Positions 1 to 35,665 of a stretch of 35,665 nt of DNA are shown here, piece after piece. The translations under genes were made by a program, and so were the position numbers. The notes under the pieces were generated by a model, which did no database searches, had not been told where the DNA came from, and was given only the letters and a program-made list of their open reading frames with translations. Origin of the DNA: Clostridia bacterium (lineage in GTDB: Bacteria > Bacillota_A > Clostridia > Oscillospirales > CAG-272); assembly GCA_017626655.1 (NCBI GenBank), contig JAGAIH010000483.1, positions 1 through 35,665 on the forward strand, in the 5' to 3' direction. How positions within the stretch are numbered: the stretch's first letter is position 1; each line of letters begins with the position of its first letter.

Positions 1-1
1 A

Positions 2-172
2 GCGGCACTTTTTGACGGTCAGACCGACGAGGGCGAAATGGGTGTGACTTACGCCGAGCTTGATGCGTTTCTTTGCGGTAAAGAAATTCCAAGTGAAAAA
101 AGAAAAATTATTGATAAGCTTCATCATCAAAGCGAGCATAAAAGAAAGGAAATTGCTGTTTACGGCAAATAA
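2..172 (+). CDS. nadE: NAD(+) synthetase, C-terminal fragment (partial)
   Basis: An open frame enters from the left edge and stops with TAA at 170-172, giving the last 56 residues of a longer protein. The segment GQTDEGEMGVTYAELDAFL matches the C-terminal block of NAD synthetases, which make NAD from deamido-NAD and ammonia or glutamine in the cytoplasm; the family usually reads GQTDE.E.G..Y..LD. It is followed by a lysine/histidine-rich tail containing SEHKR, also usual near the C-terminus of this family. The 5' part lies outside the window, so neither start nor glutaminase domain can be judged. It is probably a chromosomal housekeeping gene. The gene symbol rests on this short block only. 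Confidence 0.7.
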   Translation, partial: AALFDGQTDEGEMGVTYAELDAFLCGKEIPSEKRKIIDKLHHQSEHKRKEIAVYGK

Positions 173-180
173 AATGACGG

Positions 181-212
181 CATTGGTTTTACAATGCAAG
201 GTGAAACCAATG
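181..212 (+). terminator. Hairpin after nadE
   Basis: A 12-bp inverted repeat (cattggttttac / gtgaaaccaatg, with one T-G wobble) encloses an 8-nt loop, 9 bases after the nadE stop. No T-run follows, so it may be a weak terminator, an mRNA-end stabiliser or an operator for the regulator gene just downstream. It overlaps the far-upstream ATG at 194, which argues that the regulator starts later. Confidence 0.4.
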
Positions 213-235
213 CCGATTGGCGTATGGGCGAGCAT

Positions 236-940
236 ATGAAGAATAATATTTTGATTATAAATGAAGATGAAAAAGAGGCAATCGAACTCAAGCATCGTCT
301 TCAAAGTACTACTACAAATGTATTTTGTTGTTTTACGATGCAGGATGCTCTAACTTGCTTTGTAAAGCATGATTTCTGTCTCATTATTCTTGATGCGAAT
401 ATGTCGGCGAATGATGATCACAGATTATTAAAAGCAATGAGAACATCAAAATCAACACCAATTTTGATCCTATCAACGCAAAGCGACCATTCCGGTCGTA
501 TTCACGCATTGCAGGCGGGAGCACACGCATATCTTGGGCATCCGTATTCGCATGAGGAATGTATGGCACAGGCACACTCTCTTATGCAGCTATATCTGGA
601 TTCATCTCCGAATATAGGCACTTGTTATACTTTGGCGTTTGGGAACGACCTGGTTATCGATCCGTCAACAAGACAGGTGTTTTTGCATGGCAATGAACTA
701 AAAATGACCAGAAAGGAATTTGATTTGTTGTTTTGGTTAGCAAGCAATCCCGGACAGGTGTTCAGCAGGGAACAATTGTACGACCATGTATGGGATGATC
801 AATCTGCGTTTAATGTTGATGGTGTAATTAGAACGCATATCAGTGCTCTCAAACAAAAACTATCGACATCAAACGGTGAATACATAAAGAATGTTTGGGG
901 AGTAGGGTATCGCTTTAATAAATCGGAAGGCGACAAGTGA
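236..940 (+). CDS. OmpR/PhoB-type response regulator with degenerate receiver
   Basis: A 234-aa two-domain regulator. An N-terminal receiver-like domain (about residues 1-120) has an acidic pair in IINEDE and the expected phospho-acceptor aspartate in LIILDANM, with a serine in ILILST. The conserved lysine of the usual K-P motif is replaced by histidine (AYLGHPYS). The C-terminal winged helix (about 135-232) is a clear Trans_reg_C domain, with MTRKEFDLLFWLASNPGQVF, SREQLYDHVW and NVWGVGYRF. I chose ATG 236 because ATG 194 sits inside a hairpin and has no ribosome binding site; the site before 236 (gggcgag) is also weak. No histidine kinase gene is adjacent, so it looks like an orphan regulator. 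A missing lysine can impair phosphorylation signalling, so phosphorylation-independent action is possible (inference). Confidence 0.85.
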   Translation: MKNNILIINEDEKEAIELKHRLQSTTTNVFCCFTMQDALTCFVKHDFCLIILDANMSANDDHRLLKAMRTSKSTPILILSTQSDHSGRIHALQAGAHAYLGHPYSHEECMAQAHSLMQLYLDSSPNIGTCYTLAFGNDLVIDPSTRQVFLHGNELKMTRKEFDLLFWLASNPGQVFSREQLYDHVWDDQSAFNVDGVIRTHISALKQKLSTSNGEYIKNVWGVGYRFNKSEGDK

Positions 941-1025
941 TCTATGCTTGCCGCCATTTCTTATTAAATTCTTATTATTTCTTGATATTTTCTTGATTTT
1001 TATATGTTATACTATGTTCACGCAA

Positions 1026-1049
1026 AAAAGTAGCCCTGCGGCTACTTTT
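1026..1049. terminator. Bidirectional terminator between convergent genes
   Basis: The hairpin AAAAGTAGCC-CTGC-GGCTACTTTT lies between the plus-strand response regulator and the minus-strand XRE gene and overlaps the latter's stop codon. The A-rich left arm and T-rich right arm make it usable from both sides. Confidence 0.8.
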
Positions 1050-1401
1050 CAGCATTATTGGTTTGAGGTACTGTATCGAGTAAGGCTTGTGCCGTCGCTT
1101 TGATAACTTCAAGGGAGCGGGGATCGAGCTTGTGCAGCTCTCGTATAATATGCTCCAGATCGGAGTCTTGTTCCTCTCTTTCGGGATAGAAGATCAAATT
1201 CGGATCAGCAGAGGACTCTCGAATCATAGCAAAAAGCGTTTCATATTTTGGCTTGTTGCCCTCGTTTTCAACACGGTATATGTAGCGTTTGGTCTTGTCA
1301 ACTTTTCTTGCGAATTCCTCAACCGTAAAGCCGGATTTCTGACGCGCTTCCTTCAACACATCGCCGAGTTTATCCGGAATGTCATTGTATATATGTCCCA
1401 T
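1042..1401 (-). CDS. XRE-family HTH transcriptional regulator
   Basis: A 119-aa protein with an N-terminal helix-turn-helix of the Cro/C1 (XRE) type: LGDVLKEARQKSGFTVEEFA, then KVDKTKRYIYRVENEGNKP. A charged C-terminal half (EREEQDSDLEHIIRELHKLD) may mediate dimerisation. The start is ATG 1401. A good ribosome binding site (GGGAGGTG, then AACTA) precedes it, while the in-frame ATG 15 bases upstream overlaps that site. TATAAT-like bases (agtataatatta) lie just upstream on the minus strand, with no clear -35 element. Small XRE proteins of this kind commonly repress or set the lysogeny-like state of integrative elements; its target is not identifiable here. Confidence 0.85.
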   Translation of the reverse strand: MGHIYNDIPDKLGDVLKEARQKSGFTVEEFARKVDKTKRYIYRVENEGNKPKYETLFAMIRESSADPNLIFYPEREEQDSDLEHIIRELHKLDPRSLEVIKATAQALLDTVPQTNNAEK

Positions 1402-1562
1402 TAGTTCACCTCCCATAATATTATACTACTTTTATTTCACTTGCGTAATGGTCTGGCATTTCAATTTTCGAGGACATACTATGCCACTATATAAATGACA
1501 AATTGAATATTGAGCATAACCGCCAATAAAAAAAACGATGTTTTGGCGGTGATTCCTCGCGC

Positions 1563-1605
1563 GATCCTTCCAAATTCACGTTGCAGATTGGAGGGATCAT
1601 TTTTT
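1563..1605 (+). terminator. Rho-independent terminator-like hairpin
   Basis: GATCCTTCCAA (1563..1573) pairs with TTGGAGGGATC (1588..1598) apart from one wobble, and ATTTTTT follows directly. It would stop plus-strand transcription, but no plus-strand gene is visible immediately before it, so it may end a small RNA or belong to a lost gene. Confidence 0.6.
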
Positions 1606-1778
1606 ATGCGCTGGTCGATTTCTCGGAAACCGATTCCGATTAAAAGCAGCGGATATGAATTTACACCCTAATTCATATTCGCCACAAGAGGGAAAAGATA
1701 AAAACAGCCTTGATTGTATCTTTGACCTCTTGCGGCACCAAAGATGGCACATCAGTCCACCTCTATAATGAAATAATA

Positions 1779-1832
1779 AAAAATGCACTTGTCATGCGAT
1801 GTCAGCGTACATCGTATGACAAGTGCATTTTT
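1779..1832. terminator. 24-bp near-perfect hairpin with 6-nt loop
   Basis: The left arm at 1779..1802 (AAAAATGCACTTGTCAT, then GCGATGT) pairs along its full length with the right arm at 1809..1832, with a single G-T wobble. The ends are A-rich and T-rich, so it can terminate transcription in both directions and insulates the downstream sigma-like pair. The arm length is unusual for a plain terminator. Confidence 0.7.
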
Positions 1833-1932
1833 GCTTGCGAAAAATATCGATTTGTACCCATTCGTGCCCCTCCTTGTCGAGTTTTGATAGCAAACCAATT
1901 CAAATCAAAATTCAAATTACAAGGAGAAAAAC

Positions 1933-2319
1933 ATGATTAAAAGAAATGAAGGCTTCACCGAGCAAGAAAAATTACAGAATCGTTTTACCGCATTTATTAT
2001 GACTTCTATGAGCAGGGCTCGTATTGACTATTTGAGAAAAGAGAAAAGTCGCACACAGTATACATACGAAATGGAAGATGAAAAAATGGCACTCATCCCC
2101 GATGGCACGGATTTTATGGCCAAGCTTTGTGATTCCGATGCACTGGTGTATGGGCTTAAGCAACTCGATGACCGCGAGCGGTTTGTGATTTTAGCAAGAG
2201 TCCTTGAGGAAAAGAGCTTTGATGAGATTGCGGACAAGCTTGGGCTCAAGTACAAAGGAGTTGCCGCTGTCTACTATCGTGCAATCGCAAAACTAAGAAA
2301 TATACTAGGAGGAAACTGA
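1933..2319 (+). CDS. Sigma-70 region 4-like protein of a mobile element
   Basis: A 128-aa protein preceded by AAGGAG at proper spacing. Its C-terminal half reads like sigma region 4: LKQLDDRERFVILARVLEEK, SFDEIADKLGLKYKGVAAVY, YRAIAKLRNIL. That is a conserved recognition-helix arrangement for -35 binding. The N-terminal half (FTAFIMTSMSRARIDYLRKE) resembles the start of the small sigma-like Orf7-type proteins of Tn916-like conjugative elements. It lies 1 base before the next small gene and probably forms one transcript with it. It lacks a full region 2, so it may need a partner or act only as a DNA-binding regulator. Function inferred from family, not shown. Confidence 0.75.
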   Translation: MIKRNEGFTEQEKLQNRFTAFIMTSMSRARIDYLRKEKSRTQYTYEMEDEKMALIPDGTDFMAKLCDSDALVYGLKQLDDRERFVILARVLEEKSFDEIADKLGLKYKGVAAVYYRAIAKLRNILGGN

Positions 2320-2320
2320 T

Positions 2321-2506
2321 ATGATGAATTTTAAGGAAATGATGATTAGAGCGAAAAGAGGAGAGAACGAGGCACAGGAAGAACTGCTGAGGATGTATCA
2401 GCCGTTACTTTCAAAAGAAGCAATTGTTGACGGCGTGTTTGACGAGGATCTGTACCAAGAACTATGTTTTAGGTTCATTCGTTGCCTTGAAAAATTTGAA
2501 GCATAA
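2321..2506 (+). CDS. HTH_16-like small protein (Tn916 Orf8-like)
   Basis: A 61-aa protein with AGGAGG 8 bases before the first of two adjacent ATGs; start 2321 or 2324 cannot be distinguished. The sequence runs MMNFKEMMIRAKRGENEAQE, then ELLRMYQPLLSKEAI and FDEDLYQELCFRFIRCLEKF. This has the pattern of the small helix-turn-helix (HTH_16-type) proteins that accompany the Orf7-like sigma proteins in conjugative transposons; it also recalls the start of sigma region 2. It immediately follows the region 4-like gene, so the two could form a split sigma factor. That pairing is inference. Confidence 0.75.
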   Translation: MMNFKEMMIRAKRGENEAQEELLRMYQPLLSKEAIVDGVFDEDLYQELCFRFIRCLEKFEA

Positions 2507-2517
2507 TCAATAAAAAC

Positions 2518-2548
2518 AGCGGGAGCATCAAAAATTGATACTCCCGCT
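2518..2548. terminator. Bidirectional terminator between convergent operons
   Basis: AGCGGGAG-C-ATCAA-aaa-TTGAT-A-CTCCCGCT forms a strong hairpin with A/T-rich flanks. It closes the sigma-like pair from the left and the long minus-strand operon from the right. Confidence 0.85.
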
Positions 2549-2558
2549 TAAAAATTGC

Positions 2559-3587
2559 CTAAATACATATTGAAGCAAGTCTTTCAACCGCTTCTTCCAT
2601 CGAAATGACGGTTATTCTTTTTGCCAAATTCCCAACGAAGGAGATCTGCTCGCCGTTATCGTCACAAGCAAAGCTATGCTCGGACTCAACGGCGGCGTCA
2701 ATCTCCTCAAGGTAGATATATATGTTGCTTTCGCGGTCGATATAGTACCTTGAGCCGCTGTCGATCTCGCATCCATTAGTGACGAGGTGACACCCTTCGG
2801 GGAGCTGCATCATCATTTTTCTTTTGCTGTCGGTAGGGCTTAGGGAGAAGTCCATTGGTCTCCAGCCCCAGTCTCCAAACATAGAAAGCTGTCGGCTGTC
2901 GTGAGATCTCTTGATGTATTCAAAATGCTCACTGTCAGCCATAATCATTTCACCGATACGGCGTATGTTGTTTTCAACAGCAAGCATATCAATATACTCA
3001 AATAGTCTGTGCTCATTGAAATAACCTGCGCTGATATTTACTGCGGCAGTTTTGAGGTAGGGAGCAACAACAGAAATATCGCTGAAGCTTCCGTGATTTT
3101 CTTCAAAGCCGAAGCCCAATACGAAATCGGTGAATTCAGGATTATCGCAACCGTAGAAAACAGCGTCGTTACTTCCGCGTCTATCCATTTCAATGATGTA
3201 ATTAACCTCCGGCTTTATCTTGGATGCAGTAAATTTATTAGCACCGCGACCGCCCACTTCTTCGTCCTCACAAAACAGTACGTGGCATTTAAAGTCACGT
3301 ATCAGTTGCATAATCATATAGACGCCGCAACGGTCATCACCGCCGATTCCTTGAGGTGACATCACGTACCGCATATCCTCCGAGAAACAGATGATCTCCG
3401 CTTTCTCATTGTGAACGGTATCAAGGTGTGCCACAAGAAGAACAGGAATGTTTCCTTTGGCATAGAGAAAGCCCTTTTTGTTGAACGTCGAGTAGCCTAA
3501 GTCTTGCAGATGTAGGTCAAGATAGTTCTTAAGTGAGGCTTGATCCATACGGATTATGTCTTTCAATTCGTTTACGTCATAGTTCAT
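2559..3587 (-). CDS. M20/M42-like zinc metallopeptidase
   Basis: A 342-aa protein with the complete metal-ligand pattern of co-catalytic zinc peptidases: H54 and D56 in VAHLDTVH, the bridging aspartate in GIGGDDRCG (about 82-88), the catalytic/ligand pair in CEDEEVGGRG (E109/E110), D135 in IEMDRRG, and H193 in YFNEHRLFEY. It is shorter than a typical M20 peptidase because no dimerisation insert is evident. The C-terminal 100 residues are of unknown fold. The segment RQLSMFG (Q233-F237) resembles a sliding-clamp-binding pentapeptide. It is the last gene of the long operon; its ATG directly follows the upstream stop, with GGAGG inside the upstream gene, suggesting coupled translation. It may cleave small peptides or a protein modifier; the substrate is unknown. 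Confidence 0.75.
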   Translation of the reverse strand: MNYDVNELKDIIRMDQASLKNYLDLHLQDLGYSTFNKKGFLYAKGNIPVLLVAHLDTVHNEKAEIICFSEDMRYVMSPQGIGGDDRCGVYMIMQLIRDFKCHVLFCEDEEVGGRGANKFTASKIKPEVNYIIEMDRRGSNDAVFYGCDNPEFTDFVLGFGFEENHGSFSDISVVAPYLKTAAVNISAGYFNEHRLFEYIDMLAVENNIRRIGEMIMADSEHFEYIKRSHDSRQLSMFGDWGWRPMDFSLSPTDSKRKMMMQLPEGCHLVTNGCEIDSGSRYYIDRESNIYIYLEEIDAAVESEHSFACDDNGEQISFVGNLAKRITVISMEEAVERLASICI

Positions 3588-4928
3588 TTACGTTACCTCC
3601 GTTCCGACAGGGTGGATTGCAGCGTGGTGGCAAAGCGTATTGCCGATAATGGCGCAGACATTCCGCACACTGCAAGCGAAGCAGGGCTCCTGAGAAGCGC
3701 TATAACACTCGGGGCATACCTCTATCAATCTGCCCTTACGGTCGTAAGCGGGATACATCGTTTCCCGACAAATTCTACCGCAGGCTGTACAGACGTGAAG
3801 ACACGTATTACAGTGAAAAGCGTTCTCAAGATATCTTGTTTGTTGCCTTGGCAGTGTTTGTCCACAATCCTGACATACAACTAATTCATTACAACCGCAT
3901 TTGATACCTCGGTGTGCAATAAACGGTAGACCGCAGCAAACGCATATCGGTTTCTTACCGATTATCATTGCCGCTTTTTCAGGCGTACCCTTAATAAAAG
4001 AAAGGTTGCCTTGGTAGTCGTAGTCGGGGTACTGAGCACTTTCTTCTGCCGATTCTATGCTGTTTAGATCCTCTCGCTTTGTTTTCAACACCCACAGATT
4101 GGGAACGCCGAGACAGGTTGCAAGGATCTTATGCACAAGCGAGCGGTTTTGCTCGTTGATCTCGTCAGAAGCGTTAGGATAAAGTCTGGATTGAAACAGA
4201 CAAGCATCCTTGTAGAAAAACATTTGCCTTGTTCTTCTCGGTGCTCTGTAATAGCATTCGGTCACGTCGGGATCGACCGTAAAGAAAATCATACTCAAGG
4301 AGTCGATCATATATGACAGAGTACCGCCCTGATACGAGCCGTCATTGAGATTGTGGCAAGAAGTCCATGTGTTGTCCTTGTTAGACATTTCAAGAAAGTC
4401 GCAAGGGTGAACGGAAAGCACCGCTGTTCTCGGTATCTGTATTGGATTAAGCGCGTCGGAGAGCTGTGCAAATACACTATTATATCTTTCGTGCTTGTCC
4501 AAACCGAATTTGCGACAGATTTTGCCGATGATACGGCTTGTCTTTTCTCCCGAAGCACACTTGATTTGAGCGTGCTCGCGGATAATTGACAATGCACCCT
4601 CGGAGAGTGTACTGCTGTATTCACTGATCGCCGCATCAAAAGCAATACGAAAATAATCAGTACTTTGAGCGGGAACCGAATCCTCGGCAATCCCAAGCAT
4701 TGAAAAGACAATTTCATTGATAACATCACGCTCAATGTCTCGCCCTTCCTTGAACTCAATTACAACAGCTTTCGCATCTTCATTCCAATTAGGATGAAGC
4801 CGTAAGAGATTTATGAGGTCATTTTTTGCCTCTGCCCATTGACGTAGGTTCTCCATAACTCCTTCCTCGGAGAAGGATTTTTTATACTTATACATAACCT
4901 CGTAAAAGGCGTTTTTTAATTCTTCCAT
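3588..4928 (-). CDS. Zinc-ribbon-rich protein of a mobile element, function unknown
   Basis: A 446-aa protein. ATG 4928 is chosen because AAAGGA lies just upstream; an earlier in-frame start at 4982 would extend it into untranslated-looking leader. The central part has NTWTSCHNLNDGSYQGGTLSY and SMIFFTVD, then RRTRQMFFYKDACLFQSRLY. This order (a Cys/His box, then beta-strand residues, then an arginine) vaguely recalls the PcfJ-type core found three genes upstream, but I cannot confirm homology. The last 120 residues contain at least seven CxxC-type pairs (ICVCCG, VVCQDCG, FHCNTC, VCTACG, VCPECY, CFACS), so several zinc ribbons are likely. Probably a nucleic-acid-associated accessory protein (inference). 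Confidence 0.65.
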   Translation of the reverse strand: MEELKNAFYEVMYKYKKSFSEEGVMENLRQWAEAKNDLINLLRLHPNWNEDAKAVVIEFKEGRDIERDVINEIVFSMLGIAEDSVPAQSTDYFRIAFDAAISEYSSTLSEGALSIIREHAQIKCASGEKTSRIIGKICRKFGLDKHERYNSVFAQLSDALNPIQIPRTAVLSVHPCDFLEMSNKDNTWTSCHNLNDGSYQGGTLSYMIDSLSMIFFTVDPDVTECYYRAPRRTRQMFFYKDACLFQSRLYPNASDEINEQNRSLVHKILATCLGVPNLWVLKTKREDLNSIESAEESAQYPDYDYQGNLSFIKGTPEKAAMIIGKKPICVCCGLPFIAHRGIKCGCNELVVCQDCGQTLPRQQTRYLENAFHCNTCLHVCTACGRICRETMYPAYDRKGRLIEVCPECYSASQEPCFACSVRNVCAIIGNTLCHHAAIHPVGTEVT

Positions 4929-4988
4929 TTTACCATTCCTTTCGTTTAAGTTGTGAGGGAGAAGAGAAGTCCTCTCCCTCATTTTTCT

Positions 4989-5348
4989 TTACCAGACAGA
5001 ATGCTGGGTTTGTCTTACCTTGTTCGCGGATGCAGTAAGCTGTTCAAGCTCTTCGGTATCCTGAACATCAAGGTCAATGACCTCGGCGGCAATATTGTCG
5101 TTGTTTGAGAACACTCCTGTTACCCGACAGTTCTCAACTATAACTGTTACGTCGGCAGGAAGTATCATACGATAGCCCATGTCATAAAGACTGGCGGCAA
5201 TCGAAACATTCAACATGCCTTCCCGAGATACGTCGCCCAAGGAAAAATCCGAAAGGTCATATTTCTCCCATCCGGTTCTTGCTTGGTTTACACATTTAGC
5301 CATAGCCAAAATATCCTGTCTTCTGGCTCTTTCTTTTTCATTCGTCAC
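4989..5348 (-). CDS. Hypothetical protein, 119 aa
   Basis: It starts with GTG at 5346-5348, overlapping the TGA of the upstream gene (GTGA), with AAAGGAG 11 bases before it; this arrangement implies translational coupling. The N-terminal half is helical and charged (ARRQDILAMAKCVNQA). The C-terminal half looks like beta strands (MILPADVTVIVENCRVTGVF, then AAEVIDLDVQDTEELEQL). I recognise no family. Operon position suggests an accessory factor of the DNA-processing module. Confidence 0.6.
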   Translation of the reverse strand: MTNEKERARRQDILAMAKCVNQARTGWEKYDLSDFSLGDVSREGMLNVSIAASLYDMGYRMILPADVTVIVENCRVTGVFSNNDNIAAEVIDLDVQDTEELEQLTASANKVRQTQHSVW

Positions 5349-5560
5349 GCTGCTTCACGCTCCTTTCTTTGCTCGACACCTTTGCCGAAATTCAATTCAT
5401 AGACGATGGCTCTGATAGCCTCATCATCGTCCCATCTTGCCGTTGCCGTTTCCCGTGTCGGTCCCTCACCGTAGTGAACGGATACCACACCGTTGTGTAT
5501 CTGCAACAACACATCCTTTTTCCCGGCGCAAACGACCGCTAAATTTCCTAACTGCTTCAT
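5345..5560 (-). CDS. Hypothetical protein, 71 aa
   Basis: A small protein between the PcfJ-like gene and the 119-aa gene, with AAAGGAG upstream of its ATG. It begins as a short beta-rich domain (LGNLAVVCAGKKDVLLQIHN, GVVSVHYGEGP) and ends in a charged helix (VEQRKEREAA). The stop overlaps the next start. No family recognised; the spacing and ribosome binding site support it being real. Confidence 0.6.
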   Translation of the reverse strand: MKQLGNLAVVCAGKKDVLLQIHNGVVSVHYGEGPTRETATARWDDDEAIRAIVYELNFGKGVEQRKEREAA

Positions 5561-5573
5561 ACAAGCTCCTTTC

Positions 5574-7583
5574 TCATGCCGCTATACGCTCGGGTGCATA
5601 TACGACCTGTTGCTTCCAAAGATCAATGAATTTTTGAAGCTTTGGTGGCGGGGGATTATTATTTTGTATTCTTGCCTGAGCAATATCGCCTTTTTTGATT
5701 TCAACCGTGCAGTAGGGTTTCTTCGGTGCCGAAGTCTTGCGGATAAAGAGAATGATACATTCTTCCTTTACCATCGAACTGACATACCTGCCTACGCAGT
5801 GATGAAGCTTATCTCCCTCACGCGCAATGTCCTTTGAGGAGGCAGGCGGCAAGACCGTAAAACCGAGCTTATTGAAGCCGTACCTTTCCATCAATCCGCC
5901 AAACATTTTAGCTAGCTTTCGGTCATATGCTGCTGAGGTTTCTGCCTTTGTCAAATCATTCACCCGATCGTGTGCTTCTCTGAGATTGTTGGGATAAAGA
6001 ACGAAACTGCTCTTCATATCATGTTCAAGCGCCTCACTCATAAGAAGATAATCCTTATAATCGGAAAGAACATTTGACACACCGGAGTATATTCCTTTAT
6101 TATAGGCAATTCTTCGGTAAGTGTTATACTGCTCTGTGGCGTATTTCATCAGCTTGTACGGTGTCATGAACCTCAGCGGGACAGTGATATAATCACTTTG
6201 GCTTACGTCGGTTCGGGAACACCACTTCATAAGTTCCATATCGGGTACAACCCCTTCATTCAACATTCCTTTTATCATATCGAATTGTTGTATGCCGGGA
6301 TCGACTTGACGGAGAAACGCAATATGTTTTTTCTCAACACCAAGCACCTCCGTGATCGTTTTGCCGTTTACGTTAATTAACTTTTCCCAGGAACGATAGT
6401 GATGACCGCCTGCATCTCCATAAACAATATAGGTAGCAAGACGAACGAAGCCCAGCTTTACAAGGTACTCAAGCACCGGATACGATGAGTAAGTACGCAG
6501 GTAATGCGGCATATACAGCGGGGTTGGATCCTGATAATAGTATTCCTTTAATGCGCTATATTGCCAAGGTGTTCCTTTGAGTGCCTTATCAAGATTTTTG
6601 TGATACAGAAAACCGCAAAGGTCGTTCTCAAAGTAATAACACCAACGGTTAAAACGAGGTCTGTCACCGCGACACCAAGGTGTTAACGCTCCGTGAGTAT
6701 AAGAATGGTAGAAACGATCCCATTTCACGATTTTGTTGCCATCCCAGCAAATCAAAAGACGTGCCGTTTCATACACATTAAAATCGGGAATATCGCACTT
6801 ATGGTAGCTTGCATATGCTTTCATAAAACGAACGACTATCTCGTTTTCTCCAACTCGCTGTATGACCTGAGCAGTAGAACGGTCGTGGAAATGACCTCGC
6901 CTACCACGGCTCTTGAACGTAACGGCTCTTTTGCATTTTGGACAAAAGCCTTTATCGTTGTTTTTCTTGCCTACCACCTCGACCTCTTTTTTACATGCCG
7001 TGCAATAGCCCTTCATGGGAGCCTTGCGATTGTGGTAATCGTAAAAAACGTAGTGGGGAAGTGTTTCCAGATGCATAAAGGTGTTGATGTCACGAGGAAG
7101 TGCTTTGACAACCTTCATGCGCTCAATAATCGTTTTTTGATTCCTGATCTCAGCCGCATATCTTCTGTTCCTTATAATTCTTTCTTGAAAATCGTCAAGG
7201 CAATCAAAGCCTTTTTTGGTAGTATTCTTAAAGAACTTTGCTATGCGTTCCTCGTCCGCTACAGAATAAAAGGCACATTTGTGTGAAAAATCCCAAGTTG
7301 GACCGAGGTTTTGAAACATACAAGTGCGCCATTTCGTTTTGCCTTCTTCGTGACATAATGTGATGTAATCTCCGTCAATCTGGAACATTGTCCACCGGGG
7401 AGTATAATCCCCGGCAGACACCTTTTTCTTTTCATAGACATGCAGAACAAGCGTGCGGCGGTGAGCAATATTTTTAATTGCGGTACACACCACATACTCG
7501 ATCTGCTCGGCGCAGAAGATACCGCTTCGAAGGTTTAATTTTCGATTCGGTACGGCTTCTTTGCGTAAGGCTCTTTTATCCAT
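5574..7583 (-). CDS. PcfJ-like protein
   Basis: A 669-aa protein with the PcfJ signature near the C-terminus: KLHHCVGRYV, then CIILFIRKTS, KPYCTVEIKKGDIAQARIQNN. PcfJ is known from the conjugative plasmid pCF10, next to pcfK; its biochemical role is not established. A zinc ribbon is visible around residues 193-223 (CTACKKEVEVVG...FCPKCKRAV). Several aromatic-rich segments follow (YYFENDLCGFLYHKNL). The ATG overlaps the stop of the PcfK-like gene (TAATG), so both are translated together as on pCF10. Length is near the upper range for this family. No catalytic site is recognised. Confidence 0.85.
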   Translation of the reverse strand: MDKRALRKEAVPNRKLNLRSGIFCAEQIEYVVCTAIKNIAHRRTLVLHVYEKKKVSAGDYTPRWTMFQIDGDYITLCHEEGKTKWRTCMFQNLGPTWDFSHKCAFYSVADEERIAKFFKNTTKKGFDCLDDFQERIIRNRRYAAEIRNQKTIIERMKVVKALPRDINTFMHLETLPHYVFYDYHNRKAPMKGYCTACKKEVEVVGKKNNDKGFCPKCKRAVTFKSRGRRGHFHDRSTAQVIQRVGENEIVVRFMKAYASYHKCDIPDFNVYETARLLICWDGNKIVKWDRFYHSYTHGALTPWCRGDRPRFNRWCYYFENDLCGFLYHKNLDKALKGTPWQYSALKEYYYQDPTPLYMPHYLRTYSSYPVLEYLVKLGFVRLATYIVYGDAGGHHYRSWEKLINVNGKTITEVLGVEKKHIAFLRQVDPGIQQFDMIKGMLNEGVVPDMELMKWCSRTDVSQSDYITVPLRFMTPYKLMKYATEQYNTYRRIAYNKGIYSGVSNVLSDYKDYLLMSEALEHDMKSSFVLYPNNLREAHDRVNDLTKAETSAAYDRKLAKMFGGLMERYGFNKLGFTVLPPASSKDIAREGDKLHHCVGRYVSSMVKEECIILFIRKTSAPKKPYCTVEIKKGDIAQARIQNNNPPPPKLQKFIDLWKQQVVYAPERIAA

Positions 7584-8440
7584 TATGCAACGTCACCTCC
7601 AAGCATTGAGAACATATCAAGCTGTCCTTCGTTTGCAGAGGGAGTGGCTTTCGGAGTTTCGGTTTTCTTAGGCTCCGGCTTTTTCTTCTCGGGTTTCTTT
7701 TTTGACGACTTCGGAGCGGACTTACCTGTGTAAGGCTTCGGAACAAACTTTTCCTCGTTTGGATCCTTGTCCTCGGGGGCATCCATATCAAAGAAGTATT
7801 CCTTTGCCCACTGATAGCAGAGGTCATCGGGAACATCGCTACCGTATCCCTCACGGTCGGGCTTGATGTCGTTATCCTTCATCTCCTGCATAACAAATTC
7901 CTTTGCTTTACGGGTAATGTAGCGAAAACAGTTCACCATACTTTTACGAGGGTGCATAACCTGCTTTGCAAGTTCTAGATCCTCGATACAGTAGGACTGT
8001 ATCATTTCGGTGACACACTGCTTCATATTACGTCTTGTCAGACGCTCGGCATCATCACCGACACGCTTCATTGACGCAGCGATCAAGGCATTGTCGTCCA
8101 TAGCAATCGATGCCTCCCAAGCAAAAAGGATTTCTTCCTCTTTTGCTTGTTTCTTCGCCTCCCATTCGGCTTTGCGTTTCGCTTCGGCTTCCTCGTGTTC
8201 CTTTCGTTTCTGCTCCTCGTTGTCTTCGGGAGGAGTTTCTTCTGCCGGAGCATCTTCCGCAGGCTGGTCCTCGGGGGGCGATTCTACGGCGAGCTTTGCA
8301 AGAGTGGCTTGTGCTGCCTCAGCTTCAGCGGCTTGGCGGGCTTCGTTTATTTCTTCTGCTTTTGCGCGAAGATCGATTTCGTCTGCATCAGCATTTTGAC
8401 GCATACGCATTTCCATATCTAATTCGGACATAACTCCCAT
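7583..8440 (-). CDS. PcfK-like protein with clamp-binding-like tail
   Basis: A 285-aa protein starting at ATG 8440 behind AAAGGAG. Residues 25-110 are an acidic, Ala/Glu-rich probable coiled coil. The PcfK-like core (about 115-225) shows NMKQCVTEMIQSYCIEDLEL, CFRYITRKAKEF and DDLCYQWAKEYFFD, matching the helical PcfK pattern ending in a tryptophan and tyrosines. A Lys/Pro-rich linker (KSAPKSSKKKPEKKK) leads to a C-terminal GQLDMFSML, whose QLDMF (273-277) fits the beta-sliding-clamp binding consensus. It neighbours the PcfJ-like gene as on pCF10. Recruiting replication or mating proteins to the clamp is an inference from that tail. Confidence 0.8.
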   Translation of the reverse strand: MGVMSELDMEMRMRQNADADEIDLRAKAEEINEARQAAEAEAAQATLAKLAVESPPEDQPAEDAPAEETPPEDNEEQKRKEHEEAEAKRKAEWEAKKQAKEEEILFAWEASIAMDDNALIAASMKRVGDDAERLTRRNMKQCVTEMIQSYCIEDLELAKQVMHPRKSMVNCFRYITRKAKEFVMQEMKDNDIKPDREGYGSDVPDDLCYQWAKEYFFDMDAPEDKDPNEEKFVPKPYTGKSAPKSSKKKPEKKKPEPKKTETPKATPSANEGQLDMFSMLGGDVA

Positions 8441-8470
8441 CTTTGTTTCTCCTTTGCTTTAATCTTTTTA

Positions 8471-8692
8471 TTACTCGGAAAACGGAGGCTTCTGAGAACC
8501 GTCAAGGTGTACCTTTACGTTGTTTTCCTTTGTCTCGGCTTCGGGGACATCTTGCTGAGCTTCGTCAGCGTAGTATTCCGAAACGACGACAAGCACGCCT
8601 TCTTTCTCGGGGGAAGTGAACGCACAGAGTACGATTACAGCGGTGAGAATAACGATCAAAATTGCCAATCCTAAAATAACATTTTTCTTCAT
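8471..8692 (-). CDS. Small single-pass membrane protein, 73 aa
   Basis: A small protein with a basic N-terminus (MKKN) and one hydrophobic segment at about residues 5-25 (VILGLAILIVILTAVIVLCA), then an acidic hydrophilic tail that would face outside (VPEAETKENN). The cysteine in VIVLCAF is not in a proper lipobox, so anchoring by the helix is more likely than lipid modification. AAAGGA precedes the ATG. It sits between the primase and PcfK-like genes. Function unknown. Confidence 0.65.
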   Translation of the reverse strand: MKKNVILGLAILIVILTAVIVLCAFTSPEKEGVLVVVSEYYADEAQQDVPEAETKENNVKVHLDGSQKPPFSE

Positions 8693-8731
8693 AATATAAA
8701 TTCCTTTCGTATTTGAAAATTTAATAAAGAT

Positions 8732-8764
8732 AGGGATACGCAGAGTTTGTCTGTTCGTATCCCT
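8732..8764. terminator. Intra-operon hairpin downstream of the primase gene
   Basis: AGGGATACG (8732..8740) pairs with CGTATCCCT (8756..8764). On the minus strand it lies between the primase and the small membrane protein and is followed by a T-rich stretch (atctttattaaatttt), so it may be a partial terminator that lowers expression of the downstream genes. On the plus strand it is followed directly by T6. Confidence 0.55.
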
Positions 8765-8786
8765 TTTTTGTTTGTAGGCAAAAGCC

Positions 8787-10481
8787 CTATTTCATTCTTT
8801 TCTTGGCAAGCATCGGTGAGAATTTCACCTCGCAAAAGCCATCCTTGTCGCGGTAAAAGTACCTTCTACCGTTTTCATCATAAAGCTCGATCACGTCGGA
8901 AGGTGCCGTTTGTCTGCCTCCATACCCCTCGGGTAAGCTGTCCTTGAACTTGTTGAATATCAGTTCCAGACAAACCTTTGCGGTATCATCGGTAAAGCAG
9001 AACTGCACCCCTTCGTGTACCAAAGCGTAATCCGCAGCGGGCGGTTGTACGTAACCGGCTTCGTGAAGTGCCTTGATGCCTTCAAAAGCGAAGGACTTGG
9101 GCTTTCCGTCTGTGAAATCAAGCTGGTAGATGCGGTATCCTTGCTCGCGTCTTTGTGTCAGCAGATCGTTCTTGAATGTTTCGTCGTCTGCCTGACCGTA
9201 TGCGGAGAACTCCTCGGCACTAAAGCCAAGATGCTCCTCCAGCGTTCCTTCGTGCTCGGATGAATCGTGCCACGCGGCAATCTCTTCTTCAAGCGTATCA
9301 AAATCGCATAGTCCGTAGATAAAGCGTTTCTTAAAATTCATTCTTGTTACGACCTCCTTTCCGGTCTGTTGTCTTTTTAGGGCGAGCTGCCAATCGTCGA
9401 TCCCCTTATAATTGGGATTCCACGTAAGGCGGCGTAGCTGTAACCCACATTTCTTTGTAATCAGATAGATATTGGAAACACCTCTATCCACGTTTTCATT
9501 ACGGAACTTGTCCATATCGGCAGCCTCCACGATAATCTCAGTGCCGTTCTCCTTGAGCAACGTCAGCATCAGTTCAAGCTGAGCCGTGTTGTTGACTCCC
9601 GCAATCGCAATAAATGAGCGATTCATCAGGAAGTGTGCAACGTCTGCTTTTAGAAAACCCTCGGTAAGATAGACAGCGCGAGCAAATGGATCTCCTACAA
9701 AATGAACGGGAGAACCTGAACTTACCCCCATTTCCTTACCGGCAGAGGATAGCCATATATACTTTGTCCCGCTTTTATCAGCGTCAGCACCTTCGTCCTT
9801 GATAGGAACGTCCAGGCGTATCTGCATACCGCGTATCAGTCCGTCAATTCCACGCACTGGAATGAGTATCCCCGCCGTTTTGGAATAGAACTTGACAGTC
9901 CACTCTCCGTCCTTCATATAGAAGCCGGGGACACCCTCAAGTGTACAGCCCTTTTCTCGAAGTACCCTCGCAATCTTTTTACAATAGTAAAAGGGAGGTG
10001 TGCTTCGGTACTGAAGCTTGTCAATCTGCTCGTCGGTAAGTCCTCGAACCTCATTCAGATGACGTCTATGCTCCTTGGATAAGGTCAGCATATTCAGCAT
10101 CATAGAGAAGGTCTGGTGTATCGTGCGTATGTCCGCGAGTTGCGACTGTACCGCATACTCCTGCTCACGCGGAGCAGGAGATGTCGGCTCATAACGTTGA
10201 GTATCAAACTCACCGTTTTGCAGACTTTCGCAGATTTCCCGATAAGCTTCGGAATTGCTGATATGATTGATCCTTGCGTACAGTGCCAACATACCGCCGT
10301 GCTCACCGCAGTAATTACAGCGCCATGAATCTTTTTCTGTACTGATGCTCATTTTTCCTCGTTTATCACCGCAGATGGGGCAGTCATAATAACCGCCTGT
10401 TGCGTGTGGACGGCGCATCCGCAAATGCAAAAGCTCGGCAACGTCCTGAATGCCAAACGGGAAATCGTGCGATTTGCTCAT
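8787..10481 (-). CDS. DNA primase-like protein, CHC2-type zinc finger plus Toprim
   Basis: A 564-aa protein. ATG 10481 is chosen because AAAGGAGG lies 7 bases before it; the longer frame would start at a TTG upstream of that site. The N-terminal zinc finger has C34, C37, C55 and C58 (YYDCPICGDKRGK, SWRCNYCGEHGG), resembling the CHC2 fingers of DnaG-like primases though the second ligand is Cys rather than His. A Toprim-like core follows, with VYLTEGFLKADVAHFL (acidic residue), FIAIAGVNN and IIVEAADMDKF (DxD). The remaining C-terminal region is unassigned and ends with FSPMLAKKRMK. It probably primes replication or complementary-strand synthesis of the element. It is cotranscribed with the recombination genes upstream. 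Confidence 0.8.
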   Translation of the reverse strand: MSKSHDFPFGIQDVAELLHLRMRRPHATGGYYDCPICGDKRGKMSISTEKDSWRCNYCGEHGGMLALYARINHISNSEAYREICESLQNGEFDTQRYEPTSPAPREQEYAVQSQLADIRTIHQTFSMMLNMLTLSKEHRRHLNEVRGLTDEQIDKLQYRSTPPFYYCKKIARVLREKGCTLEGVPGFYMKDGEWTVKFYSKTAGILIPVRGIDGLIRGMQIRLDVPIKDEGADADKSGTKYIWLSSAGKEMGVSSGSPVHFVGDPFARAVYLTEGFLKADVAHFLMNRSFIAIAGVNNTAQLELMLTLLKENGTEIIVEAADMDKFRNENVDRGVSNIYLITKKCGLQLRRLTWNPNYKGIDDWQLALKRQQTGKEVVTRMNFKKRFIYGLCDFDTLEEEIAAWHDSSEHEGTLEEHLGFSAEEFSAYGQADDETFKNDLLTQRREQGYRIYQLDFTDGKPKSFAFEGIKALHEAGYVQPPAADYALVHEGVQFCFTDDTAKVCLELIFNKFKDSLPEGYGGRQTAPSDVIELYDENGRRYFYRDKDGFCEVKFSPMLAKKRMK

Positions 10482-10520
10482 CGTAACCCCTCCTTTCAAG
10501 GTTGGATTTTAGTCTTGTCT

Positions 10521-11513
10521 TTAAGCAGCGTTGCTGTTTATAATGTTCAGCAGGATCGTAGCCGCAGCACGGAGAATGTTATCGTCTCCGTTGTATGCGG
10601 GAGAGAGATAATATTTCAGCGAAATAGGTCTTCTGCTTGCTACCTGATCCATTGTCCAGTTCTTGCAGGTTCCCACGGGAACGACGTAGTTGCGTGCCTC
10701 ATCTTCGGTCATAAGAGCGCAGATCTCCTCAACAGACATACTCTTGTTGTAAGGCAGACCGGACTCTTCATCCTCACGGATTTCTGTAACGTTTTCAGTC
10801 GGTGCAGAAACCTCAACGGAAGGAGCAGGGGAGACCTCGGCAGGAGCTTCCTCTACGGGAGCAGTTTCCACCACTTCGGCAATCGGAGCAGCGGGAGTTT
10901 CTTCCACGGGAGCTTCAGCGACTTCCTCTACGGGCACTGCAAGCTGTTCCGCGATGGGTTCCTCTGCAATCGTTTCCGTTACAGTAGGTTCTGCAACCTG
11001 CGGAACGATCTCCGGTGCGGGTTCAACCTTTCTTTCAGTAGGTGCTTCAACCTTTGCAGTAGGTGTTTCTTCTACGGGCTTTGCAACTGTTTTCGGCACT
11101 TCGTCCTCGGATACCAAAGGTCTTCTCGACTCGTTGGCAGGCGCGAACTGAATACCGAATCCCGCTGACGAAAGAGCCTCGTCAACTGCGTTGTGCTGTG
11201 CCATTTCAACGTAGAGTCCTCCGGGAGTGGTGTCCTTGTAGGTCTGCGCCGTGAAGCTGGATACGTGATTGGTATCGTTCTTGTCAAAATACACCCTCGC
11301 TTCAATGATAGCGAGCTGATCGGTGATCTTGAGAGCAGAAAGCTTAATTCTGCCGTTGGGATACTTCATACGGAACCAGAGCTTCTTAACGCTCAGATCA
11401 AGCTTGGGACCTTCCTTGGTCTTGCGAAGGAATCTTGTGGGGTCAAAGCCCTTTACGCGATTGAGCTCGGACACAACGGGAACCGCGTGATACATGGTTT
11501 TGGTTTCATTCAT
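10521..11513 (-). CDS. Candidate single-strand-annealing protein with long acidic linker
   Basis: A 330-aa protein in three parts. The N-terminal 125 residues include KLWFRMKYPNGRIKLSALKI, AIIEARVYFDKND and YVEMAQHNAVDEALSSAGFG. The last segment matches the E.A.T.A..RAL...G pattern seen in Erf/Sak3/Rad52-like annealing proteins. Residues about 135-245 are a low-complexity Pro/Glu/Val/Ala linker. The C-terminal 75 residues (MTEDEARNYVVPVGTCKNWT, then LKYYLSP and LRAAATILLNI) recall the short glycine/lysine-poor accessory domain often at the end of phage recombinases. Location between RecD2, YqaJ exonuclease and primase genes supports a recombinase role. No established family name can be given, so the function is inference. 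Confidence 0.5.
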   Translation of the reverse strand: MNETKTMYHAVPVVSELNRVKGFDPTRFLRKTKEGPKLDLSVKKLWFRMKYPNGRIKLSALKITDQLAIIEARVYFDKNDTNHVSSFTAQTYKDTTPGGLYVEMAQHNAVDEALSSAGFGIQFAPANESRRPLVSEDEVPKTVAKPVEETPTAKVEAPTERKVEPAPEIVPQVAEPTVTETIAEEPIAEQLAVPVEEVAEAPVEETPAAPIAEVVETAPVEEAPAEVSPAPSVEVSAPTENVTEIREDEESGLPYNKSMSVEEICALMTEDEARNYVVPVGTCKNWTMDQVASRRPISLKYYLSPAYNGDDNILRAAATILLNIINSNAA

Positions 11514-11578
11514 TTTCTAAATCTCCTCTCAATAATAAAATAAGAGCCATTTCCGCATTTTCTGCAAAAATAACTCAT

Positions 11579-13828
11579 TTAACTTACTTTTTTCAGTTGA
11601 TCGCGCTCGGTCTCATAAGCGGTAACGTACTTGTTTACACGCTCACCGAGCAGGGTGTTTCTTACACCCGTGTCATTCTTATGTATCGCCATAAACAGCA
11701 TACCTTTTTCTCCCACGAGGATCACGCGACGCTTTGCACGGGTAATCGCCGTATAGGCGAGATTACGCCTCAGCATAATAGCGTGACTTCGGATAACGGG
11801 AATGATAACGACGTCATACTCCGAGCCCTGTGCCTTATGGATGGTAGTAGCATAAGCAATTTCAATATTGCCCATATCCTCCATACCGTATTCCACAATT
11901 CGGTCGGTGCCGAAGTCTATCGTTACCTTCATTTCATTCTTGTCGTCCACTCCGATTTTTCGGATAAAGCCGATATCGCCGTTAGACGCTTTTGCATTGT
12001 TCTTGTTCTGCATTACCTTGTCGCCCACTCTGAAATAGCGGCTGCCGATCTTTAGGTCGGGAATGTCCTCGTCCTCGGGAGGATTGACAAGCTCACGAAT
12101 GGTTCTGTTGAGCTGTTCCACCGCTGCAAGCCCCTCACTGCGGAAGGGAGAGAGGATCTGCACCTTTTCAATTCCGAATTTCTTTACAAGGTCACAGTAT
12201 TGGTTGCAGATAATATCCGCTGCTTCTTCCTGTGTTTTGCATTTCAGAAATAGGAAATCATCACCGTAATACAGATTTGTGCTATCCTCGTTGATGGCTT
12301 TCGCATTGTGCGCGATAAGGCTATCTGCCTTCTGACGAAAGATTTCGTTAAGAACGGTAACGGGTATCTTTCCGCAGTTGATAAGCTCGCGGAATACGTC
12401 ACCTGCGCCTACGCTCTGAAGCTGATCTACGTCGCCTACCAAGATAATCTTTGTTCCCGGTCTTATACGGGAGAAGAAATGGTTGGCAAGCCACATATCG
12501 ATCATGGAGCTCTCGTCCACGATAATCAGATCCGCGTCAAGCGGTTCTTTCTTTTTATCTTTGACGTAGCCGCTGTCTCCGAGAAGCCCCAAAAGGCTGT
12601 GAAGCGTTTTCGCATCGTTTCTACCCGTACTCTCAGCCATTCGTCTGCTCGCACGTCCCGTGGGTGCCGCAAGCATGATCTTTCTTGACGGATACAAACG
12701 ACCGAACACCTCGATAATTGCTCGAAGAACGGTGGTTTTACCCGTACCGGGAGAACCCGTAATAATAGAAAGATTGCTTTGGAACGCCATATAGACCGCC
12801 TCGCTCTGTCTTTGCGAAAGAGCGATTCCGAGGTTATGACGAATACTTTCAAGAATTGCCGTAATGTCAACGGGGGCAGGGGGAACGGCTAACATCTTTG
12901 CGATATTGACCGCCGTTTCGTCCTCCTGAACGAAGCTTGTCGTTTGGTACACTCGGTTCTTGTTGCTGACAATCTCACCCTTGAGTACCATCTGTTCAAG
13001 CACTGCCACGATCTCCTCGTTGGTTACGCGACTATTCTGATCTGCAATACGGTCATTGAGAAGTCTGTTGCTTTCCTTGAGCAGAGCTTCAAGCTCCAAA
13101 TACAAATGCCCGTTCTCGTTGCGTCCTGTGTCGAGGGCGGCGTAGATCGCGCCGTGAATTCTCATCGGATCGTTGAGCTTGCAATCGCCCTTACGAACGA
13201 TAGCGTCCACTCGCTTAAACCCGAAACCCGATATCTGACACAGCTCAAAGGGATTATTTTGAAGAATTTCCACGCTCTTTGCTCCGAAATGCTCATAGAT
13301 CTTTGTTGCCGTTGCCGGCGTTACGTTGAAGGGGGAGAGTAGGATCATAAGACCGCGAAGACATCTACTTTCGTCATAGGAAGCTTTGATTTCTTCAAGC
13401 TTTGAGGGCGTAATACCTCGTATCTCCAGCAAGCGCTCAGGTTGCTTTTCCAAGATTTGAAGAGCGTCTGCACCGAAGCGTTCAACGATGAGGTCAGCCG
13501 TCTTTTCTCCAACACCTTTTATAAGGCGAGAGGAAAGGTAGCCGCGTACACCGTCCTTCGTCTGCGGAACGATCTCTTCACAGGACTCAACCTGCAACTG
13601 CGGTCCGTATTTACCGTTCTGCCATTCGCCGTTGAGAATCATACTGACTCTATCGGTCTGGGGCAGCTCGTAGCCAACTGCCGTAAAGCGTATCAGTCGG
13701 TCACGGTGCTGAAATGCGCTACGTGCCTTTTGAGGAATGCTTTGGTCGTTGGTCTTAACACTGATCACACAGTATTTGCTCACGGGATTGTAGTAAATCG
13801 TCTTGTCATACACCCCGGTGTAGCTCAT
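11579..13828 (-). CDS. RecD2-like ATP-dependent DNA helicase (SF1)
   Basis: A 749-aa protein. ATG 13828 follows AGGAGGTG at good spacing; a GTG nine bases upstream overlaps that site. Two helix-hairpin-helix regions (about 100-150, LIKGVGEKTADLIVERFG; and about 170-210, ISGFGFKRVDAIV) precede the helicase core. Walker A is GSPGTGKTTVL (about 358-368), Walker B LIIVDESSM (about 435-443), motif III-like GDVDQLQSVGAG, and late motifs ATTIHKAQGSEYDVVIIPV and AYTAITRAKRRVILVG. This is the RecD2 layout, a 5'-3' helicase not associated with RecBC. Element-encoded RecD2 proteins probably act in strand processing together with the neighbouring exonuclease and annealing protein. Confidence 0.9.
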   Translation of the reverse strand: MSYTGVYDKTIYYNPVSKYCVISVKTNDQSIPQKARSAFQHRDRLIRFTAVGYELPQTDRVSMILNGEWQNGKYGPQLQVESCEEIVPQTKDGVRGYLSSRLIKGVGEKTADLIVERFGADALQILEKQPERLLEIRGITPSKLEEIKASYDESRCLRGLMILLSPFNVTPATATKIYEHFGAKSVEILQNNPFELCQISGFGFKRVDAIVRKGDCKLNDPMRIHGAIYAALDTGRNENGHLYLELEALLKESNRLLNDRIADQNSRVTNEEIVAVLEQMVLKGEIVSNKNRVYQTTSFVQEDETAVNIAKMLAVPPAPVDITAILESIRHNLGIALSQRQSEAVYMAFQSNLSIITGSPGTGKTTVLRAIIEVFGRLYPSRKIMLAAPTGRASRRMAESTGRNDAKTLHSLLGLLGDSGYVKDKKKEPLDADLIIVDESSMIDMWLANHFFSRIRPGTKIILVGDVDQLQSVGAGDVFRELINCGKIPVTVLNEIFRQKADSLIAHNAKAINEDSTNLYYGDDFLFLKCKTQEEAADIICNQYCDLVKKFGIEKVQILSPFRSEGLAAVEQLNRTIRELVNPPEDEDIPDLKIGSRYFRVGDKVMQNKNNAKASNGDIGFIRKIGVDDKNEMKVTIDFGTDRIVEYGMEDMGNIEIAYATTIHKAQGSEYDVVIIPVIRSHAIMLRRNLAYTAITRAKRRVILVGEKGMLFMAIHKNDTGVRNTLLGERVNKYVTAYETERDQLKKVS

Positions 13829-13880
13829 TATCCTCACCTCCTGTGGTTTCGTTTGTTTTCATAATGGTTTTCCTTTCTGT

Positions 13881-14333
13881 TTATTCGGTATCTGCGTTTT
13901 GCGGGAGGTAGTTATAGATGTACTGATAATCGTCTCCCGATATATCTAATACACCTTGTACCCACCAATCACAGTGACCTTCATCCTCTGTCATTTGACG
14001 TACTGCGAGACAGAGCATTTCCGCAAGCTTCTTTGGCTCAATCGGAATTGGTTCTGTTGGCTGTTCAAACTCGAAGTCCTTATACTCGGGATTATCGAGG
14101 CGCCACGTATCATCCGATATTTTTACATAATGCTTATCCTCCCATAACTGAACGCATTCTTCATGCGTCGCTTTGGGCTTTGTATATCGGATATGCTTCA
14201 TTTCCTCAAGCGTTGTACAGATCATTTTTCCGATTTCGTGGTAAATGTCCTCGGTCTCCACAACTCTTACGTAAGGAATATAGTCCCTTGCAATGATGTT
14301 GTAGCGATGGTAGTAGATGTTGTACCTTGCCAT
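13881..14333 (-). CDS. Hypothetical protein, 150 aa
   Basis: ATG 14333 is preceded by GAAAGGAGAAGG, so I prefer it over a start 204 bases upstream that would run into the exonuclease gene. The sequence begins ARYNIYYHRYNIIARDYIPY and includes KATHEECVQLWEDKHYVKIS and a C-terminal acidic region ending in GDDYQYIYNYLPQNADTE. It is tyrosine- and acid-rich. No family recognised. It sits between exonuclease and helicase genes, so an accessory to recombination is possible but unproven. Confidence 0.6.
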   Translation of the reverse strand: MARYNIYYHRYNIIARDYIPYVRVVETEDIYHEIGKMICTTLEEMKHIRYTKPKATHEECVQLWEDKHYVKISDDTWRLDNPEYKDFEFEQPTEPIPIEPKKLAEMLCLAVRQMTEDEGHCDWWVQGVLDISGDDYQYIYNYLPQNADTE

Positions 14334-14344
14334 ACCTTCTCCTT

Positions 14345-15403
14345 TCAGGCAGCTTTTGCCGCCGATTTTTTGACGTAGAATCTTCTTGACTCCGATACGG
14401 TTACGAATTGCTCGTAAATGTCGGGATACTGCATCTGCAAACGGAACAAATCCTCTTTGCTGATACCGGGCTTCTTTGATGGATTGTAGGTAACAGTGTA
14501 ATCTGTTCCGTCTCTGCTGTAAGTAGCCGTACAGCACCGTCCCATTTCATCCACGATCCGTCCCTGCAAGCGTTTCATCTCATCATCAATGCGAGCGATC
14601 TCGGCATTGAGTGCCGATTTCTGTGCTTTGAGTTCAAGAAAACGCATGGCGCCATTGACGTTAGCAAAGCTGAGCTCAATAGCGGCAGCATTTGGATCCG
14701 CTGTACCGAAATGGTTTTTCACGCTCTCTAAAATCAAGTCGCCGTCCTCTAAATAGGGAGGGGGAACTCTTGCGAGAATGTGATTGTGCCAATAGTCGTA
14801 CTCGATAGCAATCAATTCTTCCTCGTAATCCTTATCGCGCGTGATATGACGGATGATCGTTTCGTTTTCACTGTTTCCGTAAAGACAACAGAAATAAACG
14901 TGATCTACGTTGATGACCGCCATATAGTGCCGCCCTTGGATCTCGTAGTTGACCGGAACGACCTCCTCACCGTCACGCCACCAATGATCGGTCGCGTTGT
15001 AGTTAGTGGTCTTGATCTCCAGTATTGCCGTTTCTCCGTTTGGCAGAGTAATGAAGTAATCGACGTCAGCAAGCATAAACGGATACTGCGGATGATAGAA
15101 CATTTTTTTGACTTGATAGATATGAAAGCCCGTCCTTACGTGGAAAATCTCGGCTACCAAATCCTCAAGTAAATGTCCCATCTTCTTTTGTACCCAGTTG
15201 TCCTCGGGATCCTCATAGGTTACGATTTTGAGTTTGTCGTAATATAAGTCCCGCGCTGTTTTGAACGGCGATACACCGAGAATAGATGCGGCATCACTGC
15301 CACCGATACCTCGTCTTCGATATTCCAGCCAATCGCTCTCCGGCAAGTCCTTTGTGTCTACAAGCACTTGCGGCTTGTAGCTTTGTGTTGCAGTGTCAGG
15401 CAC
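14345..15403 (-). CDS. YqaJ-type viral recombinase/exonuclease
   Basis: A 352-aa protein. The likely start is GTG 15403, one base after the stop of the upstream small gene and behind GCGAGGTG; an in-frame GTG three codons earlier is possible. The N-terminal motif EYRRRGIGGSDAASILGVSP and FKTARDLYYDK is diagnostic for the YqaJ nuclease fold, a lambda-exonuclease-like PD-(D/E)xK family. The catalytic elements are visible as MLADVDYFI and ETAILEIKTTN (the E-x-K). The C-terminal third contains a probable coiled coil (FLELKAQKSALNAEIARIDD). YqaJ exonucleases act 5'-3' on double-stranded DNA to feed an annealing protein, consistent with the candidate recombinase four genes downstream. Confidence 0.85.
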   Translation of the reverse strand: MPDTATQSYKPQVLVDTKDLPESDWLEYRRRGIGGSDAASILGVSPFKTARDLYYDKLKIVTYEDPEDNWVQKKMGHLLEDLVAEIFHVRTGFHIYQVKKMFYHPQYPFMLADVDYFITLPNGETAILEIKTTNYNATDHWWRDGEEVVPVNYEIQGRHYMAVINVDHVYFCCLYGNSENETIIRHITRDKDYEEELIAIEYDYWHNHILARVPPPYLEDGDLILESVKNHFGTADPNAAAIELSFANVNGAMRFLELKAQKSALNAEIARIDDEMKRLQGRIVDEMGRCCTATYSRDGTDYTVTYNPSKKPGISKEDLFRLQMQYPDIYEQFVTVSESRRFYVKKSAAKAA

Positions 15404-15404
15404 T

Positions 15405-15563
15405 TTACGCACCTCGCTTTCTGCATTGCTTCAAGAACACAGCCTGTCTGTATTCCGTCCGCAGGGGATACTTTGTTTCTTTCTTCAGCTCCTTTCTTAG
15501 AATCTGCTGCTTGATCTTGGCGTTACTCTTTTTGTGAAAACGCCGCTTGGGTTTGTTGTTCAT
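15405..15563 (-). CDS. Small basic protein, 52 aa, first gene of the operon
   Basis: ATG 15563 is preceded by AAAGGTGG at 11 bases. The protein begins MNNKPKRRFHKKSNAKIKQQ and ends AVFLKQCRKRGA. About a third of its residues are Lys or Arg, suggesting nucleic-acid binding. Its stop is one base before the exonuclease start, implying translational coupling. No family recognised. Confidence 0.6.
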   Translation of the reverse strand: MNNKPKRRFHKKSNAKIKQQILRKELKKETKYPLRTEYRQAVFLKQCRKRGA

Positions 15564-15616
15564 TCTTTTCTGAACCACCTTTCATTATTTATTTCCAGAG
15601 CCGTGTGGCTGTTGGA

Positions 15617-15705
15617 CAAAATAAAAAAAGCGAGAATGAACCTCCAAGCCATAGATCGGCATTAGTGTTTACAATAGATACGTAAACCGGATTCATTCTC
15701 GCTTT
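15617..15705 (-). terminator. Leader terminator 2 of the minus-strand operon
   Basis: Reading the minus strand, AAAGCGAGAATGAA (15705..15692) pairs perfectly over 14 bases with TTCATTCTCGCTTT (15640..15627), and TTTTATTTTG follows. The 51-base loop holds an inner hairpin (GTTTAC / GTAAAC). It lies between the promoter and the first gene, so operon expression requires read-through or a second promoter. I see no second good promoter. Confidence 0.75.
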
Positions 15706-15728
15706 GTGTGGGCAGAGTAAGCCCTATT

Positions 15729-15790
15729 AAAATTAAAAATAGTCAGTATTAGCCCATAGCAAAAAAAGCATAGGGACAGTTCATACTGAC
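15729..15790 (-). terminator. Leader terminator 1, overlapping the leader ORF
   Basis: On the minus strand GTCAGTAT (15790..15783) pairs with ATACTGAC (15749..15742), followed by the T-rich tattttTAATTTT. The stem includes codons and the stop of the short leader ORF. Alternative pairing is possible between CCCTAT inside that ORF and ATAGGG just beyond the terminator, which would compete with it. This is the layout of a transcription attenuator. Confidence 0.6.
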
Positions 15791-15817
15791 CGCATACAAA
15801 AATAACCACGTGTGCAT
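15749..15817 (-). CDS. Possible 22-aa leader peptide
   Basis: A short frame on the minus strand within the 5' leader, beginning MHTWLFLYAV and ending AFFAMG, with a TAA inside the second arm of terminator 1. It is too short to be judged by composition. A ribosome binding site is weak (GTAAG about 17 bases upstream). The position, overlapping the stem of a terminator downstream of a perfect promoter, is what makes it credible. Ribosome stalling on it could prevent terminator formation, as known for leader peptides such as that of tet(M) in Tn916; the inducer here is unknown. Confidence 0.4.
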   Translation of the reverse strand: MHTWLFLYAVSMNCPYAFFAMG

Positions 15818-15877
15818 TGCAAGTTGAAAACTTACGGGTGTCCTTACGGACGGCGCACAAAAATCAATTACACATGT

Positions 15878-15906
15878 ATTATACCACAAGAAGCTTATTT
15901 TGTCAA
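15878..15906 (-). promoter_or_regulatory. Perfect sigma-A promoter for the minus-strand operon
   Basis: On the minus strand TTGACA (15906..15901), a 17-base spacer and TATAAT (15883..15878) match consensus exactly. Transcription should begin near 15870 and pass through a leader of about 300 bases. Such an unregulated-looking promoter fits control by attenuation in the leader rather than by initiation. Confidence 0.85.
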
Positions 15907-16028
15907 GAGTAAGCAGGTGTAGGCTGGTTTTCGTAAAAAATTTATTTTGTTTGCAGAAAACAAAAATCTGCCTCCGTCTTTATGGGTACACGAGTAAAAA
16001 ACGTGATAAAAAGAAGGGAGTAATCAAA

Positions 16029-16304
16029 ATGAAAAACGAAAAAGTAACCATTAAAGAAGATGTCAGCTTTGATCCCTATGAGGAACTTGCCAACGCAATC
16101 GTAATTCAGGCTTGTAATGACTATAAAAAAGCGTACAAGCAATCGTTGCGTAAAAGCGGAATTGTAGGTGAAGCAGATGAAGAATTCGCAGAATTGGAAG
16201 AGTTCTTTCGCTCCGATTGGTATAAGCAGCTTACTGAGGTTGACGGAGAATATCTGATGGAGCGTATTCGATACGATGTCTTGAAACACGAAAAGAAGTC
16301 CTGA
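16029..16304 (+). CDS. Hypothetical 91-aa protein upstream of the recombinase
   Basis: ATG 16029 is preceded by AAGGGAG. The protein contains SFDPYEELANAIVIQACNDY and an acidic helix (ADEEFAELEEFFRSDWYKQL), then EVDGEYLMERIRYDV. It appears entirely helical. Small proteins with the SDWY...DGEYL pattern are, from memory, common beside recombinase genes in clostridial integrative elements, but I know no assigned function. It could be a regulator or recombination directionality factor (speculation). No good promoter is seen directly before it. Confidence 0.65.
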   Translation: MKNEKVTIKEDVSFDPYEELANAIVIQACNDYKKAYKQSLRKSGIVGEADEEFAELEEFFRSDWYKQLTEVDGEYLMERIRYDVLKHEKKS

Positions 16305-16333
16305 GCGCTCTATATATAATAAAAGGAAGGGAA

Positions 16334-16489
16334 GTGAACGCAAACATCGAAAATAAGGAAAAGTCGAACAAGGTTAAGATTACTATTTCAAGAACCTTTG
16401 GAAACCATAATTTTCTTGAAGTCTACGCCAATTATGTTGCAAAAAAAATCAAGGATATTCTTCGTAAGGAAAGAGGAAAAAAAAGATGA
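16334..16489 (+). CDS. Small protein, 51 aa, GTG start
   Basis: GTG 16334 is preceded by AGGAAGGGAA. The peptide starts MNANIENKEKSNKVKITISR and continues TFGNHNFLEVYANYVAKKIK, ending in a Lys/Arg-rich tail. It lies 29 bases after the 91-aa gene, so the two likely share a transcript. No family recognised; the strong ribosome binding site and gene spacing support it. Confidence 0.5.
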   Translation: MNANIENKEKSNKVKITISRTFGNHNFLEVYANYVAKKIKDILRKERGKKR

Positions 16490-16599
16490 AACAAAATCCT
16501 AAAAAAACAATTTGCACATTTGACGTATTCAAGTCGAAGTTGTATAATAAGAGCACAACCATCGCTTTGCTTGGAAAGAGAGGTAAGAATGAAGAGTAA
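16486..16599 (+). CDS. Possible 37-aa peptide overlapping the recombinase promoter
   Basis: Its ATG overlaps the TGA of the 51-aa gene (ATGA) and its stop overlaps the recombinase start by 11 bases, an arrangement typical for coupled genes. The sequence is MKQNPKKTICTFDVFKSKLY followed by a short basic tail. The recombinase promoter lies inside it, so it may equally be non-coding leader. Confidence 0.3.
   Translation: MKQNPKKTICTFDVFKSKLYNKSTTIALLGKRGKNEE
16520..16548 (+). promoter_or_regulatory. Promoter of the serine recombinase gene
   Basis: TTGACG (16520..16525), a 17-base spacer and TATAAT (16543..16548) form a near-consensus promoter about 40 bases before the recombinase ATG. Transcription should start near 16555, just ahead of the GAGAGG ribosome binding site. 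Confidence 0.75.
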
Positions 16600-18187
16600 A
16601 GAGCAAAGCAGATTGATCGCAGCGCTGTATTGCAGACTCAGCGACGACGATGAAAAAGACGGTACCAGTGTTTCGATTGAAACACAAGAAAAGATACTAA
16701 CCGATTTTTGTAAACAAAATAATATCTGCATTTACGATGTTTATATAGACGACGGATTTACGGGAACGAACTTCAATCGTCCGGATTTCAAACGTATGAT
16801 GGAGGATGTGAAAGCCAAGCGCGTTAATGTAGTCATCGTAAAAGACTTATCCCGTTTTGGAAGAAACTACTTGCAGGTGGGCTCATACATAAGTGATGTA
16901 TTCCCGCAGATGAACGTTCGCTTTATTGCTATTGGTGATGATGTGGACACTGACCGTGGAGATACAGATTATGATCTGATGCTTCCAATCAAGAACGTAT
17001 TTAATGAATATTATCCCGCTGATTGCTCAAGGAAGACCAAACAAGCGTTTATAACAAAGGCTATGAACGGAGAATATATTGGTTCTTTTGCCGTTTATGG
17101 ATTGCTGAAATCTCAGGATGACCATCACGTTTTAGAAATCAATCAAGAGGTTGCGCCTAATGTGGTTTGGATTTTTGAAATGGCAGCATATCAAGGATAT
17201 GGCTATAACAAAATTGCTCGGGTATTAAAGGAGCATAAGATACTTACGCCTTCCGCTTATCGAGCGCAATTGTTAAAGAGACCGTATGACAAGGATCCAT
17301 ATGATTGGAACCTTGCTACCGTTCATAAAATACTGAACGATAAAACTTACTTGGGCTTTTTTATCAGCGGTCGGCGTAGGAAAGTATCGTTTAAGAGTAA
17401 GCGCATTGTAAGGCAAGAGGAAGAAGATTGGATTATGATTCCGGGAATTGTTCCTCAGTTAATCAGTCAACAGCTTTGGGATGATGCTCACGCTAAGCTT
17501 GATAGCAGAAAGCGAACAGGCTCAAGCGGATTTAATAATATCTTTGCGGGACTGATTAAATGCGACAAGTGCGGACATGCTCTTGGCATTGCAAATGCTT
17601 CTGACAGAAAGAACTACTATGTTTGCAATACCTATAAGAAAAAAGGTCCTGAAGTATGTTCAAGCCATTATATCATGTACCACGAGTTATATGATGCAAT
17701 TTTGCACGATATTAACGAAGTGCTATTTATGGTGCGGGAGAATAAGGAAGAGTTCATTGCGAGGGTTCTTCATAGGATTGAAAACGAGGATAGCGAGGAA
17801 GCTCGTATAGAAAACGAGATCAAGATGCTTGAGTCAAAAATTGCGGAGCTTGACCGAAAGTTTGAGCAACTGTATGATGATAGATTCAACGGAATTCTTT
17901 CCGACCGTAAGTTTCAGGATTTGTCCGCAAGGTGTGAAGCCGAGCAGGACGAAGCGAGAGCGAGAAGGGCAGAGCTTGTAAAGATACACGATAATTCTCA
18001 GGCTACAGCCTATGGTACAGAAAGATTCATTGAAATGGCAGAAGCATTTGAAACTCTGACGGAGCTTGATGATGAGGTTCTCAATCGTCTCATTCAGTCC
18101 GTTATTGTTGGAGACCGTATCAAAGAAAACGGCGAAACAAGGCAGAATATTAGGATCAATTACAAATTTATCGGAGAAATCGCATAA
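16589..18187 (+). CDS. Large serine recombinase (TndX/TnpX type)
   Basis: A 532-aa site-specific recombinase. ATG 16589 follows GAGAGG; an earlier in-frame ATG at 16520 lies within the promoter. The N-terminal resolvase domain has the nucleophile S18 in ALYCRLSDDD, with VIVKDLSRFGRNYLQVGSYI and FTGTNFNRPDF. A recombinase domain follows (YNKIARVLKEHKI, DPYDWNLATVHKILNDKTYL). A zinc ribbon (KCDKCGHALG, YYVCNTYKKK, VCSSHY) and a coiled coil (MLESKIAELDRKFEQL) precede a C-terminal segment with the DUF4368 look (LNRLIQSVIVGDRI...IRINYKFIG). Enzymes of this type excise and insert elements through a short core. Its place at the edge of the element, just before a tRNA-like junction, fits an integrase role. 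Confidence 0.92.
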   Translation: MKSKEQSRLIAALYCRLSDDDEKDGTSVSIETQEKILTDFCKQNNICIYDVYIDDGFTGTNFNRPDFKRMMEDVKAKRVNVVIVKDLSRFGRNYLQVGSYISDVFPQMNVRFIAIGDDVDTDRGDTDYDLMLPIKNVFNEYYPADCSRKTKQAFITKAMNGEYIGSFAVYGLLKSQDDHHVLEINQEVAPNVVWIFEMAAYQGYGYNKIARVLKEHKILTPSAYRAQLLKRPYDKDPYDWNLATVHKILNDKTYLGFFISGRRRKVSFKSKRIVRQEEEDWIMIPGIVPQLISQQLWDDAHAKLDSRKRTGSSGFNNIFAGLIKCDKCGHALGIANASDRKNYYVCNTYKKKGPEVCSSHYIMYHELYDAILHDINEVLFMVRENKEEFIARVLHRIENEDSEEARIENEIKMLESKIAELDRKFEQLYDDRFNGILSDRKFQDLSARCEAEQDEARARRAELVKIHDNSQATAYGTERFIEMAEAFETLTELDDEVLNRLIQSVIVGDRIKENGETRQNIRINYKFIGEIA

Positions 18188-18188
18188 T

Positions 18189-18216
18189 AAACCGCTTCAG
18201 TTATATGAAGCGGTTT
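18189..18216 (+). terminator. Terminator-like hairpin after the recombinase
   Basis: AAACCGCTTCA (18189..18199) pairs perfectly with TGAAGCGGTTT (18206..18216) around a 6-base loop. It starts 2 bases after the recombinase stop. The T-run is short (part of the arm). Confidence 0.7.
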
Positions 18217-18255
18217 GCAAAAACTATACAAAGTTAAAAAACTTGTAGAAACCTA

Positions 18256-18284
18256 TTGACAAACCCCTACAAAGATGCTATAAT
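18256..18284 (+). promoter_or_regulatory. Perfect promoter reading out of the element
   Basis: TTGACA (18256..18261), a 17-base spacer and TATAAT (18279..18284). It points at the palindrome and tRNA-like fragment. Such strength is typical for tRNA or rRNA genes, or for an outward promoter at an element end. Confidence 0.8.
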
Positions 18285-18300
18285 ATATGAGTAAAGAATA

Positions 18301-18320
18301 TATGAGTTCCCCAACTCATA
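18301..18320. repeat. Perfect 8-bp-arm palindrome, possible recombination site
   Basis: TATGAGTT-CCCC-AACTCATA lies just after the promoter, between the recombinase and the tRNA-like fragment. Serine recombinases use imperfect palindromes, so an attachment site is possible, but no matching left end was found. It could also be a transcript hairpin. Confidence 0.4.
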
Positions 18321-18365
18321 GGGCTTAAAATTAAGAGATTCTTTGATGAGGTTGTAACGCTAACT

Positions 18366-18406
18366 AAATCAAGGGGTCGTTGGTTCAAGTCCAACAGGGG
18401 GAGCCA
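18366..18406 (+). pseudogene. tRNA 3' portion (T-arm, acceptor strand, CCA)
   Basis: The sequence shows a T-stem/loop GTTGG-TTCAAGT-CCAAC (18379..18395), a 7-base acceptor strand AGGGGGA, a G discriminator and CCA (18404..18406). Before it are a plausible variable loop (GGGTC) and the 3' strand of an anticodon stem (TCAAG). No normal D-arm or 7-base anticodon loop can be folded from the upstream bases, so it seems to be only the 3' part of a tRNA gene. This is the usual product of integration by an element whose attachment site covers the 3' half of a tRNA. The discriminator and acceptor resemble tRNA-Asn, but identity is not determined. Confidence 0.6.
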
Positions 18407-18446
18407 AAACAGAAAAGGTCACGCACCGCGTGGCCTTTTCTGTTTT
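18406..18446 (+). terminator. Terminator behind the tRNA-like fragment
   Basis: AAAACAGAAAAGG...CACGC-ACC-GCGTG...CCTTTTCTGTTTT forms a long stem with one mismatch and a T-rich end, directly after CCA. It is the type of terminator expected behind a functional tRNA gene, supporting that this side is chromosomal. Confidence 0.85.
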
Positions 18447-18757
18447 GCTTTTCTCTATTGAATTCGAGCAACGGCTCCCTATACTTAATAGTTAGTAGCC
18501 CGAAGGGCGGCTGACCGCAACGCTTGTCCCTCGGAGCCCGCAGAGTTGGTAAACTTGCGCAGTTGTCGGAAGCAACGTGGAGTCGTTGGGTTCATGCAGG
18601 GGGCGTTTGAAGCTTTTGTCTCAACACCGTGACATGTGTCCGATTGAGGTGCTTGTCGGTTTTGCAGCGGGTACATTGACCCCTTGGCGAAGAGGGGGGT
18701 AAAAGTTCCGCATTCGATCGGATTTTTATCGACATGCTTACAACGAAGCCTATGTAA
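18447..18757. other. GC-richer spacer without a convincing gene
   Basis: A 95-codon frame on the minus strand (18485..18772) covers this area but has no ribosome binding site, an unusual composition (many Cys, Thr, Pro, Arg) and no family resemblance. Sub-sequences such as AGCCCGAAGGGCGGCT form small hairpins. It could be a dispersed repeat or a structured RNA; nothing firm is visible. Confidence 0.4.
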
Positions 18758-18758
18758 G

Positions 18759-19301
18759 TTATAGATGAGCAAGCTGTTTGAGGGTTAAATCTTTTTCGTT
18801 TTTGAGTTCAATTCTTTTTTGTTCTGCCATTTTAACGACATACCATGCGTTTTCCATATCTGTATTGAAATCGATAACACACTTGCCCGTTTGATTATAT
18901 AAAGCGATAATCACGCTTTTTTCATTTGTCTGCTCAACCACTCTAACGCATATAATGTCTTGCCAATTGGTTTTCTTTTGGAAAAGCCCAAAGAAAGAAC
19001 GAGATATTTTCGTATCATCAATGTCGCATTTAAAGGAAAAGGCATACAAAGATAATGCAAAAAGTATAATACCAAAGCCAACGAATACAGCAAACAAAAT
19101 CCGTGTTTCGTGCTTGATGAAAATCCAGAGAAAAGAGAACACAGCAATGATAATGAATGTGGCACAAATTCTTGCAATCGTTTTTTTGCGAGGATGCTTG
19201 ACAATAAAATGATCTACATACTCTATTTCCGGTTTTTTATCGGGAGTATCTTTCGCAATTCCAAAAAGAAGCTCAAAAATTAGTTCAACCAAATGTTCCA
19301 T
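18759..19301 (-). CDS. Two-TM membrane protein with PH-like C-terminal region
   Basis: A 180-aa protein starting at ATG 19301 with AAAGGAG upstream. Two hydrophobic helices (about 44-63, ICATFIIIAVFSFLWIFI; and about 69-88, ILFAVFVGFGIILFALSLY) are followed by a soluble, beta-rich domain (CDIDDTKISRSFFGLFQKKT, IICVRVVEQT). The order resembles bacterial PH-like membrane proteins. Function unknown. It has its own promoter and is not part of either neighbouring module. Confidence 0.7.
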   Translation of the reverse strand: MEHLVELIFELLFGIAKDTPDKKPEIEYVDHFIVKHPRKKTIARICATFIIIAVFSFLWIFIKHETRILFAVFVGFGIILFALSLYAFSFKCDIDDTKISRSFFGLFQKKTNWQDIICVRVVEQTNEKSVIIALYNQTGKCVIDFNTDMENAWYVVKMAEQKRIELKNEKDLTLKQLAHL

Positions 19302-19329
19302 TTTATTCGTGCTCCTTTACTTTTTCTTT

Positions 19330-19358
19330 ATTATACCACAATTTTGTAAACATTTCAA
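19330..19358 (-). promoter_or_regulatory. Promoter of the membrane protein gene
   Basis: On the minus strand TTGAAA (19358..19353), 17 bases, TATAAT (19335..19330), about 30 bases before the start codon. Confidence 0.75.
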
Positions 19359-19389
19359 CCGTTTCGCCGGTTCGAATCTGTCCACGGAT

Positions 19390-19560
19390 TTGCTTCTGTG
19401 GGGAGAAAAATGAAACTACGGCGTCGCTACGATGAAATCTGAGAAAGCTCGGATGATATCTTCAGCCTACGGCTTCAGATGAAATTGAATCCGTCCTATC
19501 TCTCCCCGCGAAGCGGGATTTCATCGCGAATATTTTCATCCCACGATAGTGGGATTTGTC
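19390..19560. repeat. Cluster of REP-like short palindromes
   Basis: Short hairpins (AGCC-TAC-GGCT, CCCGC-GAA-GCGGG, CCCAC-GATA-GTGGG) alternate with GATGAAAT/GATGATAT or its complement ATTTCATC. This is the pattern of interspersed palindromic elements of Clostridia. Only one cluster lies in the window, so dispersal across the genome is not shown here. Confidence 0.5.
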
Positions 19561-19624
19561 CTGTCCGAAAGGTCTGATATAATCCACATGCCACAGAACA
19601 CCTAATAAACGTGCCAAAAAGGTA

Positions 19625-19653
19625 TTGTAAATCACCGCAAAATATGCTACAAT
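19625..19653 (+). promoter_or_regulatory. Promoter of a possible small gene
   Basis: TTGTAA (19625..19630), 17 bases, TACAAT (19648..19653), followed by AAGGAGG at 19670..19676. Confidence 0.5.
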
Positions 19654-19682
19654 GGTTGCACGCCCCATCAAGGAGGCCTTCC

Positions 19683-19880
19683 ATGCAGCTCACACGCACC
19701 TCGGACAAGCTCAAACGCAGCATCCTGTTTGATACCGAACGACGAGAATCCATCTTTGTCCCACCTATAGATTCGGGTTATTTCTCCCTCCTCCGCCACA
19801 AAAGACCCCGAATCGAACACATGACTGTTCGGTTCGGACCTTTTTGTCTTTCCCTCAAAGCATATACGAATGAACTCTGA
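19683..19880 (+). CDS. Possible small protein or truncated gene, 65 aa
   Basis: ATG 19683 lies 6 bases after a perfect AAGGAGG and downstream of a fair promoter. The peptide starts MQLTRTSDKLKRSILFDTER and contains IFVPPIDSGYFSLLRHK. A terminator hairpin lies inside the frame (19808..19848), so the full frame may not be transcribed. It may be the 5' remnant of a longer gene or a small RNA with a short coding part. No family recognised. Confidence 0.35.
   Translation: MQLTRTSDKLKRSILFDTERRESIFVPPIDSGYFSLLRHKRPRIEHMTVRFGPFCLSLKAYTNEL
19808..19848 (+). terminator. Terminator inside the small frame
   Basis: CCGAATCGAACA (19808..19819) pairs with TGTTCGGTTCGG (19826..19837) with one wobble, then CCTTTTTGTCTTT. 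With the promoter at 19625 it defines a transcript of about 190 bases. Confidence 0.65.
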
Positions 19881-20008
19881 CGTTGAAAGACGCGCAAAAT
19901 GGTTGTTCGTTCCGCGTGCAGATATGGCTCGGTCTGATTACCGATAGCGTTCCCCCCGCTGACAAACCTTCCAAGTTTATGAATGGCCATCAAAAGCAGA
20001 AAAAACGG

Positions 20009-20037
20009 TTGCATTTATGGACTTTTTGTGCTATAAT
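20009..20037 (+). promoter_or_regulatory. Promoter of the AraC-family gene
   Basis: TTGCAT (20009..20014), 17 bases, TATAAT (20032..20037), about 30 bases before the start codon of the regulator. Confidence 0.7.
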
Positions 20038-20068
20038 GGATACGTAAACTGATCGGAAGGAGTTGTTT

Positions 20069-20917
20069 ATGGGAGCATTCGCTTATGAGGCTGAGCATAC
20101 GATCAGCATATCCGACGCGCAAATTGATTTTATGCACTTGATCTATCATCCGAATAAGTTATTTACGGACAATCACATCCATTCCTACTATGAGTTCCAC
20201 TACATAACCGAAGGAACCACGTCCTACACCATGAACTTTGGCGAGGAGATCCCGGTATCTGCGGGGGAATGGCTGCTGATCGGACCCGACGCGTGGCACG
20301 AAGAGAGTATTGTGGCAAAAAGCAGCGGTTACGTGTTAGGCTTCTCTCTGGATTCGGCACAAGAAAGATCTCTCATATCGGTCCTCCTGACTACGCCTTA
20401 CTATAAAGGTGGGCTGAATGCGGATTTTGGAGAAGTGTTATCCATCATTTACCGTGAATCCAAGGAGGAGCGGGAGGAGTACGAGACCTGCTGTAAAAAC
20501 CTGTTTGAGTATCTCCTGATCCAAATTTGCAGGGACGTCTCCAAGAGCGAAAGGATCAAGACACGCAAGGAGATCAAGCAGAAGAACCTGTATGAGGCCA
20601 TAGATACCTATTTTAATCGGGTGTTTAAAAGCACAGGCCAGAGCTTGTGCATGGACGATCTGGCCTCCCAGCTGCACATGAGCCCACGGCACGTCAACCG
20701 GATCCTTTTGAGTCATTACGGGGTCACCTTCCATGAAAAGCTGGTAGCGACCAAGATGAAATATGCGGAGCTTCTTTTGAAAACGACCGACCGATCCATT
20801 AAGGAGATCAGCGCGAGCTGTGGGATCACCGAGGTCTGTCTGACCAAAAATTTCAAGAAGATCTATGGTACCACCCCGGCAAAATACCGAAAAGCAAACA
20901 AAACGGACACGGTTTGA
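20069..20917 (+). CDS. AraC-family transcriptional regulator
   Basis: A 282-aa regulator. ATG 20069 is 7 bases after GGAAGGAG; a TTG two codons earlier overlaps the spacing. The N-terminal half is a cupin-like ligand domain (NHIHSYYEFHYITEG, YTMNFGEEIPVSAGEWLLIG, PDAWHE). The C-terminal 100 residues hold two helix-turn-helix motifs (MDDLASQLHMSPRHVNRILL and IKEISASCGITEVCLTKNFK) and end in the conserved YGTTPAKYRK. Such proteins usually activate sugar-use genes when the sugar binds the cupin. It stands directly before the carbohydrate locus, whose promoters have good -10 but poor -35 elements, consistent with activator-dependent transcription (inference). Confidence 0.9.
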   Translation: MGAFAYEAEHTISISDAQIDFMHLIYHPNKLFTDNHIHSYYEFHYITEGTTSYTMNFGEEIPVSAGEWLLIGPDAWHEESIVAKSSGYVLGFSLDSAQERSLISVLLTTPYYKGGLNADFGEVLSIIYRESKEEREEYETCCKNLFEYLLIQICRDVSKSERIKTRKEIKQKNLYEAIDTYFNRVFKSTGQSLCMDDLASQLHMSPRHVNRILLSHYGVTFHEKLVATKMKYAELLLKTTDRSIKEISASCGITEVCLTKNFKKIYGTTPAKYRKANKTDTV

Positions 20918-20938
20918 AAATCGTGTCCGATTTTTTTG
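20904..20938 (+). terminator. Terminator of the AraC-family gene
   Basis: CGGACACG (20904..20911) and CGTGTCCG (20922..20929) flank the stop codon and T7 follows. Confidence 0.9.
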
Positions 20939-20967
20939 GTGCACGGGTAGGGAAAATATGTTACTAT

Positions 20968-20973
20968 TATAAT
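20968..20973 (+). promoter_or_regulatory. -10 element of the solute-binding protein gene, no clear -35
   Basis: TATAAT at 20968..20973; the bases 17 upstream (gggtag) do not resemble TTGACA. A missing -35 suggests dependence on an activator, for which the adjacent AraC protein is the obvious candidate. Confidence 0.45.
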
Positions 20974-21041
20974 GAAAGTAGTGCATGGCCGTCACTTGCC
21001 GGTACGTGTACACAAATAAAATTAAAGGAGTACAGAAGATC

Positions 21042-22496
21042 ATGAAACCCATTCGATTTATCGCGTTTCTGCTGGCCATTCTCACGGTTTTTTCCGTTAT
21101 GACAGCCTGCGCCACCGAACCTGAGTCTACCGAAACCCAAGATCCCGGACAAAGCGGTAACGAGACGGAGGAGGGGACGGGAATCAAGGATGACCTTCCC
21201 GCCGACCTGCGTTTCGAGGGCGAGGAGGTCGTTTTCATCAGCCCCGAGACCCTGACCTATGACGAGCTGACCGGCGTGGCCGTGGAGGACATCATCTACG
21301 AGCGAAACGCTGCCGTGGAGGATCGCCTCGGTATTGAGATCAACGGTATTTATGACGCCAACGCCATCGACAAGGTGATTACTGCCGTCAGCGGCGGCAA
21401 TACCGATTATGACGTGATGGTGGAGCTGTGCTGGCGCGCCGCCCCCAAGTTCACCGGGAATTACTTCCGGAATCTGCGCTCCACCGCGTATTTGGACTTC
21501 GACAAGGAGTACTGGAACCAGGGCTTCAACGAGGCCGTGGAGTACAACGGTATTCAGTTCGGTGTGACGGGAGCCATGCTGCTGTCCCTGTACAGAAGCA
21601 CGTACATCACCATCTTCAATAAGGATATGTTCACCGACGCGAACCAGCCCTTCCTGTATGAGCACGTGGAAAACGGCACCTGGACCCTGGACAAGCAGAT
21701 TTCCCTGGTTCCTCTGTTCCATCGGGATAACGGCAACAACGCCCAGGACAAGACGGGCGACGTATACGGCTTCGTCAGCAACGACTTCATCAGCGTGGAT
21801 CCCTATTGGTCCTCCTGCGAGGTAGATATCATCAAGAAGAACAACGATGGTGACTACGAATGGGTCTTTGACTCCGCTAAGCTCTACGACGTGGCCGATA
21901 AGGTCCTGAAGCTCTACTATGGCACCGATGGTGGCTCCTACATTGAGAACGACGATGTCGCTTCCGAGGGTACCGTGGTCTCCATCTACTCGGCGGGCAA
22001 CGCGGCTATGGCGACCCTGCGTATCGCCGTGCTGGAGACGGACTCCATCCGCGGAATGCCTCAGGAATACGGTGTGGTCCCGATCCCGAAGTTCAGCGAG
22101 GATCAGAAGGAATACCACAGCCAGATGCACGATGGCTTTACCATTGCCTGCCTCCCCAATACGGTCTCCGAGGATCGCGCCGATATGCTGAGCGCGGTGC
22201 TGGAATCCATGGGCTCGGTTTCCTACAACGTGGTCCGTCCCACCTACTACGATACCATTCTTCGCACCCAGATCGCCAAGGATCCCCAGTCTGCCCAGAT
22301 GATGGATCTGATCATCAACAACATCAATATCGACGCGGGCTTCATATACTCCCACAGCATGGGCTCCTTCCATCAGGGCTTCCAGCAGCTCGTGGACTCC
22401 CGTAACAACGACACCATTTCCCGCTACAAGAGAATGACTACGTCCGCCAAGAGATCTTTGGAAAAGCTGGTGACGGAGTTGGATAAGCTCGGGTAA
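21042..22496 (+). CDS. Extracellular solute-binding lipoprotein of an ABC sugar importer
   Basis: A 484-aa lipoprotein. ATG 21042 has AAAGGAG upstream. The signal peptide ends in the lipobox SVMTAC with Cys23, followed by an acidic Thr/Glu linker. The mature part has the pattern of family 1 sugar-binding proteins (ERNAAVEDRLGIEINGIY, DYDVMVELCWRAAP, IFNKDMFTDA, YGVVPIPKFSEDQKEYHSQM, MLSAVLESMGSVSYNVVRPT). It would bind a glycan outside the membrane and deliver it to a permease. No permease or ATPase gene is in the window, so transport components must be elsewhere or it acts as a pure surface binder. Oligosaccharide identity cannot be read from sequence. Confidence 0.85.
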   Translation: MKPIRFIAFLLAILTVFSVMTACATEPESTETQDPGQSGNETEEGTGIKDDLPADLRFEGEEVVFISPETLTYDELTGVAVEDIIYERNAAVEDRLGIEINGIYDANAIDKVITAVSGGNTDYDVMVELCWRAAPKFTGNYFRNLRSTAYLDFDKEYWNQGFNEAVEYNGIQFGVTGAMLLSLYRSTYITIFNKDMFTDANQPFLYEHVENGTWTLDKQISLVPLFHRDNGNNAQDKTGDVYGFVSNDFISVDPYWSSCEVDIIKKNNDGDYEWVFDSAKLYDVADKVLKLYYGTDGGSYIENDDVASEGTVVSIYSAGNAAMATLRIAVLETDSIRGMPQEYGVVPIPKFSEDQKEYHSQMHDGFTIACLPNTVSEDRADMLSAVLESMGSVSYNVVRPTYYDTILRTQIAKDPQSAQMMDLIINNINIDAGFIYSHSMGSFHQGFQQLVDSRNNDTISRYKRMTTSAKRSLEKLVTELDKLG

Positions 22497-22541
22497 TCGG
22501 TAGAAGGACTGTCCCGTATTATTTTCCGAAAGAATATCATT

Positions 22542-22597
22542 TCCCCTTCATAAAAAGGGAACTGCTCCCCCGCCCGAAAGGGCGGGGAAGCTCCCTT
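22542..22597. repeat. Interspersed hairpin repeat, copy 1
   Basis: The core CCCCCGCCC-GAAA-GGGCGGGG is flanked by AAGGGA.CTGCT. The same layout recurs at 24749..24805, each copy shortly after a lipoprotein gene. No T-run follows, so it is more likely a repeat element than a terminator. Confidence 0.6.
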
Positions 22598-22659
22598 CCA
22601 TTCAGGGCATTTAGCTTCGGCTTTTGCTATAAAAATTCATACAGAAAGGAAAATAGACT

Positions 22660-24705
22660 ATGAAGAAGTTACTTTTGATCGCAGTTCTCCTCCTCGCGCT
22701 GGTGTTCACCGTCGTGGCTTGTACCGAGACTCCCGATGAGCCCGATACCTCCGCTGACGATGTTGCCACCGAGACTCCCACCGAGGCTCCTACCGACGAG
22801 CCCGAGGATCCCACCGAGGCTCCTACCGACGAGCCTGACGATTCCACCGAGGCTCCCACCGACGAGCCCGACGATTCCACCGAGGCTCCCACCGAGGAGC
22901 CTACCGAGGCAATCACCGATCCCGCTGATCCTGTCTGGATCATGGACGCGGACGGTCTGGCCGCTATGACCAACGCCAACGCCGCTACCGTGGAGAAGAA
23001 CGAGGCCGGCTATGCCAGCTTCACCGCTACCGGTGGAGATCCTTGGTTCCTTGTGTGCGGCAACATCGGCGCTATGCCCGAGTATCTGGCTATCCGCTAC
23101 CGCACCAACACCACCCAGTCCGGTGAGATCTTTATCGGCTCCGGTGCGGGTCCTGCCGCAGGCGCGTCCTTTACCTTCAATTACAACGCGGACAGCGAGT
23201 GGAACCTGATGGTGATCCACCTGCCCTCCGTGGTCACCTCCATCACCGACGGTGTCATCGGTCACATCCGCTTTGACTTCTACACCGAGGGTGACAAGGG
23301 CGAGTTTTTGGACGTTGAGTACATGGCATTCTTCAACACTGCCGAGTACGCGCAGGCATACGACCGCGAGCTTCACAAGGCTCCCGTATGGAATACCGAG
23401 GCCGGCAATGGTGTCGTGACCTTCTTGGGCTTCAACGAGCTGAATCTCTTCTCCGAGGGCGTTCAGATCGGCGGTATGTTCCAGGGCAACGGTGCCGATT
23501 GGGACAAGTACGGCGAGATCGACTTCACCGTTGACACTCTGAGATATTGGGGTTGGGCCGGTATGAAGGGCGAGATGGGTGAGTTCGGTTACGCCATCAA
23601 TGGCGGCGAGGCCGTCTTCTCTCCTGACTTCGTTTCTGAGACCGAGCAGCCTGTTATCGACATGATCCTGCCCAGCGGTGCCGACCTGGCTACCCGTATG
23701 GGTATTGCGATCCCTGTTGGCAACCTCAACGGTGAGTTTACCGTGACCACCTACTACAAGGACAACACTGGCTTTGTCGTGGAGCTGACCATGTTTACCG
23801 TCAAACGCAGCATCCCCAATTGGGAGACCGATGACGCCAAGAACACGGTTACCCTTCTGGGCTTCAACGAGCTCAATCCCTTCTCGGATGGGAACCAGAT
23901 GGGCGCTCTGTTCGAGGGCAACGGTGCCGATTGGGACAAGTACGGCAAGATCGACTTCACTGTTGACACCCTGAGATATTGGGGCTGGATCGGCGCGAAG
24001 GGCGAGCTGGGAGAGCTTGGCTATTCCATCGATTACGGCAAGTGCGTCTTCTCCCCCGACTTTTTCTATGAGACCGAGCAGGGTGTCGTCGATATGATCC
24101 TGCCCAGCGGTGCCGACGTGGCTTCCCGCGTGGCCATCATGATCCCCGTGGAGGGCCTTGTGGGTGAGCACGCCATTACCGTTGTTTACAAGAGCGCCGC
24201 AGGTGATATCGTCGAGCTGTCCACCTTTACCATTTCCCGTGACATCAAGAACTGGGAGACCGATGACGCCAAGAACACGGTTACCCTTCTGGGCTTCAAC
24301 GAGCTGAATACCTTTACCGACGGCCATCAAGGTAGCGGTTTGTTCGAGGGGAACGGCGCGGACTGGAACAAGTACGGCGAGATCGATGCCACCGTGGACA
24401 CCCTGAGATTTTGGGGTTGGTTCGGCGTGAAGGGCGAGCTGGGAGAGCTTGGCTATTCCATCGATTACGGCAAGTGCGTCTTCTCCCCCGACTTTTTCTA
24501 TGAGACCGAGCAGGGTGTCATCGATATGATCCTGCCCAGCGGTGCCGACGTGGCTTCCCGCGTGGCCATCATGATCCCCGTTGAGGGCCTTGTGGGTGAG
24601 CATGCCATTACCGTCGTTTACAAGAGTGCCGCGGGTGAGATCGTTGAGCTGACGACCTTCACCATCGTTGTGAACGAGGTTCCCGCCGAGACTCCCGAGG
24701 CTTAA
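22660..24705 (+). CDS. Surface lipoprotein with three tandem 144-aa repeats
   Basis: A 681-aa lipoprotein with AGAAAGGAAAA before the ATG. The signal peptide ends in FTVVAC (Cys21). Residues 22-88 are a Thr/Pro/Glu/Asp-rich linker with repeated EAPTDEP units. Residues about 90-245 look like a beta-sandwich, carbohydrate-binding-like domain (GYASFTATGGDPWFLVCGNI, EYLAIRYRTNT, HIRFDFY). The rest is three tandem repeats of exactly 144 residues (432 bases), each with TLLGFNELN, GNGADWDKYG, DTLRYWGW, GELGELGYSI, FSPDF and DMILPSGAD. Copies 2 and 3 are almost identical over long DNA stretches. It presumably binds a surface glycan; no enzyme motif is visible. Confidence 0.8.
   Translation: MKKLLLIAVLLLALVFTVVACTETPDEPDTSADDVATETPTEAPTDEPEDPTEAPTDEPDDSTEAPTDEPDDSTEAPTEEPTEAITDPADPVWIMDADGLAAMTNANAATVEKNEAGYASFTATGGDPWFLVCGNIGAMPEYLAIRYRTNTTQSGEIFIGSGAGPAAGASFTFNYNADSEWNLMVIHLPSVVTSITDGVIGHIRFDFYTEGDKGEFLDVEYMAFFNTAEYAQAYDRELHKAPVWNTEAGNGVVTFLGFNELNLFSEGVQIGGMFQGNGADWDKYGEIDFTVDTLRYWGWAGMKGEMGEFGYAINGGEAVFSPDFVSETEQPVIDMILPSGADLATRMGIAIPVGNLNGEFTVTTYYKDNTGFVVELTMFTVKRSIPNWETDDAKNTVTLLGFNELNPFSDGNQMGALFEGNGADWDKYGKIDFTVDTLRYWGWIGAKGELGELGYSIDYGKCVFSPDFFYETEQGVVDMILPSGADVASRVAIMIPVEGLVGEHAITVVYKSAAGDIVELSTFTISRDIKNWETDDAKNTVTLLGFNELNTFTDGHQGSGLFEGNGADWNKYGEIDATVDTLRFWGWFGVKGELGELGYSIDYGKCVFSPDFFYETEQGVIDMILPSGADVASRVAIMIPVEGLVGEHAITVVYKSAAGEIVELTTFTIVVNEVPAETPEA
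23403..24698 (+). repeat. Three direct repeats of 432 bp inside the lipoprotein gene
   Basis: Landmarks recur at exact 432-base offsets: TTCAACGAG at 23431 and 23863, GGCGAG at 23569, 24001 and 24433. Copies 2 and 3 share long runs with only scattered base changes in their second halves, indicating recent duplication or gene conversion. Unit borders are approximate. Confidence 0.9.
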
Positions 24706-24748
24706 TGCCAGGATCCGCTGTTTTGGTATTCCATAAAGCAAATATGCC

Positions 24749-24805
24749 TTTCCTTTCTTAAAGGGAGCTGCTCCCCCACCTGAAAGGGTGGGGGAGTGTT
24801 AAAGG
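24749..24805. repeat. Interspersed hairpin repeat, copy 2
   Basis: AAGGGAGCTGCTCCCCCACC-TGAAA-GGGTGGGGGAG matches copy 1 at 22542..22597 in layout and most bases, with compensating changes in the stem. Confidence 0.6.
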
Positions 24806-24866
24806 CACCTCTACGCATTCATGAAGCCGCGGACCCTTGCGGGTTGCATGAATGCATAGAAGTGCC
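24804..24866. repeat. Long inverted repeat between convergent genes
   Basis: GGCAC-CTCTA-C-GCATTCATG pairs with CATGAATGC-A-TAGA-A-GTGCC around a loop containing a small CCGCGGACC/TTGCGGG structure. It may add to termination or be a mobile palindrome. Confidence 0.5.
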
Positions 24867-24870
24867 CTTA

Positions 24871-24921
24871 AACTAAAAACTGCATTTTGAATGCGACCCG
24901 TCGATCCAAAATGCAATTTTT
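24871..24921. terminator. Bidirectional terminator of the small lipoprotein gene
   Basis: TGCATTTTG (24881..24889) pairs with CAAAATGCA (24907..24915). A-rich bases lie on the left (T-run for the minus strand) and ATTTTT on the right. Confidence 0.7.
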
Positions 24922-24929
24922 CTCCATGA

Positions 24930-25274
24930 TCAGGATTTCTTTGTGAATTTACCGAAGTCGCCGATTTGAATATAACCGTCGCCTTCCTCGAAATCAAAGG
25001 TTCCGTTGTAGGCCTTGATCTCGGCGTGATCGCTGTCAAAATTCATGGTGATCCGATCGTCCCGGATCTCGTACGTGCCGGTGGCGGTTCCGGCGATCAG
25101 GCCCATGGTCTTCACGGTGACGGTCACGTCTTTGCCCTCAAAGGTCAGCTCAATGACCGTACCCACAAAGACTGCGGAGTAGGTGCCCTTCAAGGTCCTT
25201 CCGCAGGAAGTAAAGATTAGAGTCGTCATCAGCAAGGCCAGGATCACGGCGGTAACGCGAAGAGATATTTTCAT
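24930..25274 (-). CDS. Small lipoprotein, 114 aa
   Basis: ATG 25274 follows GAAAGGAAACC. The signal peptide ends in IFTSC (Cys24). The mature 90 residues look like one beta-barrel or lipocalin-like sheet (KGTYSAVFVGTVIELTFEGK, DVTVTVKTMG, GTYEIRDDRITMNF, GDGYIQIGDFGKFTKK), a pattern frequent in small clostridial lipoproteins. It is convergent with the repeat lipoprotein, with its own strong promoter. The substrate or partner is unknown. Confidence 0.75.
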   Translation of the reverse strand: MKISLRVTAVILALLMTTLIFTSCGRTLKGTYSAVFVGTVIELTFEGKDVTVTVKTMGLIAGTATGTYEIRDDRITMNFDSDHAEIKAYNGTFDFEEGDGYIQIGDFGKFTKKS

Positions 25275-25325
25275 TTTTCAAGGTTTCCTTTCAAATGTAA
25301 ATTGCGGTGTAAGCCACGCATCACA

Positions 25326-25354
25326 ATTATACAGCAAGGGACTTTTTTTGTCAA
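25326..25354 (-). promoter_or_regulatory. Perfect promoter of the small lipoprotein gene
   Basis: On the minus strand TTGACA (25354..25349), 17 bases, TATAAT (25331..25326), about 50 bases before the start codon. Confidence 0.85.
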
Positions 25355-25415
25355 GTGCATTTCCAAATATTATTATGATCAGATGCGTAGACAGAGAAAT
25401 AAAAGCAAATCTGTA

Positions 25416-25524
25416 TATAATCATATAAAATTTAGATATTACATGCAGGCGAGGTTGACCCAGCGATAGCGGGCCGTCCGTCGCTCGGTGTTTTATACAT
25501 AACGAATCAAAAGGAGAAACGAAG
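25416..25524 (+). promoter_or_regulatory. -10 element and leader of the four-gene operon
   Basis: TATAAT at 25416..25421 without a recognisable -35 (agagaa), again suggesting activator control. The leader contains an inverted repeat AGCGA (25462..25466) / TCGCT (25481..25485) and ends in AAAAGGAG before the ATG at 25525. Confidence 0.45.
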
Positions 25525-27441
25525 ATGTTACGAAACGTGCTCATCATTCTTTCAGCGCTGCTGTTGGCGTTGGGATTGACGGTCGGCCTTTACAGAGAAG
25601 AGGTGGATCAAATGATCGGTATGATCCAAGACGATCTCCGCGCGGAGGAATCCGTTGAGTCTGAGGAGGGCGACCGCGTCAAGGAGGATTCCATCCTGAT
25701 CGATACGTCTGCCGTTCAGCTGACCTTCGGTTATGGGGAAGCGTTTACGGCTGAGGGCCTGAAGGTCATCGTTGTCATGAGCGACGGAAGCACCAAGGAG
25801 GTATCCCTGACCGACTGCAAGATCGTGGAGCCCGATACGACTCAGGTCGGTAAGCGTCAGGTCGTGATCGCGTACGGTGGATTTACAGCCAGATACGAGG
25901 TGACCGTTGGAGCCAAGGTCTTCCCGCCCGTTTCGGTTACTCCCCTGGCGGAGCTGAAAGCCGAGAACGGGACTTCTCCCTACCGCGTGGAGGCGGAGAA
26001 GATCGATATGGCGGTCACGGGTGCTATCCCGGCGAACGGCGCGGCGGGTTTTGTTGCTTCTTCTCAGGAAAACGGCACCAGCGGAGGGAAGTACCTGACC
26101 GACTTCGGCGTGAGCAGGAACTACTTCGGGTTCACCTTCGTGGCCGATAAGGCCTACGAGAACGCCACCGTGGTTCTGCGCGTCCTCAATCCTACCAGAA
26201 CGATACTGGATATGGGTAACGTTCGGATGTATCTGAACTTTGAGCAGAGTGAGCTGGGTGTTTCTACGGGTGAGATCCTCCTTGACGGATATACCCTTGA
26301 CGCCGGGGACTCACGGAATTGGAAGGATATCGTGATCCGCAACCTTACAGTCAAGGAGGGCACGAACGTGCTGGCCTTTGAGGTACTGGGACCCGGTGAG
26401 GTCTTTGATCTGGATTACGTGGATATCTATGCCGGCTCCAATTACGTCAGCTCCTTCGTAGAGCTGACAGATACCAACCTCGTCATCCGTGATATTGAGA
26501 AGATGGATACCGAAAAAGCGTTTACCCGACAGGACGTGGCCGACAACCTCGGTCTGGGGCAGGGTGAGCTCTGTATAGCGACCCCCTCCAAGGTGCCTGC
26601 GGGCAAAACGACCCACGGCGGCACCTGCGTCGATGCGATCGGCAAGGGCTCCCAGCTCTCCACGACCCTTCGTTTGGCTCAGGATGCGACCGTCTTCATT
26701 CGCTTCAAGGCTGCCGCAGCGGGCAGAGGCGACTACTATGTCTCAGACCACTGGAATTTCTATATTGACGGTATCAAGCTTGCTACCGTGGAGCACGTGG
26801 ATATCGAGGGCGGTGACGCGGCGGCCGGTATTTGGTGGGATTGGAATTACACGAATATCGGTGCGATCAATCTCCCCGCGGGAGACCATCTCTTCATGTT
26901 TGAGATTGTCGGCACCGACTGTAACGTGGATACCATTGAGTTTGAGGTCATATCCTTGGGCTCCTTTGACGGGATCGGTGTGGGTCTTGAAGACATGGAC
27001 GACTATGAGAATGCCGCCAAGGATGAGAACATGATCGCAGGCGCGGGCACCACCAAGATCGAAATGGAGGAGTTGGACCTGTCTCTGTCGGATATCGTTA
27101 CCCGAAGCGACTTCATTCCCGCCGTGGGGGAGGGTAACGTCGGTAAGGGTGGCGGCCGCATCTACGGCTACGATAACGGAACCACCTTCCGCATGAAGAT
27201 TAAGGTCATGAAGGCTTGCACCCTGCAAGTCTCTCTTGCGGGCTTTGGTAATCCTATGAATCAGTACACCTATAAGCTCGGCGATGAGGTGATAACTCCC
27301 CAGGGGAACTATGGCTCGGGAGCGGTTGCAGAGGGTGTGATCGGTACCGTGGCAGTGACCGAGCCCGGTGTTTACGTCTTTGAGTTCACCTCGGGCATCG
27401 GATGCGATCTGGACTACGTTGCCTTTACGGTTATTGAATAA
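25525..27441 (+). CDS. Membrane-anchored Ig-like / triple CBM-like surface protein
   Basis: A 638-aa protein with AAAAGGAG upstream. An N-terminal helix (about 3-23, RNVLIILSALLLALGLTVGL) without lipobox anchors it, and an acidic stalk follows. Residues about 58-128 resemble a bacterial Ig-like group 3 domain (LTFGYGEAFTAEGLKVIV, VGKRQVVIAYGGFTARYEV). Three beta-sandwich modules follow at about 150-305, 312-478 and 505-637. Each has CBM6/CBM35-like features (RVEAEKIDMAVTG, DLDYVDIYAG; HLFMFEIVGTDCNVDTIEFE; KIEMEELDLSLSD, DLDYVAFTV). No catalytic motif is visible, so it likely binds a polysaccharide for the enzymes encoded next. It begins the operon and is 21 bases from the GH3 gene. Confidence 0.75.
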   Translation: MLRNVLIILSALLLALGLTVGLYREEVDQMIGMIQDDLRAEESVESEEGDRVKEDSILIDTSAVQLTFGYGEAFTAEGLKVIVVMSDGSTKEVSLTDCKIVEPDTTQVGKRQVVIAYGGFTARYEVTVGAKVFPPVSVTPLAELKAENGTSPYRVEAEKIDMAVTGAIPANGAAGFVASSQENGTSGGKYLTDFGVSRNYFGFTFVADKAYENATVVLRVLNPTRTILDMGNVRMYLNFEQSELGVSTGEILLDGYTLDAGDSRNWKDIVIRNLTVKEGTNVLAFEVLGPGEVFDLDYVDIYAGSNYVSSFVELTDTNLVIRDIEKMDTEKAFTRQDVADNLGLGQGELCIATPSKVPAGKTTHGGTCVDAIGKGSQLSTTLRLAQDATVFIRFKAAAAGRGDYYVSDHWNFYIDGIKLATVEHVDIEGGDAAAGIWWDWNYTNIGAINLPAGDHLFMFEIVGTDCNVDTIEFEVISLGSFDGIGVGLEDMDDYENAAKDENMIAGAGTTKIEMEELDLSLSDIVTRSDFIPAVGEGNVGKGGGRIYGYDNGTTFRMKIKVMKACTLQVSLAGFGNPMNQYTYKLGDEVITPQGNYGSGAVAEGVIGTVAVTEPGVYVFEFTSGIGCDLDYVAFTVIE

Positions 27442-27462
27442 GAGATAAGCGAGGACAATGAT

Positions 27463-30408
27463 ATGGATAAGAAAAAATGCAAGAGTAAGGCCGCCCTTGC
27501 GAAGGCCATTACGGCGGCAGTCCTTGCGGTCGTGCTTCTGGCCGGGAATATTGCTTTCTACCTGAACGTGGACGCGATCGCTGCCCATTACCGTAGCCTC
27601 GGCTACGGGGAGGAGAGCGAGGAGGCTATTGCCGCGCGTGAGTCGGGAAATGCCTTGGCTGAGCAGATCGAGGCTGAGGGCGCGGTCCTTCTGAAAAACG
27701 ACAATAACGTCCTTCCCCTGAAGGATTTGAAGGTCAACGTGTTTGGCTGGTCGGGAAGCGATGACGGATTCATTCCCATGGGTACGGGATCGGGCGCGGG
27801 AGCCCGCAATGATCTCGTGACCTTCCTTGGGGGTCTTGACGAGGTCGGGATTCAGTATAATCCGAAGCTTGCCAGGGCCTACGATGACCTGAATTGGAAC
27901 CGTGTGGGCGGAGGATCCTATTTCGTCGAGGCTCACGGAGATCAGTATAAGGATTACTACGGCGTGACCGAGGCGCCCGAAAGCTTTTACACAGACGAGC
28001 TCATGGAGGACGCGGTGGCATACTCTGACACGGCGATCATTGTTCTGGGCCGTTTGATGGGCGAAGGAAATGACTTCTCCAAGACCCAGTACTTCTCCAA
28101 CCAGACCGGCGGCGGTGAGGATCCCAACCGCAAGCTCCAGTCGCTCTCCGCGCGTGAGGAGTACATGATCAATCTCGTGTGCGAGAAGTTTGAAAACGTC
28201 ATCATCATTACGAATACCGGCAATCCTCTGGAGCTGGGTATCGCCGACGATCCCCGTGTGGACGCTGTTCTGAGCATGGGACTACCCGGTACCCGCGGAA
28301 CGATCGGCATTGCAAAGATCCTGAGCGGCGAGGTCAATCCCTCGGGTAAGCTGGCCGACACCTGGGCCTACGACCTGTCTACGGCTGCCGCCTACGCCAC
28401 GGCCGGTCTGAATGCCAACAAGTATACCGAGCTGGGCTTTGCGTATACCGAGTACATGGAGAATATCTACAACGGGTATCTTTGGTATGAGACCGCGGAT
28501 GCCGAGGGCTTCTGGAGCAGCGACCGCGCCTACGAGCTGTGGGGCGTGAGAAGCTACGACGAGGTGGTGCAGTATCCCTTCGGCTTCGGCTTGTCCTATA
28601 CCACCTTTGACTGGGAGCTGAAGGAGGTCAACGTCGCAAAAGGCGCGATTGTATCCAAGAATGACACCGTGAAGGTAACGGTCCGCGTGACCAATACGGG
28701 AGAGGTAGCAGGCCGTGACGTGGTGGAGCTGTACTACTCTGCTCCCTATACTCCCGGCGGGATCGAGAAATCCGCCATTAAGCTGGGTGGATTTGCCAAG
28801 ACCCCTACCATTGAACCCGGCCAGTTTGCCGACGTTGTGATCGAAATGCCCATTGAGGAAATGAAGTCCTATGACTGCTACGATGCCAACAACAACGGCT
28901 TTATGGGCTACGAACTGGAGAAGGGAAGCTACGTTCTTTCCTTCCGTACCGACGTGCACACCCTGAAGGAGGGGATGACGGATCATAGCCTCACCCTAAA
29001 CGTGGCGGAGGATGTCCGCTACGAGGTGGACAGCGTGACCGGAACCGTGGTCACGAATCAGTTTACCACCTACAAGAATCCTGTTTCGGGCGCTTCCAGC
29101 ACCATCAACGAGCCCTTCCAGCCTAACGCTCATTCCATGGATGGCGCCGAGAATGAGGGCGGTCCCATTGCCTACATGACCAGAGCGGACTTTGTGGGTA
29201 CCTTCCCCGTTGCGGCATCGCCCAACAAAACGGGAACGGACCTGCTGAAGGACATGCACAAGAACACCAAGGGCCATGAGCCCGCGGATCCCAACGTGAC
29301 GGGAGCTCCCGTGTTTGGTTCCACCTCTACCAAATGGAACATCAATGATCTCTTTGGTGTGCCCTACAACAATCCCATGTGGGATGAGATCACCAGCCAG
29401 CTGACCTACGAGGAAGCCCTACACTTCCTCATTGACGGAATCGGCACCATCGCGCTGGAGTCCATTGATAAACCCGCTACGAAGGATACCGACGGCCCCT
29501 GCGGCTTCAATACCAATATGACCGGTGAGGATGATCAGAAGGCCGTGTGTTATCCCTGCTCCACCGTGATCGCCCAGACCTGGGATTGGTACGCCGTTTA
29601 CCAGGTGGGCGTTGCCATCGGTATGGAGGGTAACGCCCTCGGCATCGATGGCTGGTACGGCCCCGGCGCCAATACCCACCGCTCGGCTCTCGGCGGCCGT
29701 AACTTTGAGTACTACTCCGAGGACGCGCTCCTGTCGGGTGTCATGTGCGCGTACCACTGCCTTGGGGCAAAGGAACGGGGTATTCAGGTGTACGTCAAGC
29801 ACATCGGCCCCAACGAGGACGATAACGGCCGAAACGGAGCCTACAAGTGGCTCACCGAGCAGGCCCTTCGCGAAAACTACCTGAAGCCCTTTGAAATGGC
29901 TATCAAGATGGGTGCCAACGGTCTCATGGCCTCGGTCACCCGTACCGGCGGTATGAGAACCACCGGCTCCTACGCGCTTCAGACTGTTGTTGTCCGCGAT
30001 GAGTGGGGATTCTGCGGAACCATCATCACCGACTACTACCAGAGCGGCGACATCAACGACTTTGACGAGGGAATCCGCGCGGGGAATACCCAGGTCCTGT
30101 GGCCCGATTACCGCGACGACATTCTGGACGATACCACGAGCGATACCGCGAAGTATTACGTTCATAAGTCTGCCAAGGATATGCTGTACGCCTATGCGGA
30201 CACCATGTTCTACGCCGAGACGGCACAGGGCCTTGAGAACGGAGCCCTCGTGGGTACCGTTACCCAGGAGACGGTGGCGGTGTTCCCTTGGTGGATCCCC
30301 TGCATGACGGCTTTCAACGCCGTGGCTCTGGCGGTGATCCTTTATCTGGCTGTTCCCAAGGATCTGTTCAGGAAGAAGGGTCCCGGGAATACCGAGGTTG
30401 CCGCGTAA
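27463..30408 (+). CDS. Membrane-anchored GH3 glycosidase with inverted domain order
   Basis: A 981-aa enzyme. A hydrophobic helix near the N-terminus (about 16-36) is followed by the GH3 C-terminal-type domain (EAEGAVLLKNDNNVLPL, then NPSGKLADTWA, YPFGFGLSYTTFDW), a fibronectin-III-like domain (about 400-520, VTVRVTNTGEVAGRDVVELY), and only then the GH3 N-terminal barrel (KDTDGPCGF, NFEYYSEDALLSG, YVKHIGPNEDDN). The nucleophile is probably D857 in GTIITDYYQSG; the acid/base may be E201 in MGEGNDF. This swapped order is known from beta-glucosidases of Ruminococcus albus and Butyrivibrio. A second hydrophobic helix (about 941-966, WWIPCMTAFNAVALAVILYL) near the C-terminus would anchor the other end. 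Substrate unknown. Confidence 0.85.
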   Translation: MDKKKCKSKAALAKAITAAVLAVVLLAGNIAFYLNVDAIAAHYRSLGYGEESEEAIAARESGNALAEQIEAEGAVLLKNDNNVLPLKDLKVNVFGWSGSDDGFIPMGTGSGAGARNDLVTFLGGLDEVGIQYNPKLARAYDDLNWNRVGGGSYFVEAHGDQYKDYYGVTEAPESFYTDELMEDAVAYSDTAIIVLGRLMGEGNDFSKTQYFSNQTGGGEDPNRKLQSLSAREEYMINLVCEKFENVIIITNTGNPLELGIADDPRVDAVLSMGLPGTRGTIGIAKILSGEVNPSGKLADTWAYDLSTAAAYATAGLNANKYTELGFAYTEYMENIYNGYLWYETADAEGFWSSDRAYELWGVRSYDEVVQYPFGFGLSYTTFDWELKEVNVAKGAIVSKNDTVKVTVRVTNTGEVAGRDVVELYYSAPYTPGGIEKSAIKLGGFAKTPTIEPGQFADVVIEMPIEEMKSYDCYDANNNGFMGYELEKGSYVLSFRTDVHTLKEGMTDHSLTLNVAEDVRYEVDSVTGTVVTNQFTTYKNPVSGASSTINEPFQPNAHSMDGAENEGGPIAYMTRADFVGTFPVAASPNKTGTDLLKDMHKNTKGHEPADPNVTGAPVFGSTSTKWNINDLFGVPYNNPMWDEITSQLTYEEALHFLIDGIGTIALESIDKPATKDTDGPCGFNTNMTGEDDQKAVCYPCSTVIAQTWDWYAVYQVGVAIGMEGNALGIDGWYGPGANTHRSALGGRNFEYYSEDALLSGVMCAYHCLGAKERGIQVYVKHIGPNEDDNGRNGAYKWLTEQALRENYLKPFEMAIKMGANGLMASVTRTGGMRTTGSYALQTVVVRDEWGFCGTIITDYYQSGDINDFDEGIRAGNTQVLWPDYRDDILDDTTSDTAKYYVHKSAKDMLYAYADTMFYAETAQGLENGALVGTVTQETVAVFPWWIPCMTAFNAVALAVILYLAVPKDLFRKKGPGNTEVAA

Positions 30409-30439
30409 AAAATACATGGATATACTTTGTGGAGGATTT

Positions 30440-33400
30440 ATGAAACGCAGATACATCCGCGCCGCCGCATGGATACTGGCGCTACTCCTGTCGCTCCCGA
30501 CCGTTTTTACAGGGTGTCATACCGGTAGCGATCCCAAAGAGGAAAACACATCTGCTCCCGAAACGGGCTCTCTGCCCATTGAGACCGGATCCGACGACTT
30601 TGAGAATACTCTGATGCTGGCCGCCGACGGGCAGACTGACTATACCGTGATCGTGCCCGACTACGCCGCCGCGTGGGAGCTGGCCGCCGCCGAGCGACTG
30701 GTAGCCACCCTCGCCGACCTCGGCGTGACGGTGACCCCCGTGACGGACACCGCCACCGAGCCTACCGCCAAGGAGATCGTGGTCGGTTACACCAACCGTA
30801 ACGACGAGCTGGCTCATGATTTCTACGACGTCGGTCCGGCCGGCTACCATATCGCCCTCCTAAGCGAGAAGCTCTTTATCGGCACGAACACCGAGGCGGG
30901 CATGACCGCCGCTATGGATCGCCTGGCCGCCGATCTGATTTCGGACGGCAATCGCCTCGGCATCAAGGAAGGCTACGTTTGCAAGGTCGTGGACGAATCG
31001 GCAGAGCCTGCCGCACCCACCCTGTCGGGAGCCTATGCGCAAAGCATTGCCTACGCTCACAGCGTGGCCAACGGTGTGCAGGGATACTACACCGACGGAA
31101 CCCGCAAAGGCTTCCTTGTCGGCAATGAATCCATGTCCGTGATCGCGGATATGACCGCGTCCGGCAACCGCGCCATCAATGCCTTTGTCAACGAGCACGG
31201 TATCCCCTACCTGCGGAACACCATGTCCGCCTACGTGGAGACTGCCGCAAACCGATACTATTCCGGCAATTCCAGCGTGCCCGCCCGTATGAATATGTTC
31301 CGCTACGGCGCGTACTACTACGAGACCCGACTCATGGGCCAGGACTTTGGTGCCTCCCGTGTCGTGGATGAGAGCACCGAGCCCTATGATCTCATTGCGG
31401 AGAACAAGAACTTTGGCGGATTGAACATCACGGTCCGTAAGGATTCGAGCAACAACACACTCAAGGCGATCCTTACCAGCTCCGAGGGCTCTTATATCAC
31501 CTTCAACAAGGCCATGAAGCTTCCCACCGAATCCTACGGTGCCGTCCTTCTGACCCTCAAGACCGAAGGATGCCCCGGGGGACGCATCTATCTCGCGGCC
31601 GGATCTCACGAAGGCATTGACGGCGCTCAGTGGCTGAATTACGATCTGATCGACGACGGCGAGTATCATACCTACATCATAAGCCTGGACGGAGTTGCGG
31701 ACTATACGGGAAATCTGACCCAGCTCCGCCTGGATCTGAACGGTCGGGAAGATGCGGTCATTGAGATCAAAGAGCTCAAGATCGTCAAGACCAAGTCCAG
31801 TGGTGTTCCCTCCGTGGCGTTGGATCGCATCTTCCATGCCTATCCGGATAAGCTCCACCAGGAGCTCCATCTGGTGACCACTTACGAAGAGAAGAACATG
31901 ACCGCCTACGGCATGGAGACCGCCGTTGAGACCTCCCGTGTGAGATCCCTTCTGGTGATCGACGGCAAGGGCGAGCATACGACTCTTGACGGCGTGGATT
32001 GGAGCAGCATGGTAGCCGTGGCGTTCGATATAGACCGCGCCGGTGTCTTTGGCTACGTGCTGCCCGCCTCGGGCGGCGGTCAGATCACCGTTACTGAGAA
32101 GGACGGATACTACGTCATCGATCAGAAGATGACGGCGAAGAGCTCCTATGCACAGTTTGAAAGCCTCAGCATGGGTCACCGCATCTACAACGATGCCACC
32201 CATAGCTTCGACGGCTTCCGCGAGGCGGTTCGCGAGGAGCAGCATCCTCTCACCGTGACCGTGGCGGCCTCCCAGTCCTTCAACGGGAAATTCGTGGGCT
32301 ACGATTCTCTGCGCGGCGCCTACCGTGTTGACCTGAAGGGAACGGATTTCAATACGGCCTACTACCAGACCCCGGACCTTCACTACCGTGTTGACGTGGA
32401 GATCAAGGGAGACAGCGCTGACCGCAACGTGTACTTCTATACCTACACCCCCAACGGAGGACTTGAATCAGCTGTTTTGATGGATAGCCAAAATCGAGTC
32501 CTGCCTTATACGGTACAGGTCTGCAAGAATTTCTCCGGCGAGAACGAGGAGCCGCTGTTCTGCAAGGGAGACCCCGCTTATGGCGAGGCTTATTTCCCCA
32601 TCTCTGTCAAGAGCGGTGAGAGCTTGAGCTTCTCGGTACTCAATCTCTATCAGAATTGGGGTGCCTTCCCGCTCAAGCAGATCTCTTCGGTCCAGTTCTT
32701 CGTCCCGTACTACCATCTTTCCACGGGCGTGACCGAGACGAACTGCATTGCCCCCTATTACGTGGACGGAAAGAACCTGTGGACTCTCCCCGACTTCCGC
32801 GCCATGTCCGCCCCCCTCTGGGCAGGTCAGCCTCAGCATACCTCCGGCGGCCGTCTCTACTTCCTTCAGTATACCGATGCGGAAGGGAATACCTACGCCT
32901 CCGATAAAACGGTGGATGAGATCGTCTCCCACGGCCCCGTATATACGGATATTTGGATGAACTATCTGTCGGACGACGGTCGGATCTCCATCGATTACCG
33001 CCATATGGAGATGCCCCAGACCGACGAGAACCGCACTTATTACGAGATCCGCATGAAGGTGCTGAAGGATATCTCCTTTGAGAACTTTGCGGAGGACTTC
33101 ACCTTCTTCTCCATGGACGGACGCAGCATAGTCTACGATACTCTGGGCTATCTGAACGAAAATAACGAGGTCATCCTGACGAGCACGAATCAGAGCAAGC
33201 GCGAAAAAATCTACAAGCTGGGCAGCAAGTCTCCGTTCGTGTCCTTGTCCTATACGGCGGCGAGCAACGACTACGTCAATCTGGCGGCCGTGATCAAGGA
33301 TTATTCTGCCACGATCGGCGGCCGGGCCTATACGGGCGGTATCGTTATGACCGACACGTTCCGGGGCAACGTCAACTACGTGCGTCTGACACTGGATCTG

Positions 33401-33844
33401 GGGAAGGTGACCCTGAAGGCGGGCGATGAGATCAACATCAACATGATCCTGATGCCCTGGGGCTCCCAGGAAACGGCGAAGGATGATATCTCAGGCGTCC
33501 TGAACGTCCGACGGGATACCTGCCTTGATCCCATCAAGGCCGAGGTTAAGACGGGAACCCTGATCGCGGATCCGTATATGCCCCAGATCAAGGCCGAGGG
33601 AGAGACCGCGGAGTTTACTCTCTCGGGAGGTAACAACCACATGGCTGTCCGCGTTTACGGCTTTGACAGCTACGAGAAGCCGGTCATCGAGGAGTATGTG
33701 AACGGTGAGTGGGTGGTTTACAACACCGCCTCCAAGAACGGCTACGACGGCTACATGGTCCACTACGACGGCGACGGAACCTACTCCTTCTCCTTCATCG
33801 TAGACATGAGCAACTGTGCCCGCACGTTCAGAGTAAAATCGTAA
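30440..33844 (+). CDS. Large lipoprotein, 1134 aa, unrecognised family
   Basis: ATG 30440 has GGAGG six bases upstream; an earlier in-frame ATG lacks one. The signal peptide ends in TVFTGC (Cys26). The first 170 mature residues resemble the alpha/beta domain that precedes catalytic domains in many glycan hydrolases (YTVIVPDYAAAWELAAAERL, EIVVGYTNRNDELA, GYHIALLSEKLFIGTNTEAG). The rest, rich in beta strands and aromatic residues, has no family I recognise (RMNMFRYGAYYYETRL, YHLSTGVTETNCIAPYYVDG, PLWAGQPQHTSGGRLYFLQY). Lying between GH3 and GH43-like genes in one operon, it may be a new glycoside hydrolase, lyase or binding scaffold; that is inference. Confidence 0.7.
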   Translation: MKRRYIRAAAWILALLLSLPTVFTGCHTGSDPKEENTSAPETGSLPIETGSDDFENTLMLAADGQTDYTVIVPDYAAAWELAAAERLVATLADLGVTVTPVTDTATEPTAKEIVVGYTNRNDELAHDFYDVGPAGYHIALLSEKLFIGTNTEAGMTAAMDRLAADLISDGNRLGIKEGYVCKVVDESAEPAAPTLSGAYAQSIAYAHSVANGVQGYYTDGTRKGFLVGNESMSVIADMTASGNRAINAFVNEHGIPYLRNTMSAYVETAANRYYSGNSSVPARMNMFRYGAYYYETRLMGQDFGASRVVDESTEPYDLIAENKNFGGLNITVRKDSSNNTLKAILTSSEGSYITFNKAMKLPTESYGAVLLTLKTEGCPGGRIYLAAGSHEGIDGAQWLNYDLIDDGEYHTYIISLDGVADYTGNLTQLRLDLNGREDAVIEIKELKIVKTKSSGVPSVALDRIFHAYPDKLHQELHLVTTYEEKNMTAYGMETAVETSRVRSLLVIDGKGEHTTLDGVDWSSMVAVAFDIDRAGVFGYVLPASGGGQITVTEKDGYYVIDQKMTAKSSYAQFESLSMGHRIYNDATHSFDGFREAVREEQHPLTVTVAASQSFNGKFVGYDSLRGAYRVDLKGTDFNTAYYQTPDLHYRVDVEIKGDSADRNVYFYTYTPNGGLESAVLMDSQNRVLPYTVQVCKNFSGENEEPLFCKGDPAYGEAYFPISVKSGESLSFSVLNLYQNWGAFPLKQISSVQFFVPYYHLSTGVTETNCIAPYYVDGKNLWTLPDFRAMSAPLWAGQPQHTSGGRLYFLQYTDAEGNTYASDKTVDEIVSHGPVYTDIWMNYLSDDGRISIDYRHMEMPQTDENRTYYEIRMKVLKDISFENFAEDFTFFSMDGRSIVYDTLGYLNENNEVILTSTNQSKREKIYKLGSKSPFVSLSYTAASNDYVNLAAVIKDYSATIGGRAYTGGIVMTDTFRGNVNYVRLTLDLGKVTLKAGDEININMILMPWGSQETAKDDISGVLNVRRDTCLDPIKAEVKTGTLIADPYMPQIKAEGETAEFTLSGGNNHMAVRVYGFDSYEKPVIEEYVNGEWVVYNTASKNGYDGYMVHYDGDGTYSFSFIVDMSNCARTFRVKS

Positions 33845-33854
33845 AAGAACAACT

Positions 33855-35096
33855 ATGAGAATTATTCCGAATCAAGGTATCTGTGATCCCCATATGCACG
33901 TGTACAACGGCAAGGTTTACCTATATGCGACCCATGACCGTTGCCCCAATAATGACATCTATCGTATGGATGACTGGAAGGTGTTTTCCAGTGACGATCT
34001 GCTCAACTGGAAATTGGAATATACTCTGCGCCCCGAGGATACGTTCCTCGGGAAGTGCGAGGAGTGCTACGCTACGGATGCGGCTGAGCGAAACGGAAAG
34101 TACTACATGTATTTTTCCCATCAGCAAAAATGCACAGGTGTAGCGGTGGCCGACCGTCCCGAGGGGCCTTATAAGGACGCTTTGGGAAAGCCGTTGCTCC
34201 CTCCTTGGATGGTGGATACAGCCAGCTACGACCCTACGGTGTTCATCGATGACGACGAGGCAAGAACGCCTTACATCATCTTCGGTTACACCGTCATCGG
34301 CAAGCAGTACTACATCGCCCGTCTGAACGAGGACATGATCTCTCTGGCCGAAAAACCCCGGCCCATTGAGATCATAAACGGATGGAAAAACGATGCAAAC
34401 TGGGTCCATAAGCGCAACGGCGTATACTACCTCAATGCTCACGGAAGCGAGTATGCTACCGCCGACAACATCTACGGCCCCTACACCTATCGCGGCAATT
34501 TCTGCCATGATGCTTATGTGGATCACGGTACCTTCTTTACCTACCACAATCAGCTGTATTTCACGTATGGGGTTCCCGAGAATTGGGGAGCTGAGAAGGT
34601 AGATCCTTTCTACCGCACTACAAAGATCATTTACGCGCATTACAAAGAAAACGGCGATATCTGCATCGACGAGTTCATTCAGGACGTGGGTGTCGGACAG
34701 TACGACGCCGCCTGGCCCGTCATTAAGGGCGAGTGGTACTTCGCTGCTTCGGATGGCGTGTACAAGAAGGAAAACGCCGATGGCTTTGAGATGCGGGGCT
34801 TGGGGGATGGATCCTACCTCTACTACCAGAATGTGCACAACCTTCGACAGAACGCCAAATTGTTCGTTCGCGGTATCAGCGGACAGAAGCCTTGTGAGAT
34901 TGAGGTGAGAGAGGGGAGTTCCTTCGGTTACGTTTTGGGCTACTGTAAGGTTCAATCCGACGGAGAGGGTATCCGTGAATACGAGATCCCCTTGACCAAC
35001 TCTCACGGCACTCATAGCCTCTGCTTCGTGTTCCGAGGCGAGGGTACGGATCTCTTTACCTTTGACGATTTCCGCTTTGAACAGGTCAAAGCCTGA
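33855..35096 (+). CDS. GH43-like glycosidase with altered general-acid position
   Basis: A 413-aa protein, no signal peptide, so cytoplasmic. ATG 33855 is 10 bases after the previous stop with only a weak ribosome binding site, suggesting coupled translation. GH43 five-blade propeller features: base D11 in CDPHMHVYNGKVYLYATHD, SSDDLLNW, ATDAAERNGKYYMYFS, and pKa-modulating D126 in TASYDPTVFIDDDEAR. At the general-acid position the family usually has Glu before HK.NG.YYL; here the segment is NDANWVHKRNGVYYLNAHG, so Asp180 or nothing takes its place. The last 75 residues look like a CBM6-type sandwich (GTDLFTFDDFRFEQ). GH43 enzymes cleave arabinosyl or xylosyl chains; activity here is uncertain. 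Confidence 0.75.
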   Translation: MRIIPNQGICDPHMHVYNGKVYLYATHDRCPNNDIYRMDDWKVFSSDDLLNWKLEYTLRPEDTFLGKCEECYATDAAERNGKYYMYFSHQQKCTGVAVADRPEGPYKDALGKPLLPPWMVDTASYDPTVFIDDDEARTPYIIFGYTVIGKQYYIARLNEDMISLAEKPRPIEIINGWKNDANWVHKRNGVYYLNAHGSEYATADNIYGPYTYRGNFCHDAYVDHGTFFTYHNQLYFTYGVPENWGAEKVDPFYRTTKIIYAHYKENGDICIDEFIQDVGVGQYDAAWPVIKGEWYFAASDGVYKKENADGFEMRGLGDGSYLYYQNVHNLRQNAKLFVRGISGQKPCEIEVREGSSFGYVLGYCKVQSDGEGIREYEIPLTNSHGTHSLCFVFRGEGTDLFTFDDFRFEQVKA

Positions 35097-35277
35097 ATCG
35101 CGCAAACGCTCCTCTGCCCTTACGGGTGACGGCCGTCAAGCGTAAGGAAGAAATCCGAAAAAAGAGTTCCTCACCGGGCTCCAAAAAGTGTCAAGTAGGG
35201 GAATGAATTGTAAAAGCGGTTCAACATACCCTCAAAGAGGGGAGCCATCCTCATAGGTCAAAAATGCAACCTATGCC
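35097..35277. other. Spacer after the carbohydrate operon
   Basis: No gene is visible. A small structure CTTACG...GACGGCCGTC...CGTAAG lies about 25 bases after the GH43-like stop and could mark the mRNA end. CATAGG/CCTATG pairs also occur near 35253-35274. Confidence 0.4.
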
Positions 35278-35304
35278 AAAAAGCCTTGTTTTACAAGGCT
35301 TTTT
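35278..35304 (+). terminator. Strong terminator
   Basis: AAAAAGCCTTG-TTTTA-CAAGGCTTTTT followed by CGGTTTTT. It is the first T-tailed hairpin after the four-gene operon. Confidence 0.85.
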
Positions 35305-35350
35305 CGGTTTTTAGGGCAATTTTTTGACCTTTTGTTTTTTGCAACTTTTT

Positions 35351-35386
35351 CCGAGCTTTCGGGACTTGAACCCACGACATTTTCGC
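35351..35386 (-). pseudogene. tRNA 3'-like fragment
   Basis: On the minus strand a T-arm-like stretch GTCGTGGGTTCAAGTCCCGA is preceded by a plausible variable loop (AATGTC) and followed by AAGCTCGG, with no CCA. Upstream bases do not fold into a D-arm or anticodon arm. It resembles the remnant left at an element edge; the stem is imperfect, so chance resemblance is possible. Confidence 0.4.
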
Positions 35387-35390
35387 ACAT

Positions 35391-35419
35391 TTGAGAAATA
35401 CCCGCTTTTCTGATATAAT
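35391..35419 (+). promoter_or_regulatory. Promoter of the last small gene
   Basis: TTGAGA (35391..35396), 17 bases, TATAAT (35414..35419), about 35 bases before the ATG. Confidence 0.7.
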
Positions 35420-35452
35420 ATAGACAGAAAGAAGGAAAGCGAGGATTTACAG

Positions 35453-35620
35453 ATGAAAAACGGATATACCACGGTTCGCAGACTTAAACTCACCCCCTTT
35501 GAACTTCGAGTTGCTATCGAAACTCTCAATGCAAAGAGACTTAAACAGAAGGCAAACGGGATCGACAACAGAGCAACCTCCAATCTCATACTCCACCTGC
35601 TTGATGCACTTGAAGCATAA
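35453..35620 (+). CDS. Small protein, 55 aa, possible mobile-element gene
   Basis: ATG 35453 follows GCGAGG, 8 bases away, and a good promoter. The peptide starts MKNGYTTVRRLKLTPFELRV, continues IETLNAKRLKQKANGIDNRA and ends LILHLLDALEA; it is basic and probably helical. No family recognised. The base composition returns to that of the left element, and a tRNA-like fragment lies just upstream, so it may be the first gene of another integrated element that continues beyond the window. Confidence 0.6.
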   Translation: MKNGYTTVRRLKLTPFELRVAIETLNAKRLKQKANGIDNRATSNLILHLLDALEA

Positions 35621-35665
35621 TTACATACGGTTACAGCAAATGAATTTGCGGAAGCCGACTTTATG

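Follow-up and report, generated by a model that had tools for sequence, protein, structure and literature searches.

Organization of the locus

The window, i.e. the whole 35,665-nucleotide stretch of Clostridia DNA analysed here, carries on its minus strand an operon of about 13 kb that extends from a small basic open reading frame (ORF), starting at 15563, to position 2559 and encodes proteins with YqaJ, RecD2, YodL/CHC2, PcfK and PcfJ domains. The first gene (15405-15563) encodes a very basic protein of 52 amino acids with a net charge of +16, a speculative candidate for an RNA partner, and is followed by the genes for a nuclease of the YqaJ/lambda-exonuclease family (14345-15412), a RecD2 helicase (11579-13837), a YodL protein with a weak match to the CHC2 zinc finger (8787-10499), a PcfK-like protein (7583-8440) and a PcfJ-like protein (5574-7583), all on the minus strand. 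On the same strand, a terminator-like hairpin lies within the operon, 3' of recD2 (11544-11576), and a strong one at the operon end (2518-2548). The preliminary description of this DNA had reported a DNA-processing operon of about 12.8 kb behind a leader, without a resistance gene in between, and both points hold: the small basic ORF alone precedes yqaJ.

The operon is preceded by a promoter, a leader and two terminators, all of them real features of the window. The TTGACA-17-TATAAT promoter (15906-15878, minus strand) matches the consensus at 12 of 12 bases, as claimed previously, and additionally has the extended -10 TG; it is the sole minus-strand promoter-like site listed between 14500 and 17000. 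The putative transcript start and a constant 5' box, GUAAUUGAUUUUUGUGC, which contains the 5' strands of P1 and of a tentative stem P0, occupy 15855-15871 (all leader features are on the minus strand). They are followed by the hairpins P2 (15840-15851; GUCC-GUAA-GGAC) and P3 (15819-15835; GUAAGUU-UUC-AACUUGC), the 3' strand of P1 (GCACA) with a constant linker (15792-15815; family consensus approximately CGYUGUUAAGNUUGUAY), and the terminator T1 (15729-15791), which consists of a covarying hairpin (15791-15741) and a T-rich stretch (15740-15729). Further downstream are the small local hairpin P5 (15709-15725; GGGC...GCCC) and the terminator T2 (15623-15705), with a 13-bp stem, AAGCGAGAATGAA/TTCATTCTCGCTT, a branched loop and a run of seven T, which corresponds to the second strong terminator of the preliminary description. 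Folding of the transcript, which that description had proposed, gave -75.7 kcal/mol for the 255-nt leader; dinucleotide shuffles averaged -54.0, and none of the 200 was as low (z -5.0). A scan of the window for short-loop terminators listed neither T1 nor T2, the loop of T2 exceeding the limit of that scan.

Divergently from the leader, a gene for a large serine recombinase, with a sub-threshold resemblance to CcrB, is located at 16520-18187 (plus strand). In the plasmid pMM35_02, a tyrosine integrase and an excisionase are encoded on the side of the operon where the window has this recombinase. Farther away (27463-35096, plus strand), glycoside hydrolase genes of families 3 and 43 flank the gene for a large uncharacterised protein; these genes probably serve in polysaccharide use and belong to the host or to the cargo.

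A conserved RNA at the head of several operons

The leader in the window is probably a copy of a folded RNA conserved among clostridial mobile elements, in which it precedes several operons for DNA processing. The conserved unit, as delineated by sequence comparison, comprises the 5' end of the transcript, the branched stem P1/P2/P3, the constant linker and T1. A search with YqaJ yielded five contigs from metagenome-assembled genomes of Clostridia, and the leader precedes the operon in all five. The same search against plasmids gave 64 records; the best 2 of the 64 (Vescimonas fastidiosa and Subdoligranulum variabile) were examined and both contain the leader RNA. Among virus contigs, the exact 26-base pattern of the window had no matches, and the 17-base 5' box was found in 18 stretches, of which 3 contain the RNA (L013, L018 and L019) and 15 do not; L019 duplicates L003 and was excluded from the alignments.

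A covariance model (R1) built on ten aligned copies matched all 10 source records, as expected for model input, three of them twice, as well as 4 of the 391 genomes of one class and 17 of the 394 genomes of one order. Within one family, the second model (R2), built on 41 copies, matched 26 of the 300 genomes sampled, centre genome included, and within another order it matched 2 of 51, one of these with six matches; the genome samples overlap and all these counts include the centre genomes. Altogether, 81 model matches from 78 sources were obtained, further loci that covered places already represented having been left out beforehand; after a weak match and a place present twice had been removed, 79 copies were left, corresponding to 71 distinct rows.

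Some of these records are unusual. Genome G086 (L107, L108, L109 and L110) has two contigs with three RNA copies each and one weak extra match, and most of its copies precede unidentified genes. NZ_AP023417.1 (L123) is a linear record that is called a plasmid, yet carries genes such as prfB, selD and purB, and could be either a chromid or part of a chromosome.

No match to the leader was found in Rfam 15, either in the window or at the 23 other loci scanned. In the window, the leader had no match at the gathering score, and a scan of 15500-16000 down to E 5 gave two matches, with E values of 3.2 and 4.6. Of the relatives, 20 loci were scanned at the gathering score and 7 loci (3 of them new) down to E 0.5; apart from the xerDC RNA beside the leader, these loci gave a single match, which fell far short of its gathering score. 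With blastn, the leader matched no plasmid and gave one match to phages, at E 0.8. Among the literature matches listed, no description of the RNA was found in titles and the beginnings of abstracts, and six search terms did not occur in the main text of a human-microbiome RNA catalogue (PMC8040213); an earlier, unnamed listing of the RNA, for example, in that same catalogue, is possible.

Structure and covariation of the RNA

The proposed pairs form P1 (5 bp), P2, P3, T1 and the tentative P0 (UUGA with UUAA). Compensatory changes, which are seen among the copies in both P2 and P3, were assessed after all 81 matches (72 distinct rows) had been aligned to the model, a procedure that by its nature favours the proposed structure. 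In this alignment, 94.3% of the cells pair, and this fraction drops to 33-53% for slid structures; double-sided changes were detected in 22 of the 28 pairs (338 cells), values that none of 500 shuffles reached. At P0, changes on both sides were found at one of the four pairs. Six rows with A-U in place of U-A at one P0 pair are, from a reading of the sequences, apparently the divergent copies of G086.

To compare covariation with a tree-based null, the same substitutions were replayed on the tree with a script of our own (40 replicates, 9870 pairs). Every one of the 12 strongest covarying pairs of the 9870 (E values up to 0.05) falls within P2, P3 or T1. In a sequence-only alignment, pairs of T1 or P1 made up four of the five top pairs, but with E values from 0.3 to 12; covariation is strong only in the structure-fitted alignments. 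Alignment-free folding of the 67 distinct copies that possess all anchors gave mean z scores of -2.65 for the interior of P1 and -4.55 for T1, with 65 of the 67 copies below -1 and none above 0 in each case. Comparison of the copies establishes the RNA family and its predicted structure.

The short frame in the leader

The preliminary description interpreted the leader as an attenuator in which a ribosome on a 22-codon frame, stalled for instance by a drug, would switch the terminators. The frame is there (15749-15817, minus strand; ATG at 15817, TAA at 15749; MHTWLFLYAVSMNCPYAFFAMG) and its stop indeed lies in a terminator stem, within the 3' half of the T1 hairpin, but comparison of the copies indicates that it is not a conserved gene, the outcome that the preliminary description had itself named as refuting its proposal, and we judge it a non-gene. 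Of the 76 copies (out of 79) that have a base in the column of the ATG, 3 have ATG, 60 have TTG and 13 have other triplets; TTG at this place is the constant strand adjoining P1. The frame read from this column varies from 0 to 486 codons, its stop has no fixed place, and no Shine-Dalgarno match was found for the frame in the window. When ORFs were counted that begin within the leader, have 5 codons or more and match a ribosome site, 36 of the 79 copies had one, compared to a mean of 45 in shuffled leaders (range 37-53), so that ORFs preceded by a ribosome site are no more common than in shuffled leaders.

The proposed pairing between CCCTAT (15775-15770) and ATAGGG (15727-15722) is possible in the window, but a comparable 6-nt pairing is kept in only 2 of the 33 copies with the same operon, whereas P5, which occupies the G-run of ATAGGG, forms in 26 of the 33. 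The frame, its start codon, the ribosome site and the pairing all led to rejection of a ribosome-mediated attenuator. TTG in 60 of 76 copies does leave room for a short constant start of the LHTLLSLY type, and in the window the frame ends in T1 and the pairing can form; nevertheless, a translated leader peptide that is sensitive to ribosome-targeting drugs and switches T1 and T2 is hardly credible given that neither the length nor the stop of the frame is kept. The part of the original proposal that survives is the more general one, namely, a leader with terminators at the entry of a DNA-processing operon of a mobile element; the peptide switch is unsupported.

Genes behind the RNA and the shared promoter

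Genomic contexts were assigned by tblastn of up to 1500 bases following each of the 79 copies. The RNA precedes yqaJ in 33 cases, ssb in 23, a DUF932-type operon without ssb in 5, a gene for a tyrosine recombinase in 6, ligA in 1 and unidentified genes in 11, two of the latter having little sequence. Pfam confirmed the ligase and found recombinase domains in each of the three recombinase proteins submitted to it (in one, the N-terminal domain only); it assigned no family to five fragments from ssb-less copies, for which the DUF932 label denotes 53-57% identity to an annotated protein of pMM35_02. This plasmid combines two of the contexts: one copy heads an operon of yqaJ, recD2, yodL, a gene annotated as AcrIIA9-like that takes the place of pcfK in the window, pcfJ and ligA, and the other copy begins the stretch from ssb to parM. 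In G520:C59 (98290-100590), a yqaJ-type copy (L055) and an ssb-type copy (L066) are in facing orientation with 2 kb between them, which might reflect a rearrangement or a join made during assembly.

The promoter is conserved together with the RNA, scoring 8 to 12 of 12 over the 79 copies. In the 71 copies with a 17-base spacer, the spacer has the near-palindromic consensus CACAATATATTGTG, with a conservation approximately equal to that of the -10 box; in the window itself, this palindrome is degraded. The combination of the promoter with the spacer palindrome occurs at four places in pMM35_02 (142 kb) and a 100-kb stretch of another genome taken together, and these are exactly the four RNA copies; it is absent from ten mononucleotide shuffles of pMM35_02.

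All six recombinase copies are associated with a further structured RNA, xerDC (RF03062), that lies upstream of the tyrosine recombinase gene (L086, 993-1138; L049, 2173-2295; L105, 2086-2234; L106, 1957-2105; L084, 939-1087; L080, 1999-2123); one of these matches is above and five are below the gathering score. Because xerDC is found about 360-530 bases downstream of the leader RNA in 6 of 6 cases, it is an element separate from the RNA described here; no xerDC match was detected at the leader itself or anywhere in the window.

Terminators at and beyond the leader

T1 satisfies a rule of a hairpin followed by T residues in 73 of the 79 copies and fails it in 6. In the ssb copies, the SSB match starts 38-58 nt beyond the end of the RNA match, so that a polymerase coming from the leader promoter must pass T1. 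A box like GCGAGAATGA, characteristic of T2 and defined as a pattern after the sequences had been inspected, is present in 30 of the 33 yqaJ copies (3 lack it) and in none of the 23 ssb copies; a strict test for T2, which required a perfect stem of at least 8 bp and a T-rich tail, was passed by 18 of the 33. For the ssb copies, 21 of the 23 were examined for a second terminator 3' of ssb, and a very strong one was found in 20 of the 21, compared to 0 of 63 mononucleotide shuffles, under a fold-based rule that was set after the folds of 8 of 9 misses revealed hairpins barred by a first, stricter rule (12 of 21 versus 9 of 210 shuffles); L066 is the sole exception. Among the copies without ssb, 4 of 5 have a very strong terminator (L039 does not).

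Similar structures recur inside the operons. By inspection of folds, a hairpin with a T-rich tail, like that in the window, follows recD2 in 6 of the 7 loci read (it is missing in L109; an eighth locus gave no readable recD2 end), and pMM35_02 has three strong terminators between the genes of its ssb-parM stretch. No promoter-like site is listed on the plus strand of pMM35_02 from the leader promoter to 18360, nor on the minus strand of the window from 15600 to 8719, where the promoter scan over the operon region operates at chance level (20 sites versus 17.8); promoters of genes past the internal terminators could escape a simple consensus scan. Thus, owing to T1, T2 and the internal terminators, a polymerase that starts at the leader promoter must pass several terminators to transcribe most of the operon. 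The association of the RNA with promoter and terminators, its repeated use before different DNA-processing operons and the predicted internal terminators are all borne out by comparison across the copies.

A small basic protein at the start of the yqaJ operons

A small ORF with a net charge of +8 or more (approximately 39-65 amino acids), poorly conserved in sequence, precedes yqaJ in 31 of the 33 copies. Since the most basic candidate was taken in each copy, controls were put through the same selection: such an ORF turned up 70 times in 660 shuffles, in 3 of the 33 reverse strands and in 7 of the 30 stretches taken from upstream. The 52-residue protein of the window had no match in Pfam, and four of the small basic proteins had only matches with E values of 0.09 or worse in PHROGs. 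Because a basic ORF is so much more frequent before yqaJ than in the controls, the RNA might have a protein partner, and the small basic protein is a speculative candidate for this role; the ssb copies have no room before ssb for such a gene.

Comparison with known systems

Several RNA-based antitermination systems of mobile elements and bacteria resemble the present arrangement; the comparisons below follow the published descriptions, in the portions of the sources covered. In Tn916, canT, 452 bp in length and situated close to the right end, acts on the terminator at the left end after excision; it is cis-acting, most likely as an RNA, and its processive antitermination is required for transcription of the element after excision (PMC11658703). 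By this description, internal terminators within the operon are common to both systems, but the RNA described here is about 80 nt long before T1, forms the 5' end of the transcript, stands directly before each operon and is found twice in several elements. The put RNA of phage HK022 is a structured RNA of about 70 nt, with putL and putR located behind the two early promoters, and affects terminators at least 10 kb away (PMC9378689). As described, put has two stem-loops, unlike the present RNA, which comprises a branched domain followed by a conserved terminator and occurs in Clostridia.

The conAn system of pLS20 consists of the protein ConAn1 and the RNA conAn2, and stands, in conjugative elements of Gram-positive bacteria, at the start of a long operon with many internal terminators (PMC8955417). 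The small basic first gene in 31 of the 33 yqaJ operons is reminiscent of this organization, which differs from the ssb copies in that these offer no space for such a gene. When the first 50,000 of the 65,774 bases of pLS20 were searched with R2, the best match scored 10.1 bits (E 1.4), i.e. nothing significant was found. LoaP acts with the dfn hairpin, an RNA hairpin found together with a terminator in the leaders of long operons that contain additional terminators (PMC12691694); as far as the covered text describes it, LoaP requires a NusG paralogue and the structure of dfn differs from that of the present RNA. No NusG paralogue was found in either of the two named records, and each of the six genomes searched had exactly one NusG match; LoaP-dependent antitermination was rejected for lack of a paralogue beyond this single match. 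The xerDC RNA (RF03062) and the STAXI motif, a repeated pseudoknot by the account in part of PMC2864571, are likewise structured RNAs beside recombinase or SSB genes.

A probable role in antitermination

Two features of the RNA-based antiterminator class of put, EAR and canT are present here, namely, a conserved RNA structure upstream of terminators and further terminators beyond the first one, and processive antitermination best explains the layout because strong terminators follow T1. We therefore consider it reasonably likely that the leader RNA is a processive antitermination site that works in the manner of canT, put or conAn. The nascent RNA, with P1 enclosing P2 and P3, a constant internal loop and the linker, would fold before the polymerase arrives at T1; the branched domain, alone or with a protein, would then modify the elongating polymerase and allow it to pass T1, T2 and the intergenic terminators. 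Transcripts that enter without the RNA, for example, from host promoters, would halt at the operon terminators, and the near-palindromic operator common to the promoter spacers would probably switch the copies together. In this scheme, read-through, processivity, the function of the operator and any part played by the small basic protein encoded first in the yqaJ operon are what we infer. No trans-acting factor for antitermination was found, NusG/LoaP being absent from the two named records.

The same layout has other explanations. The RNA could bind a small molecule or a protein of the element and decide only on the formation of T1, as a riboswitch or a protein-dependent attenuator would. Indeed, a branched and conserved domain that has constant bases at unpaired positions and directly precedes a terminator is riboswitch-like, and the RNA copies form a group of related operons, but the arms of T1 vary and appear to have no complementary partner upstream: in 66 distinct copies, the complementarity of the two arms to the upstream leader had mean z scores of +0.32 and +0.49, with none below -2, and no significant covariation between T1 and the upstream leader was detected with the tree-based null over all column pairs. 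With T1 covarying significantly only within itself and neither of its arms complementary to the leader, an alternative-pairing switch is unlikely, and the search for alternative pairing of the riboswitch type by covariation and duplex energies found nothing. Moreover, a local switch would not overcome the further strong terminators beyond T1, and we regard this possibility as unlikely.

The short terminated RNA of approximately 140 nt might instead be the actual product, acting in trans or as a decoy, with the operon expressed by leakage through T1. The RNA begins right behind the promoter and T1, by the rule used here, comes next in 73 of the 79 copies, as this explanation would predict; however, the 38-58 nt before the SSB match leave little space for another promoter, none is listed between the RNA and ssb in pMM35_02, and an RNA acting in trans needs no copy before every operon, all of which makes this quite improbable. 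Finally, the terminators might serve as insulators against read-in only, the RNA fold reflecting an unrelated constraint and the operons being constitutively leaky. Leading and internal terminators would stop host transcription, in line with what is described for the T1 terminator of Tn916 in the covered portion of PMC11658703, but T1 of the leader sits behind the element's own promoter, where a mere insulator would stop the transcript of the element as well, and the P1-P3 domain is present in all the contexts counted; we consider this explanation very improbable.

Processive antitermination by the RNA also admits an extension, which is rather doubtful at this point: the 5'-terminal branched RNA and the small basic protein might constitute a new, bipartite, element-wide system that protects the polymerase from terminators. 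The recombination, ssb-parM and recombinase operons would all be made terminator-resistant at once. The logic would be like that of lambda N, with no sequence relation claimed. If this is the case, a single operator and a single RNA would control the element's entire life cycle.

Irrespective of this extension, the RNA provides a searchable element for the study of regulation in a class of clostridial mobile elements and links their recombination, ssb-parM and recombinase modules. It bears on the question of how the long operons of these elements are kept silent but can be transcribed in full on demand. If antitermination is confirmed, a structurally distinct RNA would be added to the few RNA antiterminators that the literature covered here names, i.e. 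put, EAR, canT and conAn2.
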